Positions 1-64,000 of a DNA stretch of 64,000 bases are shown piece after piece. Origin of the DNA: Rhodospirillaceae bacterium SYSU D60007 (GTDB taxonomy: Bacteria > Pseudomonadota > Alphaproteobacteria > Reyranellales > Reyranellaceae); assembly GCA_003574685.1 (NCBI GenBank), contig QOCQ01000001.1, positions 186,001 to 250,000 of the forward strand, written 5' to 3'. The translations under genes and the position numbers were made by a program. Numbering within the stretch: position 1 is the stretch's first letter; each line of letters begins with the position of its first letter. The notes below the pieces were generated by a model, which did no database searches, was not told the origin of the DNA, and saw only the letters and a program-made list of their open reading frames with translations.

Positions 1-1
1 G

Positions 2-205
2 GGCTGGGTCGGCGGCAATCCGGCAGACGCCGAGATTTCGATCCTTGGCATGCACATCCCGCTGCTGTGGATCGGCCGCCTTGCGACCTTCTGGTACTAC
101 TTCCACTTCCTGATCCTGCTGCCGCTGCTGGGCAAGATCGAGCGACCATTGCCCTTGCCCGCGAGCATCGCCGACTCGGTGCTCAAGCCGGCCGCGGCGC
201 GGTAA
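2..205 (+). CDS. petB: Cytochrome b of the bc1 complex, C-terminal fragment
   Basis: This is the last 67 codons of cytochrome b, the membrane subunit that carries both haems b and the quinol sites of complex III. The frame is already open at the window edge and stops at TAA 203-205. One hydrophobic helix is visible (PLLWIGRLATFWYYFHFLI) with a short hydrophilic tail ending in KPAAAR. The identification rests on this C-terminal helix and on the cytochrome c1 gene beginning 14 nt downstream, the normal petB-petC order. The Rieske gene and the rest of petB would lie to the left, outside the window. Confidence 0.9.
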   Translation, partial: GWVGGNPADAEISILGMHIPLLWIGRLATFWYYFHFLILLPLLGKIERPLPLPASIADSVLKPAAAR

Positions 206-219
206 GGGGGGACTGCACG

Positions 220-1044
220 ATGCGCAAGCTGCTCGCCACTGGCGTCCTCGCCCTGCCGCTGCTCGCCGCGCCGGCGGCCGTGTTTCCGGCGCTGGCCGAG
301 GCGGGCCATGGCCCGAAGCTGCTGGATACCCGGTTCTCCTTCGAGGGTCCGTTCGGCACCATCGACCGCGCCGCAGCCCAGCGCGGCTTCCAGATCTACA
401 AGGAGGTCTGTGCCGCCTGCCACGCGATGTCGCTGATGTCCTATCGCAACCTCATGGACCTCGGTCTGAGCGAGGCCGCGGTCAAGGGCATTGCCGCTGA
501 GGTGCAGGTTGAGGACGTCAACGACGTGGGCGAGAAGATCGAGCGGCCGGGCAAGCCCTCCGATCGCTTCAAGAAGCCGTTCCCCAATGATGCCGCCGCG
601 GCCGCGGCCAATGGCGGGGCTGCACCGCCCGATCTCAGCCTGATCATCAAGGCGCGTCCCAACGGCGCGCGCTACGTCTTTTCCCTGCTGCAGGGGTATG
701 TCGATTTCGACTCGCTGACCGACCAGCAGAAGGCGGAGTTTGGCCTTGCCAAGGACTACAAGCTGGAGGAAGGCAAGCACTTCAACATCTACTTCCAGCC
801 GGGCGAGCAGGGCTACAAGATCGGCATGGCCAAGCCGCTCAGTGACGGACAGGTAAACTACGTCGACGGCAGCAAGAACGACCTGCCCAGCATGGCGCGC
901 GACGTCGTGACCTTCCTGGCCTGGGCCTCCGAACCCCATATGGAAGCGCGCAAGCGCACCGGCGTACGGGTGGTGCTGTTCCTGCTGATCTTCGCTGGCA
1001 TGATGTACGCCGTAAAACGCAAGATCTGGGCCGACGCGCACTAA
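220..1044 (+). CDS. petC: Cytochrome c1 of the bc1 complex
   Basis: Cytochrome c1 (274 aa) passes electrons from the Rieske protein to soluble or membrane cytochrome c. The start chosen is ATG 220, preceded by a purine run AAGGGGGG at 204-211 with 8-nt spacing. Residues 1-26 form a signal peptide ending near ALAEA. The haem-binding motif CAACH lies around residue 67, and the axial methionine is probably the one in IGMAKPLSDG. A single C-terminal membrane anchor (VVLFLLIFAGMMYAV) is followed by positive charges, as the family requires. An alanine-rich insertion (AAAAAANGGAA) sits before the PPDLS motif. It is co-transcribed with petB. Family and function are secure. Confidence 0.96.
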   Translation: MRKLLATGVLALPLLAAPAAVFPALAEAGHGPKLLDTRFSFEGPFGTIDRAAAQRGFQIYKEVCAACHAMSLMSYRNLMDLGLSEAAVKGIAAEVQVEDVNDVGEKIERPGKPSDRFKKPFPNDAAAAAANGGAAPPDLSLIIKARPNGARYVFSLLQGYVDFDSLTDQQKAEFGLAKDYKLEEGKHFNIYFQPGEQGYKIGMAKPLSDGQVNYVDGSKNDLPSMARDVVTFLAWASEPHMEARKRTGVRVVLFLLIFAGMMYAVKRKIWADAH

Positions 1045-1059
1045 CCGCCGCTTCCTGCG

Positions 1060-1141
1060 CTTCATGGTGAGCTTGTCGAACCATGAAGCAGCCCGCGCTA
1101 TCGCTGTGACGCCTTCATGGTTCGACAAGCTCACCATGAAG
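1060..1141. repeat. Perfect 29-nt inverted repeat (repeat family A)
   Basis: Positions 1060-1088 and 1113-1141 are exact reverse complements over 29 nt, separated by a 24-nt loop. Each arm also begins CTTCATGG and ends CCATGAAG, so each arm is itself partly palindromic. The element lies 16 nt after the petC stop and could act as a transcript end or RNA stabiliser, although no T-tract follows it. Sequences beginning TTCATGGTGAGCTTGTCGAA are known to me as dispersed genomic repeats in Alphaproteobacteria. A degenerate relative occurs near 19.6 kb. Confidence 0.9.
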
Positions 1142-1182
1142 GCTAGTGCGAGTATGGTCCGCCGTCTTCGGAGGGAGAGAGC

Positions 1183-2022
1183 ATGAGCGCCGAGCTGCGG
1201 CAGGCCGTCGAGGCTGCCTGGGAAAACCGCGACAGCATCAACAGCAAGACCAAGGGTTCCGTGCGCGACGCCGTTGAGGCGGCCATTGCCGGCCTCGACG
1301 ATGGAAGCTTCCGCACGGCCGAGAAGGTCGGCGGCGAGTGGGTGGTGAACCAGTGGCTGAAAAAGGCGGTACTGCTGTCCTTCCGGCTCTACGACAGTGT
1401 GCCCATGGACGGCGGCGCGGCGTTCCCGGGCATCGGGGCGGCGCCATGGTACGACAAGGTGCCGCTGAAAACCGCGGGCTGGGACTCCGCGCGCTTCGCC
1501 AAGGCGGGCTTCCGCGCCGTGCCGGGCTCCGTGGTGCGCCGCGGCTCCTATGTCGCGCCCAACGTCGTGCTGATGCCAAGCTTCGTGAATCTCGGCGCGT
1601 ATGTCGGTTCGGGCACAATGGTCGATACCTGGGCGACCGTCGGCTCCTGCGCGCAGATCGGCAAGAACTGCCATCTCTCGGGCGGCGTCGGTATCGGCGG
1701 CGTGCTCGAGCCGCTCCAGGCGAACCCCGTGATCATCGAGGACAATTGCTTCATCGGCGCGCGCTCTGAAGTCGTCGAGGGCGTTATCGTCGAAACCGGT
1801 GCGGTGCTGGCGATGGGCGTGTTCATCAGCGCGACCACGAAGATCGTCGATCGCATGACGGGCCAGGTCCACACCGGACGCGTGCCGGCCTATTCCGTGG
1901 TGGTCCCCGGCAATCTGCCGGGCGGACCTGACAGGCCCTCGACCTATTGCGCAGTGATCGTGAAGACGGTCGATGAGCGCACGCGCGCCAAGACCTCGAT
2001 CAACGAGCTGCTGCGCGATTAG
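1183..2022 (+). CDS. dapD: 2,3,4,5-tetrahydropyridine-2,6-dicarboxylate N-succinyltransferase
   Basis: DapD (279 aa) transfers succinyl from succinyl-CoA to tetrahydrodipicolinate in the succinylase branch of lysine and diaminopimelate synthesis, in the cytoplasm. The C-terminal half is a left-handed beta-helix of hexapeptide repeats (for example [18 protein letters not shown] and [20 protein letters not shown]). The end of the chain has the VVVPGNLPG and [12 protein letters not shown] segments seen in the family. Length is normal. ATG 1183 has a strong ribosome site GGAGGG at 1170-1175. The dapE start follows 31 nt after the stop, so the two steps are encoded in one unit. Confidence 0.97.
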
Positions 2023-2053
2023 CAAGGTCGCGCGAGAGGCGGAGCGCAGGCAG

Positions 2054-3241
2054 ATGCCGGACTCCCTTGCCAACACTGCCGTCGATGTCGTCGAGCTGAC
2101 ACGGGCGCTGGTGCGCTGTCCCAGCGTCACGCCAGCGGAAGGCGGTGCGCTGTCGCTGCTGGAAGACCGGCTTACGGCGCTGAACTTCCGCTGCGAACGC
2201 ATGGATTTCAGCGAGCCGGACACGCCGGATATTGCGAACCTCTATGCCCGCGTCGGGACGGGCGGCAAGCACTTCTGCTTCGCCGGCCACAGCGACGTGG
2301 TGCCTGCAGGCGACCTCTCGTCGTGGACCATCGGCCCGTTCGCAGCCGAGCTGTCGGACGGCTACGTCTTTGGTCGCGGCGCTGCCGATATGAAGGGCGC
2401 GATCGCGGCCTTCGCCTGCGCCGCCGCCGCGTTTCTGCGCAAGCGCGGCGCCGGTTTCGGCGGTTCCATCAGCCTGCTGATCACCGGCGACGAGGAGGGC
2501 CCCGCCGTCAACGGCACCGTCAAGATGCTGCGCCGGCTGGCTGAACGCGACGAGGTGGTTGATGTGTGCGTGGTGGGCGAGCCCACGTCTTCGAAGCGGC
2601 TGGGCGACATGATGAAGATCGGCCGCCGCGGCAGCGTGAATGTCGATCTTGTCGTGCGCGGCATCCAGGGTCATGTCGGCTACCCCGAGCGACTCGACAA
2701 TCCCATCCACCGTCTTGCCCGCCTGATCGAGGCGCTGATCGCCACGCCCCTGGATGGGGGGAGTGCGCATTTCCAGCCAAGCTCGCTGCAATTCACCACC
2801 GTCGATGTCGGCAACCCCGCCACCAACATCGCGCCGGGCGTTGTGAAGGCGCGTTTCAATGTGCGCTTCAACGATCTGTGGACCTCGCAGACGCTGCTGG
2901 CGCATCTGCGCGAACGGCTGGATCGCGCGAACGCGGCGGTGGGCGGCAACGGGCTCTACGAGCTTGAGGCGCAGGTCTCGGGCGAATCGTTCTACACGCC
3001 ACCGGGCGAGCTCTCGGATTTGATCGCCGGCGCCGTTCGCGAGGTGACGGGCATCAAGCCGGAACTTTCGACCACTGGCGGCACGTCGGATGCGCGCTTC
3101 ATCCACGCCGCCTGCCCGGTGGTCGAATTCGGCCTCGTCGGCGAAACCATGCACAAGGTCGACGAAAAAAGCGCGGTCGCCGACCTGCAAGCGCTCGCGC
3201 GCATCTATGAGCTGATGCTGGAGCGGTACTTCGCGTCGTGA
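2054..3241 (+). CDS. dapE: Succinyl-diaminopimelate desuccinylase
   Basis: DapE (395 aa) is a di-zinc M20-family hydrolase that removes succinate from N-succinyl-LL-diaminopimelate, two steps after DapD. Visible metal-site motifs are FAGHSDVVPAGD, GRGAADMKGAIAAF (bridging Asp) and DEEGPAVNGT (catalytic Glu). The C-terminal part has GGTSDARF and the final HKVDE zinc-ligand motif. ATG 2054 was chosen because the product then starts MPDSLANT and aligns with normal DapE length; the frame is open further upstream, overlapping dapD. The stop overlaps the engB start (GTGA, 3238-3241), so the downstream GTPase is translationally coupled. Confidence 0.96.
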   Translation: MPDSLANTAVDVVELTRALVRCPSVTPAEGGALSLLEDRLTALNFRCERMDFSEPDTPDIANLYARVGTGGKHFCFAGHSDVVPAGDLSSWTIGPFAAELSDGYVFGRGAADMKGAIAAFACAAAAFLRKRGAGFGGSISLLITGDEEGPAVNGTVKMLRRLAERDEVVDVCVVGEPTSSKRLGDMMKIGRRGSVNVDLVVRGIQGHVGYPERLDNPIHRLARLIEALIATPLDGGSAHFQPSSLQFTTVDVGNPATNIAPGVVKARFNVRFNDLWTSQTLLAHLRERLDRANAAVGGNGLYELEAQVSGESFYTPPGELSDLIAGAVREVTGIKPELSTTGGTSDARFIHAACPVVEFGLVGETMHKVDEKSAVADLQALARIYELMLERYFAS

Positions 3242-3879
3242 CGTGCGCCGACAGATCCTGGACTGATGAGGAGATCGAGGCCGGGCGGCGCCTGTTCGCT
3301 GGGCCCTGCAGTTTCGTCGCGGGCGCCGCTTCAATTGCTTCGTTGCCGCCGTTCGGCGCGCCGGAGATCGCCTTTGCCGGTCGCTCCAATGTCGGCAAGT
3401 CGAGCCTGGTGAATGCGCTCACCGGCCGCTCGACGCTGGCGCGCGTCTCGTCCAAGCCCGGCCATACCCGGCAGCTCAACTTCTTCGATCTCGCGGGCCG
3501 GCTGATGCTGGTGGACCTGCCGGGCTACGGCTTCGCCCAGGTCTCGAAGAGCCTGAAGCAGAGCTGGCAGGATCTTGCAGCCGCCTATCTGCGTGGCCGC
3601 CCCACGCTCAAGCGCATCTGCCTGCTGATCGATGCCCGCCACGGCATCAAGGACTCCGATCGCGAAACCATGACCAATCTCGACAAGGCGGCCGTGGTCT
3701 ACCAGCTCGTGTTGACCAAGACCGATCTACTCAATCCGGCCGCGGTGGCGCAGGCCCTTGCCGCCGCCACCGCCGAGGCCACCAGGCACGCCGCCGCGCA
3801 TCCCGTGGCGCTGGCCACCAGCGCCGCAACCGGCAGCGGCATCCCCGAGCTGCGCGCCGAGCTCGCGACGTTGGTGTAG
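3238..3879 (+). CDS. engB: Ribosome-biogenesis GTPase EngB (YsxC/YihA)
   Basis: EngB is a small TRAFAC-class GTPase (213 aa) needed for assembly of the large ribosomal subunit. The GTP-binding motifs are in order: G1 GRSNVGKSS around residues 48-56, a threonine G2 in GHTRQ, G3 DLPGYG, and G4 TKTD. It starts with GTG 3238, which overlaps the dapE stop. The gene ends directly before a palindromic repeat that it shares with the convergent glyA. Family assignment is firm. Confidence 0.95.
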   Translation: MTCADRSWTDEEIEAGRRLFAGPCSFVAGAASIASLPPFGAPEIAFAGRSNVGKSSLVNALTGRSTLARVSSKPGHTRQLNFFDLAGRLMLVDLPGYGFAQVSKSLKQSWQDLAAAYLRGRPTLKRICLLIDARHGIKDSDRETMTNLDKAAVVYQLVLTKTDLLNPAAVAQALAAATAEATRHAAAHPVALATSAATGSGIPELRAELATLV

Positions 3880-3880
3880 C

Positions 3881-3961
3881 CGCTGGGGGCGCGCCACTCG
3901 AGTGGCGCGTCATGGATTCGCCAAGACGCAGACGCGCCACTGGAGTGGCGCGCCCCCAGCG
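3881..3961. repeat. Palindromic repeat B, copy 1, between convergent genes
   Basis: This 81-nt element has outer arms CGCTGGGGGCGCGCCACT (3881-3898) and its exact reverse complement at 3944-3961. A second palindrome nests around the left half (GCGCCACTCGAGTGGCGC). It fills the gap between the engB stop (3879) and the glyA stop (3965), so it could form a strong hairpin in both transcripts. No T-tract is present. A near-identical 81-nt copy follows argB at 7251-7331. Confidence 0.93.
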
Positions 3962-3964
3962 GTG

Positions 3965-5233
3965 CTACGCGGCTGCCACACCCGGCAGCGGGAAGCGGCG
4001 GCAAAAGGTGCGCACCTCTTCGGCCAGCCGGACCAGCAGCGCCGCGTCATCGGGATGGCGCAGCGCCTGCACCATCCAGGCGGCGATGGCGCGCATGTCG
4101 TCCTCGCGCATCCCCCGCGTTGTGGCTGCCGGCGTGCCGATGCGCAGCCCGCTGGGGCGCAGCGGCAGGCGCGGATCATCCGGCACCACCTGCTTGTTGG
4201 CCGTGATGCCGATCTCGTCGAGCACCGTCTCGGCGCGTCGGCCGTCAAGGCCGAAGCTGTCGATGGTGTTGAGCACCAGCAGGTGATTGTCGGTACCGCC
4301 CGTGACCAGACTCACGCCAGCGCCCACCAATGCCTGCGCCAGCGCTTGCGCATTGGCCAGTACCTGCCTTCCGTAGTCGCGGAACGCCGGCTCGCTTGCC
4401 TTGCGCAGGGTCACGGCCGTCGCGGCGATGGTGTGCATGTGCGGTCCGCCCTGAAGACCGGGAAAGACCGAGGCGTCGATCGCCGCGGCCAGCGTCTGGC
4501 GGCACAGGATCAGCCCGGCGCGCGGCCCACGTAGCGACTTGTGCACGGTGGTGGTGACAATGTCGAAGCCGTCATCCAGCGGGTTGCGCAGCACGCCGGC
4601 GGCCACCAGCCCGCCGATATGCGCGATATCGGCCATGGCGAGCGCGCCGACGGAATCGGCGATCCGGCGGAAAGCGGCGTAGTCCAACTCCCGTGGATAG
4701 GAGCTGAAGCCGCAGAGCACCAGCTTCGGGCGCGTCTCGCGGGCCATCTCCATCAGCCCGTCATAGTCGATCGCGCCCTGGCGGTTGTGCTGCGTCTTAT
4801 AGCGCACGAAGTTGAAGAGACGGCCCATATGCGAGACCGGTGCGCCATGCGTGAGATGCCCACCATGCGAGAGGTCCATGGCCAGCACCGTGTCGCCCGG
4901 CTGCAGGCAGGCCAGATAAGCCGCCTGGTTCATCGCCGAGCCCGACAGCGGCTGCACGTTGGCGTGCTCCGCCCGGAACAGCGCCCTGGCGCGCTCGCGC
5001 GCAATGTCCTCGATCCGGTCGGTAAAGTGCTGGCCGCCGTAGTAGCGACGGCCGGGATAACCCTCGGAATATTTGTTGGTCAGCACGGTGCCCAGTGCCG
5101 CCAGTACCTCCGGATACGTGTAGTTCTCCGACGGGATGAGCTCAATGCCGTCGCGCTGGCGTTGTTCCTCGCCGGTGATCGCGGCGGCGATCTCGGGGTC
5201 ATTGGCGGCGAGCAACTGGCGGTGAAGGTCCAT
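3965..5233 (-). CDS. glyA: Serine hydroxymethyltransferase, divergent type
   Basis: This PLP enzyme (422 aa) interconverts serine and glycine and charges tetrahydrofolate with one carbon. The PLP lysine is in TTTVHKSLRGPRAG, the LSHGGHLTHG loop is present, and PSEN appears near residue 35. The start at 5233 has a perfect AGGAGG at 5240-5245. Several stretches differ from the enterobacterial enzyme: GGQHFTDRIED replaces GGCEYVDIVE, and CGFSSYPRELDY replaces GGFSAYSGVVDW. It may therefore be a paralogue, with another glyA elsewhere in the genome. The upstream leader carries a ZTP-riboswitch-like sequence, so expression should respond to folate one-carbon shortage. Confidence 0.93.
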   Translation of the reverse strand: MDLHRQLLAANDPEIAAAITGEEQRQRDGIELIPSENYTYPEVLAALGTVLTNKYSEGYPGRRYYGGQHFTDRIEDIARERARALFRAEHANVQPLSGSAMNQAAYLACLQPGDTVLAMDLSHGGHLTHGAPVSHMGRLFNFVRYKTQHNRQGAIDYDGLMEMARETRPKLVLCGFSSYPRELDYAAFRRIADSVGALAMADIAHIGGLVAAGVLRNPLDDGFDIVTTTVHKSLRGPRAGLILCRQTLAAAIDASVFPGLQGGPHMHTIAATAVTLRKASEPAFRDYGRQVLANAQALAQALVGAGVSLVTGGTDNHLLVLNTIDSFGLDGRRAETVLDEIGITANKQVVPDDPRLPLRPSGLRIGTPAATTRGMREDDMRAIAAWMVQALRHPDDAALLVRLAEEVRTFCRRFPLPGVAAA

Positions 5234-5267
5234 GGGCAGCCTCCTGACGCAGGGCGTCGGTCGGAAA

Positions 5268-5355
5268 CATGCCCAGGCGAGCGGCTTGCCCGTCTCTCCG
5301 CGCTCCCCGGTGGTGGACGCCACCTTGCCTCGCCAGTCACGCGGTCGGGACGCCG
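5268..5355 (-). promoter_or_regulatory. ZTP (pfl-motif) riboswitch upstream of glyA
   Basis: Read on the minus strand, the leader contains the blocks typical of the pfl/ZTP aptamer in the right order: CCGCGTGACTGGCG, then GGTGG...CCACC forming a short stem, then CCGGGGAGCG, and after a variable loop CTCGCCTGGGCA. ZTP/ZMP aptamers sense the purine intermediate that builds up when 10-formyl-tetrahydrofolate is scarce, and glyA is one of their known target genes. The end of the aptamer is about 35 nt from the glyA start codon and 22 nt from its AGGAGG, so control of ribosome access is possible; I see no T-tract terminator. The identification is by motif recognition; no covariance search was run. 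Confidence 0.88.
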
Positions 5356-5379
5356 CCCGATCCGGACGGCGCGGCCGCA

Positions 5380-5408
5380 CTCTTAGGCGCGTGGCAGGCC
5401 TTGCGCAA
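5380..5408 (-). promoter_or_regulatory. Candidate promoter for the glyA riboswitch transcript
   Basis: On the minus strand TTGCGC (5403-5408) and TAAGAG (5380-5385) are separated by exactly 17 nt. The match to the sigma-70 consensus is partial, but initiation about 7 nt downstream would place the riboswitch aptamer near the 5' end of the RNA. It lies just after the upstream oxygenase gene ends at 5420. Confidence 0.4.
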
Positions 5409-5419
5409 GTCCCGGCAAT

Positions 5420-6163
5420 TCACGCGGCGTCGTGGAAGATCACGCCCAGCGTCAGGCGGCGACCGCTGCGGACGGTGCTGACGCCGTGGCGCATGGCGGT
5501 GCGGTACCAGCCGCGCGTGCCCTTCACGGGCCGTTCGTTGACCGCGAAGATCACCGCCTCGCCCTGGCGCAGGTTCACAACGTGGCCGCGTGACTGCATG
5601 CGCGGGCGCTGCTCGGTCAGCACGAACTCGCCACCTTCGAAATCGCGCGCGGGATCGCTCAGCAGGATCGTGAGCTGCAGCGGGAACACCAGATCGCCGT
5701 AGAGATCGCGGTGCAGGCAGTTGTAGTCGCCAGCCTCGTACTTCAGCAGCAGCGGCGTCGGCCGGGTCTGGCCGGCGTCATGGCAGATCTTCAGCCATGC
5801 CGGCAGGGTGGCGGGGAAACGCCGGTCTATCCCGAGCGCCGTGTGCCAGCGATTCGCCACTTCCGCCAGCGGCGGATATGCGCGCTCGCGCAGCCCTCGC
5901 ACGATCGGCGGCAGCGGTTGGTCGAAGTATTTGTACTCGCCCTCCCCGAATCCGTGGCGCTGCATGATGATGCGGCTGCGAAATCCGCTCGGCTGGTCGT
6001 AGAGCGCTGCCAGCGCCCGGCATTCGTCAGCCTCCAGCAGCACGCCTGTCGTGGCGAAGCCCTCGGCGTCGAGACTCGAGCCGAGCCTTTGCCAGTCGAT
6101 GGCCGCCAGCCGTTCGGCCAAATCCTCGCTGTGATCGACGGTGACAGTTTGATGTCTGGACAT
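5420..6163 (-). CDS. 2-oxoglutarate/Fe(II) oxygenase, COG3826-like
   Basis: A cytoplasmic iron and 2-oxoglutarate-dependent dioxygenase of about 247 aa. The facial triad is visible: HRD in YNCLHRDLYGDLVFPLQ, a distal His in MRHGVSTV, and the 2-oxoglutarate arginine in SGRRLTLGVIFHDAA. The surrounding sequence resembles the family annotated as oxygenases acting on damaged DNA (PF09859), but the substrate of those proteins is poorly established. ATG 6163 was chosen. ATG 6199 and TTG 6217 are alternatives in the same frame, and none has a convincing ribosome site. It is divergent from argB and upstream of glyA on the same strand. Confidence 0.8.
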   Translation of the reverse strand: MSRHQTVTVDHSEDLAERLAAIDWQRLGSSLDAEGFATTGVLLEADECRALAALYDQPSGFRSRIIMQRHGFGEGEYKYFDQPLPPIVRGLRERAYPPLAEVANRWHTALGIDRRFPATLPAWLKICHDAGQTRPTPLLLKYEAGDYNCLHRDLYGDLVFPLQLTILLSDPARDFEGGEFVLTEQRPRMQSRGHVVNLRQGEAVIFAVNERPVKGTRGWYRTAMRHGVSTVRSGRRLTLGVIFHDAA

Positions 6164-6233
6164 AGGCCCAGCATCGCGCGAAGGGGCGCGGCGTTCCATC
6201 CGTAACCTGCCGGTCAATCATGCGTCAGGGCGC

Positions 6234-6262
6234 TTGGCGGGGCGGTCGGGCTTGGCTATGGT
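6234..6262 (+). promoter_or_regulatory. Candidate promoter for argB
   Basis: TTGGCG (6234-6239) and TATGGT (6257-6262) are separated by 17 nt, matching four and five of six consensus bases. Transcription would begin near 6269, immediately before the hairpin at 6275-6305 and about 63 nt before the argB start. Confidence 0.5.
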
Positions 6263-6274
6263 CCGGCCGGCATC

Positions 6275-6305
6275 GCCCTCGCCCGCATGCGGACGAGGGC
6301 TTTTT
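6275..6305 (+). terminator. Intrinsic-terminator-like hairpin in the argB leader
   Basis: GCCCTCG (6275-6281) and CGAGGGC (6294-6300) form a 7-bp stem with a 12-nt loop, followed directly by five T residues (6301-6305). Only plus-strand RNA would have the T-tract. No plus-strand gene lies upstream, so the structure is in the argB leader and may act as an attenuator, or it may end stray upstream transcripts. Confidence 0.6.
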
Positions 6306-6331
6306 CCGATCAGCCAGTGACGGGGGCGGCG

Positions 6332-7249
6332 ATGGCCGAACCGATGCAGCCGGAGAGCAAGGAGCAGAAGCGGCTGATCCGCATGGCCGAAACCATTTCG
6401 CAGGCCCTGCCCTACATGCGACGTCTCTCCGGCGCCAGCATCGTAGTGAAGTATGGCGGCCATGCCATGACCGACCCGAAGCTGGGCGATCTCTTCGCGC
6501 GCGACGTGGTCCTGATGAAGCAGGTCGGCATGAACCCGATCGTGGTGCATGGCGGCGGACCGCAGATCAACCGCATGCTGGAACGCGTCGGCATCAAGAG
6601 CAGCTTCGTGCATGGCCTGAGGGTGACCGACGCGGCCACCATGGAGATCGTCGAGATGGTGCTGGCCGGCGCCATCAACAAGGCGATCGTGGCCGACATC
6701 AACGAGTGCGGCGGCATCGCCGTGGGCATCTGCGGCAAGGACGGCAACCTGATCCTGGCGCGCAAGGTCAGCGAAATGCGCGATCCCCGTACCGGCGAGC
6801 TGCTGAAGGTCGATCTCCAGCAGGTCGGCGAGCCGGCCCGGATCAACGTCATGGTGCTGGAGCAGTTGGCCGCCGCCAACGTCATCCCCGTGGTGGCGCC
6901 CATCGGCTTCGGTCTCGACGACGAGCTGACCTACAATATCAACGCCGACACGTCGGCCGGCGCGATCGCCGGTGCCATGCGCGCCAAGCGCCTCTACTTC
7001 CTGACCGACGTGCCAGGCGTGCTCGACAAGGACAGGCAGCTCATCCGCGAGATGTCGGTGGAGCGTGCCCGTGCGCTGATCGCCGAGGGCACCATCTCCG
7101 GCGGCATGATCCCCAAGATCGAGAACTGCATCGACGCGGTGAACGCCGGCGTCGAGGCGGCTGTGATCATGGACGGCCGCGTACCCCACTGCCTGCTGCT
7201 GGAGCTGTTTACCGAGTCGGGCGTCGGCACCATGGTGAAGCGCAAATAG
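6332..7249 (+). CDS. argB: N-acetylglutamate kinase
   Basis: ArgB (305 aa) phosphorylates N-acetyl-L-glutamate in arginine synthesis. Motifs include VVKYGGHAM (lysine of the nucleotide site), [10 protein letters not shown], a long [15 protein letters not shown] segment, [13 protein letters not shown] and the [16 protein letters not shown] loop. An N-terminal extension of about 30 residues before the kinase core is typical of the arginine-feedback-sensitive, hexameric type; that is family knowledge, not proof. ATG 6332 gives the usual length; the frame is open to an earlier ATG at 6287, which lies inside the leader hairpin. The gene ends one base before repeat B copy 2. Confidence 0.95.
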
Positions 7250-7250
7250 G

Positions 7251-7331
7251 CGCTGGGGGCGCGCCACTCCAGTGGCGCGTCATGGCCCGTGACTGACGAA
7301 GACGCGCCACTGGAGTGGCGCGTCCCCAGCG
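7251..7331. repeat. Palindromic repeat B, copy 2, after argB
   Basis: This is the same 81-nt element as at 3881-3961. Its arms are CGCTGGGGGCGCGCCACT (7251-7268) and AGTGGCGCGTCCCCAGCG (7314-7331), with one mismatch in the outer stem. The middle of the element differs between copies while the arms are kept, which suggests selection on pairing or recent copying of the arms. It begins one base after the argB stop. Confidence 0.92.
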
Positions 7332-7383
7332 CCTTGACGCCGGCGTCAGCGCACCATACCTAAGACGCGGAAATTGCTTGTGA

Positions 7384-7965
7384 ATGGTTGCGATGGCCCT
7401 GCTGCCGATCCTGACGGCGCCTGATCCGCGTCTGAAAAAGAAGTCCCAGCCAGTCAAGGCTGTCGACGGCGAGATCCGCCAGTTGATGGACGACATGCTG
7501 GAGACGATGAAGGCCGCGCCGGGCATCGGGCTGGCGGCGCCGCAGGTCGGCGTGCTCAGGCGCGTGATCGTGCTGGAGATCGAGCGGGAAGGCACCAGCG
7601 TCGGGCCGCTGTTCATGGCCAACCCCGAAATCATCGATGTCTCCGACGAGGACGCGACCTACAACGAGGGCTGCCTGTCCGTTCCCGAGCACTATGCCGA
7701 TGTGGTGCGGCCGGCTCGGGTGACAGTGCGTTACCTCGACCGGGAAAATGCGCAGCAGGAGCTGGCCTGCGAGGGGCTTCTTGCAACCTGCGTGCAGCAC
7801 GAGATTGACCATCTCGACGGCGTCCTGTTCATCGACAAGATCTCGTCGCTGAAGCGCTCGATGATCCTGCGCAAGCTGGTGAAGGCGCGCAAAGAGAAGG
7901 AGCGCGAGGGCAGCGGCGATCGCGCGCCGGCGAAGAAGGAAATCGAGCACGCCCCGGCGCTGTAG
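7384..7965 (+). CDS. def: Peptide deformylase
   Basis: Def removes the formyl group from the initiator methionine of new proteins; it is a cytoplasmic Fe/Zn enzyme. All three family motifs are present: [17 protein letters not shown] (metal Cys) and QHEIDHLDG (metal His pair and Glu). Length is 193 aa with a charged, lysine-rich tail. ATG 7384 and ATG 7393 are both possible; the second ([14 protein letters not shown]) matches usual family starts. A TTGACG hexamer lies at 7334-7339. It is followed by fmt and truA in the same direction. Confidence 0.96.
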
Positions 7966-8003
7966 GCCTCGCGAGTCGGGAACGCGCACCCTATAAAGCC
8001 GGC

Positions 8004-8981
8004 ATGAAGCTGGCGTTTCTCGGGACATCGGATTTTGCGGTGCCGGCGCTGCGGGCGCTGGTCGAGGCCGGGCATGACCTGGCGGCGGTGTATACCCGTG
8101 CGCCGAAGCCGGCGGGCCGCGGGCAGAAGGAGCAGAAGACCCCGGTTCACCGGCAGGCCGATGCGCTGGGGCTCGCGGTACGCACGCCGCGCACGCTGCG
8201 CACCGACGAGGAGGCGGCAGCCTTCGGGGCACTGGACCTGGATGCAGCCGTGGTCGCGGCCTATGGGCATATCCTGCCGAAAAGCTTCCTCGAGGCGCCG
8301 CTGCTGGGCTGCCTGAACATCCACGGTTCGCTGCTGCCGCGCTGGCGCGGGGCGGCCCCGATCCAGCGGGCGCTGCTGGCCGGGGACGAGCGCACCGGCG
8401 TCACGATCATCCGCATGGACGAAGGCCTGGATACGGGCCCGATGCTGCTGGCGGAAAGCGTGCCGATCCGCGCCGATGCGACGGCGGGCACGCTGCATGA
8501 CGAGCTGGCGGCGCTGGGCGCACGGCTGGTCGTGTCGGCACTGGATGGCGTGGTGGGGGGCACGCTGCAGGCCGTGCCGCAGCCGGCCGAGGGCGTCACC
8601 TATGCCCACAAGCTGCAGCGCGACGAAGGCGCGCTGGACTGGCGTCAGCCGGCCGTCGAATTGGAGAGGCGGGTGCGGGCGCTCGATCCCTGGCCCGGGA
8701 CATACTTCGACGCGCCGGCGCCGGGTGGGGGAGTCGAGCGCATCAAGCTGCTGGCGGCGGCGCTGGCGCTGGCGGCGGGCACGCCGGGCGCGGTGAGCAT
8801 TGCCCGCGATGGCGTGCCGACGGTGGCCTGCAGCGTCGGGGGCCTGCGTCTGCTGCGCCTGCAGCGGCCGGGAAAGGCGCCAGTCGACGGCGCCGCCTTC
8901 GCGCGCGGTTTTCCGCTGGCGGGCATGGTGCTGCCGCCTCCCGCGGGCGGCGACGCGCCGGCCGCACGTCCGGCCGGGTGA
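8004..8981 (+). CDS. fmt: Methionyl-tRNA formyltransferase
   Basis: Fmt (325 aa) uses 10-formyl-tetrahydrofolate to formylate Met-tRNA for initiation, the reaction that Def later reverses. The N-terminal formyltransferase fold shows [15 protein letters not shown], the folate-site [19 protein letters not shown] with catalytic Asn and His, and [11 protein letters not shown]. The C-terminal domain binds tRNA. No clear Shine-Dalgarno precedes the ATG. The stop overlaps the truA start. Confidence 0.96.
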
Positions 8982-9784
8982 TGGCCCGCTACAAGCTCAC
9001 GCTGGAGTATGACGGCGGTCCCTTCGTGGGCTGGCAGCGGCAGGAGAACGGGCTGTCGGTGCAGCAGGTCGTCGAAGAGGCCGTATACGGCTTCTGCGGC
9101 GAGCGCGTGCATGTGCAGGCGGCCGGCCGCACCGATGCCGGCGTGCATGCCAGCGGCCAGGTGGCGCATGTCGATATCGTGCGGGACACGCGGCCTGACA
9201 TGGTGCGCGATGCGCTGAACTTCCATCTCAAGCCGCATCCTGTGGCGATTCTCGCGGCCGAGATCGTCCCGCCGGATTTTCATGCCCGCTTTTGGGCTAC
9301 GGGCCGGCGCTACGTCTATCGCATCGTCAACCGGCGCGCGCGGCTGGCGCTGGATGCCGGCCGTGCCTGGCTTGTGTCAGTGCCGCTCGATGCGACAGCA
9401 ATGAATGGGGCGGCGCGGCGCCTCGTGGGTCGCCACGACTTCACCAGCTTCCGTTCGGCGGCGTGCCAGGCCAGAAGCCCGCTCAAGACGCTGGACCGTC
9501 TGGAGGTGACGCGCCATGGCGAGGAGATCCGCATCGAGACGGCGGCGCGTTCCTTCCTGCACAACCAGGTGCGCATCATGGTGGGAACGCTGAAGCTGGT
9601 GGGCGAGGGGAAGTGGACAGCGGACGATGTCAGCGCCGCGCTGGCCGCGCGCGACCGCGAGCGCGGCGGGCCGACCGCACCCCCCGAAGGACTTTACCTG
9701 GTAGAGGTCCGCTACGATGAACCCTCAGGTGGCGTCGGCTATCCGCAGACCGAGGATGCCGACGATGCCGACATCGAGAGTTAG
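8981..9784 (+). CDS. truA: tRNA pseudouridine(38-40) synthase
   Basis: TruA (267 aa) isomerises uridines at positions 38-40 of the tRNA anticodon stem. The catalytic aspartate is in [12 protein letters not shown], and the downstream RRYVYRI and [14 protein letters not shown] segments are typical. The start [13 protein letters not shown] at ATG 8981 overlaps the last base of fmt; a GTG at 8978 is in frame. The 3' end overlaps a convergent gene by 60 nt. Confidence 0.95.
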
Positions 9785-10309
9785 CGCCAGCCAGAGATTG
9801 AGCGCGGCCAGCACGGCCGCCGCCACCCAGGACACTTCGAGTGTGTACTTGAGGATGCGCGCCACCAGCACGGTGGTGACGACGATGATGGCAAGGCCCA
9901 GCGGCTCCAACAGCGAGGGAGCCACAAGACGCGCCAGCGCGAGCAGGGCGGCAGGCACGATCAGCAGCGGAATGTTGGCCCAGTTCAGCGCCACGACGGC
10001 GCCGATGTAGCGCGACGTGCGATCCAGCAGCCGCGACAGCTCCAGCAGCACCACCGGGAACAGCGTCCACTCGATCGAGTAGCGCAGCGTCTCGACCAGC
10101 GCGATCTTCTCGTCGGAGGCGGTGGCCGTGACCTCGGTGTATCTGGCGAAGACATGCAGTGCGTAAATCGGCGCCAGCAGCAACGCCGGACGGAACGAGC
10201 GCCAGAAACCCTCGCGGCTGCGATCGAGCAGGGCCAGCCCCGACAGGTCGCCCTTCATCAGCCGGACCGCGCCGCCCACGCCGCGTGCGATTTCCACCAG
10301 CGTCAACAT
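9725..10309 (-). CDS. Predicted inner-membrane protein of unknown function
   Basis: I do not recognise a named family. The 194-residue product has a soluble N-terminal stretch ([18 protein letters not shown]) and then about five hydrophobic segments, including [46 protein letters not shown] and [18 protein letters not shown], so it should sit in the inner membrane. Its 3' end overlaps truA by 60 nt on the opposite strand. It lies downstream of yidC on the same strand and may be read through from that operon. Confidence 0.75.
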
Positions 10310-10352
10310 CGGCGGCGCACCTCCCCCTTCGTGCCGGTGTGGAGCGGGGCCG

Positions 10353-12155
10353 CTATTTTCGTTCCTGCTTGCCGGCCGGTGCCGGTTTGGCAGCTGGCGC
10401 CGGTGCCTTGGCGCCGAAGGTCACAGGCACGCCCAGACGGCGCATGATGGCGTATTGCTGGGCCATCGACAGCAGGTTGTTCCATGCCCAGTAGATCACG
10501 AGGCCGGCGGCGAACGGCGCCAGCATGAAGGTGAACATGATCGGCAGGAACTGGAAGATGCGCGCCTGGATGGGATCGGCAGGCTGCGGGTTCAGCATTT
10601 GCTGCAGGTACATCGTGATACCCATGATGATGGGCCAGATGCCGATATCGAAGATCTGCAGCAGGTCGGGCACCTGCCAGTGGAACAGGCCGAAGCCCTG
10701 CAGGATGGTCAGCGGATCGGGCGCCGAGAGGTCCTGGATCCAGCCGAAGAACGGCTGATGGCGCATTTCGATGGTCGTGTAGAGCACCTTGTAGAGGGCG
10801 AAGAACACCGGGATCTGCAGCAGGATGGGCAGGCAGCCGGCGGCCGGGTTCACCTTCTCCCGCTTGTAGAGCTTCATCAGCTCCTGGTTCATGCCCATCT
10901 TGTCGTCCTTGAAGCGCTCGCGCAGCTTCTCCATCTCGGGCTGCAGCGCCTTCATCTTGGTCATCGACTCGTAGGACTTGTTGGCCAGCGGGAAAAAAGC
11001 CGCCTTGACCAGCACCGTCAGCACCAGGATGGCGACGCCGAAATTGCCGATCAGGCCGAACAGCTTGTCGAGCAGCCAGAACAGCGGCTTGGTGAGGAAC
11101 CAGAACCAGCCCCAGTCGATGGTGAGATCGAAGCGCGTGATGCCGTACTGCTCGGCATAACGGTCGATCAGCGACACGATCTTGGCGCCGGCAAACAGCC
11201 GGGCGGTGGATTCGCTGGTAGCGCCGGGGGCGATGGTCACCGGCGCTTCCGTGCGGAACGAGGCGTGGTACTTCTTCTGCGCGCCTTCGACGCTCTGGCT
11301 GATCTCGGTGGCGACCCGGGTCTGCTGGTCGGGGATGAGGGTCACCATCCAGTACTTGTCGGTGAAGCCGAGCCACCCGCCGGTGGTGGGGATGGCCTGC
11401 TTCTTGCCATCCTTGAAGTCGGACCAGGAGAACTCCTTCAGGCGCTCGTCATAGACGCCGTAGGGACCCTCGTGCAGCACGAAGATGCCCTCGGTCTTGG
11501 GCTCGCCGTGGCGCGTGACCAGCCCGAAGGGAAAGAGCGACACGGGCTTGTCGGTCTTGTTCTCGACCGAGAGGCCGACGGTGAACATGAAATCCCTGTC
11601 GAGCGAGATCTTCTGACGGAAGACCAGGCCCTCGCCGTTGTCCCAGCTCAGCGTGACGGTTTCGCCGGCGTTCAGCTTCTGCTTGTCGGCGGTCCACAGC
11701 GTGTCGGCATCCGGCAGCCTGACGGCGGCGTCGGCGCCTTTCAGCCAGCCGAAGCGCACGTAATAGCCCTCGGGGGCGCGCTCCGGCGACAACAGCGTCA
11801 CCGGCGGGCTGTTCTTGGCGACGGTGCGGCGGTGCTGTGCCAGCAGCACATCGTCGATACGCGCGCCCTTGAGGGCAATGGAGCCGGTGATCTGCGGCGT
11901 CGATACGGTAACGCGCGCCGATTCCTTGAGAGCCTGCTCGCGGGTCACAACGGCAGCCTGCGGTGCGCCGCCTTGCCCGGGCTGCCCCGATGGCGGTGTC
12001 GGCACGCCCGGTGCAGAAGGCGCCGGCTGCTGCTGATGCTGCCCCTGCGGCTGTTGCTGCGGAACCGGCGCCGGCGGCGGCGCGAACAGCGCTTGCCATC
12101 CCAGGATGATCGCGATCGAAAGCGCGATGGCGAGGATGAGGTTGCGCTGATCCAT
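10353..12155 (-). CDS. yidC: Membrane protein insertase YidC
   Basis: YidC (600 aa) inserts and folds inner-membrane proteins alone or with SecYEG. The first residues MDQRNLILAIALSIAIILGW form the N-terminal anchor. A proline- and glutamine-rich linker, the large periplasmic beta-domain of Gram-negative YidC, and the conserved insertase helices (for example NFGVAILVLTVLVKAAFFPL and KVNPAAGCLPILLQIPVFFALYKVL) follow. The tail is rich in lysine, alanine and proline. It is the last conserved gene of the rpmH-rnpA-yidD-yidC operon, 12 nt after yidD. Confidence 0.97.
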   Translation of the reverse strand: MDQRNLILAIALSIAIILGWQALFAPPPAPVPQQQPQGQHQQQPAPSAPGVPTPPSGQPGQGGAPQAAVVTREQALKESARVTVSTPQITGSIALKGARIDDVLLAQHRRTVAKNSPPVTLLSPERAPEGYYVRFGWLKGADAAVRLPDADTLWTADKQKLNAGETVTLSWDNGEGLVFRQKISLDRDFMFTVGLSVENKTDKPVSLFPFGLVTRHGEPKTEGIFVLHEGPYGVYDERLKEFSWSDFKDGKKQAIPTTGGWLGFTDKYWMVTLIPDQQTRVATEISQSVEGAQKKYHASFRTEAPVTIAPGATSESTARLFAGAKIVSLIDRYAEQYGITRFDLTIDWGWFWFLTKPLFWLLDKLFGLIGNFGVAILVLTVLVKAAFFPLANKSYESMTKMKALQPEMEKLRERFKDDKMGMNQELMKLYKREKVNPAAGCLPILLQIPVFFALYKVLYTTIEMRHQPFFGWIQDLSAPDPLTILQGFGLFHWQVPDLLQIFDIGIWPIIMGITMYLQQMLNPQPADPIQARIFQFLPIMFTFMLAPFAAGLVIYWAWNNLLSMAQQYAIMRRLGVPVTFGAKAPAPAAKPAPAGKQERK

Positions 12156-12167
12156 GATGACGGTCCG

Positions 12168-12428
12168 TCAGAACTGCGGCGGGTACGGCGTGCGGGGCGG
12201 CACGGGGTCATAGCCCAGACCTCCCCAGGGATGACAGCGGCAAATGCGCCGCACGGTGAGCCAGCTTCCCCGCAGCGGACCGTGCAGGGCGATCGCCTCG
12301 GCGCCATAGCGTGAGCAGCTCGGCTCGAACCGGCAGGCACCGCGGAAGAAGTATGCCGGCACGAGCTGGTAGGCGCGGATCAGCCCCAGCAGCAGCAAGC
12401 CCAGTGCGCGGGCGGGCAGCGCGTTCAT
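12168..12428 (-). CDS. yidD: Membrane protein insertion efficiency factor YidD
   Basis: A short (86 aa) amphipathic inner-membrane-associated protein that helps YidC-dependent insertion. The family signature is clear: [20 protein letters not shown] with three conserved cysteines region and the later [18 protein letters not shown]. Its ATG overlaps the rnpA stop (ATGA, 12425-12428), so translation is coupled. Length is normal. Confidence 0.95.
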
Positions 12429-12814
12429 TCCTGCAATTCCCTGTCGGCCTTCAGCCGCCGCAAGGCCCGGCGCAGATCGTCGGCCATGGTGGCCCAGGCC
12501 CGGGTCAGCGCCTCCTGCCGGCCGATCAGGACATAATCCAGTTCGGCCCGTGCGCCAGGGACCAGCACCTCCCGCGCCAGCGCGCGCAGGCGCCGGCGCA
12601 CCCGGTTGCGTACGACGGCGTTGCCGACCCGCTTTGTCACAGTAAAACCGACCCGCGGCGTGCGGCCCGGTGGCAGATGCCCGGGACGGGGGCTGGCCTG
12701 GAGGATAAAGCCGGGGGTCACCTGTCTGCGGCCTGCCGCCTGAAGGCGCAGAAAATCGGCACGCCGGGGCAGCCGGCCCGGAGCAACGGACGAATAGGGA
12801 GCTGTTGCCGGCAT
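12425..12814 (-). CDS. rnpA: Ribonuclease P protein component
   Basis: RnpA (129 aa) binds the catalytic RNA of RNase P and helps it cleave 5' leaders from pre-tRNAs. The RNR signature is present as [19 protein letters not shown], preceded by [10 protein letters not shown]. The frame is open far upstream, through rpmH on the same strand, but ATG 12814 gives the usual size and starts after the rpmH stop. It is very rich in arginine, as expected for an RNA-binding protein. Confidence 0.94.
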
Positions 12815-12840
12815 GGCAGCGGCCCGCGGCCGCGGCCGGT

Positions 12841-12975
12841 TCAGGCCGACAGGCGCTTGCGACCCTTGGCGCGGCGATTGGCGATCACGGCCCGGCCGCC
12901 CACCGTTGCCATGCGGCTGCGGAAGCCGTGGCGGCGCTTGCGCACCAGCTTGCTGGGTTGATAAGTGCGTTTCAC
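12841..12975 (-). CDS. rpmH: 50S ribosomal protein L34
   Basis: L34 is 44 aa and nearly all of it is recognisable: [17 protein letters not shown], then the [20 protein letters not shown] end. The start is GTG 12975, with AGGGAG about 7 nt upstream. It is the first gene of the rpmH-rnpA-yidD-yidC operon and sits about 100 nt downstream of a good sigma-70 type promoter. Confidence 0.97.
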
Positions 12976-13081
12976 GGCGCAACTCCCTGTGCCTGCGGCG
13001 TGCCGGTGTAGCCGCCCGCCGGCAGAAAAGCGAACAACCGCCCGCGCCAGCGAGGCACCCGGGCGGTCGAAAACGCCGCTG

Positions 13082-13110
13082 CCTATACGGGGCGGGAACC
13101 CTGAAGTCAA
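13082..13110 (-). promoter_or_regulatory. Promoter of the rpmH-rnpA-yidD-yidC operon
   Basis: On the minus strand TTGACT (13105-13110) and TATAGG (13082-13087) are separated by exactly 17 nt. This is one of the best consensus matches in the window. It would give an untranslated leader of about 100 nt before the rpmH GTG start. Confidence 0.75.
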
Positions 13111-13208
13111 CGGAGGCCCGCCGGCCGCTCACCCGCCCGTGACGGCAAATGAGTCGCGTGTCCTCAGGCGTTGCATGTAAATCGACCGGCAGAGGTCGGT
13201 GTCGAGGC

Positions 13209-13961
13209 ATGGCCGCACGGGGTTCTGACGTCAACAGGGGTGAACGCGCCGCAACGCTTCGCTGGCGCCGGGCGCTGCCATTGTGCGTCCTGTTGGCAGG
13301 GCTCGTGTTGTTTTTTGCAACAGGACTGCATCGACTGTTGACATTCGAGAGCCTGCGGTTTTACCGCACGGAGTTGTCGGCTTGGGTCGCCGATCATCGC
13401 CTCCTTGCCGCCGTTCTGTACCTTGCCGCCTACGCCCTTCTCGTGGCGTTTTCGCTGCCGCTGGCATCTCTCGCCACCCTGGTTGGCGGGCTGCTGTTCG
13501 GTACCGTGCTGGGGACGGTGCTGACCGTGACGGGCGCGACCCTGGGCGCCATCGCCGTATTCCTCGCGGCGCGCAGTGCCTTCGGCGACCTCCTGCGGGC
13601 GCGGGCCGATTCCTTTCTTGGTCGCCTGGAGGCGGGCTTCCGGCGCGATGCCCTGAGTTACCTGCTGGTGCTGCGGCTGGTGCCGGTGTTCCCTTTCTGG
13701 CTGGTCAATATCGCGCCGGCTGTCTTCGGGGTGCCGCTGCGTACCTACGCCATCGCGACGTTCCTCGGCATCATCCCTGGTACTGCCGTCTACTCCAGCG
13801 TCGGCGCGGGTCTCGGCGCCGTCCTGGACCGCAATGAGGCACCCGACTTCGGGGTGATCTGCGAGCCTGAGGTGTTGCTGCCGCTTTTGGCCCTGGCCCT
13901 CCTGTCCCTGGTGCCGGCGGCCTGGCGGCGCTGGAAGAGCGGCCGCGAGGCGCGTCCGTGA
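13209..13961 (+). CDS. TVP38/TMEM64 (VTT-domain) family membrane protein
   Basis: A 250-residue multi-pass inner-membrane protein of the VTT/DedA-like superfamily. Hydrophobic segments run through residues 20-40 and 65-235. The family core is visible as ATLVGGLLFGTVLGTVLTVTGA, FLAARSAFG and LVLRLVPVFPFWLVNIAPA, followed by TFLGIIPGTAVYSSVGAGLG. The biochemical activity of bacterial members is not settled. ATG 13209 was chosen; ATG 13149 is in frame. The stop overlaps the next gene (GTGA), and coupling of a VTT protein to a disulfide-oxidoreductase-like flavoprotein suggests a redox-linked membrane role. Confidence 0.85.
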   Translation: MAARGSDVNRGERAATLRWRRALPLCVLLAGLVLFFATGLHRLLTFESLRFYRTELSAWVADHRLLAAVLYLAAYALLVAFSLPLASLATLVGGLLFGTVLGTVLTVTGATLGAIAVFLAARSAFGDLLRARADSFLGRLEAGFRRDALSYLLVLRLVPVFPFWLVNIAPAVFGVPLRTYAIATFLGIIPGTAVYSSVGAGLGAVLDRNEAPDFGVICEPEVLLPLLALALLSLVPAAWRRWKSGREARP

Positions 13962-15388
13962 ACGTGGCGGCCGTAGAGACTGATATCTGCATCATCGGTG
14001 CGGGTTCCGCCGGCCTGACGGTCGCCGCCGGTGCCGCGCAGCTTGGCCTGAAGGTCGTGCTGGTCGAGCGCGGCAAGATGGGCGGCGACTGTCTCAACTA
14101 CGGCTGTGTGCCTTCCAAGGCGCTGATTGCCGCCGCGCAGGCGGCGCAGGACATGCGCCGGGCCGGCCCGTTCGGTATCCGCGCGGTCGAACCGGTGATC
14201 GACTTTGCCGCCGTCATCGACCATGTCCATCGTGTCATCGCTGGCATCGCGCCCAACGATTCCGTCGAGCGCTTCGAGGGCCTGGGCGTCCAGGTAATCA
14301 AGGCCCAGGCGCGCTTCGTCTCGCCCGACGAGCTGGCGGTGGGCGAAGCAAGAATTCGCGCCCACCGGTTCGTGATCGCCACCGGTTCGCGGCCTGTGGC
14401 GCCGCCGATCCCAGGCCTGGCGGACACGCCGTACTTCACCAATGAGACGCTGTTCGAGAACCGGGTACGGCCGGAGCACCTGCTGATTGTCGGCGGCGGC
14501 GCCGTCGGCGTCGAGATGGCGCAGGCCCATGCCCGGCTGGGCGCGCGCGTGAGCGTCCTGGAAGCGGCCCGGCTTCTGGGCAGCGACGATCCCGAGCTGG
14601 TTGCTGTCGTGCGCCGGCGGCTGGAAGACGAAGGTGTTGCGCTTTACGAGCAGACCCGGGTGCTGCGCGTGGAACCGGACGGCACTGGAATTGCCGCCGT
14701 GATAGCAAACGGCAAAGGCGAGATGCGGCTGGCCGGCTCGCATCTGCTGGTCGCGGCCGGGCGTGCCCCCAACGTCGAGACGCTTGACCTCGGGCGGGCC
14801 GGCGTTGCCATGACGAAGAAGGGCATCACCGTCGATAAGCGGCTGCGCACCACAAACCGTCGCATCTATGCCATCGGCGACGTCAACGGCCTGTCGCCGT
14901 TCACGCACATGGCCGGCGCGCACGGCACCCTGGTCATCAAGCACGCGCTCTTCCGCTTGCCGGTGAACGTACGGTCCCTGCCCCTGCCATGGTGCACCTT
15001 TACCGACCCGGAACTGGCGCAGGTCGGTCTCACCGAAGCGCAGGCGCGGGCAGAGCATGGCGATGGAGTGCGGACGGTGAAATGGAAGCTGCACGAGAAC
15101 GACCGGGCGCAGGCTGAGCGCGAGACGGAGGGGCTGGTGAAGGTGGTGCTCGACCGGCGCGGACGGGTGCTGGGTGCGGGCATCGTGGGTCCGCACGCGG
15201 GCGAACTGATCCAGATCTGGTGTCTGGCGCTGTCACGGCGGATGAAAATCGGCGCCATGGCCAGGATGTTGGTGCCCTATCCTACGCTGGGGGAGATCAA
15301 CAAGCGCGCCGCCAGCGCCTGGTTCACCGACCGTCTTTTCTCGCCGCGGACCCGGCGCCTCGTCGGCTGGCTGTTTCGGCTCTGGTGA
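13958..15388 (+). CDS. FAD/NAD disulfide-oxidoreductase-family flavoprotein (mercuric reductase/Lpd-like)
   Basis: A 476-residue class I pyridine nucleotide-disulfide oxidoreductase. Order of domains: FAD-binding GAGSAGLTVAAGAA, redox-active disulfide GGDCLNYGCVPSK, NAD-binding IVGGGAVGVEMAQAHARLG, second FAD motif YAIGDVNG, and C-terminal dimer domain. The active-site His of dihydrolipoamide dehydrogenase (HPT..E) is replaced by Tyr in VPYPTLGEI, so it is not a standard Lpd. No MerA-type N-terminal domain or C-terminal cysteine pair is present. It starts with GTG, overlapping the TVP38-like gene. The tail ends in a short hydrophobic stretch (LVGWLFRLW). Substrate unknown. Confidence 0.85.
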   Translation: MNVAAVETDICIIGAGSAGLTVAAGAAQLGLKVVLVERGKMGGDCLNYGCVPSKALIAAAQAAQDMRRAGPFGIRAVEPVIDFAAVIDHVHRVIAGIAPNDSVERFEGLGVQVIKAQARFVSPDELAVGEARIRAHRFVIATGSRPVAPPIPGLADTPYFTNETLFENRVRPEHLLIVGGGAVGVEMAQAHARLGARVSVLEAARLLGSDDPELVAVVRRRLEDEGVALYEQTRVLRVEPDGTGIAAVIANGKGEMRLAGSHLLVAAGRAPNVETLDLGRAGVAMTKKGITVDKRLRTTNRRIYAIGDVNGLSPFTHMAGAHGTLVIKHALFRLPVNVRSLPLPWCTFTDPELAQVGLTEAQARAEHGDGVRTVKWKLHENDRAQAERETEGLVKVVLDRRGRVLGAGIVGPHAGELIQIWCLALSRRMKIGAMARMLVPYPTLGEINKRAASAWFTDRLFSPRTRRLVGWLFRLW

Positions 15389-15451
15389 AAATGGTCGCGC
15401 GACGGTGGCGGTCTAGGCGCGCCGGCCCGGCTCGGCTAGTGTCAGGTGCCG

Positions 15452-16897
15452 ATGGCGAGCACTGAAACCGCCCGTCCGACGACCGCCGCCGCCGCACCGG
15501 CGCGCTGGTGGCGAGGGCTGGGCTTTGGCTTGTCGCCGCGTATCTTGGCGCTGGTCGTGCTTGCAGTGATGACGGCTGAAGTGGCGCTGTTCCTGCCTTC
15601 AATCGCGCGTTTCCGCGTCGTCTGGCTGCAGGAGCGGCTGGAAGCCGGCACGCTGGCGACGCTGGCGCTGGATGCCACGCCCGACAACATGATCGACGAG
15701 CGGCTGGCACGAACCCTGCTGACTCATGCCCGCGTCGATGCCGTCTCGGTGTTCGAACCCGACAAGCCCAAGCGCGTGCTGATGCCGCCGGGAACGCCTC
15801 AGGCGCTGGGCACGGTGGAGCTGGATGACGCCGGCTTTGTCGAGCTGATCTGGGAGGCGCTGAAGGCGATGGCGCGTTCCGGCAGCTACGAGCTGCGCGT
15901 GGGCGGGCATTCCGCGCGCATGCCGTCCTTCTACGTCAACGTCTATGTCGATGAGCTGCCGATGCGGCTGGCGATGTATGGCTACGCCAAGCGCATCTTC
16001 ATCCTGTCGATCATCATTGCCACCTTCACCGCCGGCCTGCTCTACATCGCGCTGCGCTGGCTGATCGTGCGGCCCCTGCAGCACGTCTCGGCCGAGATGG
16101 TGGCGTTCCGCCGCAACCCCGAGGACGAGAGCGTCAGCCGGCTGCCGGTGCGGCGCACCGACGAGATCGGCATTGTCGATCGCGAGTTCGACATCCTGCA
16201 GCGCGAGCTGCGCGCCGCCCTGCTGCAGAAGACGCGGCTGGCCGAACTGGGCGCAGCCATGAGCAAGGTCAACCATGACCTGCGCAACATGCTGGCCACG
16301 ACCCAGTTGCTGACGGACAAGCTGGCGCGCAGCGACGATCCCAGGATCCGCGAACTGGCGCCGATCATGTTTGCTTCCATCGATCGCGCCGTGAGACTTT
16401 GCGGCGATACGCTGGACTATGCCCGTGGCCGGCCGACGCCCAAGCTGGCTTCGTTCGAACTCAGCGACCTCGTCGAGGAAGTCGGCGTGCAATTGCTCGA
16501 GCAAGGCGAGACGGCGGATCCCAATGCGCTGCGGGACTGGCGCAACGAAGTCGATCCGGCGCTGGCGGTCATTGCGGACCGCGGCCTGCTGTTCCGCGTC
16601 ATCTTCAATCTGGGTCGCAATGCCTTCGATGCCGGTGCACGGTGTGTCACGGTGCGCTGCGCACGCCTGACGGATGCTGTTGCCGTCGAGATGTGCGACG
16701 ACGGCCCCGGCGTGTCCGCCCATGTCGAGGCCTCACTGTTCCGTCCGTTCGCGGGCGGCGGCCGGCCAGGCGGCTCCGGTCTGGGTCTCGCCATTGCCCG
16801 CGAGCTGGTCTGCGCGCACGGCGGCGACATCGTGCTGGCCGCCAACAGCCGAGCCGGCGCCGTCTTCCGCTTCACCCTGCCGCTGCGTGCGCTGTAG
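15452..16897 (+). CDS. Orphan sensor histidine kinase
   Basis: A 481-residue inner-membrane two-component sensor. Two membrane helices (ILALVVLAVMTAEVALFLP and FILSIIIATFTAGLLYIAL) flank a periplasmic domain of about 140 residues. A HAMP-like linker follows, then the phospho-acceptor region MSKVNHDLRNMLATTQ. The ATP-binding domain has an N box (NLGRNAFDAGA), G1 (CDDGPGV) and G2 (GGSGLGLAIARELV). There is no response regulator next to it, so the partner is encoded elsewhere. ATG 15452 is preferred over the GTG two codons upstream. Confidence 0.9.
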   Translation: MASTETARPTTAAAAPARWWRGLGFGLSPRILALVVLAVMTAEVALFLPSIARFRVVWLQERLEAGTLATLALDATPDNMIDERLARTLLTHARVDAVSVFEPDKPKRVLMPPGTPQALGTVELDDAGFVELIWEALKAMARSGSYELRVGGHSARMPSFYVNVYVDELPMRLAMYGYAKRIFILSIIIATFTAGLLYIALRWLIVRPLQHVSAEMVAFRRNPEDESVSRLPVRRTDEIGIVDREFDILQRELRAALLQKTRLAELGAAMSKVNHDLRNMLATTQLLTDKLARSDDPRIRELAPIMFASIDRAVRLCGDTLDYARGRPTPKLASFELSDLVEEVGVQLLEQGETADPNALRDWRNEVDPALAVIADRGLLFRVIFNLGRNAFDAGARCVTVRCARLTDAVAVEMCDDGPGVSAHVEASLFRPFAGGGRPGGSGLGLAIARELVCAHGGDIVLAANSRAGAVFRFTLPLRAL

Positions 16898-16910
16898 CGG
16901 CTCGTTATGC

Positions 16911-17064
16911 CCTTCTCCCCGCGAAGGCGGGGAGAAGGTGGCGCGCAGCGCCGGATGAGGGGCTTTGCGGAGCCGCAACAAGCACGATGGTTCGGTGAGG
17001 AGAGGCCGAGAAAGCCCCTCATCTGCCCTTCGGGCACCTTCTCCCCGCCTTCGCGGGGAGAAGG
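16911..17064. repeat. Dispersed inverted repeat C, copy 1
   Basis: Two inverted units of about 52 nt (16911-16962 and 17013-17064) are separated by about 50 nt. Each unit holds its own hairpin, CCTTCTCCCCGC with GCGGGGAGAAGG, followed in the left unit by GGCGCGCAGCGCCGGATGAG. It lies between the 3' ends of the convergent sensor kinase and MFS genes. Sequences of this kind are known to me as abundant dispersed repeats in proteobacterial genomes. Copies 2 and 3 are at 21440-21629 and 24400-24539. Confidence 0.92.
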
Positions 17065-17095
17065 CAGAAAGGCAAGCGGGTCGGACGGGCGAGGA

Positions 17096-18307
17096 CTACG
17101 TCCGGCGGCCGGAGACGGCGGTGATCCAGAAGGCCAGCGCTGCCAGCGACAGGCCGAGCAGGGTCCAGACAACGGCGCCATAGCCGCCGGCCAGTGCCCA
17201 GAGCAGCGCCACCAGGAACGGGCCGGCGGCGCGCGCCAGAATGCTGGGCGTGGAGAGTGCACCGCTGATCGCGCCATAGGCGGCCGGTCCGAACAGCTCG
17301 GGCACGATGGTGCCGCGCACGATGGTGACGATGCCGTTGGGAAGCCCGTAGATGATGGCGAAGGCCACCAGCGTGGTACCGCTGGCCGGAAGGAGCAGGA
17401 CGGCGATCGCCACAGGGTAGAGCGCAAGCGACGCCGTGCCGATCAGGCGCGTCGGTAGAAACCGCGAGAGGGCGACGAACAGCAGGCGGCCGGCGACCTG
17501 CATCGGCCCGATCACAGCGTAGCCCGCCACTATGGTAGCCATCGGCAGGCCGCGCTCCAGCATCAGCGGCACCAGGTGGAAGCCGACCGCAGTGAACACG
17601 AGGCTCAGCGCCGTGAAGCAGACGGCCAGTCCCCAGAATGCCGGCCGCCGCAGCGCGGTATGCAGCGCATCGCGATCGCGCGGCGCGTTGCGGGCATTGT
17701 CGCCCGTAATGACCGGGGGGATCAGGAACCAGTGCAGTAGCGCGCACAGCAGATTGCAGGCCGCCATGACCAGCAGCGCGTCGCGCCAGCCGATGCGGTC
17801 GACCAGAAGCTGGATCAGCGGAATGAAGACGGTGCTGGCAAAGCCACCGACCAGCGTCACCGCCGTGATGGCGCGCCGGAAGTCGCGCGGAAAGGTGCGG
17901 GTCATCGCCGCGAAAGCGGGCTCATAGAGCGTGCCGGCCATCGACACACCCATCAGCGCCCACAGCGCGTAGAAGGCCCAGAGCGCGCCGATCCACGACC
18001 ATGCCGCCAGAAGCACCGCGCCGGCGAGGGAGGCCAGCGTCATCAACCCGCGCGCACCGTGGCGATCGATCCACACGCCGGCAGCGAAGGTGCACAGGCC
18101 CGCGGCCAGCAGACCCACCGAGAGGGCACCGTTCAGCTCCGTGCGCGACCAGTCGAGCTCGCGTTCCATCGGCACGACCAGCACGGCGAAGCCGTAATAG
18201 AGCGTGCCCCATGAAATGAGCTGGGCCGTCGACACGCCCCAGACGATCGTCCATGCCTGTCGGCCACGCAGCTCCAGCCCGGCATGTGGTGTTGGTGATT
18301 TGCCCAT
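17096..18307 (-). CDS. MFS transporter
   Basis: A 403-residue major facilitator protein with about twelve hydrophobic segments, starting at WTIVWGVSTAQLISWGTLYYGF. The loop WIDRHGARGLMTLA between helices 2 and 3 matches the MFS A-motif region (G-x-x-x-D-R-x-G). The pattern resembles monocarboxylate/oxalate-formate type transporters, but the substrate cannot be read from sequence. It follows the RlmI-like gene on the same strand by 22 nt. Confidence 0.88.
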   Translation of the reverse strand: MGKSPTPHAGLELRGRQAWTIVWGVSTAQLISWGTLYYGFAVLVVPMERELDWSRTELNGALSVGLLAAGLCTFAAGVWIDRHGARGLMTLASLAGAVLLAAWSWIGALWAFYALWALMGVSMAGTLYEPAFAAMTRTFPRDFRRAITAVTLVGGFASTVFIPLIQLLVDRIGWRDALLVMAACNLLCALLHWFLIPPVITGDNARNAPRDRDALHTALRRPAFWGLAVCFTALSLVFTAVGFHLVPLMLERGLPMATIVAGYAVIGPMQVAGRLLFVALSRFLPTRLIGTASLALYPVAIAVLLLPASGTTLVAFAIIYGLPNGIVTIVRGTIVPELFGPAAYGAISGALSTPSILARAAGPFLVALLWALAGGYGAVVWTLLGLSLAALAFWITAVSGRRT

Positions 18308-18329
18308 GGGGAGGTTGAGGCCGCGAAAC

Positions 18330-19520
18330 TCAATCGAGCGAGAGCAGCAGGCCCTTCAGGTAGGCGGTTTCCGGCAGGCTGGGATGCACGGGATGATCCA
18401 TGCCCGCGCCGGAGGCTCGCAGCACGCGCGCCTGGCGGCCGGCATCGTGCAGACCACGGCGCACCTGCTCGGCGAACAGCGGGGGATCGACGAGATGGGA
18501 GCACGAGGCGACGAACAGCAGACCGCCCGGTGACACAAGCGGTGCTGCCAGCCGCACCATCTTGCGGTAGCCCTGGGCGCCGGGTTTCAGATCCTTGCGG
18601 CTTTTGACGAAGGCCGGCGGGTCGCACACCACGATGTCGAAGTGCTCGCCCTGCTGCGCAAGCTGCGCCAGCGCCTCAAAGGCTTCGGCGCGGTGGAAGG
18701 TGCAGCATCCGGCCGCCTGGTTCAGCTCGGCGGCCTGCCTGGCCAGATCGAGCGCCGGCTGCGAGCGATCGACCAGCAGAACCTGCGCCGCGCCATTGAT
18801 GGCGGCCAGCACGCCGAAGCCGCCGGCATATGCCCAGACATCCAGCACCCTCGCGCCATCGGCGAAGGCCGCGACCATGGCGCGGTTGTCGCGCTGATCG
18901 AAGAACCAGCCGGTCTTCTGTCCGCCGACGGGATCGCAGACAAAGCGGGCGCCGTTCTCGAGAAGACCGACGGTGCCGGAAATGTCGCCCTTCACCACGC
19001 GCGTCTCGAGCTCCAGCCCCTCCAGCTTGCGCGCCGGCGAATCGTTCTTCAGCAGAACGGCCTGCGGCGCCACCGCCGCCTCGATCGCGCCGAGGATGTC
19101 ATCGGTGAGAAGCTCCATCCCGGCGGTGTTGATCTGCACGACGCACACATCGCCGTAGCGGTCGATGATCAGGCCGGGCAGGCCGTCGGCCTCGGCATGC
19201 ACCAGGCGGTAGTGAGGGACACCGCCGTATAGCCGTGTGCGCAGTCGCAGGGCCGAGGCGATGCGGTCCTCGATCAGCGCGCGGTCGATGCGTACCTCGC
19301 CGTCGCCCGATAGCAGGCGCGCCGCGATCAACGAATGCGGATTGAAGGTGGCAACGCCCAGGACATCGCCCCCTGCGGCCCGCAGCACGACAGGCGATCC
19401 GGGCGCGATGGCCTTCGTGGCCGGCTCCATCAGGATCTCGTTGGAGAACGCCCATGGGTGACCATGCCGCAACCGGCGATCCTCGCCGGCGCGCATCAGG
19501 ACACTGGGGTACTTCGCCAT
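18330..19520 (-). CDS. rlmI: Class I SAM-dependent rRNA (cytosine-C5) methyltransferase, RlmI-like
   Basis: A 396-residue protein with an N-terminal PUA-type RNA-binding domain (RHGHPWAFSNEI, PGSPVVLRAAGGDVLG) and a C-terminal Rossmann methyltransferase (VLDVWAYAGGFGVLAA as SAM motif I, VVCDPPAFVKSRKDL as motif IV, with later SCSHLV). The E. coli homologue RlmI methylates C1962 of 23S rRNA; whether this protein has exactly that target is inferred. ATG 19520 has GGAG 6-7 nt upstream. Confidence 0.9.
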   Translation of the reverse strand: MAKYPSVLMRAGEDRRLRHGHPWAFSNEILMEPATKAIAPGSPVVLRAAGGDVLGVATFNPHSLIAARLLSGDGEVRIDRALIEDRIASALRLRTRLYGGVPHYRLVHAEADGLPGLIIDRYGDVCVVQINTAGMELLTDDILGAIEAAVAPQAVLLKNDSPARKLEGLELETRVVKGDISGTVGLLENGARFVCDPVGGQKTGWFFDQRDNRAMVAAFADGARVLDVWAYAGGFGVLAAINGAAQVLLVDRSQPALDLARQAAELNQAAGCCTFHRAEAFEALAQLAQQGEHFDIVVCDPPAFVKSRKDLKPGAQGYRKMVRLAAPLVSPGGLLFVASCSHLVDPPLFAEQVRRGLHDAGRQARVLRASGAGMDHPVHPSLPETAYLKGLLLSLD

Positions 19521-19598
19521 AAAGACTCCGACGCGTGGCCTTGCCAGGTTCGTACTACCGCGACTGCCGTGCGATGCGAAGCTGGAAAACTGTTGCCT

Positions 19599-19640
19599 GT
19601 CATCCTGACCGCAGCGAGAGCCTTCATGGTGAGTCTGTCG
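19599..19640. repeat. Degenerate relative of repeat A
   Basis: GCCTTCATGGTGAGTCTGTCG near 19619-19640 matches most of one arm of the 1060-1141 repeat, without a second arm. It is preceded by GTCATCCTGACCGCAGCGAG, which resembles another common dispersed repeat. The 162-nt gap between ggt and the RlmI-like gene holds little else. Confidence 0.4.
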
Positions 19641-19682
19641 TGCAGGACTTCGTTGCACAATGGCGCGGCCGTCCTCCAGATC

Positions 19683-21494
19683 TCACTCGCCGCGGACAGC
19701 GCCGTCGCGGCGGGGGTCGGCGCCGCCGTCGTAGCCGATGAGCTTGCCAGCGCTGTCATAGCGCGCGCGAATGCCATGCAGGCCGCCATGATGCGTGCGG
19801 ATGATGACGTCATGGCCAATGGCGCGAAGCCGATCGGCAATGCGGCCGGCGTCGGGATGGGATTCGATCTCGGTGATACCGGTGCGATTAAGCACGCGGG
19901 GTGCTGCTATCGCTTCCTGCATGCTCTGCGCCTGGCCGTGGAGCAACCGCAGCGTCACCTGCGCTACATCGCCGATAATGCGCGAGCCGCCGGCGGATCC
20001 GATCGCGAAAGCGAAGCGGCCATCGGCGTCGATGGCGATGAGGGGCGCCATTGAGGAACGCGGCCGTTTGCCGGGCTGCACGCGATTGGCGACCGGGCGG
20101 CCGTCCCGTGTCGGCGTGTCGCTGAAATCCGTGAGCTCATTGTTGAGCAGGAAGCCACCGGCCATGCGACGTGCACCGAAGCCTGCCTCGATGGTGGTGG
20201 TGAACGACACGACGTTACCCTCCCGATCGACGATCGTCATGTGGCTGGTTCCGGATTCGGGCTTGGGCGGTGCCGCCGAGGGCGTCAGCGCCGGTGCACC
20301 GGGCGGTGCGCCCGGGGCGACCGCGTCGAGGGCGCGGCAGGGATCCATCTGCGCCCGGCGCGCGGCGAGATAGTCGGGATCGAGCAATCCGTCGACAGGC
20401 ACGGCGACGAAGGAGGGATCGGCCACCCAGCGATTGCGATCCGCGAAGGCAAGGCGGCCCGCCTCCGCCAGCAGATGGAGTGGATCGCCGCAACCCGGTG
20501 CCGACGGCGATGAGGATGATGATGATGATGATGGCGCGGCCAGATACAGGATCTGCAGGACGGCGAGCGTGCCTGATGTCGGCGGTCCCATGCCGCAGAT
20601 CGTCACCAGCGTGCCGCCTTCCGACCGTACCCCTTCCTGCGGCACGCGGCGACACAGCGGTGTGCGCTGCAGGGGCCGGTATGCGGCAAGGTCTTCCCGC
20701 GTCATCGAGCCTGGCCGGGGTGTCCGCCGCACGGCCGCCACGATCTCCTCTGCCAGCGGGCCGGTGTACAGGACACCAGCGCCCTTGTCGGCCAGCAGGC
20801 GCATGGTGGCCGCCAGCATCGGGTTCCGCATCGTCTCGCCCTGCTTTCGGGGCGAACCGTCTGTATGGAAGTAGATCGCGCGGCCCTGCGGATCGTTGCG
20901 CAAGACGCTTTCCTCGGCCAGCGCGCGCGCCAGACGATGCGGGACGGGGAAACCCTGTTCGGCAAGCCTGATCGCCGGATCGAACAGGTCGCGCCACGGC
21001 AGCTGGCCATGGCGACGATGCACGTCCTCCAGCATGCGCATGACGCCCGGCACGCCTACTGAAAGCCCTGATACGACCGCGAACGGAAAGGGAAGCGGCT
21101 TGTCGTCCTTTCCGAGGAACAGGGTTTCGGGGGCACCGGCCGGTGCGGTTTCGCGGCCATCCCAGGCCGTCACCTGCCGGCTGCGCGCGTCGTAGTGCAG
21201 CAGGAAGCCGCCGCCGCCAATGCCGGATGCCTGCGGCTCGACGACGCCCAGGACCATCTGCACGGCAATGGCCGCGTCCACCGCCGACCCGCCAGCCTTC
21301 AGGATCGCAAGCCCTGCCTCGCTGGCCAGCGGGTGGGCCGCAGCAACCATGTGGGTCTTCGCCAGGACCGCCGTTGACTCGCGCGCCACCGCCGGCCCGG
21401 GCGACAGTACCAGCACGAGAACGCCGAGCAGGACGAGTCCCTTCTCCCCGCGAAGGCGGGGAGAAGGTGGCGCGCAGCGCCGGATGAGGGGCAT
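19683..21494 (-). CDS. ggt: Gamma-glutamyltransferase
   Basis: A periplasmic Ntn-hydrolase that cleaves glutathione and transfers gamma-glutamyl groups; the proenzyme splits itself before a threonine, here in ESGTSHMTIVD. Other motifs are KAGGSAVDAAIAVQ, GIGGGGFLLHY, RPGSMTREDLAAY and GGSRIIGDVAQV. The N-terminus is uncertain. ATG 21494 gives a 603-residue product whose first 20 or so residues come from dispersed repeat C, followed by a hydrophobic LVLLGVLVLVLSPGPAVA signal core. GTG 21416 would give 577 residues with a very short signal. A serine run (eight consecutive) is encoded by a trinucleotide tract at 20509-20532. Confidence 0.88.
   Translation of the reverse strand: MPLIRRCAPPSPRLRGEKGLVLLGVLVLVLSPGPAVARESTAVLAKTHMVAAAHPLASEAGLAILKAGGSAVDAAIAVQMVLGVVEPQASGIGGGGFLLHYDARSRQVTAWDGRETAPAGAPETLFLGKDDKPLPFPFAVVSGLSVGVPGVMRMLEDVHRRHGQLPWRDLFDPAIRLAEQGFPVPHRLARALAEESVLRNDPQGRAIYFHTDGSPRKQGETMRNPMLAATMRLLADKGAGVLYTGPLAEEIVAAVRRTPRPGSMTREDLAAYRPLQRTPLCRRVPQEGVRSEGGTLVTICGMGPPTSGTLAVLQILYLAAPSSSSSSSSPSAPGCGDPLHLLAEAGRLAFADRNRWVADPSFVAVPVDGLLDPDYLAARRAQMDPCRALDAVAPGAPPGAPALTPSAAPPKPESGTSHMTIVDREGNVVSFTTTIEAGFGARRMAGGFLLNNELTDFSDTPTRDGRPVANRVQPGKRPRSSMAPLIAIDADGRFAFAIGSAGGSRIIGDVAQVTLRLLHGQAQSMQEAIAAPRVLNRTGITEIESHPDAGRIADRLRAIGHDVIIRTHHGGLHGIRARYDSAGKLIGYDGGADPRRDGAVRGE
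20509..20532. repeat. Trinucleotide (GAT) microsatellite inside ggt
   Basis: The plus strand reads GAT GAG followed by six GAT units. In the ggt frame this gives a serine run within a low-complexity loop just before the SAPGCGDP segment. Changes in copy number would alter loop length without a frameshift. Confidence 0.85.
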
Positions 21495-21629
21495 CGCGAT
21501 GCCGAAACAGACACGATGCAACGATGGCAGGCGCTTTGTGCCCGCAAGCCAACGCCATGTTCGTTGCGAGGCCGCGAAGCCCCTTATCCGCCCTTCCGGC
21601 ACCTTCTCCCCGCCTGCGCGGGGAGAAGG
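21440..21629. repeat. Dispersed inverted repeat C, copy 2
   Basis: Left unit 21440-21491 and inverted right unit 21578-21629 match copy 1 closely; the right hairpin has CTGCGCGG in place of CTTCGCGG. About 85 nt of unrelated sequence separates them. The left unit abuts, and probably supplies, the start of ggt on the minus strand. The 118 nt between the right unit and the P1-peptidase start show no clear promoter. Confidence 0.92.
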
Positions 21630-21747
21630 CAGAAAAGGGAGAGAGCAAATCATGGCGCAGAGCCTGCGCAGGATGCGACGTGCTTGGCAACAAGGGCTTT
21701 GCACGAACCATTGCCATTCGGCGGGTTGCCTGCCATGACCATCGGCC

Positions 21748-22812
21748 ATGCGAGCCGGCCCGCGCAATCTCATCACCGATGTTGACGGCATTCTGGTGGG
21801 CAATGCCGAAGACCATCGCGTGCGCAGCGGCACGACGGTTGTGCTGTGCGAGCAGCCGGCCCGTGCCGCGTGCGACGTGCGTGGCGGCGCACCCGGGACG
21901 CGCGAGACCGACCTGCTGGATCCGTCCTGCCTTGTCGCGGCGATCGATGCGGTGGCCCTCTCGGGCGGCTCGGCGTTCGGCCTGTCGGCGGCCGACGGTG
22001 CCATGAAATGGCTGCGCGAGCAGGGCCGCGGCGTGCCCATTGGGCCGGTCGCGGTACCGATCGTGCCGACGGCGATCCTGTTCGATCTTCTCAACGGCGG
22101 CGACAAGGACTGGCCGTGGCCGCCGTATCGTGAGCTGGGATATGCCGCCGCCGCAGCGACAGGTAAAGACTTTGCGCTCGGCAATACCGGCGCGGGCCTG
22201 GGCGCGCGGGCCGGCAATCTGAAGGGCGGCCTGGGCAGCGCTTCGGCGATCGACGACGCGAGCGGCCTGCAGGTGGGTGCCCTGGTGGCTGTCAATGCGC
22301 GCGGCTTCACGACCATGGGCGACATGCCGCAGTTCTGGGCCTGGCCGCTGGAGCAGGGCGGCGAATTTGGCGGCCTGCCGCCGCCGCCGCGCGGGTTGGA
22401 GTTGCGCATTTCGCATCAGCGCGGTGAGCTTTCGCACGACATCGGACCCGCCGAAGCCGCCGCGGCCGATCCGCGCGGCAATACCACCATCGCAGTGGTG
22501 GCAACCAACGCGCGGCTCGACAAGGCCGGCTGCCGGCGGCTGGCGGTGATGGCGCAGGACGGGCTGGCGCGCGCGATCAGGCCCGTGCACACGCCGCAGG
22601 ACGGAGACACCGTCTTTGCCCTTGCCACCGGCCGGCAGGGCGCACCTCCGGATCCGCTGGCGCTGGCCGAGCTGGGTACGCTGGCGGCCGACTGCCTGGC
22701 GCGTGCCGTCGCACGGGCGATCTACCACGCGGCGACGCTGGGCGCGGCGCGAAGCTGGCGGGACACGTTCCCGCAGGCTGGCAGCGTGGACGCCTCCGGT
22801 GCGAAAAGTTAA
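21748..22812 (+). CDS. P1-family (DmpA/NylC-like, S58) peptidase
   Basis: A 354-residue N-terminal-nucleophile hydrolase. Typical segments are the N-terminal ITDVDGILVGNAEDHRVRSG, RGGAPGTRETDLLDP, ALSGGSAFGLSAADGAM and GNTTIAVVATNA, the last holding the probable self-cleavage site and Thr nucleophile. Relatives include the aminopeptidase DmpA and nylon-oligomer hydrolases; the natural substrate is unknown. No signal peptide is seen. Divergent from ggt across repeat C and upstream of the ABC operon, which might suggest peptide scavenging. Confidence 0.88.
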   Translation: MRAGPRNLITDVDGILVGNAEDHRVRSGTTVVLCEQPARAACDVRGGAPGTRETDLLDPSCLVAAIDAVALSGGSAFGLSAADGAMKWLREQGRGVPIGPVAVPIVPTAILFDLLNGGDKDWPWPPYRELGYAAAAATGKDFALGNTGAGLGARAGNLKGGLGSASAIDDASGLQVGALVAVNARGFTTMGDMPQFWAWPLEQGGEFGGLPPPPRGLELRISHQRGELSHDIGPAEAAAADPRGNTTIAVVATNARLDKAGCRRLAVMAQDGLARAIRPVHTPQDGDTVFALATGRQGAPPDPLALAELGTLAADCLARAVARAIYHAATLGAARSWRDTFPQAGSVDASGAKS

Positions 22813-22864
22813 GGTCCGCGCCTGCGGATCGCCGCCCGCGCGGTGGCATGCGATGGAGGCAGAG

Positions 22865-24385
22865 ATGAGCGAGTTTACCCGCCGCCGGCTGGGCGGGCTT
22901 GTAGGCGGCGCCGGCGCGCTGGCGCTGATGGGGGCCGCGCCGCGGGCTCACGCACAGGCGCCCGCACGCGCGAAGGACGGCGTCGTGGTCATCGGCATGT
23001 CGCTGGAGCCGCCAGTGCTCGACCCCAACCTCAACGCAGCCTCGGCGGTGCGGGAGATCACCTATCAGAACATCTACGAAAGCCTCACGCGCATCGACCG
23101 CAACGGCAAGATCATTCCCGGCCTGGCGGAGAGCTGGACGATCTCCGAGGACGGCCAGCAGTTCGTCTTCAAGCTGCGGGCGGGCGTGAAGTATCACGAC
23201 GGCGAGCCGTGCGAGGCGGCCGACGTGAAGTTCACGCTCGATCGTCTGTCCGCACCCGACGCGACCGCACCCGGCAAGTCGCTCTACACCAGCATCAAGA
23301 GCGTCGATGTGGTGGATGCAACAACGGTGCGCGTCAACTTGAAGAGCCCGGACGCCTTTTTCCTGTTCAACGTCGGCATTGGCGATGCCGCGATCATGGG
23401 CCGCAAGAGCGCGGCCAGCAACGGCACGAAGCCGATCGGCACCGGCCCCTTCATGTTCAAGGAGCGCAAGGAGGGCGATTCGGTGCTGCTCGTGAAGTGG
23501 CCGGGCTATCGCGATCCGGGCTCGATCAAGCTCAATACGCTGCTGTTCAAGTTCATCAAGGACCCGGCGGCCCAGCTCAATGCGCTGAAGGCCGGCGACG
23601 TCGATACCTTCCCCGGCTTCCAGTCGCCCGAGCAGGTGAACCAGATCAAGGCCGACCCGCGCTTTGCGGTGGTCGTCGGCTCGACCCAGGGCGAGACGAT
23701 CCTGGCGACCAACAATGCCAAAAAGCCGATGAGCGACCTCAAGGTGCGCCAGGCCATCGCGCATGCCATCAATCGCGAGGACCTGATTGCCGGCGAGAAC
23801 GGCTTTGCGCTGCCCATCGGCAGCCACTTCCCGCCGCACGATCCGGCCTATGTCGATCTTACAAAGACCTATCCGTTCGACATCGCGAAGGCGAAAAAGC
23901 TTCTGGCTGAAGCCGGGCATCCCAACGGTTTCGAGGCCAGCCTCAAGCTGCCGCCGGTAGGCTATGCGCAGCGGTCGGGCGAGATCATTGTCAGCCAGCT
24001 CGGCAAGCTCGGGATCAAGCTGTCGATCACCCAGCTCCAATGGCCGCAGTGGCTGCAGGAGGTGTTCAAGGACAAGAACTACGACTTCACCATCGTGGCC
24101 CACACCGAGGCCAACGACCTCGACCGCTATGCGCGTGACGGCTACTACTGGGGCTACGATTCGAAAGCCTTCAAGGAGAACTGGGCCGCCGTGGTGAAGG
24201 AGGTCGATCCGGCGAAGCGGATGGAGCTGCTGAAGAAGGCGCAGAAGATCATCGCCGACGACGCGGTCAACGGCTTCCTCTACCAGCTCGGCAAGGTCGG
24301 CGTCTGGAACAAGAACCTGATCGGCATGTGGGAGAACTCGCCCACCCCGTCCATCGACATGTCCGGCGTGTACTGGAAGGTGTGA
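22865..24385 (+). CDS. ABC transporter substrate-binding protein, peptide/nickel (family 5) type
   Basis: A 506-residue periplasmic solute-binding protein. It begins with a twin-arginine-like signal (FTRRRLGGLVGGAGALALMGAA, cleaved after AHAQA), then the SBP_bac_5 fold: EPPVLDPNLNAASAVREI, YESLTRIDRNGKIIPGLAE, LRAGVKYHDGEPCEAADV and FTLDRL. ATG 22865 is preceded by GGAGG with 6-nt spacing; an upstream in-frame ATG at 22853 lacks this. The two permease genes follow after repeat C copy 3. Ligand could be a dipeptide, an oligopeptide or another small solute. Confidence 0.93.
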   Translation: MSEFTRRRLGGLVGGAGALALMGAAPRAHAQAPARAKDGVVVIGMSLEPPVLDPNLNAASAVREITYQNIYESLTRIDRNGKIIPGLAESWTISEDGQQFVFKLRAGVKYHDGEPCEAADVKFTLDRLSAPDATAPGKSLYTSIKSVDVVDATTVRVNLKSPDAFFLFNVGIGDAAIMGRKSAASNGTKPIGTGPFMFKERKEGDSVLLVKWPGYRDPGSIKLNTLLFKFIKDPAAQLNALKAGDVDTFPGFQSPEQVNQIKADPRFAVVVGSTQGETILATNNAKKPMSDLKVRQAIAHAINREDLIAGENGFALPIGSHFPPHDPAYVDLTKTYPFDIAKAKKLLAEAGHPNGFEASLKLPPVGYAQRSGEIIVSQLGKLGIKLSITQLQWPQWLQEVFKDKNYDFTIVAHTEANDLDRYARDGYYWGYDSKAFKENWAAVVKEVDPAKRMELLKKAQKIIADDAVNGFLYQLGKVGVWNKNLIGMWENSPTPSIDMSGVYWKV

Positions 24386-24399
24386 TGGCCCCTTATGGC

Positions 24400-24539
24400 C
24401 CTTCCCCCGGAGGGGGAAGGTGGCGCGCAGCGCCGGAAGGGGGATGCCGCCACAGGCACGGCGTCAAAGGCGAGACGCCGAAGGTGTTGCACCATCCCCC
24501 TTCCGCCCCTTCGGGGCACCTTCCCCCTCCGGGGGAAGG
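24400..24539. repeat. Dispersed inverted repeat C variant, copy 3, inside the ABC operon
   Basis: Left unit from 24400 (CCTTCCCCCGGAGGGGGAAGG, then GGCGCGCAGCGCCGGAAGGG) and inverted right unit 24495-24539. The stems differ from copies 1 and 2, but the GTGGCGCGCAGCGCCGGA core is identical. It separates the substrate-binding gene from its permease genes and could set their relative expression by stabilising or ending the upstream message. Confidence 0.9.
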
Positions 24540-24558
24540 CAGTCCTGCCTGAGAGCGT

Positions 24559-25506
24559 ATGCTGGACTTTCTGCTTCGTCGGTTGTCGGCGGCGCTGGTG
24601 ACGCTGGTGCTGGCCAGCGTCGTGGTGTTTGCGGTGCTGGAGATCCTGCCGGGCGATCCGGCGCTGGTGATGCTGGGCACCGAAGCGCGGCCGGATACGC
24701 TGGCGGCGTTGCGCGCGAAGCTGGGGTTCGACCGGCCGGCACCCGAGCGCTACGTGAGCTGGATCGCAGGCTTGCTGACCTTTGATCTCGGCAACAGCCA
24801 TGCGTACGGCACGCCGGTCTCCAAGCTCATCCTCGACCGGCTGGTGGTGACCCTGCCGCTGGCCGCCATGGCGCTTAGCTTCTCGATGTGCGTCGCCATT
24901 CCGCTGGGCGTCTTCGCGGCCTCGCGGCGGGGCCGCGCCGCTGACTGGCTGGTGATGGGCTTCGGCCAGCTCGGCATTTCGATTCCCAATTTCTGGTTCG
25001 GCATCCTGCTGGCGCTGGTCTTCGCAGTGGCGCTGAAGCTGTTCCCGGCCGGCGGCTTTCCGGGGTGGGGCACAGACTTCGCGGCGTCCCTGCACGCGCT
25101 GATCCTGCCGGCGCTGTCGCTCAGCCTGCCCGAGATCGCCATCCTCTCGCGCGTCACGCGCTCCTCGATGCTCGATACCTTGCGCGAGGACTATGTGCGC
25201 ACCGCCCGTGCCAAGGGGGTAGCCGAGCGCGACGTGCTGATGCGCCATGCGCTGCGCAACGCACTGATTCCCATCGTGACCATCGCCGGCTTGCTGGCCG
25301 GCTTTCTGGTCGCGGGCGCCATCATCGTCGAAACCGTGTTCTACCTGCCTGGCGTCGGCAAGCTGGTGTTCGATTCGATCAACAATCGCGACCTGATCGT
25401 CATCAAGAACGTGGTGCTGTTGCTGACGATACTGGTGCTGCTGGTGAACCTGATCGTCGACATGATCTACGTCATGCTCGATCCGCGGCCCAAGGTGCAG
25501 GCATGA
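24559..25506 (+). CDS. ABC transporter permease, DppB-like
   Basis: A 315-residue inner-membrane permease with six hydrophobic segments. It begins MLDFLLRRLSAALVTLVLAS, has the family loop LPGDPALVMLGTEA, and the EAA loop that contacts the ATPase is DYVRTARAKGVAERDVLMRHALRN (seen in parts). It overlaps the second permease by 4 nt (ATGA). It is the first membrane half of the importer whose binding protein lies upstream. Confidence 0.93.
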   Translation: MLDFLLRRLSAALVTLVLASVVVFAVLEILPGDPALVMLGTEARPDTLAALRAKLGFDRPAPERYVSWIAGLLTFDLGNSHAYGTPVSKLILDRLVVTLPLAAMALSFSMCVAIPLGVFAASRRGRAADWLVMGFGQLGISIPNFWFGILLALVFAVALKLFPAGGFPGWGTDFAASLHALILPALSLSLPEIAILSRVTRSSMLDTLREDYVRTARAKGVAERDVLMRHALRNALIPIVTIAGLLAGFLVAGAIIVETVFYLPGVGKLVFDSINNRDLIVIKNVVLLLTILVLLVNLIVDMIYVMLDPRPKVQA

Positions 25507-26345
25507 GCGGCTTCTGGTCGCGGGCGCGGCATCACACGGGGTTTCTGATCGGCGCTACGCTGGTCGGCGTGGTGACGCTGGCGGCGCTGGTGTCGGTATT
25601 CTGGACGCCGCATCCCTACGACGATCTCCGCATGGCACTGAAGCTGAAACCGCCGGACGGCAGCTGGCTGCTGGGCACCGACCACCGCGGCCGCGACGTG
25701 CTCTCACGCATCATGGTCGGCGCGCAGACCTCGATCACGGTCGGCCTGATCGCGGTGTCGATCGGCATGACGGTGGGCGTGTGCCTGGGCGCATGGGCGG
25801 CGGCTCGGCGCGGCTGGCTGGACGAGCTGGTGTCGCGCTTCAATGACCTGCTGTTCGCCTTTCCGGCGGTGCTGATGGCGATCCTGATCACCTCGGTGTT
25901 CGGGGCCAGCGCCACAAACGCCATTCTGGCGATCGGCATCTTCAACATTCCGGTGTTTGCGCGCGTGACGCGCGGCGCCGCGCTCACCATGTGGGGCCGC
26001 GATTTCGTGCGCGCCGCCTCGGCGCTGGGGCTGGGGCCGCTCACCATCACGCTGCGCCATGTGCTGCCCAACGTCGCCAGCATCCTGCTGGTGCAGGCGA
26101 CAATCCAGTTCGCCACCGCCATCCTGGCCGAAGCCGGGCTGTCCTATCTCGGGCTGGGCGCGCAGCCGCCGGTGCCGTCCTGGGGCCGCATGCTCTACGA
26201 CGCGCAAACCTATCTCTATGACGCGCCGGGGCTGGCGATCTGGCCCGGCCTTGCGATCGCGATCACCGTGCTGGGACTCAACATGCTGGGCGACGGCCTG
26301 CGCGACCTGTTCGATCCGCGCCTCCGCCTGATGCGGGTGGGTTGA
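25503..26345 (+). CDS. ABC transporter permease, DppC-like
   Basis: A 280-residue permease, the partner of the preceding gene. N-terminal OppC-type region (ARHHTGFLIGATLVGVVTLAALV), periplasmic LLGTDHRGRDVLSRIMVGAQ motif and EAA loop FVRAASALGLGPLTITLRHV. ATG 25503 was chosen because it overlaps the upstream stop in the usual coupled way. No ATP-binding subunit genes follow: the next gene is a transporter on the other strand. Confidence 0.93.
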   Translation: MSGFWSRARHHTGFLIGATLVGVVTLAALVSVFWTPHPYDDLRMALKLKPPDGSWLLGTDHRGRDVLSRIMVGAQTSITVGLIAVSIGMTVGVCLGAWAAARRGWLDELVSRFNDLLFAFPAVLMAILITSVFGASATNAILAIGIFNIPVFARVTRGAALTMWGRDFVRAASALGLGPLTITLRHVLPNVASILLVQATIQFATAILAEAGLSYLGLGAQPPVPSWGRMLYDAQTYLYDAPGLAIWPGLAIAITVLGLNMLGDGLRDLFDPRLRLMRVG

Positions 26346-26348
26346 TCG

Positions 26349-27239
26349 TCAGGCGCGCGCGCCGCGCGGTGGCATCAGGGCGAGCCAGAGCGCGGCAACG
26401 GTGCAGGCGAGCGCAGCGATTTGCAGCGGCCCCATGGGCTCATCGAAGAGCAGCACGCCGGCGATCACCGCCACCACGGGAATGGACACCGAGGACAGGC
26501 CCGCGATCTGCGCCGGCAGCAGCTTGACCAGTGCGAACCAGGTCGCGGTGCCGACCGACATCGGCACCAGGGCGATGTAGATCGAAACGGCGATCGCCAG
26601 CATGCTGGCCTGCGGCCAGGTGCGATCGAACAGAAGGTACCCCAGCACGATCGGCGGCAGACAGAGAAGCATCTGCCATGCCGTGAGCGACAGTCCCATG
26701 CCGCCCCAGTCGGTGCGCTTGACGATCACGGTGCCGATGGCCCAGGCCAGCCCGGCAGACAATCCGGCCGCCAGCCCCAGCGGCGCGTGGGCGTAGGCGC
26801 GGAAGTTGGGCACCATCAGCAGGGTGACGGCCGCGATTCCCAGGACGATGGCCAGCAGCAGCCGCGGCGTGATGCGCTGGCCCAGAAACAGGGCCGCCAG
26901 CGGCGCGAGCCACAGGGGCATGGTGTAGGCGAGGATCGAAGCCTGGCCCGAGGGCAGGTAGACTACCGCCACGGCCGTGGCGAGGTGCCAGATGGTCATG
27001 TTGCCCATGGAGGCCGCCAGCATCGGCCACCACAGGTGGCGCGGCAGGCCAAGCGGCTCGCCGCGCAATTTTGCCGCGGCGAACAGGGCCACGGACGAGA
27101 TCGCCACGACAAAGGTGCGGAAGCTCCATACCGACAGCTCGTCCAGCGCCACCCGGAACAGCGGCCAGTTTGTGCCCCAGACCAGCGTCAGGAGCGCCAG
27201 CAGCGCAAGCGCCCTGGGCGGTGCGGCACGGGGAGTCAT
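26349..27239 (-). CDS. DMT-superfamily (EamA) transporter
   Basis: A 296-residue membrane protein with ten hydrophobic segments arranged as two EamA repeats, beginning LALLALLTLVWGTNWPLF. The second repeat starts around GLAAGLSAGLAWAIGTVIVKR. It is likely an inner-membrane exporter of a metabolite; the substrate cannot be predicted. Its end is only 3 nt from the convergent permease gene. Confidence 0.88.
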   Translation of the reverse strand: MTPRAAPPRALALLALLTLVWGTNWPLFRVALDELSVWSFRTFVVAISSVALFAAAKLRGEPLGLPRHLWWPMLAASMGNMTIWHLATAVAVVYLPSGQASILAYTMPLWLAPLAALFLGQRITPRLLLAIVLGIAAVTLLMVPNFRAYAHAPLGLAAGLSAGLAWAIGTVIVKRTDWGGMGLSLTAWQMLLCLPPIVLGYLLFDRTWPQASMLAIAVSIYIALVPMSVGTATWFALVKLLPAQIAGLSSVSIPVVAVIAGVLLFDEPMGPLQIAALACTVAALWLALMPPRGARA

Positions 27240-27319
27240 GGTGGGTGAAAGCGGCGTCGGGGCGGTTTTCCTGCCGCCGACCCTAGGGGCGCACGCCGCC
27301 GGCGTCCAGCATCAGCCGC

Positions 27320-27348
27320 TTGCGCGGGCTGGGCGATTTGAGTAGGTT
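27320..27348 (+). promoter_or_regulatory. Candidate promoter of tRNA-Arg
   Basis: TTGCGC (27320-27325) and TAGGTT (27343-27348) are 17 nt apart. The match is modest, but the position, about 40 nt before the tRNA 5' end, fits. Confidence 0.35.
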
Positions 27349-27394
27349 CCGCGCCTCGCAGGCGGCTGTGGCCGTTCCTGCGCCTGTGGTGCCG

Positions 27395-27471
27395 GCGCCC
27401 GTAGCTCAACTGGATAGAGCATCTGACTACGGATCAGAAGGTTAGGAGTTCGAATCTTCTCGGGCGCGCCA
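27395..27471 (+). tRNA. tRNA-Arg (anticodon ACG)
   Basis: A full cloverleaf folds: acceptor GCGCCCG with CGGGCGC, D arm GCTC...GAGC, anticodon stem TCTGA/TCAGA around loop CTACGGA (anticodon ACG, reading CGU and after A-to-I editing CGC and CGA), T arm AGGAG/CTTCT with loop TTCGAAT. The encoded 3' end is GCCA. It stands alone, at the left edge of the long polysaccharide region. Confidence 0.97.
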
Positions 27472-27581
27472 CCATTTCACCAAGGAACCTCGGGCAACGC
27501 CTCGGGAGCACCGGTCTGCGCCAGGTGCTCGACGACAGAAGCTTCAGCTTCCCGGCTGGGACCGCGACGCGCGCGGCCTCC

Positions 27582-28574
27582 TTACTCCGCTGCGATTGCA
27601 GAGCGCGAGGCAGCGTGACTGGAGGCGTGCTGTGCAATCCATCTGTAGGTCGGCACAATGCCCTTCTCGAGCGTGATGCCCGGTTCCCATCCGAGGACCT
27701 GCTTCAGGCGTGAGTTGTCGCTGTTGCGGCCGCGCACGCCTTGCGGGCGGCCAGGGTCGTGACGCTTGACGACGGACTTCCCGGCTGCCCTGGCCACGAT
27801 ATCAACGAGGTCATCAACGCTTACCAGCTCGTCGGTCCCCAGGTTCAGCGGCGCGCCATAGCCTGACCGCATGATCCGGACAATGCCCTCTACACAGTCA
27901 TCAATGTACATGAACGAACGGGTCTGCTTGCCGTCTCCCCATATCTCGATTTCGCCGCCGTCGGAACATGCGGCGACCTTCCGGCAAATCGCCGCCGGCG
28001 CCTTTTCACGACCACCGTCATAAGTGCCGAGCGGTCCATAAACGTTGTGGAAGCGGACCACCCTTGTCGCGAAACCATGGTCTTCCGAATAGTACTGGCA
28101 GAGCTTCTCCATAAAGAGCTTCTCCAGGCCGTATCCTTCTTCCGGATCGGCAGGAAATGCATCGTCTTCACGCAGCGGTACAACGTCCGGCTCTTTCTGC
28201 AAGTACTGTGGGTAGACGCAAGCCGACGATGAAAAGAGGAAGCGGTCAGCGCCACATTCATGCGCGGCTCGGAGCGTGTGCGCGTTGATCAGCACATTGT
28301 TCATCGTGATCGCGGCGTGGGACGACGTGATGTAACCGATGCCGCCCATGTCGGCTGCGAGATGGTAGATCTCGTTCGCTCCGTGCACCGCTTTCAGGCA
28401 GCTCTCGTAGGAGCGAAGGTCGAGCGTCAGAAATTCATCGGCTGCCGACGGCTCGTATTCGGGAAACTTGAGGTCGACACCACGGACATAGTAGCCCTCG
28501 GCGACAAGGTACTTGACCAGGTGATGACCGATGAAGCCGCCAGCGCCTGTGACGAGAGCCATTCTCTTCGGCAT
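27582..28574 (-). CDS. NAD-dependent epimerase, GDP-mannose 3,5-epimerase-like
   Basis: A 330-residue extended short-chain dehydrogenase. Glycine motif GAGGFIGH, Ser-rich SSSACVYPQ and catalytic YGLEK are visible. The segments GGIGYITSSHAAITMNN and RFHNVYGPLGTYDGGREKAP closely follow those of plant GDP-mannose 3,5-epimerases, which make GDP-L-galactose and GDP-L-gulose. That specificity is inferred from motifs. The start has GGAG 7 nt upstream. It probably supplies a sugar nucleotide to the adjacent polysaccharide locus but is not in an operon with it. Confidence 0.88.
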   Translation of the reverse strand: MPKRMALVTGAGGFIGHHLVKYLVAEGYYVRGVDLKFPEYEPSAADEFLTLDLRSYESCLKAVHGANEIYHLAADMGGIGYITSSHAAITMNNVLINAHTLRAAHECGADRFLFSSSACVYPQYLQKEPDVVPLREDDAFPADPEEGYGLEKLFMEKLCQYYSEDHGFATRVVRFHNVYGPLGTYDGGREKAPAAICRKVAACSDGGEIEIWGDGKQTRSFMYIDDCVEGIVRIMRSGYGAPLNLGTDELVSVDDLVDIVARAAGKSVVKRHDPGRPQGVRGRNSDNSRLKQVLGWEPGITLEKGIVPTYRWIAQHASSHAASRSAIAAE

Positions 28575-28673
28575 TCGGGATCTCCGGGCTCCTGCATCCG
28601 CGGGCTATACTCGCTTCTCCTGCACGGACGTTATTGGATAGATGGGGTAGCCCGGAATCGAGCCCGTTGAGAA

Positions 28674-29009
28674 TCAGGAAGCACGCCGGCCTATGGCACC
28701 TGCGACCAGCAGCTCCAGACCACGCGCCTGCCAGTCGGATAGCACGGTCCGCTCGTGCACCGCCAGGTCAAGCGCGCGCGCTGCCGCGATCCTTCTTTTG
28801 CCGGTCAGCGCGCGTACGCATGCGCTGAGACGCGCTTCTTCGGCCCGGAGTTCCGCCTGCTCAAGCGATTCGCCCGGTACCGGGTCGCCGCCGACATACA
28901 TCAGACAAAGCATTGGCATCGGACGCCGCCGATAGCGTTCGATATCCCGCATCAGCCGCGTGGCAGGCAGGAAGTATCGCACCAGGGGTTGCCGCATCGT
29001 CGCTGCCAT
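28674..29009 (-). CDS. Small hypothetical protein
   Basis: I do not recognise this 111-residue protein. It is basic at its N-terminus (RDIERYRRRPMPML), then has a glutamate- and alanine-rich helix (EQAELRAEEARLSACVRAL) and no signal peptide or membrane segment. Codon use looks coding (GC-rich third positions), which is the main support. The ribosome site is weak. A 99-nt gap separates it from the epimerase on the same strand. Confidence 0.5.
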   Translation of the reverse strand: MAATMRQPLVRYFLPATRLMRDIERYRRRPMPMLCLMYVGGDPVPGESLEQAELRAEEARLSACVRALTGKRRIAAARALDLAVHERTVLSDWQARGLELLVAGAIGRRAS

Positions 29010-29227
29010 GTCGGCATGCTATTTTGCAACGAAGTCACCCCGTCAAATGGGCAACAAGACTACTTCTTCAGGGAAAGGAGCGTGACTCTGAGCAACGGCG
29101 AGGTGCCCGTTCCCTTGCTGGCCAGCCCGCCTTCTGCACAGGAGGCTCGCTTGTTCCTGCCGGGGTTCGATAGTACTTTGCCGGTAGCCAAGGCACTGAC
29201 TGACCAGCAACTCACTTTTTGTGCATC

Positions 29228-29506
29228 GTGGTGTCTGACGCGGACACGTCAGCAACAGCACGTCTCTCCGTTCCCAATGAGGGCAAGGTGAAACCCGTCA
29301 TTGCGCCGGCAGCCAGGATTCCAGTTGAGATCAATGGGCAGGAATTTGTCGCCAAGGCGTTCAATCTTTCGTCGGACGGCGGGAGGCTTGTTACGTGCTG
29401 CAAGCCATCGGTCGGGTCATTGATCCGGATTGGCCGGACGACCGCCAGCGTTGTCGACCATTTCAGCGGCGGTATTGTCATCAGGTTCGTGGACATCGAA
29501 GAATGA
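29228..29506 (+). CDS. Small PilZ-like protein
   Basis: About 92 residues starting at one of two GTG codons (29228 or 29231); a TTG at 29219 is also in frame. The core RIPVEINGQEFVAKAFNLSS followed by DGGRLVTC and a later GIVIRFVDIEE has the strand order of a PilZ domain, with NLSSDGG in the place of the D-x-S-x-x-G motif. The usual N-terminal R-x-x-x-R for cyclic di-GMP is not evident, so binding is uncertain. Its place between a LuxR regulator and polysaccharide genes suggests a regulatory adapter. The 218 nt before it hold no gene I can support. Confidence 0.6.
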   Translation: MVSDADTSATARLSVPNEGKVKPVIAPAARIPVEINGQEFVAKAFNLSSDGGRLVTCCKPSVGSLIRIGRTTASVVDHFSGGIVIRFVDIEE

Positions 29507-29551
29507 GGCCGTCAATGGCAAGCCGACCCAGGGTTCCAGTGTCGGCGTGCC

Positions 29552-30265
29552 TCAGTTGGCGGCTGGCTCGGCCGGGCCGGTCATGGCCAGGCGCGACGGG
29601 AAGGCAAGATGATTGCTGTGTGCCCACACCGCTGCCTGCGTGCGATTGCTTACGTGTATCTTGCGAAGTATTGCCTTTAGATGAACTTTGACCGTGGCTT
29701 CGGCAATATCGAACTGGCGCGCAATCACTTTGTTGGATGCCCCTTTCATAAGACACAGCAAAATGGCCGTTTCCCGCTCGGAAAGCTTCTTGTATTCCGG
29801 ATCGGCATTTGTATTGGTTTGTGCTGAAACAGCTTCATCGAGTCCTCGGGAGTGATTGCTTTCAACCGGGAAAATGCCTTTCGGCATTTGCGACACCACG
29901 GTAGCGCCCAGCATGACCGCATCGAGCGATGCCAGTAATGCCTCGAACGAGATCGTTTTTAGCAGGTAACCATCCGCCCCCGCCGCCAAAAGACGCCAGG
30001 CGGTTTCGGTGCTGTCGAGACCGTCCATCACGACAACGCGGGTGCCCGGATGCTTTTCCTTTGCCCGTGGCATTTGATCCAGCAGGGCGGTCTCATCAGC
30101 GCCTGCAAGAAAGATCGTCAGGTCAAACGGGATGGATTGCTGCACCGAGTCAATCGTCTCCGCGACCTTCTTGATCTGGTAAGGCGTTGGATGAAGCACA
30201 CGCCTCAGGCCCTCACGAAACAACGTGTTCGGCCCAATAAGAGCGGTGGATAATCGGAGCGCCAT
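29552..30265 (-). CDS. LuxR/NarL-family regulator with degenerate receiver domain
   Basis: A 237-residue DNA-binding protein. The C-terminal HTH is clear: LSERETAILLCLMKGASNKV, then IARQFDIAEATVKVHLKAIL. The N-terminal half has the receiver fold (ALIGPNTLFREGLRRVL, GADGYLLKTISFEAL) but the phospho-acceptor Asp position reads DLTIFLAGADE, with no Asp after the third strand. It is therefore probably not controlled by standard phosphorylation. Start ATG 30265 was chosen; the frame is open to 30385. It is divergent from the polysaccharide export gene and is a good candidate to control it. Confidence 0.88.
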   Translation of the reverse strand: MALRLSTALIGPNTLFREGLRRVLHPTPYQIKKVAETIDSVQQSIPFDLTIFLAGADETALLDQMPRAKEKHPGTRVVVMDGLDSTETAWRLLAAGADGYLLKTISFEALLASLDAVMLGATVVSQMPKGIFPVESNHSRGLDEAVSAQTNTNADPEYKKLSERETAILLCLMKGASNKVIARQFDIAEATVKVHLKAILRKIHVSNRTQAAVWAHSNHLAFPSRLAMTGPAEPAAN

Positions 30266-30589
30266 GACGTGCCCCCCCGGTGGCAGCGTTTCAGGGTCCC
30301 CCAATACCGACATTAATGGTACTCCCGGTGAAAGTATTTCCGCAAGCGCAGTCTCGCCACTAACACCAAAGGTGTATGCGCGCACAGCGAGAGCCGATCA
30401 TTGATCCGCGGCGGTCGGCCGCGCCGGCGCGGGTGGTCATTACTCTTCGTGCTGCCGTTCGGCGCATCGCAGGAGGTACCCCTTCCTCGGCGGCAAGTAT
30501 CTCTGAATGCATCGTCCGCGCCGGCGCCGTGTCCCGTGAACTTTGCCTACAATGCAGCGTCACGACTTACTCAGGCCATTCGCAAGGCG
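30266..30589. other. Divergent intergenic region between the LuxR regulator and the export gene
   Basis: This 324-nt stretch has no supported gene. It includes a small dyad, TACC (30305-30308) and GGTA (30318-30321) around GACATTAAT, which could be a regulator site. The reading frames of both flanking genes extend into it, so part may be translated if the chosen starts are wrong. No clear promoter consensus was seen. Confidence 0.4.
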
Positions 30590-31849
30590 ATGTCTTCGAA
30601 GCTTGGAAATCAGGAATGCCGGCAGGTCCGATGGTGCCCTTCGGCAGGCGGCTGGGCAGCACTGATAGTTGTTGTCCTTCACGCATGGATGATTGCCTCT
30701 GCCACCGCTCAGCCATCAGTTGCGCAATCATACAGGATTGGAGCCGGCGACAAGGTCGGCGTCGTCGTCTTTGGCCAGCCCGATCTTTCCGGCGAGGTGA
30801 CTGTCGATCAGATCGGCAATCTTCGGCTGCCTATCATTGGTGATATCCGGGCAGTCGATCTCACGCTGGGCGAGTTGGAGAAGAGCATCGTTCAGTCGCT
30901 GGAGCAGGGGTACGTACGGCGCGCCGTGGTCAGCGCAAGGATTGCCGAGTTTCGCCCGATCCATGTGTTGGGCATGGTCCGGACGCCAGGGCTCTATTCT
31001 TACCAGCAGGGACAGTCGGCGCTCGCAGCCATAGCTCGCGCGGGCGGTATCGGCATCTCGGACCAGAGCCGCATGGGAGGAGATCTGGTGCAGGCCGACG
31101 AGCGCGTTCGTTTACTGGAGATCAGCCGCGTGGCGCTCACTGCCAGGCGGGCCCGGCTGATCGCGCTGCAGAATGGCGACGAGCGGATCAGTTTCCCGGA
31201 CATGTCCGGATTCCATGTCGATGCGGCCCGCATCGCCCAGATACGTGACGGGGAGCAGCGCGCATTCGACGCGGAGCGACAGGCCGAGCAAAGGGAGGTG
31301 GAGGCGCTCGAAAAGCAGATTCCACGCCTTCGAGCCGAGATCGCGTCGCTCCAGCAGCAAAGCAAGCTCGAGTTACAACAGCGCGACCTCAACCAGCAGC
31401 TTGTTGATGACTACGAGCGGCTGAGCAGATCGGGCCTTGCACGCAAGCAGACCTATATTGAGATAAGGCGCGAGGAAGCCCGTATAGAAGGGAACGTCGA
31501 GCGTCTGAAATCCGAGGCACTCAGGGCGGAAATTGCCATCGGCGACCTGCAATTCCGGATCACCGAGGTACGCAACAACTACCAGCGGCGTGTGGCGACG
31601 GAGCTGCGCGAAACCGACCGGTCACTGCTGGAATTGACCGTTTCGCTTCCGGCGGCGCAGCGCTTGCGCGCGATTCGGGCGCGGCAGACGGGATGGTTGA
31701 CGGGCGAACAGGCGCAGCCGCCAACCATAGTCGTAATCCGCGACAGGAGTATTTTGACCGTGAAGTATGATGCCGCCATCGACTTCATCGTGCAGCCGGG
31801 GGATGTAATACAGGTGGGCTCGCTTCTACCGCCCGAGATGGCCGACTGA
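30590..31849 (+). CDS. Polysaccharide export protein (Wza/OPX family)
   Basis: A 419-residue outer-membrane polysaccharide export protein. Signal peptide LIVVVLHAWMIASATAQ, then the Poly_export domain (YRIGAGDKVGVVVFGQPDLSG...) and one SLBB-like segment (RPIHVLGMVRTPGLYSYQ, ALAAIARAGGI). A long coiled coil of about 150 residues (AERQAEQREVEALEKQIPRL and onwards) follows, and a short final strand domain. No lipobox is evident, so it may not be a lipoprotein like Wza. Start ATG 30590 has AAGG upstream. It heads the export side of the locus. Confidence 0.88.
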   Translation: MSSKLGNQECRQVRWCPSAGGWAALIVVVLHAWMIASATAQPSVAQSYRIGAGDKVGVVVFGQPDLSGEVTVDQIGNLRLPIIGDIRAVDLTLGELEKSIVQSLEQGYVRRAVVSARIAEFRPIHVLGMVRTPGLYSYQQGQSALAAIARAGGIGISDQSRMGGDLVQADERVRLLEISRVALTARRARLIALQNGDERISFPDMSGFHVDAARIAQIRDGEQRAFDAERQAEQREVEALEKQIPRLRAEIASLQQQSKLELQQRDLNQQLVDDYERLSRSGLARKQTYIEIRREEARIEGNVERLKSEALRAEIAIGDLQFRITEVRNNYQRRVATELRETDRSLLELTVSLPAAQRLRAIRARQTGWLTGEQAQPPTIVVIRDRSILTVKYDAAIDFIVQPGDVIQVGSLLPPEMAD

Positions 31850-32062
31850 TCCGAAGCAGCTCAGGCAGTCATCTCCGGCTGCCTGTCATGACGGCGACCC
31901 GCAGTTGCATTGGGCGGGTATACTGGAAACCCTGACGATCGGAGTAGTCCGTCTTGGCGCTTGAGGCTGTGGCGATCCCGCCTAACGTGGTTCGCAGGAG
32001 CGGTACGGCCACTATGGCCGGATTTCGGCTCCAGGCTCGCGTGAATGGGCGGTTGTCGGCCT

Positions 32063-33583
32063 ATGACAAATGTCGAAGTGCCCGCGGTTCGCACATTTTC
32101 ACCGTCCGATAGCGGGCCCTTGCGGCTTCGAAAGGCCGGCAACAGGCGAACACCACAACGCGTCTCGCGATGGCACCACTTCGCCACAGAGCCCCTGGCA
32201 TGCGACCTCGTTGCCTGCACCGTGGCCATTGTCGTGGTTACTGCGGTGGTGGATGCCGCGCGCTCCGGTGGACTCAGCCTCGTTGATCGACTGTGGATGG
32301 AGATGCCGGCGACCCTGGTGATGCTGACCGGGATGTGTTCTCTGCTGGGTCTCTATCAGTCGAAAACCACGGATCTGATTGAGCGCTTTCGCCTGCGGGC
32401 AACGGCGATGCTGCTGTTCGTGTTCGTGGGAATGCTGATGGGGGCCCGCCATGGATCATTGGTCGATGTGGTGATCGTGCCGTTTATCGGCGCTGTCACG
32501 CTGGTTCTCAGCTCCTGGATCGAGCACCTGGTCCACGTACGACTCAGGCGGTCAGGCGGGTGGGGCGCGCCGGCCGCCATCCTTGGCACGGGGGCCAGTA
32601 GCCGGACGATCGCGCGTTTGCTGATGAGCCAGCCCGCCTGGGGGCTGATGCCTGTCGGCTTCATCAGCCATGACCTACCGGACAGTGACAATGCCAAGGG
32701 TACGCCCGACGGGGCAGGCGGGGATGATCGTGTTTCTGCGCTGCCTCTGCTCGGCACGATCGACGAGTGGCGTGTGCATGCTGGTGCCGAGATCATGATT
32801 GTGCCGGATGTCCAGGCGCTGCCGCGGGATTCCAATGAACTGTATCGGTGGGGCGCCCGGCAGATTCTCGTGATCAGTCAACTCGGCGAACTGGGTTCCT
32901 TCGGCGTTCACGTCCGGCATTTCGATCGATTTGTCGGCCTGGAGCTAAGTGGACGGCCGCGCCATCAGGGCTGGCGGCTTAAGCGCGCCATCGATCTCGC
33001 GCTGGCGTTGCCGCTGGCAGCCCTTGCGGGACCGATCGTCGCCTTGCTCGCCCTGACGGTGAGAATCCTGGACCCGGGTCCGGCCTTCTATGGCCAGCGA
33101 CGGGTAGGCCGCGACGGCAAGCCAATCCAGGTGTTGAAGCTGCGCACGATGTACCGGGATGCCGAACAGCGGCTTGAGCAGATGCTGGCGACAGACCCGA
33201 TGATGCGGGAACAGTGGCAGCGATACTTCAAGCTGCCGCGGGATCCCCGGATCCTTCCGCATATCGGTCACTTTCTGCGGCGCACCAGTCTGGATGAACT
33301 GCCGCAGCTCTGGAACGTGATCCGGGGAGATATGAGCCTTGTGGGGCCGCGGCCATTTCCCGCCTATCATCTGGAAGCCTTCGATCCCGAATTCCAGGCG
33401 ATGCGGTCGACCGTACCGCCTGGTCTCACGGGTCTTTGGCAGATCTCATCGCGCAGCGACGGCGACCTCGGCGTGCAGCGCGCACAGGATTGCTTCTACA
33501 TTCGCAACCGGTCGCTGTGGCTCGACCTCTACATCCTAATTGCGACATTGCCTGCAGTGATCGGTGGTCAGGGCGCGAAATGA
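32063..33583 (+). CDS. Polyprenyl-phosphate sugar-1-phosphate transferase (WbaP/ExoY-type)
   Basis: A 506-residue polytopic membrane phosphoglycosyl transferase that begins repeat-unit synthesis by moving a sugar-1-phosphate onto undecaprenyl phosphate. Four N-terminal helices, a CoA-binding-like middle domain ([18 protein letters not shown]), a re-entrant helix before [17 protein letters not shown], then [37 protein letters not shown] and [13 protein letters not shown] match the family. The sugar is unknown. ATG 32063 or 32045 may be the start; neither has a strong ribosome site. The 213 nt before it show nothing recognisable. Its end overlaps a convergent gene by 16 nt. Confidence 0.92.
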
Positions 33584-34974
33584 CTCACGGGCCGATCGCC
33601 GCGATTACGGACGCCAGCAGCAACGGCCCGGTGTCGGGCCCGGTCCGGCGGATCAACATCGGCCAACAGCTCGTCAAGCCAGGTTTCACCGCGGAACCGG
33701 CGGTACTGTTCCGCACGCAGTCGGTCGGCCAGCCGGCTGGTCGGCAACACGACGTCGCTATAGGTGATGACGGCGTCCCTGGGCATGTCGCGCGTCAATC
33801 GGCACCCTTCGACAAGGCCCTCCGGCAGATAGCGGCCGGCGCTCATCTCGTCCGTGTTAACGGCCTCGCCGTAGGTCATGTACATGCCATAGTCGTCGAG
33901 AATCTCGCCAGCCTTGAGGTCGCGCTTGGCGACTGCGCAAACCTCCACTACGGGGCCGGCAAGTGGCTTGACAACCGGATCCCGGAACAGGACTGCGCGG
34001 GCAATCGCATTCGGCACTTCGAAATGCACCAGGTGGTAAGGCGTGAAGAAGGAATAGAGCGGGCCTGTCCCCATCTTGTATAGATCGAGATAGTGCTGCT
34101 GCCTGGGATCCGGGTGCTCGGCCAGGCAATAGACCTTGGTCAGTGGCGTGCCGACGACATAGTCAACCGCGCCCCCGAGCCTGCGCAGCTCTTCGATGTC
34201 GTAGAGTTCGCCGATCTTCAGAACATCGCCGCGGTACTCAATGCCCCGCGACATGCCCCTGGAGCGGACCTTGAAGCCCGTGGCATTGGCGACCACAGAC
34301 TGTTCGAAGCTGATCTTGGAACCGTCCGCGAAGCTGGTCACCATCGTGGGATTCTGGCCCCAGCGTTCGGCGAAGCCCTTCTGTGTCGTCGGATTGCGAT
34401 AGCGATCCTGAAGACCTTTCACGTTGCCAAGCAGGCGCGGTGTAAGGCCGAGTCCCTTGACCCAGCGGTAGAGGTTCATCTGCACGCCGGGCTCGTCGCC
34501 CTCGCAGCCTGTCAGGATCACGCCATACTGGTCGGCATAGGTCTGCAGGACGGGGCCGATCGTGCCGTCGAGTTCGGCATTCATCAGCACGACATCCTTG
34601 CCGTGACGGAAAGCCTCAAGGGCGACATGGGCACCGAACTCGACCGAGCCGGTGACGTCGACGAGAACATCGATATGCTCCGAACGTGCGAGCAGCATGG
34701 CGTCCTCGGTCGCGACCGCGCGAAGGCGAACTGCCGCTTCGTCGAATTGCGTCTGCGAGCTGGCAACGGCGATATCCTCATAGCCGGCGTATCTGAATAC
34801 GCGGACCGCCCTGTCTGCCCGGCGATTGGATATTGCCACAACGCGCATGCCAGGCACGCTGTGGCGAATCTGGTTGGTCAGGCCCTGGCACATGAAACCG
34901 GCACCGACGATTCCGATCCGGACCGGCCGATTCTGCTCCTCGCGGGCATTCAGCGCCGTATCGACGATCCACAT
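33568..34974 (-). CDS. Homoserine-dehydrogenase-like oxidoreductase with C-terminal SAF domain
   Basis: A 468-residue NAD(P)-dependent oxidoreductase of the COG4091 type. The N-terminal Rossmann fold has GIVGAGFMCQGLTNQI and DVTGSVEFGAHVALEA; the middle includes LTGCEGDEPGVQMN and the C-terminal SAF domain begins near VVEVCAVAKRDLKAGEILDDYG. ATG 34974 has AGGGAG 7 nt upstream. It is the last gene of a five-gene operon with sugar-nucleotide enzymes, so a sugar substrate is more likely than homoserine, but this is inference. The 61-nt gap before it is the largest but one in the operon. Confidence 0.85.
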   Translation of the reverse strand: MWIVDTALNAREEQNRPVRIGIVGAGFMCQGLTNQIRHSVPGMRVVAISNRRADRAVRVFRYAGYEDIAVASSQTQFDEAAVRLRAVATEDAMLLARSEHIDVLVDVTGSVEFGAHVALEAFRHGKDVVLMNAELDGTIGPVLQTYADQYGVILTGCEGDEPGVQMNLYRWVKGLGLTPRLLGNVKGLQDRYRNPTTQKGFAERWGQNPTMVTSFADGSKISFEQSVVANATGFKVRSRGMSRGIEYRGDVLKIGELYDIEELRRLGGAVDYVVGTPLTKVYCLAEHPDPRQQHYLDLYKMGTGPLYSFFTPYHLVHFEVPNAIARAVLFRDPVVKPLAGPVVEVCAVAKRDLKAGEILDDYGMYMTYGEAVNTDEMSAGRYLPEGLVEGCRLTRDMPRDAVITYSDVVLPTSRLADRLRAEQYRRFRGETWLDELLADVDPPDRARHRAVAAGVRNRGDRPVSHFAP

Positions 34975-35035
34975 GACGTTGCTCCCTGTGCTCCGGATGC
35001 CCTGAAACAGAGGCGCTCGTTGACGACCGCGTTCG

Positions 35036-35614
35036 TCACGCGGCGGCACGTGGCAGGGACATCCTGCGTTTCAGCTCGCTTTCGATCTCGCGATAGGGGC
35101 GAAAACCCTGGTCCTTCGGCGAGACGACCGACACTGGCAATGGCCATTTCAGACCGAGTTGCGGTTCGTCGTACCGGAGACCGCCCTCGGCTTCCGGCGT
35201 GTAGAACTCTCCGAACTGATAGTTGGTATCCGTGTTGTCGCGTAGGGCCTGATAGCCGTGCGCGAAGCGTTCCGGCACGTAAAGGGCCGTCATGTTGTCC
35301 TCGTTGAGCTCTACGGCGATGTGCTCGAGGTAGGTCGGGCTTTCGGGCCGCAGGTCAACAATGATGTCAAGAATGGCGCCCCGCGTGCATCTGACCAGCT
35401 TTGTTTCGGCCACCGGCGGGTACTGAAAGTGCATCCCGCGCAACGTGCCGACCTTCTGGTTCTTGGCGATATTGGCCTGGGCGATTACAGGCTTCAGCCC
35501 GTGCTCCCGGAATTCGTTCTGGCAGAACGCACGGGCGAAAAAGCCGCGCTCGTCGTTCCTGCGTTCGAGGTCGATGATGAAGGCGCCCTTGAGCCTGGTT
35601 TCGGTGAAGATCAT
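35036..35614 (-). CDS. dTDP-4-dehydrorhamnose 3,5-epimerase-family (cupin) protein
   Basis: A 192-residue RmlC-type cupin epimerase. Catalytic-base His is in GTLRGMHFQYPP, DLRPESPTY and VPERFAHGYQAL are typical, and the catalytic Tyr is probably in NYQFGEFYTPEAEGG. Because no rmlA, rmlB or rmlD lies nearby, it likely acts on another 4-keto sugar nucleotide made in this operon rather than in L-rhamnose synthesis. AGGA precedes the start. Confidence 0.88.
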   Translation of the reverse strand: MIFTETRLKGAFIIDLERRNDERGFFARAFCQNEFREHGLKPVIAQANIAKNQKVGTLRGMHFQYPPVAETKLVRCTRGAILDIIVDLRPESPTYLEHIAVELNEDNMTALYVPERFAHGYQALRDNTDTNYQFGEFYTPEAEGGLRYDEPQLGLKWPLPVSVVSPKDQGFRPYREIESELKRRMSLPRAAA

Positions 35615-35627
35615 GTTCCGGTTCCTG

Positions 35628-36704
35628 TCAGTCGCTTGCCATCGCGATGCCGGACTCCAGCCTTTGCCCGGCGTTACGACGTTGTCTGAGGTCTTCCGTC
35701 AGGACGCCATCGGCGATCAGCCTTTGTATGTGGCTGATGCGCTGGTAACGCGGTCCTTCGAACTCCTCCAAGTTGAGCTTCACCATCCGATAGGCGGCAT
35801 AAAGCTGTTCGGCGCCGCGCCATGCATCGAACTGCGGCCTGAAGGCGGGCAGGACGCGCGCGATCTTTTCGAAGTTGACGCGATATGAACGCGTATCCGG
35901 GCTGGCGTCTGGCGCGAACTCGATCCGGCAGCCCGGGACTACGTCGGCGACGATGCCCGCCAGGTCACGAATACGATAATTGTGTCCGCTCTGGCCGACA
36001 TTGAACGCCTGATTGCACACCACCTCTTCCGGCGCCTCGAGGGCGGCGATAAACGCGCGCGAGATGTCCTCGACGTGGACGATGGGCCGCCACGGAGAGC
36101 CATCGGACTTGAGATAGATCCGACCTGTGGTGACCGCCCAGGCTACGAGATTGTTGAGGACGATATCGAACCGGATTCGCGGCGAAACGCCATAGGCTGT
36201 CGCCGGCCGCAAGAAGGTCGGGCAGAAGCCGTCTCCGGCCAGGGGGGAGATGTCGCGCTCGGAGCGCACCTTGGACTCGCCGTAGGCGGTCACCGGGTTG
36301 AGTGCACCGGTCTCATCGAGAATCTCCTCGCCGGCCTGCCCGTAGTTGCTGCACGACGAGGCCAGCAGGAAACGCCGGACCCCCGCCTGCCTGGCGAGGA
36401 CGGCCAGGCGCACGCTGGCGCGATGATTGATTTCGTAGGTGAGCTCCGGCCGGAAGCTCCCAAGAGGATCGTTTGACAGCGCGGCCAGGTGGATGACGGC
36501 ATCAAATCCGTCGAGGTCCGGAGGCTCGACATCGCGAACATCCTTGCGGATGTACGGCACCTGCACGATGCGGCCGCCACCAGAGAAGGTGCAGCGCTCA
36601 TAGAGATCGCTGTCGAGACCGATCACATCATGGCCGGCCTTCAGCAGCATCGGAACCATCACGGTTCCGATATAGCCCAGATGTCCAGTCACCATTACAC
36701 GCAT
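35628..36704 (-). CDS. NAD-dependent sugar-nucleotide epimerase/dehydratase (extended SDR)
   Basis: A 358-residue extended SDR with [20 protein letters not shown] at the N-terminus, [20 protein letters not shown], catalytic [16 protein letters not shown] and a [11 protein letters not shown] segment. Start ATG 36704 has AAGGAC close upstream. It follows the deacetylase and rfbF genes and is the only SDR in the operon, so it must supply any 4,6-dehydratase, epimerase or reductase step there. The exact reaction is unknown. Confidence 0.85.
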
Positions 36705-36753
36705 TTGTCCTTGCCCCCATGTGCATCGTGGTGCCCGTACCGCGGCCGCAGCT

Positions 36754-37407
36754 TCATTGCACGGCAAGCTTTCGTGCATGAAAGGCCTCGGCGAAACCTT
36801 CAGGGGCACGGCATTCCATGCCGCGCAGGCGCGCGAGGCCCATGAACATTTCACAGTCGAACCAGTCCTTGGAGCGCTGTGAGCCGAAATGGTCCTGGAG
36901 GAGTCTTGTCTTGCGCTCCATCAGCGCCTTGGTGGCGGGCAGGTAGACGTTCGGCTGGCCGGTGTCGCCGTCCCATTTCGGAATTTCGTATTCCAGGATC
37001 GCGTGATCGCGAAAGGTGTTCCAGGTCAGCCTGGATACTTCGCGATGATCCTGATGGGCATCATGACGCCAGTGGCAGAGTACGACATCGGGAGATGTGC
37101 GTCCGCGCAGGGCCTCGAACCAGTTCTTGATCTCGTCGCCCTGGTAAGGAAAGAAGCCGTCCTTGAAGGCCGCCAGATCGACGATAGCCCTGGCTGCGTT
37201 GGCCAGGAACTGCCTGGCCGACGCGCGTGCCTCGTCGGCGCGCGGTCCGATGGCACTGAGGACCGCCCAGTACGCATCGAGGCGGACACCGCGCTCGATC
37301 CAGCCCAGGATCGTGGCGCCTGCGCCGATCTCGATATCGTCCGCGTGAGCACCGATGCACAGCACGGAAAGGCGCTCTCCCGGACCCGCGAGCCCGAGGT
37401 GCTTCAT
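36754..37407 (-). CDS. PIG-L/LmbE-family deacetylase
   Basis: A 217-residue zinc-dependent N-deacetylase-type hydrolase. Metal motifs are [12 protein letters not shown] near the N-terminus and [13 protein letters not shown] in the middle. The family deacetylates N-acetylglucosamine-type groups on small glycosides or sugar nucleotides. The start overlaps the rfbF stop (ATGA), so translation is coupled and an intermediate of the same sugar pathway is the probable substrate. Confidence 0.88.
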
Positions 37408-38219
37408 CCGGTCTTCCTCTCGGCCGGAGTCAACGGCGGCCGGGCATTGCGGTCGAGCCGCCACGGCATCGTGCCCTGGTCCACGAGATCTTCCAGGATC
37501 TGCTTGTCCTTGAGCGTATCCATCGGGCGCCAGAAGCCTTCATGCCTGAACGCCATAAGCTGGTCGGCTTCGATCAGTCGCCGGAAGGGCGCCTCGACCA
37601 GCTCGTCGCCTTCGCGCATGTAGTCGAAGATCTCGGCCCGAAAGATGAAGAACCCGCCATTGACCCAGAGATTGGCATCCCTGCTGGAGCGAATTCTCTG
37701 GACCTTTCCGCTCGGCCGCATATCGACGAGATGCAGGCTGAATGATGGGCGGACTGCCAGGAAGCAGGCGATCTTGCCGCTGGTGCGGAAGGCCGCCGTC
37801 ATCTCGTTTAGGTCGGCATCCGACAGGCCGTCGCTGTAGTTGGCAAGGAACATCTCTTCGCCCGCGACGTGCTCGCGGACAGCCCACAGCCGCTGGCCGA
37901 TATTGCGCCAGATGCCAGTGTCGATCATCGTTATGCGCCAGTCCTGCTGCGGATCGCCAAGGATCTCGACGTTGTCGCCGAAGCCGGAGACGACGCAGTC
38001 GCTGTAGATCTGCGGCTTGTAGTTGAGGAAGAACTCCTTGACGATATTTGCCTTGTAGCCAAGGCACAGGATGAAGTCCTTGTGGCCAAACTGGCTGTAG
38101 TAGTGCATCAAATGCCAGAGGATCGGCTTGTCGCCGATCGGGATCATCGGCTTCGGTATGGTCTCGGACACGTCCCGGATTCGCGTTCCCAGACCGCCAC
38201 AGAACAGAACGGTTTTCAT
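37404..38219 (-). CDS. rfbF: Glucose-1-phosphate cytidylyltransferase-like sugar nucleotidyltransferase
   Basis: A 271-residue nucleotidyltransferase. FCGGLGTRIRDVSETIPKPM is the nucleotide-binding signature. GDKPILWHLMHYYSQFGHKD, NYSDGLSDADL, and the VNGGFFIF and RHEGFWRPMDTLKD segments match RfbF, which forms CDP-glucose. It is the first gene of the five-gene minus-strand operon. The usual partners rfbG and rfbH are absent here. A ribosome site AGAGG lies 8 nt upstream; 227 nt separate it from the divergent Wzz gene. Confidence 0.9.
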   Translation of the reverse strand: MKTVLFCGGLGTRIRDVSETIPKPMIPIGDKPILWHLMHYYSQFGHKDFILCLGYKANIVKEFFLNYKPQIYSDCVVSGFGDNVEILGDPQQDWRITMIDTGIWRNIGQRLWAVREHVAGEEMFLANYSDGLSDADLNEMTAAFRTSGKIACFLAVRPSFSLHLVDMRPSGKVQRIRSSRDANLWVNGGFFIFRAEIFDYMREGDELVEAPFRRLIEADQLMAFRHEGFWRPMDTLKDKQILEDLVDQGTMPWRLDRNARPPLTPAERKTG

Positions 38220-38446
38220 GTCCGTAGCCTCTGCTTGCGCCCTGTGCCGGGCCGTGGCGGGTGGAAGAAAGCGGGCCGCGCCGCGCGAAATTTAACGAAC
38301 CGCCAAGGGTACTTTCCGTGAGGTCCGTGCGGCGGCGCAACGAGCGAGCGGAGTGGTTGGCTGCCTCATCAGGGCTACCTCCTTTGAGCGGAAACGACGT
38401 CCAAGGCGCTCGCCTGCTGCGGGAGGTGATTGGGCCATAATAAATC

Positions 38447-39598
38447 ATGACCGTGCTGAAATACGATCATGAGAAGCGACCCGACTTTCAGGGGAAGGAT
38501 CCGGATGTTCGAGCGCACTACGAAGATGTAGTGGCGCGCACCTTGTTGGCGATGAAGCGGCGCTGGCGGCTCGTCGCATTGGTCGTCGCATCTGCGCTGA
38601 CGCTGGCGTGCGTCGTCATACCCCTGATGCCACGCCAGTACACGGCCACTGCTTTCGTTTATCCCAACCTGTTCTCCGGCGAGCGCGAAAAGCTCTCTCC
38701 CCTTGCGAGCGTTGACGCGGCGTCGATCGTCAATAGCGAGGCGCGGCTGATCGTCTCCGACGCCATTCTGCAGGCAGTTGTAAGACGTCTCGAGCTGGAT
38801 CCCGGGTTTGAGAGTGGCCGGTCAGGGCGATGGACGGAGAGCATGGATTGGCTCCGCGGCATGTTCCTTCCCGAAACCCGCAACCATTCGCCATTCGACC
38901 GGCAGGTCGCGATGTTGCGCAACAAGGTGGAGGTCGCGAAGGACACCCGTTCATACCTCATCTTCATCTCTTTCACGACGCGATCGGCGGACGAGGCTGC
39001 GCGCATCGTCAATACCATTGCGATCGAATACCTGCGGGACAAGACGATACAGCGCAGGCAGGATGCGGTCGCGGCAGCGGAGGGGGAGCTTGGGCGGCAA
39101 CTCGCGGCTTACGGCGAGAAGCACCCCAAGGTCCTGAAAGCTGCGGATGAATTGGTCGAAGCGCGCGCTGCCCTCAAGGAAGCCATCAGCGCGCAGGACG
39201 GGCGCCCGGAGACGTTCGTCAGCGGCGAGAGTATCAAGCTGGCGGTACCAAACCGGACACCGACCAGTCCGCGGGGAAGAGTCATCCTGGCCCTCTCCGT
39301 CGTTCTGGGATTGATGGCGGGTATTGGCCTCGCCCTCTGGTGCGACTGGCGAGGCCTTGAGCCACGTCAGCTCCTGGCCGGGTTTCTGCCTCTTGGCGCA
39401 TTTCTCAGAACCGACGAGGCCCCCCCTGGTCCGTCCGCTGGGGGCCCGCCCACTTCGGCATGTTCCTCTCATCGAGAGGGCAGGCACTCGAGCCGCAAGA
39501 ACGGTGCCGGAAATGCCCTGCCACCACCTGGGCGTTTGGCTCAATGGTGGTCAAAAGTACCGCTGGTAACCCGACGCCCCGGGAACAAACGCAAATGA
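38447..39598 (+). CDS. Wzz-type polysaccharide chain-length/co-polymerase protein
   Basis: A 383-residue inner-membrane protein. N-terminal cytoplasmic part, first helix LVALVVASALTLACVVIPLM, Wzz domain (RQYTATAFVYPNLFSG), an alpha-helical periplasmic region and second helix VILALSVVLGLMAGIGLALW. The cytoplasmic tail (about 75 residues) is proline-rich and has no Walker motifs, so no fused tyrosine kinase. A GGAGG lies 17 nt before the ATG, farther than usual. First gene of a plus-strand run; its stop overlaps the next start (ATGA). Confidence 0.87.
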   Translation: MTVLKYDHEKRPDFQGKDPDVRAHYEDVVARTLLAMKRRWRLVALVVASALTLACVVIPLMPRQYTATAFVYPNLFSGEREKLSPLASVDAASIVNSEARLIVSDAILQAVVRRLELDPGFESGRSGRWTESMDWLRGMFLPETRNHSPFDRQVAMLRNKVEVAKDTRSYLIFISFTTRSADEAARIVNTIAIEYLRDKTIQRRQDAVAAAEGELGRQLAAYGEKHPKVLKAADELVEARAALKEAISAQDGRPETFVSGESIKLAVPNRTPTSPRGRVILALSVVLGLMAGIGLALWCDWRGLEPRQLLAGFLPLGAFLRTDEAPPGPSAGGPPTSACSSHREGRHSSRKNGAGNALPPPGRLAQWWSKVPLVTRRPGNKRK

Positions 39599-40848
39599 AA
39601 GCCCTGCACATTCTCATAGTTGGGCATGGCTGCTTTCCCAATATGGGTTCGGAAGCTGGCGTTACATGGAACTGGGCCTGGCACCTATCCGAACGAAACC
39701 GCGTCTGGGTCATCGCGCATGGTTTTGCCCGCCCTTTGGTGGAGCAGTATTTGCACCACCATCCCCGGCCCAACCTGCACTTTATTTGGGTGGGGCCGCT
39801 GGGTTGGTGGGATCCCTGGAAAAACCCCACCCCCACGAAGGCGCGAGGCCTCCGCCTTCACTACCTGTTTTGGCGGCATGCGGCTGTCGCAGCGGCGCAG
39901 CAGCTCATGGCCGTGGAGTGGATCGACATCGTCCATCATGTCAGCTGGAATTCGATCAGCGTGCCACCATTGCTCTGGCGTACGGGCAAACCCTTCGTCT
40001 GGGGACCGATCGGTGGCGGGCACATTCTGCCCTGGCGCTTTCTGACTTCCATTGGTCGCGCCGCAGTACCGGAGCTGCTTCGCAACCTGCGCGTCGGCAT
40101 CATGCCGTGGACCCCGAGCTTGCGCCGCACCGTCGCACAGACCGATCTGCTGCTTGCGGCAAACGGCGAGAGCGCCAGCGTGCTGCGCCAGGCTGGTGCG
40201 AGGCATGTAGAGTTGCTGCCGGACATAGGCATCCCCGCAGAGCTCCTCCAGCCACCGAGCCGCGAGAGGGCAGCCAGCCCGACGCTGATCGTCCTGTGGG
40301 CCGGACGCCTTGTACGCTTCAAGGGACTGGCGATTTTTCTGAGAGTCGCGAAGGCCGTCCGAACGCGAGATGTCCGTTTTCTGGTAGCCGGATGGGGTCG
40401 CCATCAGTGGGTGCAGCGGTACGCGCGGCGGCTCGGGCTCAACGACCGGGTGGTGTTTCTGGGACAGTTGCCGTGGCAAGAAATGCAGCAGCGTTTCGCC
40501 GAGGCAGATCTGTTCATGTTCACCAGCCTCAGAGACACGTTCGGGACGGTGAATTTCGAGGCGTTGGCGAAGGGATGCCCGGTGATGTGTCTAAACCACC
40601 AGGGCGCAGGGAGCTACCTGCCGGAGACCGTGGCCATCAAGGTGCCAGCGACAACGCCGCAAGGGGTAGTCCAGGAGATGGCCCGCCACATCGACTCGCT
40701 TGCCTCCGATCGAGCGCGGCTTCGGCGAATGTCTCAGGCCAGCTACAGTTTTGCGACGACGCAACAATGGAGAGACCGGGCGTTGCTGATGGAAAAACTT
40801 TACCGCGAGGTGCTGGCACGACGTGGCGTAAACCAGATTTCTTCGTGA
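39595..40848 (+). CDS. Glycosyltransferase family 4
   Basis: A 417-residue GT-B transferase probably adding one sugar to the lipid-linked repeat unit on the cytoplasmic face. Donor-site features: VLWAGRLVRFKGLAIFLRVA, VFLGQLPWQEMQQRFAEADLF and the E-x7-E-like segment FTSLRDTFGTVNFEALAKGCPV. N-terminal HGCFPNMGSEAGVTWNWA is the acceptor domain start. ATG 39595 overlaps the Wzz stop. Donor and linkage unknown. Confidence 0.9.
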   Translation: MKALHILIVGHGCFPNMGSEAGVTWNWAWHLSERNRVWVIAHGFARPLVEQYLHHHPRPNLHFIWVGPLGWWDPWKNPTPTKARGLRLHYLFWRHAAVAAAQQLMAVEWIDIVHHVSWNSISVPPLLWRTGKPFVWGPIGGGHILPWRFLTSIGRAAVPELLRNLRVGIMPWTPSLRRTVAQTDLLLAANGESASVLRQAGARHVELLPDIGIPAELLQPPSRERAASPTLIVLWAGRLVRFKGLAIFLRVAKAVRTRDVRFLVAGWGRHQWVQRYARRLGLNDRVVFLGQLPWQEMQQRFAEADLFMFTSLRDTFGTVNFEALAKGCPVMCLNHQGAGSYLPETVAIKVPATTPQGVVQEMARHIDSLASDRARLRRMSQASYSFATTQQWRDRALLMEKLYREVLARRGVNQISS

Positions 40849-40887
40849 TCGTCTTCCCGGCGGGCAAGGACTATCGAGGGCATTTCC

Positions 40888-42231
40888 ATGGGCCCCAAAC
40901 TTCTTATCGAGAGAGCATCATGGACGCTCGTCGACCAGGGCGTGGTGAGCTTCGGCAATTTCCTGCTTACCGTGCTGCTCGCGCGCACCCTCAGCGAGGC
41001 GGACTACGGGAAGTTCGTGCTTTTCCTCGGCGTCGTCTTTGTCGGACGGGTGTTCGACTATTCCCTCATCTCCTATCCGCTGTCGGTACGCCTGTGCGTC
41101 GCGGACGATGAGGAGCGCGCGGGGCTGCTCGGGAACACGATCCTCCTTACCGCGATCCTGAGTCTCGTTCTGGTCGTGGCCGTGGCGCTTGGAACCACGC
41201 TGCTGGGGGTCGACAATATCCGGCTGCCGGCGTGCCTCTGCTTCTTGTGCTGGCAGGCGCAGGAGACTTCGCGGCGATGCCTGCTCGCCGATTTCCGCTA
41301 TCGTGCGGCGGTGGCCGGAGATGGTACCGCTTATGTCGGACAGGCCGTTCTGATCGTACTCCTGTCCTGGCTCGGCGGCATCACGCTTCCTTCCGCGCTT
41401 TATATGATGTCAGCGACCTTCGCGATCGGCGCCCTGGTCCATGCCTCGAAACTGCGATTTGCCTGGCCGGATTTTTCCGAAGCGCGGATCTTGGCGCGCG
41501 AATTCCTTTCAGTCGGGAAGTGGTCGCTCGTCAACTATCAGCTCGTGATCTTCCGCGGTCAGCTCTTTCCATGGGTGCTCGCGGGTGTTGCAGGGACCGC
41601 CGCGACCGCATCGCTCCAGGCCGGAGCGAACATCGCCGGCACAATGACCCCGATCATTCTGGGCATCGGCAATGCTATCCCGCAGGTCGCAGCGCAGGCA
41701 CACCGCACCGCGGGCGTCATTGGCGCGGCGCGCGCAGCCTATGGGTATGTCCTCTTCGGCCTGGCGCCGGTGCTGGCTATCTGCGCCGCAGCCGTTCTGA
41801 TACCGGAGCTGCTTCTGCGGACGGTCTATGGGCCATCGTCGCCTTACGTTGCCGTCGCGATGGGTTTGCAGATTCTCGCCGTCGCCGGTGTGCTCGACTA
41901 CATCGCGGACGCCGCCAACAAGATGCTGCTTGGCGTTGAAGCAGGGAGGCTCGCCTCTCTGGTCAATCTCGTGGCGGTCGCCGCGGCGGCGGTGATGGCT
42001 TTCGCGCTGATCGGCCGTCTCGGCGTAATCGGCGCATGCGTCGGCCTTTTGGTTGCCAACCTGGTGCGCGCGACCGGCGCCGTGCTCGCGATCGCGTGGC
42101 TGATCAATAACGAAAAGTCGCGCGAGCCGGCGCTGTCTGGCGCGGCCGCCACCCCGGCTGGGATTGAGGAGGTTGTCGGTGGTCCCGCGGAACAGGCGAT
42201 TGCAATGAACGGCCGACTCGAGAATGACTGA
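40888..42231 (+). CDS. Wzx-type oligosaccharide flippase
   Basis: A 447-residue membrane protein with about twelve hydrophobic segments of the MVF/MATE superfamily, starting RASWTLVDQGVVSFGNFLLT and LLARTLSEADYGKFVLF, typical of Wzx. It would flip the undecaprenyl-linked repeat unit to the periplasm. GAGGG lies 8 nt upstream. The 3' end overlaps the polymerase gene by 8 nt. Confidence 0.88.
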   Translation: MGPKLLIERASWTLVDQGVVSFGNFLLTVLLARTLSEADYGKFVLFLGVVFVGRVFDYSLISYPLSVRLCVADDEERAGLLGNTILLTAILSLVLVVAVALGTTLLGVDNIRLPACLCFLCWQAQETSRRCLLADFRYRAAVAGDGTAYVGQAVLIVLLSWLGGITLPSALYMMSATFAIGALVHASKLRFAWPDFSEARILAREFLSVGKWSLVNYQLVIFRGQLFPWVLAGVAGTAATASLQAGANIAGTMTPIILGIGNAIPQVAAQAHRTAGVIGAARAAYGYVLFGLAPVLAICAAAVLIPELLLRTVYGPSSPYVAVAMGLQILAVAGVLDYIADAANKMLLGVEAGRLASLVNLVAVAAAAVMAFALIGRLGVIGACVGLLVANLVRATGAVLAIAWLINNEKSREPALSGAAATPAGIEEVVGGPAEQAIAMNGRLEND

Positions 42232-43570
42232 CACTTTCAAAATCCAATCTCGGGGTGCGCTTTCGGAGGGCGATCGATATCTCGCGTTCCTCGCGATCGT
42301 CCTGCTGGGCTATGCGCTGATGGGAAGAGGCTTCGCTTATCTCGGCTTGCCACCGCTCTATGTGGGCGAGATTGCACTCCTCATCGGGATCATCGTCTTT
42401 CTCAGAAGCGGCGCATTGATCGCGTCGCTTGCGACTCTGACTGGTATCGTACTTGTTGCGCTGATGGTGTGGGTCCTGGCGCGAACAATTCCGTTCCTGG
42501 GCGTGTACGGGCTCGACGCCTTGCGCGATAGCACCGTCGTCACGTATGGCGTCTTCGCCTTCATCGTCATTGGTTTGTTGCTCGAGGACGCCCGAAGGAT
42601 CGATACGGTACTTCGCTACTACAACATGTTGGTGGTGAGCTTTCCCGCGATATTCGTGGGGTTCTGTCTCACCCTGTTCTGGGTGGAATACATCCCGAGG
42701 TTAGTCGGACCGGCGGCGATTGTGGACATTACGACGAGTGCGGTTGGCACGCATCTGGCCGGAACGATGGTTTTCGTTTTGATCGGCTATCGGAGAGTTT
42801 CTTCCCTCTGGCTTCTCGTCTGGTTCGCCACGCTTACCCTGGTCGCCGCGACCAATCGCGGCGCTACCCTTGCCGTCCTTGGTCCGGTTGTGTTCTCGAT
42901 GCTCCTGCTGGGACGATGGCGCCTGCTGCTGGCGGCAATATTGGGGATCGTGAGCGTCTTTGCCGTTCTCCTTGCGGTCGAGGGCAGTTTCACCCACGAC
43001 AATGTGGCCGAGCGATCGGCCCCGCGGGTCGTCAGCGCGCACCAGATACTCAAAAACGCCGAGAGCATTCTGGGGGACTCCGGCGAGCAGAATGTCGAAG
43101 GAACCAAGCGGTGGCGGCTCGAATGGTGGGACATCATTATCGACGATACCATCTACGGGCCGAACTTCTGGACCGGCAGGGGATTCGGCCTGAATCTCGC
43201 CGACGCCGACGGACACGCCGGCCCGCCAATGGGCCCCCCGACACGAAGCCCGCACAACGTGAGCATGACGCTGCTCGCGCGCGCCGGAGTGCCCGGCCTC
43301 GTATTGTGGTCGCTCCTGCTCATATCGTGGGGCAGCATGATGCTGCGCGCGATGCTGGTCGCCCGCGCCCGCGGACACCAGGAATGGGCCGACCTCTTCT
43401 TGTTTATTGGCTGCTACGCGACATCGATCCTCATCAACGCGTTCGTTGACGTAACGCTCGAGGGACCCATGCAGGGCATCTGGTTCTGGTGCCTGTTTGG
43501 CTTCGGCATTGGTTCAGCGATGGTCTACCGCGCTCAGGCTGCTAGTGGACTGGGAATCTCACCCCGATGA
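42224..43570 (+). CDS. Wzy-type O-antigen polymerase/ligase family protein
   Basis: A 448-residue polytopic protein with about eleven hydrophobic segments and one long periplasmic loop near residues 250-350. The loop has GRGFGLNLADADG and RSPHNVSMTLLARAGVPGLV, matching the H-N-x-x-L region of the Wzy_C/WaaL family. Next to Wzx and Wzz it most likely polymerises repeat units; a ligase role cannot be excluded by sequence alone. Base composition seems somewhat less GC-rich than the housekeeping genes. Confidence 0.85.
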   Translation: MTDTFKIQSRGALSEGDRYLAFLAIVLLGYALMGRGFAYLGLPPLYVGEIALLIGIIVFLRSGALIASLATLTGIVLVALMVWVLARTIPFLGVYGLDALRDSTVVTYGVFAFIVIGLLLEDARRIDTVLRYYNMLVVSFPAIFVGFCLTLFWVEYIPRLVGPAAIVDITTSAVGTHLAGTMVFVLIGYRRVSSLWLLVWFATLTLVAATNRGATLAVLGPVVFSMLLLGRWRLLLAAILGIVSVFAVLLAVEGSFTHDNVAERSAPRVVSAHQILKNAESILGDSGEQNVEGTKRWRLEWWDIIIDDTIYGPNFWTGRGFGLNLADADGHAGPPMGPPTRSPHNVSMTLLARAGVPGLVLWSLLLISWGSMMLRAMLVARARGHQEWADLFLFIGCYATSILINAFVDVTLEGPMQGIWFWCLFGFGIGSAMVYRAQAASGLGISPR

Positions 43571-45036
43571 CGACGTGGAATGCAGGCACATCGGTGCGAG
43601 GAATGTCGATTGCCGTGGCGGCGGCCCTTGGCAGCCTGATCGTTGCTGAGGCCGCAAGTGCCGGCGTCAATGGTTCGCCCTGTCCACGCAATGCGATCGC
43701 GATTGAGCCAGGTACCTTGATCCAGGTGGCGGTTGATCGCGCCGGCGACGGTGCCGCGTTCTGTCTCAGGAATGGAGTTCACAGATCGCAGGCGGTCCGG
43801 CCGCGGCCAGGGCAGCGCTTCTATGGGGAGGGCCGAACCATCTTGAACGGTAGCCGCCTGCTGACGGGTTTCACGCGAGAGGAGGGTTATTGGGCGGTGA
43901 GCAGCCACCTTCCGCGTCGTCCCGCACACGGCGTATGCCTTCCAGGCGCGCCGCTCTGCAATCAGCCCGACGCGCTGTTCATCGACGACAGGCCATTGAG
44001 CAGAGTGCCCAGCAAGGGCGCACTGACGAGCGGCACATTCTACATCGATTACGGCGCTGGCAAGATTTATATCCTCGATGATCCGACAAACCGAAAGGTC
44101 GAGCTGACGCAGGCATCATTTGCGTTCGAAAGCAAAGCAGCCGACGTGTCGATCAGCAACGTCACGGTCGAGAAATTTGCAAGTTCAGCGCAAGCCGGCG
44201 CGATCCACGCCCGCGAAGGCGCCAGGTGGACCATGGAGAATTGCGAGGCGCGCCTGAACAGCGGGGCCGGTATCAGCGTCGGGACCGGCAGTCACGTGCG
44301 CAACTGCGACATTCACCACAATGGCCAGATCGGCATCGAAGGCAGCGGCAATGATATCCGCATCGAGGGAAACCGCATCTGGTCGAACAATATGCATGGT
44401 TTCGATCCGGGCTGGGAGGCCGGCGGAATCAAGATCGCTGAAAGTGACGGCGTCACGTTTCGCGGCAACCATGTCCATGGCAACAATGGTCCCGGACTCT
44501 GGTGCGACGGCGACTGTCGTAATGTCGTCTATGAAGGAAATCTCGTTGAGAACAATCTGTGGAACGGCATCTTCCACGAAATTTCATTCAAGGCAGTCAT
44601 CCGCAATAATGTCCTCCGGCACAACGATCGCGGAACCAGAGGCTGGTTCTGGAGCGCCGAGATCGTTCTTGCGGCATCCCAGGACGTTGAAGTGTCGGGC
44701 AATACACTTGTAATCGCCGCCGGAAGATGCGGCATCATGCTGATCGACCAGGGGCGCAACGATAACGGCCGAAAGTACAAAACGCGCAACAACACGATAC
44801 ACGCCAACGACATGACGTTCGAGGGAGCGGTTTGCGCCGGTGGCGTCTCGGACACCCGGCCCGACGATGAGAATTTTGCCATCATCGCGAATGGCAACAA
44901 TCTGTTCGATAGCAATACATACCGTGCCGGGCGCGCGAGCCAACCCGCCCGCTTCATATGGGGGCGAGACCTCACGGGTTGGGAAGGGTTCCGGCGCAAG
45001 GGCCTGGAACAGCGCGGCCGCCTCGTCCTGTTCTGA
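43567..45036 (+). CDS. Secreted right-handed beta-helix protein
   Basis: A 489-residue protein with a signal peptide (GMSIAVAAALGSLIVAEAASA). Many PbH1-type coils follow, such as ENCEARLNSGAGISVGTG, IRIEGNRIWSNNMHGFD and YEGNLVENNLWNGIFHEI. Such proteins are often polysaccharide lyases, epimerases or hydrolases acting on the secreted polymer. No catalytic residues can be assigned with certainty. The start overlaps the polymerase stop (ATGA), tying it to polymer assembly or turnover in the periplasm. Confidence 0.85.
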   Translation: MTTWNAGTSVRGMSIAVAAALGSLIVAEAASAGVNGSPCPRNAIAIEPGTLIQVAVDRAGDGAAFCLRNGVHRSQAVRPRPGQRFYGEGRTILNGSRLLTGFTREEGYWAVSSHLPRRPAHGVCLPGAPLCNQPDALFIDDRPLSRVPSKGALTSGTFYIDYGAGKIYILDDPTNRKVELTQASFAFESKAADVSISNVTVEKFASSAQAGAIHAREGARWTMENCEARLNSGAGISVGTGSHVRNCDIHHNGQIGIEGSGNDIRIEGNRIWSNNMHGFDPGWEAGGIKIAESDGVTFRGNHVHGNNGPGLWCDGDCRNVVYEGNLVENNLWNGIFHEISFKAVIRNNVLRHNDRGTRGWFWSAEIVLAASQDVEVSGNTLVIAAGRCGIMLIDQGRNDNGRKYKTRNNTIHANDMTFEGAVCAGGVSDTRPDDENFAIIANGNNLFDSNTYRAGRASQPARFIWGRDLTGWEGFRRKGLEQRGRLVLF

Positions 45037-45088
45037 TCTGCGGGATCTCGAACCTGTAGGGGTGACGGGCAATTGGTGATGACGTGGG

Positions 45089-46279
45089 ATGGAGATGACG
45101 ATTGCACGGGGTCGGCGTAACCACGCCTCCTCTCCGTCGGTAGTCGAGGGCAGCGGAGAGCAGAGTACTGATCGACTTTCCGCGCCACCGGGCGCGTGGA
45201 GGCATGCCGGCGCCAATGCCACTGACTTCTGGCACCACGCCATGCGGCTGGGTCGGCCTCCCGTTATCCGCAGCGCCCTGGCACTGCTACGACGTCTCGC
45301 CACTGTCTGCCGCATCGACCCGGACACTCATGCGCGAGGGCTGATCTTCACCCTCCACCATGTTCGCCCGGCGCAATCCCGAGCCTTCGCTCCTGCCGCC
45401 CACCTGGAGGTGACGCCTGAATTCCTTGACAGCACCCTCGAGCTCGTGCGCGAGCTCGGCTATGACGTGATCCCGCTTCCTGAAGTCGCGACGCGTCTGG
45501 CAGCCTCGACCCGCGATCGCCAGTTCGTCGCCTTCACGCTGGATGATGGCTATCGAGACAACGTTGAGATCGCTTGCCCGATTTTCGAGAAGCATCATGC
45601 TCCCTTTACCGTCTTCCCTGTGTCCGGATTCATCAATCGGGAACGCACTCTATGGTGGAAGACACTCGAGCATCTCATAGCGTCCAATGATCGCCTTGTG
45701 TGGGACGCGGGCGATCGCCCGGTGCTTCATGACTGTTCCACAACCTTGCGCAAGTTTGCGGCCTATCGGCGCATAGCTTCGTGGCTGGACAAGGCGGATG
45801 AGGACAGTGCGGTCAGAGCACTGGATCGCATTGCGATCGCTCATGGGGTCGATCCCGGCGAGATCATTGAACGCGAGATCATGACCGCGGATGAGTTGGT
45901 GCGCCTGTCCAGGAGGCCGGCGGTCACCATTGGCGCGCATTCCTGGAGTCATGTCAATTTGAAGCGTGTCACGCCCGAACGCCTGAACGAAGAGCTGCGC
46001 CGTGGCACCGATGAGATTGCCTCGATCATCGGCTATCGTCCGGCTCTATTCGCATTTCCATACGGCTCCCCAGCTGCGGCAGGCTCGCGCGAGTTTGCCG
46101 CCGCAGCCACGGACTTTGAGGTTGCTGTCACGACCACCCCAGGGCTCCTTCACACCACGGATCGACAGCGTCTCAACAGCCTGCCGCGGATTTCTCTCAA
46201 CGGTCTTTATCAGAACCGCCAGTACGTCCAGACCCTTATGTCTGGCTTGCCCTTCAGACTGCGCCGCCTGTCCGGATAG
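45089..46279 (+). CDS. Polysaccharide deacetylase (NodB-homology, CE4)
   Basis: A 396-residue (or shorter) CE4 deacetylase. Motif 1 TLDDGYRDN has the catalytic Asp and metal Asp, motif 2 GAHSWSHVNL has the metal His pair, and AFPYGSP is motif 3. There is no clear signal peptide. The start is uncertain: ATG 45089 or 45095 leave a low-complexity N-terminus, while ATG 45242 (MRLGRPPVIRSAL) starts near the conserved part. In a Wzx/Wzy locus it may trim N- or O-acetyl groups from the polymer or its precursor. Confidence 0.85.
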   Translation: MEMTIARGRRNHASSPSVVEGSGEQSTDRLSAPPGAWRHAGANATDFWHHAMRLGRPPVIRSALALLRRLATVCRIDPDTHARGLIFTLHHVRPAQSRAFAPAAHLEVTPEFLDSTLELVRELGYDVIPLPEVATRLAASTRDRQFVAFTLDDGYRDNVEIACPIFEKHHAPFTVFPVSGFINRERTLWWKTLEHLIASNDRLVWDAGDRPVLHDCSTTLRKFAAYRRIASWLDKADEDSAVRALDRIAIAHGVDPGEIIEREIMTADELVRLSRRPAVTIGAHSWSHVNLKRVTPERLNEELRRGTDEIASIIGYRPALFAFPYGSPAAAGSREFAAAATDFEVAVTTTPGLLHTTDRQRLNSLPRISLNGLYQNRQYVQTLMSGLPFRLRRLSG

Positions 46280-46331
46280 TCATAGTGTGGTACCGCGCAA
46301 GCGCCTGTTGATCGGCGCAGTTGTGGCGGAC

Positions 46332-47330
46332 ATGGTCGATGCCGACCAATGCAAGGGATTCGACCCGTTGCCGAGGCTGTCGATTGGGATCCCGGTGTTC
46401 AACGGACAGGAGTTCCTTCCGGGACTGCTTGAAAGCCTGTTGGCGCAGACTTTTCGAGACTTCGAGATCCTGATCTGTGACAACGCCTCGAGCGATCGCA
46501 CCCCGGAGATCTGCCGCGAGTACGGGCAGCGTGACAGCCGCATTCACTACATTCGCAATGAACGGAACCTGGGGGCGATCGAGAACTTCAATCGGGTGTT
46601 CGCGTTCGCGACAGCACCCCTGTTCAAGTGGGCGGCGCACGATGACGTCCACCACGAGCTCTACCTGGAGACGTGCGTCAGGGTGCTCGACGACAATTCC
46701 GATATCGTTCTGGCGCACACGGGAACAGCCTTCATAGACGAAAAGGGAGAGATCCTCCCTCTTGAACAGGAGACAGGAAGCTTTGTCGATCCACGGAGCG
46801 GCAAGCGTTATTGGGCCGACGGTCCCGGCATTGGCGATACCCCCGTTGCCGCCGAGCGATTCTGGCAGGTCCTCACGCGTGCGCGCTGGGGCACGCACAT
46901 GTTTGGCGTTATCCGTCACGGCGCATTGCAGCAAACATCCCTGCTGCCCAAGTTTGCCGGAAGTGATCGCGCAATGCTGGCGGAACTAGCCTTGCTTGGC
47001 CGCTTTCGATGTGCAAGCGAGCCATTGTTCTTCAAGCGGCTCCATACGAACGTTTCGTATGCGCTTGGTCACAAGGAACTCAAAGCCTTTCTGAGCACTG
47101 ATGGCCGGTACTATTCCCGTCGGCTGCGGCAGATGAAGGCGTTCTTTGGTGCGTCAAGAGGGAAGCCGATCAGCGGTCTGAGCAAGGCGGTGTGCTTCAT
47201 ACTGGTGGCGGTACATAGCGCCAGGGTCGCGATACAATTTGTTACCCAGGGCGATCCGCGCACAGCGGCCCATGGTTATGGATGGTCCGGGCCGCTTGCC
47301 CGTTGGCCGCGCTGGAGAACACCCGGCTAG
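46332..47330 (+). CDS. Glycosyltransferase family 2
   Basis: A 332-residue GT-A transferase. N-terminal LSIGIPVFNGQEFLPGLLES and ILICDNASSDRTPEIC are classic GT2; the D-x-D-like site is probably AAHDDVHH. A hydrophobic stretch near the C-terminus (VCFILVAVHSARVAIQF) could anchor it. ATG 46332 was chosen; GTG 46287 is also in frame. Last plus-strand gene of the run; its stop overlaps the convergent WecG-type gene by 4 nt. Confidence 0.9.
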   Translation: MVDADQCKGFDPLPRLSIGIPVFNGQEFLPGLLESLLAQTFRDFEILICDNASSDRTPEICREYGQRDSRIHYIRNERNLGAIENFNRVFAFATAPLFKWAAHDDVHHELYLETCVRVLDDNSDIVLAHTGTAFIDEKGEILPLEQETGSFVDPRSGKRYWADGPGIGDTPVAAERFWQVLTRARWGTHMFGVIRHGALQQTSLLPKFAGSDRAMLAELALLGRFRCASEPLFFKRLHTNVSYALGHKELKAFLSTDGRYYSRRLRQMKAFFGASRGKPISGLSKAVCFILVAVHSARVAIQFVTQGDPRTAAHGYGWSGPLARWPRWRTPG

Positions 47331-48184
47331 ACGGTTTCACGCTGTCTGACCCGCGTCGCGTACCTGCCGGCCCGCTGCAGCGTGTCCAGCAGCCAATAGG
47401 ACACGAACATGGAATTGTATTGCAGGTACCGCGGGCCCAGGCGAAGCGGCTCCTTGCATACCCGGTAGGCCCAGGTCAGTCCCGTCCGTTGCATCCATGC
47501 CGGCGCGAATGATCGCCGGCCGCTGAGCAGTGTGAATGCATCGCCAACGGCAAGGAACACACCGCCCCGATACCGCGGCTGATTGTCGATAATCCACTGT
47601 TCCATCCGAACGCCGGGCAGCGCTACCCAGACAAAGTCCGGATTGGCCCGATTGATGGTATCGGCAAACAACGCTTCGTCGGTCTCCGTGAACGGCCTGA
47701 ACGGTGGGGAAAGCATGCCGGCAATCTCGATATCCGGCTGCAATTGCACCAGCACGCGCCGCAGCTCGACGAGGCACGCGGCGGAATCACCGAAGAAGAA
47801 ATGGCGCCAGGGACGCGGTGTATGGCGCAGAACGTACCGCATGAAGTAAGGGCCGTACACGCGGTCTTTCAGGCCGGCGCCGCGGGCGTTGAGTGCCCAG
47901 ACGACTGGCATTCCGTCCGGCAACACGAGATCGAACCGGGCCAGTGCCCGACCGAACTCACGGTTGTGCCGTGCCTCGGCAAGGATGTGGGTGTTGGAGG
48001 GGCAAACCGCAGTGGGCCGCGATTCGCGGGCGAGCGTCCTGATTCGCTCAAGCGCAGAAGCGTAGGTGGCACAAGCGACCGGCGTTCCGAGAACGCTCAC
48101 GGTTTCCGGCGCTCCCCCCTTTGAACGCCAGGTATCAAATGGCGCCGGGGCGGAGGGATCGCCGTCGGTCGGGCTTCGGCTCAC
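47327..48184 (-). CDS. WecG/TagA/CpsF-family glycosyltransferase (GT26)
   Basis: A 285-residue GT26 enzyme. Recognisable parts are VCPSNTHILAEARHN, RFDLVLPDGMPVVWAL, FFFGDSAACLVELRR, and NPDFVWVALPGVRMEQWI with the GGVFLAVGDAFTLLSG tail. Members add UDP-ManNAcA, ManNAc or glucuronic acid to lipid-linked sugars. GTG 48184 overlaps the upstream dehydrogenase stop (GTGA), which is why it was chosen over starts farther inside that gene. Coupling to a UDP-sugar dehydrogenase suggests a uronic-acid donor. Confidence 0.88.
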   Translation of the reverse strand: MSRSPTDGDPSAPAPFDTWRSKGGAPETVSVLGTPVACATYASALERIRTLARESRPTAVCPSNTHILAEARHNREFGRALARFDLVLPDGMPVVWALNARGAGLKDRVYGPYFMRYVLRHTPRPWRHFFFGDSAACLVELRRVLVQLQPDIEIAGMLSPPFRPFTETDEALFADTINRANPDFVWVALPGVRMEQWIIDNQPRYRGGVFLAVGDAFTLLSGRRSFAPAWMQRTGLTWAYRVCKEPLRLGPRYLQYNSMFVSYWLLDTLQRAGRYATRVRQRETV

Positions 48185-49545
48185 CTTTGCCACGGCGCGA
48201 AAACCTTGGTGTTCATGGTGGTCGCCAGGCCCCTGTATTGGGGCCACGGGCAGCAAACAACCGCCAGTTTCACGCGGGGATTGTTCCTGAATTCCTCCCA
48301 GTCGAGGATCAGTTCGAACCCGCGAAGGCCTGGCGCATTGGCGGGTGTGGCAGCGAAGTCGTGGACGAGTACGCGATAGCCGTGCCGCTGGAGTTGCTGC
48401 GCCAGGAAGAGTCCCGCCGCCTCCTCTGTGATATACGTCCCCGGTTTGTAGGTGACGCCCAGCACCGCAACGGTGTCGCCAGGGCTGGCCATTTCCTGCA
48501 CTGTCTCGACAAGGTTCCTCTTGGTTTGCTCGTTCACTCGGTCCGAAGCGTCCGCCAGGGGCGCTTCCAGACCAACCTGTCGGGCAGTGTAGGCCAGAAG
48601 GCGGTTGTCGCGCGGGAAACAGGGGCCGCCATAACTCAGGCCGGCACGCAAGTATTTCCTTCCGATCCGGCTGTCCGTACCGAGAGCGTCGAGTATGGCG
48701 TGGACATCGGCCCGCGGATAGCGCGCAGCAATCAGCCGCAACTGATTCGTGAAGCTGATCTTCATTGTGATGTAGCTGTTCAGCGAGATCTTCGCCAGCT
48801 CGGCGCTGACGATGGACATGCGGGCGATCAGCGGAGCATTGCGATTGTATGTTTTGTAGAGCTGCTCAAGTGCGGCTCCGCCGTGGGGATCCGATTCGCC
48901 GATCAGTACGAGGTCCGGTTCGAGCAAGCCGTTGACTACGTCGCCCAGCGCAATGAACTCGGGATTGTAGCAGACACTGAAATCCTGGCCGCAGATGCCA
49001 CCGAGCTCCCGTTCCAGCATGGGAATCAGAACCGCGTCCATGGCACCGGGCGTGGTCGTCGAGCTACAGACAAACAGATGATTTCGCTTGCCGGCGGCTT
49101 TCATGGCCCTGGCCACGGCCTGCATCGCCTGCAACAGGAACTCATTGGAGAAGCTCCCGTCCGGTGAACTGGGAGAGGGAGTAATGAAGAAGGTGGCGTC
49201 GGTCGCAACGGTTTCGCGCGGATCGAGCGTGGCGCGAAGTCGTGAACGTCCATCGCGGATGGTCTCGGCAAGCAGAGGCTCATCCAACGGCGGCAGCCCA
49301 TCGTTGATTTTTCTGACCTTCTCCTGATCGATGTCCACTCCCACGACCTCAAGTCCGCGGGCTGCCATCGTCGCAGCGATGCACGCGCCCAGCTTTCCCA
49401 GTCCGCAAACCGACACTTTCCTGATGGCCTTCGCGCACGGCGAGGCAACAGCGCCGGTGCTCGCGTCATCGCAGGCGGGGGCCACTACCGACAAGGATGG
49501 CGGCAGCGAGTCGCGAGCGACCAGGTCTGACAACACATGGTCCAT
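48181..49545 (-). CDS. UDP-glucose/GDP-mannose 6-dehydrogenase family protein
   Basis: A 454-residue nucleotide-sugar dehydrogenase that oxidises C6 of a hexose nucleotide to the uronic acid. NAD motif VCGLGKLGACIAATMAARG, middle VCYNPEFIALGDVVNG, active-site cysteine in YGGPCFPRDNRLL and C-terminal VLGVTYKPGTYITEEAAG. About 40 residues precede the NAD domain, longer than average. Specificity (UDP-Glc, UDP-ManNAc or GDP-Man) is not decidable here. Confidence 0.88.
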   Translation of the reverse strand: MDHVLSDLVARDSLPPSLSVVAPACDDASTGAVASPCAKAIRKVSVCGLGKLGACIAATMAARGLEVVGVDIDQEKVRKINDGLPPLDEPLLAETIRDGRSRLRATLDPRETVATDATFFITPSPSSPDGSFSNEFLLQAMQAVARAMKAAGKRNHLFVCSSTTTPGAMDAVLIPMLERELGGICGQDFSVCYNPEFIALGDVVNGLLEPDLVLIGESDPHGGAALEQLYKTYNRNAPLIARMSIVSAELAKISLNSYITMKISFTNQLRLIAARYPRADVHAILDALGTDSRIGRKYLRAGLSYGGPCFPRDNRLLAYTARQVGLEAPLADASDRVNEQTKRNLVETVQEMASPGDTVAVLGVTYKPGTYITEEAAGLFLAQQLQRHGYRVLVHDFAATPANAPGLRGFELILDWEEFRNNPRVKLAVVCCPWPQYRGLATTMNTKVFAPWQR

Positions 49546-49588
49546 CGTTGGCGTCCTGGCTGATGGGATGCGGGTGATGGGATGCGGG

Positions 49589-50800
49589 TCAAACTTTCGC
49601 TGCACGCAAACCTGGTTGCACCCTGTCTTCGGTTATTTTCTGACGCAATCCCGGGGTACCACCAACGCATGCAGTTTGCGGCTCGCTCGCCCTTGCTGCT
49701 GTCACCGCCTCGGCGGCTATGCATGCGGCGACCGGCCTGGAGCGTGACGCCGGCTCGCTTGCGTCATCGGAAATGCGTTCCAGCCAAATCTCGCGCCACC
49801 ACAGATGGATGCTTCGGGGGCAAAACATCCGGCGCCCCGAGTAGAAGGCGTTGCAGGTGACACCCTCCAATATGACAGCCGGTGTCTTCATCCGGCGCAT
49901 TTGTCCTGTCGTCTCGTCAATAAAGCGTTCGACGCAGGCACTGACCCGAAAGACCTTGCCGCAGAATGGGACGAGCTCGGCGTCGAACGAAAGACCTCGG
50001 TTCGACAGGTTTGTGTTCAGTGTCGTCAGGATCTCGTCATATGACTTCACCCGCACCAGGTCGCCGGGTTTGAGTCCAAGGTCGCGTCGCGGCGTCGGCT
50101 GCCCGACCGGGATCCTGCCTTTCAATCGGGGAAACGGGATGCCGCCGACGATGGCCTGGTATCGATTGTAAAGCCAGCGGGCAGGGCGGCCCCATCTGTC
50201 GCTGAATGCCAGTGTTCCGTAGTAGTAAAACAAGTACCAAAGCCCGCGGCAGATCCCGGGCAGTGTCTGGTTGCCGGAGGTATAGGCCTCCAGGTACTGC
50301 CTGGCATCCCACCATCTGAGCGGCGTTGTGTAGCCGAGCAGTTCAGTAGCCTGGCAGGAATATCGCGTTTCGCCTGCTGTGCTTTCCCGGGTGGTCGCCG
50401 CCATCCACGCGCCGTGATCCACACAATGGCTTTCCGGGCACGTACTACTGAGAGGGCTCTTGCCGACAGGGAGCGCATTCTGTGTCTGCACCGGACCATC
50501 GACAGGCTTCAACCACGCATTCTTCCAGAAGATCAGGCACCCGGCCTGGCACCCGCCAAAGGCTTGCCCGTCGCACCGGATCTCGAGGTGGACGCCGTCC
50601 GGCAGGCTTCGCCCGGCATAGTCGCCGCTGACGGTATCACACGTCTTGTACGCGCTCTTGTAGACGCGGAACCGTTGGCCGCAGTACCGGAACATCTGCG
50701 GCATGAACGGAAGGCCGTCCAGGCGGCCATTCTTGTCGAGCGTACCGAGGATTTCCTCTTTGCTCCGGACCTCCACCCAGTCATTGGCGCGCAGCTTCAT
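49589..50800 (-). CDS. Uncharacterised protein with a duplicated cysteine-containing domain
   Basis: I do not recognise a characterised family for this 403-residue protein. Two related halves are visible. Residues about 4-105 have NDWVEVRSKEEILGTLDKNG, FRYCGQRFRV, KTCDTV, EIRCDG, GGCQAGC and FWKNAWLK. Residues about 255-365 have GDLVRVKSYDEILTTLNTN, VPFCGKVFRV, SACVERF, EGVTCNA, MFCPRSIHLWW and REIWLE. Each starts like a small beta-barrel and keeps four aligned cysteines, suggesting metal or disulfide sites. The linker (GLWYLFYYYGTLAF) is aromatic. No signal peptide is seen. Start ATG 50800 is tentative. It follows the dehydrogenase gene upstream on the same strand and is divergent from a kinase-like gene. 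Confidence 0.8.
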   Translation of the reverse strand: MKLRANDWVEVRSKEEILGTLDKNGRLDGLPFMPQMFRYCGQRFRVYKSAYKTCDTVSGDYAGRSLPDGVHLEIRCDGQAFGGCQAGCLIFWKNAWLKPVDGPVQTQNALPVGKSPLSSTCPESHCVDHGAWMAATTRESTAGETRYSCQATELLGYTTPLRWWDARQYLEAYTSGNQTLPGICRGLWYLFYYYGTLAFSDRWGRPARWLYNRYQAIVGGIPFPRLKGRIPVGQPTPRRDLGLKPGDLVRVKSYDEILTTLNTNLSNRGLSFDAELVPFCGKVFRVSACVERFIDETTGQMRRMKTPAVILEGVTCNAFYSGRRMFCPRSIHLWWREIWLERISDDASEPASRSRPVAACIAAEAVTAARASEPQTACVGGTPGLRQKITEDRVQPGLRAAKV

Positions 50801-50927
50801 GTGATCATTGTGTCCCGGGTCGAAAATCAATGTCCGGGCAACGAGCCGGGACCAAGCTTCATTGGAGGGCGTCCGCCGACCATATACGAGCCTCCGGTCG
50901 GGCGGTTGAGGCGCGCCATAGGGAGTA

Positions 50928-50967
50928 CTACGACCGGGCAGGCTGTGATCGCCTGCGGTAGTCGTAG
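50928..50967. promoter_or_regulatory. Imperfect stem-loop upstream of the kinase-like gene
   Basis: CTACGAC (50928-50934) pairs with GTCGTAG (50961-50967) and GCAGGC (50938-50943) with GCCTGC (50951-50956), leaving a 7-nt loop. It sits 27 nt before the kinase GTG, within the 193-nt divergent region shared with the duplicated-cysteine gene. It could be an operator or an RNA hairpin in the leader. Confidence 0.55.
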
Positions 50968-50993
50968 GTTGAAGTGAATGCAGGGAGGAAGTC

Positions 50994-52475
50994 GTGGGTG
51001 AGCGCGACCGCTTCAAGCTGTCTTCCGTCTCGGCGTGGAATGAGGCGCTCGACCCGGGGGCCCACGTCGGCAGGTACGAGCTTTGCAAGCTGCGCGGGCG
51101 GGACAGATTTGGCCTCACCTATCACGGCCGTGACCTGCATCTGAAATGCGACGTTGCCATCAAGGAGTATCTGCCGACCGATGTTGCGGCCAGGCAAACG
51201 GACGATTCAGTGTGGCCGCGCTCGCCCGATCTCGTGGACCGGTACATTTGGGGGCGCAATCGTCTGCTGGCGGATGCTGCGGCCTTGCAGGAGCTTGGCA
51301 GCGCGCCAGGCATCATCCGCATCCTTGACTGCGTGGAGGCCAACGGAACCGCTTATGTAGTGATGGCCGCGGATCCAGGCGAGACTGTCGCTGCGCTGCT
51401 CGCCCGTCATCACAGGTTGTCGCCAGCATCCATGGAACGACTGGCGCCCTCCCTGCTGGACGTCCTGGAGCGCATGCATGCACGGGGCTTCCTGCACCTC
51501 GACATCAAGCCCTCCAGCATCCTTGTCAATGAGCGAGGACATCCCGCGCTGGCCGACTTCGGCATGGCTCATGTCGGGATTGCCATGCAGGGGCAATCGA
51601 CGGCTCTGGCGCCCGGGTCTGAATATGCAGCGCTTGAGCGGTTTACCGGCGAACAGACCGGGCCATTCACCGACGTATATGGTCTGGCGGCCACACTATA
51701 CCGCTGCACCACCGGGCTGGTTCCTCCCGCCGCGATCAGTCGGGCTATGGATGACAGTCTCGTTCCTGCATCCGGGATTGCCGCCGGACAATACCGGGCG
51801 GGTCTGTTGGCCGGCATCGACGCAGGGGTGGCGCTGAGAGTGACCGAGCGTCCCCAGTCGATCATGGATTGGCGTCCATGCTTCACGACATGCAGGGCCA
51901 CAACACCACAGCGGGACCAGGCGATGGCGGTCTCGCCGATCGACCAGCAGGCTCCTCCGCCTGTGCCGCCGGAAGACAAGGCAGGCCCGCTCCCGCTTCT
52001 GGCACACCGGGCTGGCGCTGGCCGACGCGCATCGGGCCGTGCTTCGGCCATTGCGCTCCTGGCGGCAATCGCGGGCACGGTCGTTGCAAGTAGCGCATCT
52101 CGGGAACCCGTTGAAAGGCGGATGGCATCCGGGCAGGTCCCGGCGAACATGGAGAGACGCGCGACGACCGAAACCACCCTGCACACGCAGGATGCGCCGA
52201 AGGTCCATCGGCAGGCTGCTGAAGGGGTGAAGCACACGGACGGGGTCGGGACGGAAGCGGAGTCAGCCCGGCGACGTGCGGAACGGCTCAGCGATACCGC
52301 GGAAACGTTGCGCCGCCTGGAAGCGGAATGGGCGCGCCACGACCGTGAGGTCCTGGCAAGGACAGCAAGACGGCAGCAAGCGGAAGAGGAAATTCGCCGG
52401 GCGGCAGAAGCACTGCGAAAGCGAACAGACATGCAGGGCCGGCTCGAAGCGGAGACCAGACGCAAGGGAGAGTGA
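50994..52475 (+). CDS. Ser/Thr protein-kinase-like membrane protein
   Basis: A 493-residue protein. Kinase fold at residues about 27-290: weak glycine loop (RGRDRFGLTYHG), VAIKEYLP lysine, catalytic loop HLDIKPSSILV, DFG motif in ALADFGMAH, and activation segment EYAALERFTG. The catalytic Asn after the HxD motif is replaced by Ser. A proline-rich linker, one membrane helix (ASAIALLAAIAGTVVASSA) and a charged coiled coil (RRAERLSDTAETLRRLEAEW and onwards) follow, facing the periplasm if the kinase is cytoplasmic. The GTG start has GGGAGGAA just upstream. It may control the neighbouring polysaccharide genes; target unknown. Confidence 0.87.
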   Translation: MGERDRFKLSSVSAWNEALDPGAHVGRYELCKLRGRDRFGLTYHGRDLHLKCDVAIKEYLPTDVAARQTDDSVWPRSPDLVDRYIWGRNRLLADAAALQELGSAPGIIRILDCVEANGTAYVVMAADPGETVAALLARHHRLSPASMERLAPSLLDVLERMHARGFLHLDIKPSSILVNERGHPALADFGMAHVGIAMQGQSTALAPGSEYAALERFTGEQTGPFTDVYGLAATLYRCTTGLVPPAAISRAMDDSLVPASGIAAGQYRAGLLAGIDAGVALRVTERPQSIMDWRPCFTTCRATTPQRDQAMAVSPIDQQAPPPVPPEDKAGPLPLLAHRAGAGRRASGRASAIALLAAIAGTVVASSASREPVERRMASGQVPANMERRATTETTLHTQDAPKVHRQAAEGVKHTDGVGTEAESARRRAERLSDTAETLRRLEAEWARHDREVLARTARRQQAEEEIRRAAEALRKRTDMQGRLEAETRRKGE

Positions 52476-52618
52476 CAGTTTGAACTGACGACGATTCGCA
52501 CAGGTAATGGCGTAGCGCTGCAGCCGCACAGGTGGGAGCCGCTTGCCGTCGCCCGCTTTCAGCAAGTGCTCCACAGAGCTGGTGTCAATCGCGCTGCAGT
52601 GATGGGATCGCGGCGCGC

Positions 52619-53167
52619 TCAGGCAGATTTCGTGTAAGGCGGCCACATGCGCGAGAGCACGCCGTCTCTCAGTACGAGGCCGTGGTAAGCCGCCGCTCCG
52701 ACATGCATCACGATGAGCGCGATCAGCCCGTACTTCGCTGTCGCATGGATCGCCTTCGCCGTCTCGGCGACGGCATCCGCCTTCGGCAGAAGGGGTGGAA
52801 CGCCCAGCGCGTTCAGAAGCTCGATCGGGAAGCCGCCGGTGGTAACGCGCACATAGCCGCTGACGACCATGATGACGAGGAAGACGTAAAGGCCAAGATG
52901 GGTTGTATACGCTGCGAAACGCTGGATTGCCGGTATGGTCCGGGGCAGCGGTGGGGCCGGATGCGTCAAGCGCCATATGATGCGGAATGCTACGAGCAAG
53001 AGCAGCACTGCACCCGTACCCTTGTGGAAGATGAAGAGCAGGTTCCGGATGGAGCGGTCAATCTCCTGCGTCATGATCAATCCTGCCGCCAGCATCAGGA
53101 TGACGAGAACAGCCATGATCCAGTGAATGATCCGGGCTGTGGTTCCGAAGGTGGTGGTCCGCCCCAT
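52619..53167 (-). CDS. Cytochrome b561-family protein
   Basis: A 182-residue four-helix inner-membrane dihaem b cytochrome. Helix 1 ARIIHWIMAVLVILMLAAGLIM, helix 2 FHKGTGAVLLLLVAFRIIWR, helix 3 THLGLYVFLVIMVVSGYV and helix 4 GLIALIVMHVGAAAYHGLVL hold the haem histidines. It probably moves electrons between quinol and a periplasmic acceptor; such proteins can act as superoxide:quinone oxidoreductases. It is not visibly linked to its neighbours. The 143 nt downstream, up to the kinase-like gene, show no clear terminator. Confidence 0.9.
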   Translation of the reverse strand: MGRTTTFGTTARIIHWIMAVLVILMLAAGLIMTQEIDRSIRNLLFIFHKGTGAVLLLLVAFRIIWRLTHPAPPLPRTIPAIQRFAAYTTHLGLYVFLVIMVVSGYVRVTTGGFPIELLNALGVPPLLPKADAVAETAKAIHATAKYGLIALIVMHVGAAAYHGLVLRDGVLSRMWPPYTKSA

Positions 53168-53288
53168 TGGTCACTCCGACGAGACCAGGTATCTCGCCAG
53201 CGTGATTGCGAAGCCGCCTTCGCGCAAGCCCGCGTCCAGATCCTTCGGGGCTTTGCACATCGCCCTGTGGCGATTCATAATCGCCGGT

Positions 53289-54047
53289 GTGAGCGAACAT
53301 GCTGTCGCACTACCGCGGCCGGATGGCGCGGAAGGGGAACCCGGGGCAGGCCCAAGGGCGTCGGCGCTACGTGCCGCGGTAGGGGTGGGTGTCGTGCTGG
53401 CTTCAGCGTTGTGGATCGCCGGAACGTCTCCCGGCACTGCACTTCTGGCCGTCTGGCTTTATGTCGCGGTATGTATCGTCGCCGTAACAAAGGTCAGGGC
53501 GTTCCACCCGCATTCCCGCCTCGGTCCGGCGAATGTCGTGACCTTCGCGCGTGCTGGTTTCGCGTGTCTGATCGCCGCAATGGTGCTCGCTCCGGCTCTC
53601 TCCAGCGCATGGTGGTACGCGATCTTCGTCCTCGTGCTGGTGGCACTGGCGCTCGACGGCGTTGATGGATGGGCCTCACGGCACACGGGTCTCGTCTCGC
53701 GGTTCGGCGCCCGGTTCGACATGGAGGTCGACGCGCTCCTGGTCCTGGTCCTCTCGGCGTCAGCCTGCCTCCACGGCAAAGCGGGCGGATGGGTTCTCCT
53801 GATCGGCGCCATGCGATACCTGTTCGTCGTGACCGGGCTTGCAATGCCGACCTTGCGCCGGCCGCTGATGCCGTCTGTACGGCGCCAGTCAATATGCGTC
53901 CTCCAGGTCGTCACGCTTGCCATCCTGCTCTTGCCCGAAATTGTCCCGCCGGCGTCCACTGCGCTTGCGGCCGCTGCGCTCGCTGCCCTCACATGGTCGT
54001 TCGCGATCGACGTGCACTGGCTGCTCCGTGGCGAGCGGACGGCTTGA
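53289..54047 (+). CDS. CDP-alcohol phosphatidyltransferase-family membrane protein
   Basis: A membrane enzyme of about 252 residues that would swap an alcohol for CMP on a CDP-linked donor. The signature is LDGVDGWASRHTG followed by RFGARFDMEVDA, matching D-G-x2-[AS]-R-x8-G-x3-D-x3-D with all aspartates kept. It is preceded by GPANVVTFARAGFACLIAAM. Six hydrophobic segments are seen. GTG 53289 was chosen as the start but has no good ribosome site; the frame is open further up. The end overlaps an FkbM gene (TTGA). Alcohol and donor unknown. Confidence 0.8.
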   Translation: MSEHAVALPRPDGAEGEPGAGPRASALRAAVGVGVVLASALWIAGTSPGTALLAVWLYVAVCIVAVTKVRAFHPHSRLGPANVVTFARAGFACLIAAMVLAPALSSAWWYAIFVLVLVALALDGVDGWASRHTGLVSRFGARFDMEVDALLVLVLSASACLHGKAGGWVLLIGAMRYLFVVTGLAMPTLRRPLMPSVRRQSICVLQVVTLAILLLPEIVPPASTALAAAALAALTWSFAIDVHWLLRGERTA

Positions 54048-54826
54048 CGGATTTGCCAAGCGCGATCGGACTGGCGCGCTCGCTGGCGATCTATTACGGC
54101 CGCCCCTGGCGCATCGCGGCCATGGCTCGCTTCTACGGCCAGTTCCTCGCTCGCGGCGATCTCGCCTTCGATGTCGGCGCCCATGTCGGTAACCGCTCGC
54201 TGGCAATGGCGTGGGCAGGAGCGCGCGTCGTGGCGTTGGAGCCGCAGGCGCTGTTTCACCGCTTCCTGTGCCGCGTCATGCCGGCCTCCGTGACAGTCCT
54301 GCCGCTCGCCGCCGGCCCGGCCGAGGACACGGGCATCCTCGCGGTCTCGCGTCGACATCCGACCGTCTCGTCGCTTGCGCCCGGATTTCCGGGAAAGGTG
54401 GGGCGGACGGATCGCTTTCGCCGCGTTGCCTGGGATGCGGTGCAGCCGGTCGAGGTAACAACGCTGGACGTGCTGATCGGGGCGCACGGCCTGCCCGCCT
54501 TCGTCAAGATCGACGTCGAGGGTTACGAGGCCGACGTGCTCGCCGGCCTTAGCCGGCCGGTGCCGGCGATTGCTTTCGAGTGTCTGCCGCAGGCGTTCGA
54601 CGTTACGCGCGCCTGTGTGGACCGCCTGCAGGCGATCGGCTGCTACGCGTTCAATGTCATTCGAGGCGAAGGGCATGATTTTGTGCTCACCGATTGGCAA
54701 GATGGCCAGTCCATCCTCGCCGCGCTCGAGGAAACCATGCGCGATGGGGAGCCAGGCGACGTCTATGCCAAGCTCGTTCAGGGCCCGAGGACCGGCATCG
54801 GGGGTGCGTTGCTTGAGGGGGGGTGA
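54044..54826 (+). CDS. FkbM-family methyltransferase
   Basis: A SAM-dependent O-methyltransferase-type protein of about 260 residues. Motif I is LAFDVGAHVGNRSLAMAWAG, then VVALEPQALFHRFL, and the family signature VKIDVEGYEADVLAGL. The N-terminal SLAIYYGRPWRIAAMARFYG is normal for the family. TTG 54044 overlaps the preceding stop; an ATG at 53993 would overlap more. It is third-party evidence for a modified lipid or glycan made by this cluster. Confidence 0.83.
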   Translation: MTDLPSAIGLARSLAIYYGRPWRIAAMARFYGQFLARGDLAFDVGAHVGNRSLAMAWAGARVVALEPQALFHRFLCRVMPASVTVLPLAAGPAEDTGILAVSRRHPTVSSLAPGFPGKVGRTDRFRRVAWDAVQPVEVTTLDVLIGAHGLPAFVKIDVEGYEADVLAGLSRPVPAIAFECLPQAFDVTRACVDRLQAIGCYAFNVIRGEGHDFVLTDWQDGQSILAALEETMRDGEPGDVYAKLVQGPRTGIGGALLEGG

Positions 54827-56508
54827 TGTCGAGAGGTGCGAATATATTCAACAGGAAGAGGGCATCCGATCGGGCGAAGCGCAGGCGGCTGCGATGGCCG
54901 AGCGTTGCTGCCGCGTCGGCGATCCTTTTCCTCACCCTCGGCCTTCCGAACCATCCGGACGGTCTTGCGCTCGGCGCGCTGGCCATCCTCCCCCTCGAAC
55001 TGCCAATCATCGTGGGGCTGCTTTTGCTGTCGGCGCGGCTGGATCGGGCGGGTATGGCCCTGCGTGCAGCGACTGTCGCATTTCTCGCCGTTACCACGGT
55101 GCTGAAGGTAGTCGACTACGGCTTCTTCACCGCACTCGACCGTCCGTTCAACCTTGCCTTCGACATGCCGCTCCTTCATGCCGGCTGGCGCCTGCTCTCC
55201 GGATCGAGCGGCGTTCCTGTGGCAGCCGCCTGTGTTGCGGCCGCGCTCATCTCGCTGTTGATCATGATCCTCCTGATCTGGTGGGCGACCGGTGTGGTGG
55301 TTTCGGCTAGCATTTGCGGCCGGCAATCGGCGGCGGCGATCGCTGCGGGGCTAACAGGCTTCGCTGGCCTCGCTGCGGCGAGCGGCCTGGCTTCGGGCAT
55401 GACCGCCAGTCTTGCTTATGGCCATGCCGGCGCGGCGCTCAAGGCCGCGCGCGCCATCGCCGCACTTGAGGCCGAGGCGGCCGCCGATCCGGTTACTCGC
55501 CTGCCTGCGGACGCATTTCTGGCAAGGCTCGACCGTCGCGACGTCATCCTGGCCTTCGTCGAGTCCTACGGCCGCTCGACTCACGACAATCCACTCTATG
55601 CCGCGACGACGCGTGCTGCGCTTGAAACGGTCGAGTCCGATCTGCGACGACGCGGCCTTGCGATGCGCTCCGCATGGCTGACGTCTCCCGTCAACGGAGG
55701 GCAGAGCTGGCTTGCCCACGCGACGCTGCTGTCCGGCCTGTGGATCGACAGCCAGGGCCGCTACGACGCTTTGCTCGCGAGCAAGCGCCGCACGCTGATT
55801 TCGCTTGCGGCAGCGGCCGGGAGGCGGACGGTCGCCGTGATGCCGGCGATCACCATGCCGTGGCCGGAGAGCGCATGGTTCGACTACACGAAGGTATACA
55901 CCGCAGGGGACCTTGGCTATCACGGCCAACCGTTTGGCTGGGTCACGATGCCCGACCAGTATACGTTGTCGGCCTTCGAGCGCCTCGAACTGGCCCGGGT
56001 GGAACGCGCCCCGATCTTCGCCGAGATCGCGCTGATCTCGTCGCATACGCCCTGGACGCCGATCCCGACACTCGTGCCGTGGGAGGAAGTCGGCGACGGC
56101 ACGATCTTTAATGTCCAGGCCGCATCCGGCGATTCGCCCGAGACCGTGTGGCGCGATCAGGCACGCATCCGCGATCAGTTCCGGATGGCTGTCGACTATT
56201 CGTTGCGCGCGATCGGTTCGTTCGCCGCGCGCCATGCCGGAAATCCTCCGCTCCTGATCGTCCTCGGCGATCATCAACCCCCCGTCTTTGTCTCGGGATC
56301 AGAGGCCGTTCGCGACGTGCCGATCCACATCATCGGTGATCCGGCAACCGTCGCGCGCCTCGCGGGGTGGGGCTGGACGGACGGGCTTCTGCCCTCGGCC
56401 GATGCCCCCGTCTGGCGCATGGACCGCTTCCGCGATAGGTTCCTTGACGTCTTTTCCACCGGTACAACTGCACAAGGCGCATTTGCATGGACCGGTATGG
56501 GACCGTGA
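54826..56508 (+). CDS. Sulfatase-like (alkaline-phosphatase superfamily) membrane hydrolase
   Basis: A 560-residue protein. About five N-terminal helices (for example LALGALAILPLELPIIVGLL) precede a soluble domain. That domain resembles lipoteichoic-acid-synthase or phosphoethanolamine-transferase enzymes: DVILAFVESYGRSTHDN, with a Ser or Thr nucleophile perhaps in NGGQSWLAHATLLSG, and LLIVLGDHQPPVFVSG as the metal-binding end. Start ATG 54826 overlaps the FkbM stop; GTG 54823 is also possible. Together with the CDP-alcohol transferase, a membrane-bound head-group transfer is plausible but inferred. Confidence 0.8.
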   Translation: MSRGANIFNRKRASDRAKRRRLRWPSVAAASAILFLTLGLPNHPDGLALGALAILPLELPIIVGLLLLSARLDRAGMALRAATVAFLAVTTVLKVVDYGFFTALDRPFNLAFDMPLLHAGWRLLSGSSGVPVAAACVAAALISLLIMILLIWWATGVVVSASICGRQSAAAIAAGLTGFAGLAAASGLASGMTASLAYGHAGAALKAARAIAALEAEAAADPVTRLPADAFLARLDRRDVILAFVESYGRSTHDNPLYAATTRAALETVESDLRRRGLAMRSAWLTSPVNGGQSWLAHATLLSGLWIDSQGRYDALLASKRRTLISLAAAAGRRTVAVMPAITMPWPESAWFDYTKVYTAGDLGYHGQPFGWVTMPDQYTLSAFERLELARVERAPIFAEIALISSHTPWTPIPTLVPWEEVGDGTIFNVQAASGDSPETVWRDQARIRDQFRMAVDYSLRAIGSFAARHAGNPPLLIVLGDHQPPVFVSGSEAVRDVPIHIIGDPATVARLAGWGWTDGLLPSADAPVWRMDRFRDRFLDVFSTGTTAQGAFAWTGMGP

Positions 56509-57323
56509 ACGCCAACGCTTTGGTCGCGTGCAGCCCGGAGGAGGTGGTCTTCCGTCGCGTCCAGGTAAGCGAGTCGGTCTGGCGTGCCTTGCTCGCGTCC
56601 AGGACAGCCGGAGCGGCAGCAGTGGCGCCGGTCACCGACCCGGCCGCAAGTGAGGAAGCCACATGGGCACTCTATTCGCCGCTCCTCGCCGAGACCGCCG
56701 CAGCGCCGTTCGTTTTTGCCCAGATCGGGCAGTCGCTCGATGGCCGCGTGGCGACCGTCAGCGGCGATGCGCGCGACATCTCTGGCCGCGGCGGCCTGGA
56801 GCATCTTCATCGCTGCAGAGCGCTGGCGGACGCAGTGATCGTGGGCGTTACGACCGCGCTCAAGGATGATCCGCGGCTGACCGTGCGGCTGGTCGATGGC
56901 GACAACCCGGCGCGGGTCGTGATCGACCCGAAAGGCCGGCTCGACAACGATGCGGCGCTGCTGCGCGACGACGGTACCCGCCGGCTGGTCGTGCAGGCTT
57001 GCGCCAGGGGCCGGCCGGCGGGCGTCGAGGTTGTCCGGCTGGATGAAAAGGACGGCAGGCTCTGTCCGCGCGCGATTGTTGCTGCGCTGGCCGCACGTGG
57101 CCTGCGGCGGATCCTTGTGGAAGGTGGCGGCCTCACGATCGGGCGTTTCCTCGATGCCGGCCTCGTGCGACGTCTACATGTCGCAATTTCGCCGCTGCTC
57201 ATCGGAGCTGGGCCGAACGGCCTGGTCACTGCACCATCTGCCCGGCTTGCCGACGCGCGCAGGCCGGTCACACGGGTGTTCGGCCTTGGTGGCGACGTGC
57301 TCTTCGATTGTGTGCTCGATTAG
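56487..57323 (+). CDS. RibD C-terminal (dihydrofolate-reductase-like) reductase
   Basis: A 278-residue protein. About 75 residues without a recognised domain precede a RibD_C domain: PFVFAQIGQSLDGRVAT, GRGGLEHLHRCRALADAVIV, GVTTALKDDPRLTVR, RRILVEGGGLTIGRF and ISPLLIGAG. The domain reduces ribosylamino-pyrimidines in riboflavin synthesis; stand-alone versions act in pterin, deazaflavin and other pathways. No deaminase domain is present. ATG 56487 overlaps the preceding gene by 22 nt; GTG 56505 (GTGA overlap) is an equal alternative. Confidence 0.83.
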   Translation: MDRYGTVNANALVACSPEEVVFRRVQVSESVWRALLASRTAGAAAVAPVTDPAASEEATWALYSPLLAETAAAPFVFAQIGQSLDGRVATVSGDARDISGRGGLEHLHRCRALADAVIVGVTTALKDDPRLTVRLVDGDNPARVVIDPKGRLDNDAALLRDDGTRRLVVQACARGRPAGVEVVRLDEKDGRLCPRAIVAALAARGLRRILVEGGGLTIGRFLDAGLVRRLHVAISPLLIGAGPNGLVTAPSARLADARRPVTRVFGLGGDVLFDCVLD

Positions 57324-58087
57324 CCAGCAGGGAGCGCCAATACGTCGACATGGCCGACGACGCAGGAGCTGCCAGGGAGCATATCGCTGCGCTTCTGATG
57401 CCATGCTTCGGCGACGGAGGAGCCCGCCTCGGACGCCGCGTTGGCGATCCCCGCAAGCAGTTCGCGCTGCAATGCCGCGTGAGTGGAATCAAGGCTCCAC
57501 CGGCTCGCGGCCATGCACATGCTATAACCTTTCGATCGCATCGCCGCCTCGACACATGCGCCTGCCAGCGGGCCGAGCGCGGGCCCGAAGCCCTTGTCGC
57601 GACGCTGGTGTCGATTGAAGGCAGCCGTAACCGCCACATCGTCGGGATGTACTGGCGTCCAGGCCGTGCACCCATCGTAGATGAGCGTGGCATAGAAGCC
57701 CGCATTGAGCGCCGCGATCCGGTCGGCCAGCGCCTCGATCCAGGCTGCGCTCGTCAGATCGAGGAGTGCCGAGGCTGTGACCAGCCGTGCTTCTGACAGC
57801 GGCAGGGCATCGAGATCGTGGAGGTCGAAGTGGAGTGTGGTGACGTCCGGGCCGCAGCGCCGCTTCGCCTCGGCGAGGAGGACAACATCGTTGTCAACAA
57901 GCTGCCAACGGGCTGGAGGCCATCCGCCGAAAGCGCGGACGGTCGCGCCCGACCCGGCACCGAGGTCGACTACGACTGGCATTTCCACGCATGCGAGATG
58001 GGCCTGCGCGCGCCGCAGCAAGGCGTGGTCGCGCGCCACGCGATCGGCGGGTTCACGCAGATCGAGCCAGGCAAGGTCGAAGCTCAT
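57320..58087 (-). CDS. Class I SAM-dependent methyltransferase-like protein
   Basis: A 255-residue Rossmann methyltransferase. VVVDLGAGSGATVRAFG is motif I, WQLVDNDVVLLAEA the acidic motif II, and FDLHDLDALPL / VTASALLDLTS motifs III and IV. The acceptor is unknown. Last gene of the minus-strand part of the cluster; its start overlaps the glycosyltransferase stop by one base, and its end overlaps the RibD-like gene by 4 nt on the other strand. Confidence 0.85.
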   Translation of the reverse strand: MSFDLAWLDLREPADRVARDHALLRRAQAHLACVEMPVVVDLGAGSGATVRAFGGWPPARWQLVDNDVVLLAEAKRRCGPDVTTLHFDLHDLDALPLSEARLVTASALLDLTSAAWIEALADRIAALNAGFYATLIYDGCTAWTPVHPDDVAVTAAFNRHQRRDKGFGPALGPLAGACVEAAMRSKGYSMCMAASRWSLDSTHAALQRELLAGIANAASEAGSSVAEAWHQKRSDMLPGSSCVVGHVDVLALPAG

Positions 58088-59133
58088 CAGCCCCTTCCCA
58101 CCAGGCAGCGGGCGATGATGGATGCGGTCTCCCGCCAGCCTGGCAAGGCGCGGCTGGCGATGCGAGCCACATCTGCCCGCCCGCGCCTGAACTCCGGGTC
58201 GGCGAGCAGGGGTGCAAGCGCCGCCGCAAAGGCGTTTGCGTCGCCGGCTGGTACCAGCGACCCGGCACCCTCTGGCACTGCTTCAGGCACCCCGCCGACG
58301 TCGCAGCCGACAACCGGCAGCCCGTGGGCGAGCGCCTCTGCGAACGCCATGCCGTAGCCTTCATGCCAGCTCGCAAGCGCGAAGATGTCCGCACTTGCAA
58401 GCTCCACATCGGGATCGGCGACCGCGCCGAGGAAGGTGACTCGCTCGTCGAGGCCGAGGTGGTGGGCCAAGGTGCGCAGTGTCGCCGCCCAGTCCGGATC
58501 GCGGTTCGGCGTGCCCGCGATTCGTGCTGTCCAGGGTATATGCATCAGTCGCGCGAGAGCCTTCAGCAGGACGTCATGGCCTTTTCGAGGGACCAGCGCA
58601 CCGAGGCTGGCGATGACGGGCGCACCGCTCTCGCTACCCCTGGCTGGAGGACGGCGGTCGGTACCGGGCGGCGCCACGGCGATCCTGCGACGGTCGATGT
58701 CAAACCCGTCGGCGAGGCGTCGGGCGGTGTTCCGGCTGGTGCAGATGACGGCACGCGCCTCGGCGAGCGCAGCACGTTCGGAATGCTCAAGCGAAATTGC
58801 CGTCTGCGCCAGCAGGCCGGTCTCGTCGGCGAGCACATGGTGAACCAGCGCCACGAGATCGAGGCGCCTGGAGAGGTCGCGGGCGATCTCGGGCATGGCA
58901 CCGAAAGCGAGCCCATCGACGAGAACGGTTGCGCCGTTGGGCAGGGCGGCGAGCCGCGCCCTCGCCTCGGCCAGAGCCGCGGCGTCAGGAAACGGAAAAC
59001 CGTCCGGCAACGCCACATGCTCGACTTCCAGGCCTATGGCCGGCAGCTCCTCAATGAGCCGACGGGCATAGGCATATCCGCCGGTCGGCGTCGCGATATC
59101 GCCGGGAATGGCGAAGTGGAACGTACGCTTCAC
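58087..59133 (-). CDS. Glycosyltransferase family 4
   Basis: A 348-residue GT-B transferase. The donor-site region is SLGALVPRKGHDVLLKALA, RVTFLGAVADPDVELASADI and FALASWHEGYGMAFAEALAH, with GCDVGGVPEAVPEGAG after it. The acceptor half begins FHFAIPGDIATPTGGYAYAR. It starts with GTG 59133, overlapping the pterin-synthase-like stop (GTGA). In this cluster the acceptor may be a small metabolite rather than a polymer. Confidence 0.9.
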   Translation of the reverse strand: MKRTFHFAIPGDIATPTGGYAYARRLIEELPAIGLEVEHVALPDGFPFPDAAALAEARARLAALPNGATVLVDGLAFGAMPEIARDLSRRLDLVALVHHVLADETGLLAQTAISLEHSERAALAEARAVICTSRNTARRLADGFDIDRRRIAVAPPGTDRRPPARGSESGAPVIASLGALVPRKGHDVLLKALARLMHIPWTARIAGTPNRDPDWAATLRTLAHHLGLDERVTFLGAVADPDVELASADIFALASWHEGYGMAFAEALAHGLPVVGCDVGGVPEAVPEGAGSLVPAGDANAFAAALAPLLADPEFRRGRADVARIASRALPGWRETASIIARCLVGRG

Positions 59134-59540
59134 TCGGGCGGCGCCGCGATCGCGGCCTCATACCAGGCGCGCGCGACGTGGCTCTCGTGAAGCTGGATCC
59201 GCAGCTTTCTCACCCGTCCGCCATCGCCGAGCCTGCCTTCACGCACAGCGTCGGCAAGCCGGTCGAAGATGTGATGACAGAGGAATTCGGTCGTCGTGAT
59301 CCGGCCGCGGAAGCGTTCGACTTCATCGAGGTTCCGGTAGCGTAACGGCTCCAGAGTCGCCCGCAACGCCTCCGTTGCGAGGCCGATGTCGACAACGAGG
59401 CCGTTTTCGTCGAGCTCGTCGGTGAAGAAGGCGGCATCGACCACGAAGGTTGCGCCGTGCAAGCCCTGCGCCGGCCCGAACACCGGCGACGGCAGGCTGT
59501 GGGCGATCATCACATGGTCGCGAACTTCGACAGCGAACAT
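59130..59540 (-). CDS. 6-pyruvoyl-tetrahydropterin synthase/QueD-like protein with altered active site
   Basis: A 136-residue T-fold protein of the PTPS family. His14 (VMIAHSLP) and His28 (QGLHGATF) align with zinc ligands, and the Glu of LHESHVARAWYEA is kept. The third zinc His of the HGH motif is Ala30, the catalytic Cys before it is Ala, and the Asp-His pair of QueD is missing (LRYRNLDEV). It is therefore unlikely to be a standard QueD and may do a different reaction on a pterin-like or other substrate. It is placed between an ADH-like gene and a glycosyltransferase. Confidence 0.82.
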   Translation of the reverse strand: MFAVEVRDHVMIAHSLPSPVFGPAQGLHGATFVVDAAFFTDELDENGLVVDIGLATEALRATLEPLRYRNLDEVERFRGRITTTEFLCHHIFDRLADAVREGRLGDGGRVRKLRIQLHESHVARAWYEAAIAAPPE

Positions 59541-59549
59541 GGCATTTTC

Positions 59550-60506
59550 CTAATAGCGGATGCGGTGGCAGAGCGTGGCTGGATCGGCAAGGATCGCGCC
59601 GTAGCTTGCCGGCAGGTCATCGAAGCGCGTCTCAGCGCTGATCAGTGCCTCCAGGCAGTTATTATCGAGCAGTCGAAGTGCTGTCTCCAGTCGTCTGCGG
59701 GTGCTCCAGCGCGCTCGCCGCGAAGCGGGCACGAGGCCGACCTGCGAGGCGATGATTGCGAGGCGCCTGGAGTGGAAGGCTTCGCCGAGCGGTGCGGCGA
59801 CCGTACGTGTTCCGTACCAGCTCGCCTCAACCACCCGCGCCTCGATGCCGGCGGCGGACAGGGCCGTCGCCAGACCGTCAGAGGTCGCGCTGGCGTGGAT
59901 CACCACGTCGCAGTCCGTCGGACAGGCTTCCGGCCGAGCGAACGCGCAGCCAAGCGCCTGCGCGAGCGTGGCGCGATCGGGATTAACATCGACAAGCGTG
60001 ACCTCTGCTCCCGGTATGGCGGTGCAGAGAGTAGCGGCCAGGGCACCGACGACGCCCGCCCCGATCACGGCGACGCGGTCACCGGGAGCGACCTTGCCAT
60101 CCCACACGATGTTCAGGGCTGTTTCCATGTTGGCAGCAAGCACCGCACGCTGGGGCGGAAGTCCATCCGGCAGCGGGACTGCCATCGCTTCCGGTACCGC
60201 GAAGCGATCCTGGTGTGGATGTAGCACGAAGACCGTGCGGCCTTGGAGATGCGAGGGCCCGCGCCGCACGATGCCCACCGCGGCATATCCGTACTTCACG
60301 GGAAACGGAAAATCGCCCTCTTGCAACGGACAGTGCATGCGCGTCCATTCACTTTCGGGGATCTCGCCGCGAAAGACGAGCGCCTCCGTGCCCCGGCTGA
60401 TGCCGCTGTAAAGCGTCTCGACCTCTACCTCCCCCTCGATGAGCGCGGCCGGCCGCAGCTTTGCTGCGCCGGGGCCGGTGATCCAGAGAGCTCGGGGGGC
60501 AGTCAT
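59550..60506 (-). CDS. MDR-superfamily (alcohol-dehydrogenase-like) oxidoreductase
   Basis: A 318-residue medium-chain dehydrogenase/reductase. The Rossmann motif is VAVIGAGVVGALAATLC with VTLVDVNPDRA; the N-terminal GroES-like part has YSGISRGTEALVFRG. The Cys that binds catalytic zinc in alcohol dehydrogenases is Ser here, and the four-cysteine structural zinc loop is absent. Similar YSGISRGTE segments occur in BchC-like and related NAD(P)-dependent enzymes. First gene of the minus-strand part of the cluster, 9 nt before the PTPS-like gene. Confidence 0.85.
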   Translation of the reverse strand: MTAPRALWITGPGAAKLRPAALIEGEVEVETLYSGISRGTEALVFRGEIPESEWTRMHCPLQEGDFPFPVKYGYAAVGIVRRGPSHLQGRTVFVLHPHQDRFAVPEAMAVPLPDGLPPQRAVLAANMETALNIVWDGKVAPGDRVAVIGAGVVGALAATLCTAIPGAEVTLVDVNPDRATLAQALGCAFARPEACPTDCDVVIHASATSDGLATALSAAGIEARVVEASWYGTRTVAAPLGEAFHSRRLAIIASQVGLVPASRRARWSTRRRLETALRLLDNNCLEALISAETRFDDLPASYGAILADPATLCHRIRY

Positions 60507-60581
60507 ACAGCTCGCGATTCCCTGCGTTCTTCTTCGTTCATCTTACACATTTTTAAACCCGGCACCGCCTTACGCAGCGCG

Positions 60582-60595
60582 CAGGAGCGCTCCTG
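60582..60595. promoter_or_regulatory. 14-bp perfect palindrome between divergent genes
   Basis: CAGGAGCGCTCCTG is a perfect palindrome in the 168-nt gap between the ADH-like gene and the MFS gene. The gap also has an unusually AT-rich stretch (60530-60560). It could be an operator for either side; no further evidence. Confidence 0.35.
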
Positions 60596-60674
60596 GCGAT
60601 TATCAGCATCAGTTCCTCCTCGAAGGCGGGCACCGAGGCATTCCTTCTCGAAAGGTGCATACTCCGAGCGACCG

Positions 60675-61880
60675 ATGAGCACCGAACGCTTCCCGTCCAC
60701 CTGCGCTGGCCGCACGACATGGCTTGTCGTTGGCAGCGGCATTGTCGCCCTTGCCGTCGCCATGGGTGTCGGTCGGTTTGCCTTTACGCCGCTGATGCCG
60801 TTGATGATGCGCGATGGCACCCTGAGCGCGGCTGTCGGCGCTGAGTGGGCGGCGGCCAACTACGGCGGTTACCTCGTCGGTGCCCTGACCGCCTCCTGGT
60901 TCTCCGCCGATCCGCGCCGCGGCTTGCGGCTGAGCCTCCTCGGCGTCGCCCTGACGACGGTGGCCGTTGCATGGACCGATGGTGAATCGACGGCACTCAT
61001 CGGTGCCGGACTGCGCGCTGCTGCCGGCGTTTTCAGTGCCTGGGCGCTGGTCTGCGTGAGTAGCTGGTGTCTGGCCGAACTGGCCCGGCGGTACGTCCCG
61101 CGGCTGGGCGCCTGGATCTACACCGGGGTTGGCCTGGGCATCGGGCTGGCCGGCGCGCTCGCCTGGCTGGGCGGCCGACAGCCGGCCAAGTGGCTGTGGC
61201 TGGAGCTCGGACTGATCGCCTTCGCGGGCGCGGTATTCGTGGCCATGACTTTGCGGGGTCGAAGCCCGTCCTCCGTGTCGCCAGAAGCACGCGCTTCATC
61301 GACAACCACGCCCGGCACCCGGCACGGCCATCTGCTCCTGGTGCTGTGCTACGGCGCCTTCGGCTTCGGCTACATCGTGCCAGCCACGTTCCTGCCCGCC
61401 ATGGCCCAGCAGCGGGTCTCCGACCCGCTGGTGTTCGGGCTCACATGGCCGCTGTTCGGGCTGGCCGCCGTTCTGTCCGTTGCAGCGGCGGCGCGCTGGT
61501 TGCCGGGTTGGCCGCGCAGGCGCGTCTGGGCACTGGCTCAGGGCACCATGGCGCTCGGTACCGCTCTGCCGCTGGTCGCGCAGGCCCTTTGGGCATTGGC
61601 CGCCTCGGCCGTACTCGTGGGCGGTACCTTCATGGTGGCCACCATGGCGGGCCTGCAGCTCGCGCGCGAGGAGCTTCCGTCCAACCCGATGCCACTGCTG
61701 GCCCGGATGACAGCCGCCTTCGCTGCCGGGCAGATCGCGGGGCCGCTTCTGGTTCGCGCGCTCGGCCCCGGCACTTGGGATGGCTGGGATGCCCTGGCAT
61801 GGGCCAACGCTGCAGCCACGGTATTGCTGGTGCTCACCGCGGCTTGGCTATGGCGCAACGGATCGCGGAAGCTCTCGTGA
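60675..61880 (+). CDS. YbfB/YjiJ-family MFS transporter
   Basis: A 401-residue major facilitator protein with about twelve helices. The start region WLVVGSGIVALAVAMGVGRFAFTPLMPLM is characteristic of the YbfB/YjiJ group (G-x-GRFA-x-TP; seen in two parts), and LCYGAFGFGYIVPATFLPAM begins the second half. ATG 60675 was chosen for length. Substrate unknown; it could export a product of the adjacent cluster but is separated by a divergent promoter region. Confidence 0.87.
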   Translation: MSTERFPSTCAGRTTWLVVGSGIVALAVAMGVGRFAFTPLMPLMMRDGTLSAAVGAEWAAANYGGYLVGALTASWFSADPRRGLRLSLLGVALTTVAVAWTDGESTALIGAGLRAAAGVFSAWALVCVSSWCLAELARRYVPRLGAWIYTGVGLGIGLAGALAWLGGRQPAKWLWLELGLIAFAGAVFVAMTLRGRSPSSVSPEARASSTTTPGTRHGHLLLVLCYGAFGFGYIVPATFLPAMAQQRVSDPLVFGLTWPLFGLAAVLSVAAAARWLPGWPRRRVWALAQGTMALGTALPLVAQALWALAASAVLVGGTFMVATMAGLQLAREELPSNPMPLLARMTAAFAAGQIAGPLLVRALGPGTWDGWDALAWANAAATVLLVLTAAWLWRNGSRKLS

Positions 61881-61974
61881 CGCACCTCGACCACGTGCCG
61901 CACCGCGCGGCAGCAGCTTGAGCAAGACCTCGAAATACTCCGCGTCGAAGCGCTTGGTGGCAGGAATTGCCAGT

Positions 61975-64000
61975 TCAGGCGCGCTCGACCAGGCAAAGCT
62001 CTGATCGGAAGAGATCGGGAAGGCTGATCTCCAGGCCCGCCGCCAGCTCCCCGCCGGTGCGGGTGGTCGTCTCGCCGAAGCCGAACGTGACCTTGTAGCG
62101 CGTTCCCTCTTGCAGGCCGGATAGCTCAAAGGCCCGCGTGGCGTCCGCGCCAGAAAGCCTGAAGGCGAACAGCACGCCCGACAGCCCGTCCTTGGCCGCG
62201 TACCAGACGGCCGCCCAGTCGCTGCTTCCGTCCGGCTCCGGCGCAGGCGTGAGATAGAACTGATTGCCGTGATGGATGAGCGGGCGGAGCCTGGCGACAT
62301 AGAGACCGACATGGGCGGCTGCCGTGGCTATGTCGCTGCGTGACCAGCGGTCGATCGGTGCGCTGATCCCGAATGTGCCCAGCATGGCCACGCGCAGGCG
62401 AAAGGCGAGATCGCCACGCCAATCGACCAGCGAGGCAGGCTCGACCTGACCGGGGTGCTCATCCGCACTCCCCGGCCAGTCGATCAGCCAGTCGTTGCAG
62501 GTCACGGCAGGATGGGCGAGCTGCGTGCCGAAGTGGATGGCGAGCTTGCGCACGGCGCTTTCCTGATCGCTCATCCAGTTCGTATGCGCGTGCGCCAGGA
62601 TCTTGCCGTCCATCCGCCCACCGCCGCCAGCGCACATTTCGAGAATGAGGTCGGGGAATGCGGTGCGGATCGCGTCCTGCATGCGATACAGGCCCTCGTA
62701 GTGGGCCACGAGGGGGTCGCGCCGCGTCAGCTCCGGCGGCAGGCCCGGCGCCCAGCCGCCGCTGGCGAGGTCGGCATTGAAATCCCATTTCATCCAGTCG
62801 ACACCAATCACCCGCAACATGCGGGATAGCCGTTCGAAGACATGATCCCATGCTGCCGGCACGCCAAGATTCAGCACCGCGCGCTCGTCCGGTGCCGGTT
62901 CCTCGCCGTGAATATGGTGCAGCCACTCCGGATACCGGGCGCGGATCGAGGACGCGCTGCTGATCACTTCGGGCTCGAACCACAGGCCAAACAGCAGTCC
63001 TTCCGACCGGCACGCCTGCGAGAGTGCGCGCAGGCCGGTAGGAAAGCGCTTGCGGCTGGTGCGCCAGTCGCCCGTTCGTTGTTTCCACCCGGCATCCGAC
63101 TCGCCGTTGTCGGTGCGGTACCAGCCGGCGTCCACGACAAAGGCTTCGCAGCCGATCTGCCTGGCGATCGGCACCAGCGGCATCAGCAGCTCGGCCGTCG
63201 GCTCCCCGAGGTAGGGATACCAACTGTTGAACTGCACCGGGATCGGCCGGTCGCGGTCGGGGCGCCGGCTGCGCCGGAAGTCATGGAGCTGCTGGGTCGC
63301 AGCGTTGAGTGATCCGTCGAAACGGCCGAACAACACCTCCGGCAAGCGAAGCGACTGGCCGGGTGCCAGCCGGTGCCGAAAGTGCCAGTCATTCAGGCCT
63401 CCCGACAGCAGGACAGCATCCTTTTTCGGCTCGACCTGCACCTGCCAATTGCCCGACCAGAGAATCTGGCAGAGCCAGGTGTCCGATTCCGTCACCAGCG
63501 CGATATAGGGCTGGAACTGGAAGCCGGTTTTGCCTGAGCGGCTTTCGAGGGTGAGCACGCCATCGCCCGGATGGCCTTGCTGGATTGCGGTTTCCTCGGT
63601 CCAGCCGCCGGTCAGATAGATCATCCGGTCGATCGGCTCGCGCACCAGGATCGCGAAGCTGCTCGCGGCACGCAGGTCGATCGCATCGCCGCGGCCGACA
63701 TGGCGCAGCACGTTCTGCAGCGACAGGATCCCGGTGGCGGCGTCGTAGGCAAACGAGAGCTCTGCCTGCAGCGCCATCTGTGACGCGTCTACGGTGAGGC
63801 GCCGATGATGCGCGTCCGGCTCATCCCAGCGCCCGGCACGCCACACCACCGGGCGCTGATCGGCACCGGCGAGGACCATTGCCTCCGCTGCGATGCGCTG
63901 GCGGGACTTGAGTGCTTCCACCGCGTCAGGCGGGACGGCGGAAATCGTCACGGCGGTCGGGCTGAGCGCGACCTCGAAGTGACAGGTGGGGCAGGACCAG
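61975..64000 (-). CDS. Alpha-galactosidase, glycoside hydrolase family 36
   Basis: A GH36 retaining alpha-galactosidase. The nucleophile is the Asp in GVDWMKWDFNADLA and the acid/base Asp is in HTNWMSDQESAV. EAFVVDAGWYRTDNGES, GLWFEPEVISSAS and LILEMCAGGGGRMDGK are also typical, as is the C-terminal beta-sheet domain. No signal peptide is visible. The frame is open to the window edge (it includes CPTCHFEVALS), so the true start may lie outside; GTG 63951 is the first possible start inside the window and would give 658 residues. It is convergent with the MFS gene; the 94 nt between hold nothing clear. Confidence 0.92.
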   Translation of the reverse strand, partial: WSCPTCHFEVALSPTAVTISAVPPDAVEALKSRQRIAAEAMVLAGADQRPVVWRAGRWDEPDAHHRRLTVDASQMALQAELSFAYDAATGILSLQNVLRHVGRGDAIDLRAASSFAILVREPIDRMIYLTGGWTEETAIQQGHPGDGVLTLESRSGKTGFQFQPYIALVTESDTWLCQILWSGNWQVQVEPKKDAVLLSGGLNDWHFRHRLAPGQSLRLPEVLFGRFDGSLNAATQQLHDFRRSRRPDRDRPIPVQFNSWYPYLGEPTAELLMPLVPIARQIGCEAFVVDAGWYRTDNGESDAGWKQRTGDWRTSRKRFPTGLRALSQACRSEGLLFGLWFEPEVISSASSIRARYPEWLHHIHGEEPAPDERAVLNLGVPAAWDHVFERLSRMLRVIGVDWMKWDFNADLASGGWAPGLPPELTRRDPLVAHYEGLYRMQDAIRTAFPDLILEMCAGGGGRMDGKILAHAHTNWMSDQESAVRKLAIHFGTQLAHPAVTCNDWLIDWPGSADEHPGQVEPASLVDWRGDLAFRLRVAMLGTFGISAPIDRWSRSDIATAAAHVGLYVARLRPLIHHGNQFYLTPAPEPDGSSDWAAVWYAAKDGLSGVLFAFRLSGADATRAFELSGLQEGTRYKVTFGFGETTTRTGGELAAGLEISLPDLFRSELCLVERA

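Follow-up and report, generated by a model that had tools for sequence, protein, structure and literature searches.

A conserved bacterial protein with two predicted SH3-like barrels, linked to one nucleotide-sugar cassette in surface polysaccharide loci

Introduction

The DUF4910 gene neighbourhood (CA_C2195), in which an epimerase, a nucleotidyltransferase and a methylase are found, has been proposed to serve the synthesis of a modified surface carbohydrate (PMC4000134). DUF4910 is likewise frequent in the nucleotide-sugar cassette that accompanies the focal gene of this study, whose family is not mentioned in the passages of that account concerned with CA_C2195 (PMC4000134). The two arrangements also differ in that, in one type of focal-gene locus, DUF4910 is replaced together with the sugar C-methyltransferase by a DRL-type oxidoreductase.

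At the level of predicted structure, two other described systems come closest. The nitrile hydratase beta subunit has a small SH3-like barrel of the sort predicted for the focal protein, and such chains gave the top Foldseek matches, which are weak (E from 1.6e-3; TM 0.18/0.28), with a VIA Z of 5.6 for 4zgd_B. The TM-scores of 0.2-0.3 nevertheless set the two apart, as do the additional conserved cysteines of the focal protein. The nitrile hydratase beta profile of Pfam or NCBIfam did not match the focal protein at E up to 1, a gene for the alpha-subunit partner, with its cobalt/iron site, was not found among the window neighbours scanned, and no gene scanned in the whole analysis matched nitrile hydratase. 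The eukaryotic Mind bomb MIB repeats resemble the focal protein in having two SH3-like barrels per chain, one of which aligns at Z 7.1; they gave the highest VIA Z of all (7.1-7.4), with 4tse_A at 2.3 A over 72 residues. However, no sequence relation was detected, the Pfam MIB/SH3 repeat profile did not match, and a Z below 8 may mean merely a common arrangement.

The polysaccharide locus

The focal gene lies in a window of 64,000 nucleotides, the whole stretch of DNA that was analysed. A preliminary description of this DNA had placed the gene in a polysaccharide locus, and the content of the neighbouring genes confirms it: an export protein, an initiating sugar transferase, Wzz, Wzy, glycosyltransferases and a probable, distant flippase are present. 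The initiating transferase, flippase, polymerase and export protein by which a Wzx/Wzy-type locus is recognised thus occur here, as they do in loci of relatives. The main features are as follows.

30401..31849, plus strand: Poly_export (Wza-like) outer-membrane export protein
32045..33583, plus strand: bacterial sugar transferase (initiating phosphoglycosyltransferase)
33568..35049, minus strand: cassette, DRL-type oxidoreductase (PF21135 with SAF domain)
35036..35614, minus strand: cassette, RmlC-like dTDP-sugar isomerase
35628..36854, minus strand: cassette, SDR epimerase/dehydratase
36754..37464, minus strand: cassette, PIG-L deacetylase, co-occurring with the focal gene across genomes
37404..38219, minus strand: cassette, sugar-phosphate nucleotidyltransferase (most cassette-bearing loci have a homologue; a relative matches Pfam NTP_transferase)
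40888..42231, plus strand: probable flippase (profile-profile probability 96.7, E = 3e-10; no Pfam match)
42224..43570, plus strand: Wzy_C (O-antigen ligase/polymerase) protein
47327..48256, minus strand: WecG/TagA/CpsF-family glycosyltransferase, third gene of a putative operon
48181..49605, minus strand: UDP-glucose/GDP-mannose dehydrogenase, downstream of the focal gene on the same strand
49589..50800, minus strand: focal gene, unnamed protein of 403 aa (conserved part, residues 1-345)
50994-52475, divergent from the focal gene: kinase-like protein in which a Pkinase domain is followed by a long, charged C-terminal part

The minus-strand cassette thus occupies 33568-38219. The probable flippase of the window (40888..42231) is distant from the Polysacc_synt_3 flippases found next to the focal gene in other loci. 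The dehydrogenase reading frame (48181..49605) has an in-frame ATG at 49545 that is its likelier start, and the order focal gene, dehydrogenase, WecG is the same in loci L004, L088 and L090. The focal reading frame itself extends on the minus strand from an ATG at 50800 to a stop at 49589; a longer form starting at a GTG at 51118 is unlikely, since the relatives begin, in alignment, at the position of ATG 50800. A control region shared with the divergent kinase-like gene had also been suggested. Its position was correctly given (GTG 50994, with 193 bp between the starts), but the linkage is not conserved: no kinase homologue was found in any other polysaccharide locus examined with the focal gene, and a meaningful link between the two genes is not supported.

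Distribution of the family

No family match was obtained for the focal protein in Pfam, NCBIfam, PHROGs or PDB sequences, public records name its relatives 'hypothetical protein', and the literature searched for the cassette and for a cytosolic flippase partner does not describe the family. Relatives were not found in phages and viral contigs. Among bacteria they are spread over four phyla, the gene being present in 6/75 genomes of the window's own family, 2/385 sampled across the class, 22/341 of the family of a Bradyrhizobium relative, 97/345 of an actinomycete order and 8/179 of the phylum of an Acidiferrales relative, as well as in a Geomonas and on Mesorhizobium and Bosea plasmids. One Bradyrhizobium metagenome-assembled genome (L010) carries two diverged copies close together on opposite strands (10001-11029 and 13442-14467).

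Domain organization and duplication

Four parts can be distinguished in the protein, all encoded on the minus strand.

50501..50800: residues 1-100, predicted N-terminal SH3-like barrel (C54, C76, C84 and C88 invariant; C40 near-invariant)
50087..50500: residues 101-238, linker with a variable stretch, then an invariant Cys149-Gln150, and two helices
49766..50086: residues 239-345, predicted C-terminal SH3-like barrel (C316 and C327 invariant; C280 mostly conserved)
49589..49765: residues 346-403 and stop, variable C-terminal tail that does not align with relatives

The homology of the two ends, noticed by eye in the preliminary description, is significant: residues 1-125 and 226-345 align in blastp at E = 5e-13 with 28/103 identities, and their local alignment score is 109, whereas 2000 shuffles averaged 26 and never exceeded 56. 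A domain HMM matches both copies at about 1e-36, the window's own domains being among its building sequences. In a tree of 62 domains all N-domains stand apart from all C-domains, with clade support of 100/98 for the former and a weaker 65/31 for the latter. This separation fits a single duplication older than the sampled lineages, and the alignment of the halves together with the tree supports the ancient duplication that had been proposed. Two findings that would have told against it, halves that do not align and a lack of homologues outside this strain, are contradicted by this alignment and by the spread over four phyla.

The proposed small beta-barrel-like domain also finds support. An AlphaFold2 model built from 11 sequences (pLDDT 78, pTM 0.77) shows a helical linker flanked by two matching barrels. 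Predicted by itself, the linker reached a pLDDT of 62.8, too low for a fold search. Together with the fold matches, the model supports two SH3-like barrels, and membership in any of the matched families is not implied. SH3-like ribosomal proteins gave a VIA Z of about 6, PsaE and PetP-like SH3 proteins were among the weak Foldseek matches, and a search of viral structures returned weak SH3-like matches only.

Conserved cysteines and predicted metal site

Two copies of a four-cysteine domain had been described. Three cysteines are indeed common to both domains (C40=C280 in a CG motif, C76=C316 and C84=C327), but four equivalent cysteines per copy are not supported: C54 and C88 of the N-domain have no counterpart in the C-domain, whose own fourth cysteine, C289, is not conserved in relatives. 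Among 74 distinct double-domain proteins, C54, C76, C84 and C88 are present in 74/74 and C40 in 72/74, while in the C-domain C316 and C327 occur in 74/74 and C280 in 64/74. Single-domain proteins have equivalents of C76, C84 and C88 in 6/6 cases and of C40 in 4/6. The linker pair Cys149-Gln150 is invariant in alignments of relatives, and a Cys-Gln pair is found near the start of 5/6 single-domain proteins. Many charged residues are invariant as well, and the conservation of charged and cysteine residues taken together is very high.

Metal or disulfide sites had been suggested for these cysteines, and their invariance makes metal sites probable. A hydropathy scan that included the linker detected no segment of transmembrane strength (maximum 19-residue hydropathy 0.67 in the window protein; 1.21 at most), and no signal peptide is apparent in the sequence, as the conserved start runs straight into the barrel. 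For these reasons metal binding is favoured over disulfides, the predicted Cys4 site of the N-barrel most likely holding zinc, with iron less likely. Structural disulfides in an exported protein would agree with the finding that, in some members, each domain has an even number of conserved cysteines, but the sequence shows neither a signal peptide nor a transmembrane segment, and this explanation is considered very improbable. A membrane-anchoring linker helix was also considered and not adopted, as hydropathy is low and hydrophobic moments mostly do not exceed those of shuffles. A CDGSH iron-sulfur site, judged by the ligand set C-x-C ... C-D-G-(S/A/T)-x-H, was rejected: the CDG occurs without any C-x-C upstream of it, the histidine is Y or F in 21/74 proteins, and there is no Pfam match.

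Linkage to one nucleotide-sugar cassette

The suggested linkage to polysaccharide genes proved real and specific, and it concerns one nucleotide-sugar cassette. This comprises a nucleotidyltransferase, PIG-L, SDR and RmlC genes with either a C-methyltransferase, usually accompanied by DUF4910, or DRL. Most of these genes lie near the focal gene in Actinomycetota, Alphaproteobacteria, Geomonas and an Acidiferrales genome; gene calls in the relatives' loci came from a crude script, and their boundaries are approximate. Across 50 loci, 25 carry the C-methyltransferase alone, seven carry DRL alone and none has both. The DRL oxidoreductase takes the place of the C-methyltransferase, and usually of DUF4910 too, in the window and in L007, L095, L097, L098, L120 and L121. 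Both routes may lead to branched sugars of a related kind.

Co-occurrence extends beyond immediate proximity. In the window's family, the same 6/75 genomes carry the focal gene and the cassette PIG-L, even where the genes are 8-12 kb apart. Were genomes independent, such a match of the two sets would have a chance probability of about 5e-9; they are not independent. In the actinomycete order, 91/92 genomes with a strong PIG-L match, by a threshold chosen after the scores were seen, also have the focal gene, and nine weaker matches (about 54% identity or less) fall in genomes that have no focal gene. G936 is the sole genome of that order with a strong cassette PIG-L in which the focal gene went undetected, possibly through real loss or through an assembly gap. 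Shared descent inflates such counts, but a joint presence as patchy as this speaks for a functional unit. In 26/27 loci with a Polysacc_synt_3 flippase, the closest such flippase is no more than 119 bp from the focal domains; it is the adjacent gene in nearly all cases, in both gene orders (upstream and downstream) and once divergent. This contact is not universal, because in the window's own group a linked flippase is absent or distant.

Near one-to-one co-occurrence, and charged and cysteine residues conserved to a very high degree, would suit a metalloenzyme, with an active site built from the Cys4 site and conserved residues in the two barrels that carries out a step missing from the modified-sugar pathway. 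On balance this seems unlikely, given that four invariant cysteines usually mark a structural, coordinatively saturated site, that SH3-like barrels alone are rarely catalytic and that some members have no cassette. A metallochaperone or activator for a cassette metalloenzyme (PIG-L or DUF4910) would be another possibility, by analogy with nitrile hydratase activators, which resemble the beta chain. It would fit both the nitrile hydratase beta chains among the best fold matches and the almost one-to-one presence of PIG-L. The fold match is weak, however, no gene fusion was seen, and PIG-L enzymes are not known to depend on activators; this role is improbable.

Members outside the cassette

Several double-domain proteins found in the Acidobacteria search are not located with the cassette, some of them in Holophaga-like genomes. 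In two related genomes (L144:9121-9837 and L147:8523-9272), the double-domain gene adjoins RIC/ScdA, which serves iron-centre repair, and there are no sugar genes in the vicinity. Single-domain relatives comprise five proteins in four Desulfobacterota genomes and a lone domain copy in one genome from the Acidobacteria search, which groups with the C-domains in the tree. They adjoin radical SAM genes in L084, L085, L086 and L146, three of these with a B12-binding domain, and FemAB-like GNAT genes are recurrent as well.

Radical SAM neighbours in four loci, RIC/ScdA beside two double-domain members and the PsaE and PetP-like matches would fit a redox or iron-sulfur related protein with an original role elsewhere, later recruited to polysaccharide loci. 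As the cysteine spacing differs from the classical iron-sulfur motif and most members have no redox partner, this origin is judged quite improbable.

Proposed role and significance

The reading preferred here, tentatively and at somewhat less than an even chance, is that of a soluble, probably metal-binding, obligate and non-catalytic adaptor dedicated to the cassette or its flippase. Two SH3-like barrels would be joined by the helical linker with its Cys-Gln pair, with the metal held in the Cys4 site of the N-barrel. As a dedicated part of one surface-polysaccharide module, the adaptor would be located among the cassette enzymes or on the cytoplasmic side of the flippase, and could couple completion of the modified sugar unit to its transfer or export. 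Against this adaptor role stand the members without the cassette in Holophaga-like genomes, which lie beside an iron-repair gene instead, the missing or remote flippase in the window's own group, the many invariant charged residues, which would suit an enzyme too, and the weakness of the fold matches (Foldseek E of 1.6e-3 at best, VIA Z no higher than 7.4).

Beyond the adaptor, a broader reading, which appears rather doubtful, would make the protein a new obligate component, possibly a metal-dependent enzyme on tandem SH3-like barrels, of a widespread, uncharacterised pathway for C-branched surface sugars with two interchangeable routes (C-methyltransferase or DRL). The focal protein is probably a missing working part of a modified cell-surface sugar pathway. 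That a conserved, unnamed protein follows one sugar cassette from phylum to phylum points to a step or partner of surface-polysaccharide synthesis that has gone unrecognised, and the focal gene and cassette genes together would provide a handle on an unknown sugar of actinomycetes and of soil and plant-associated bacteria.
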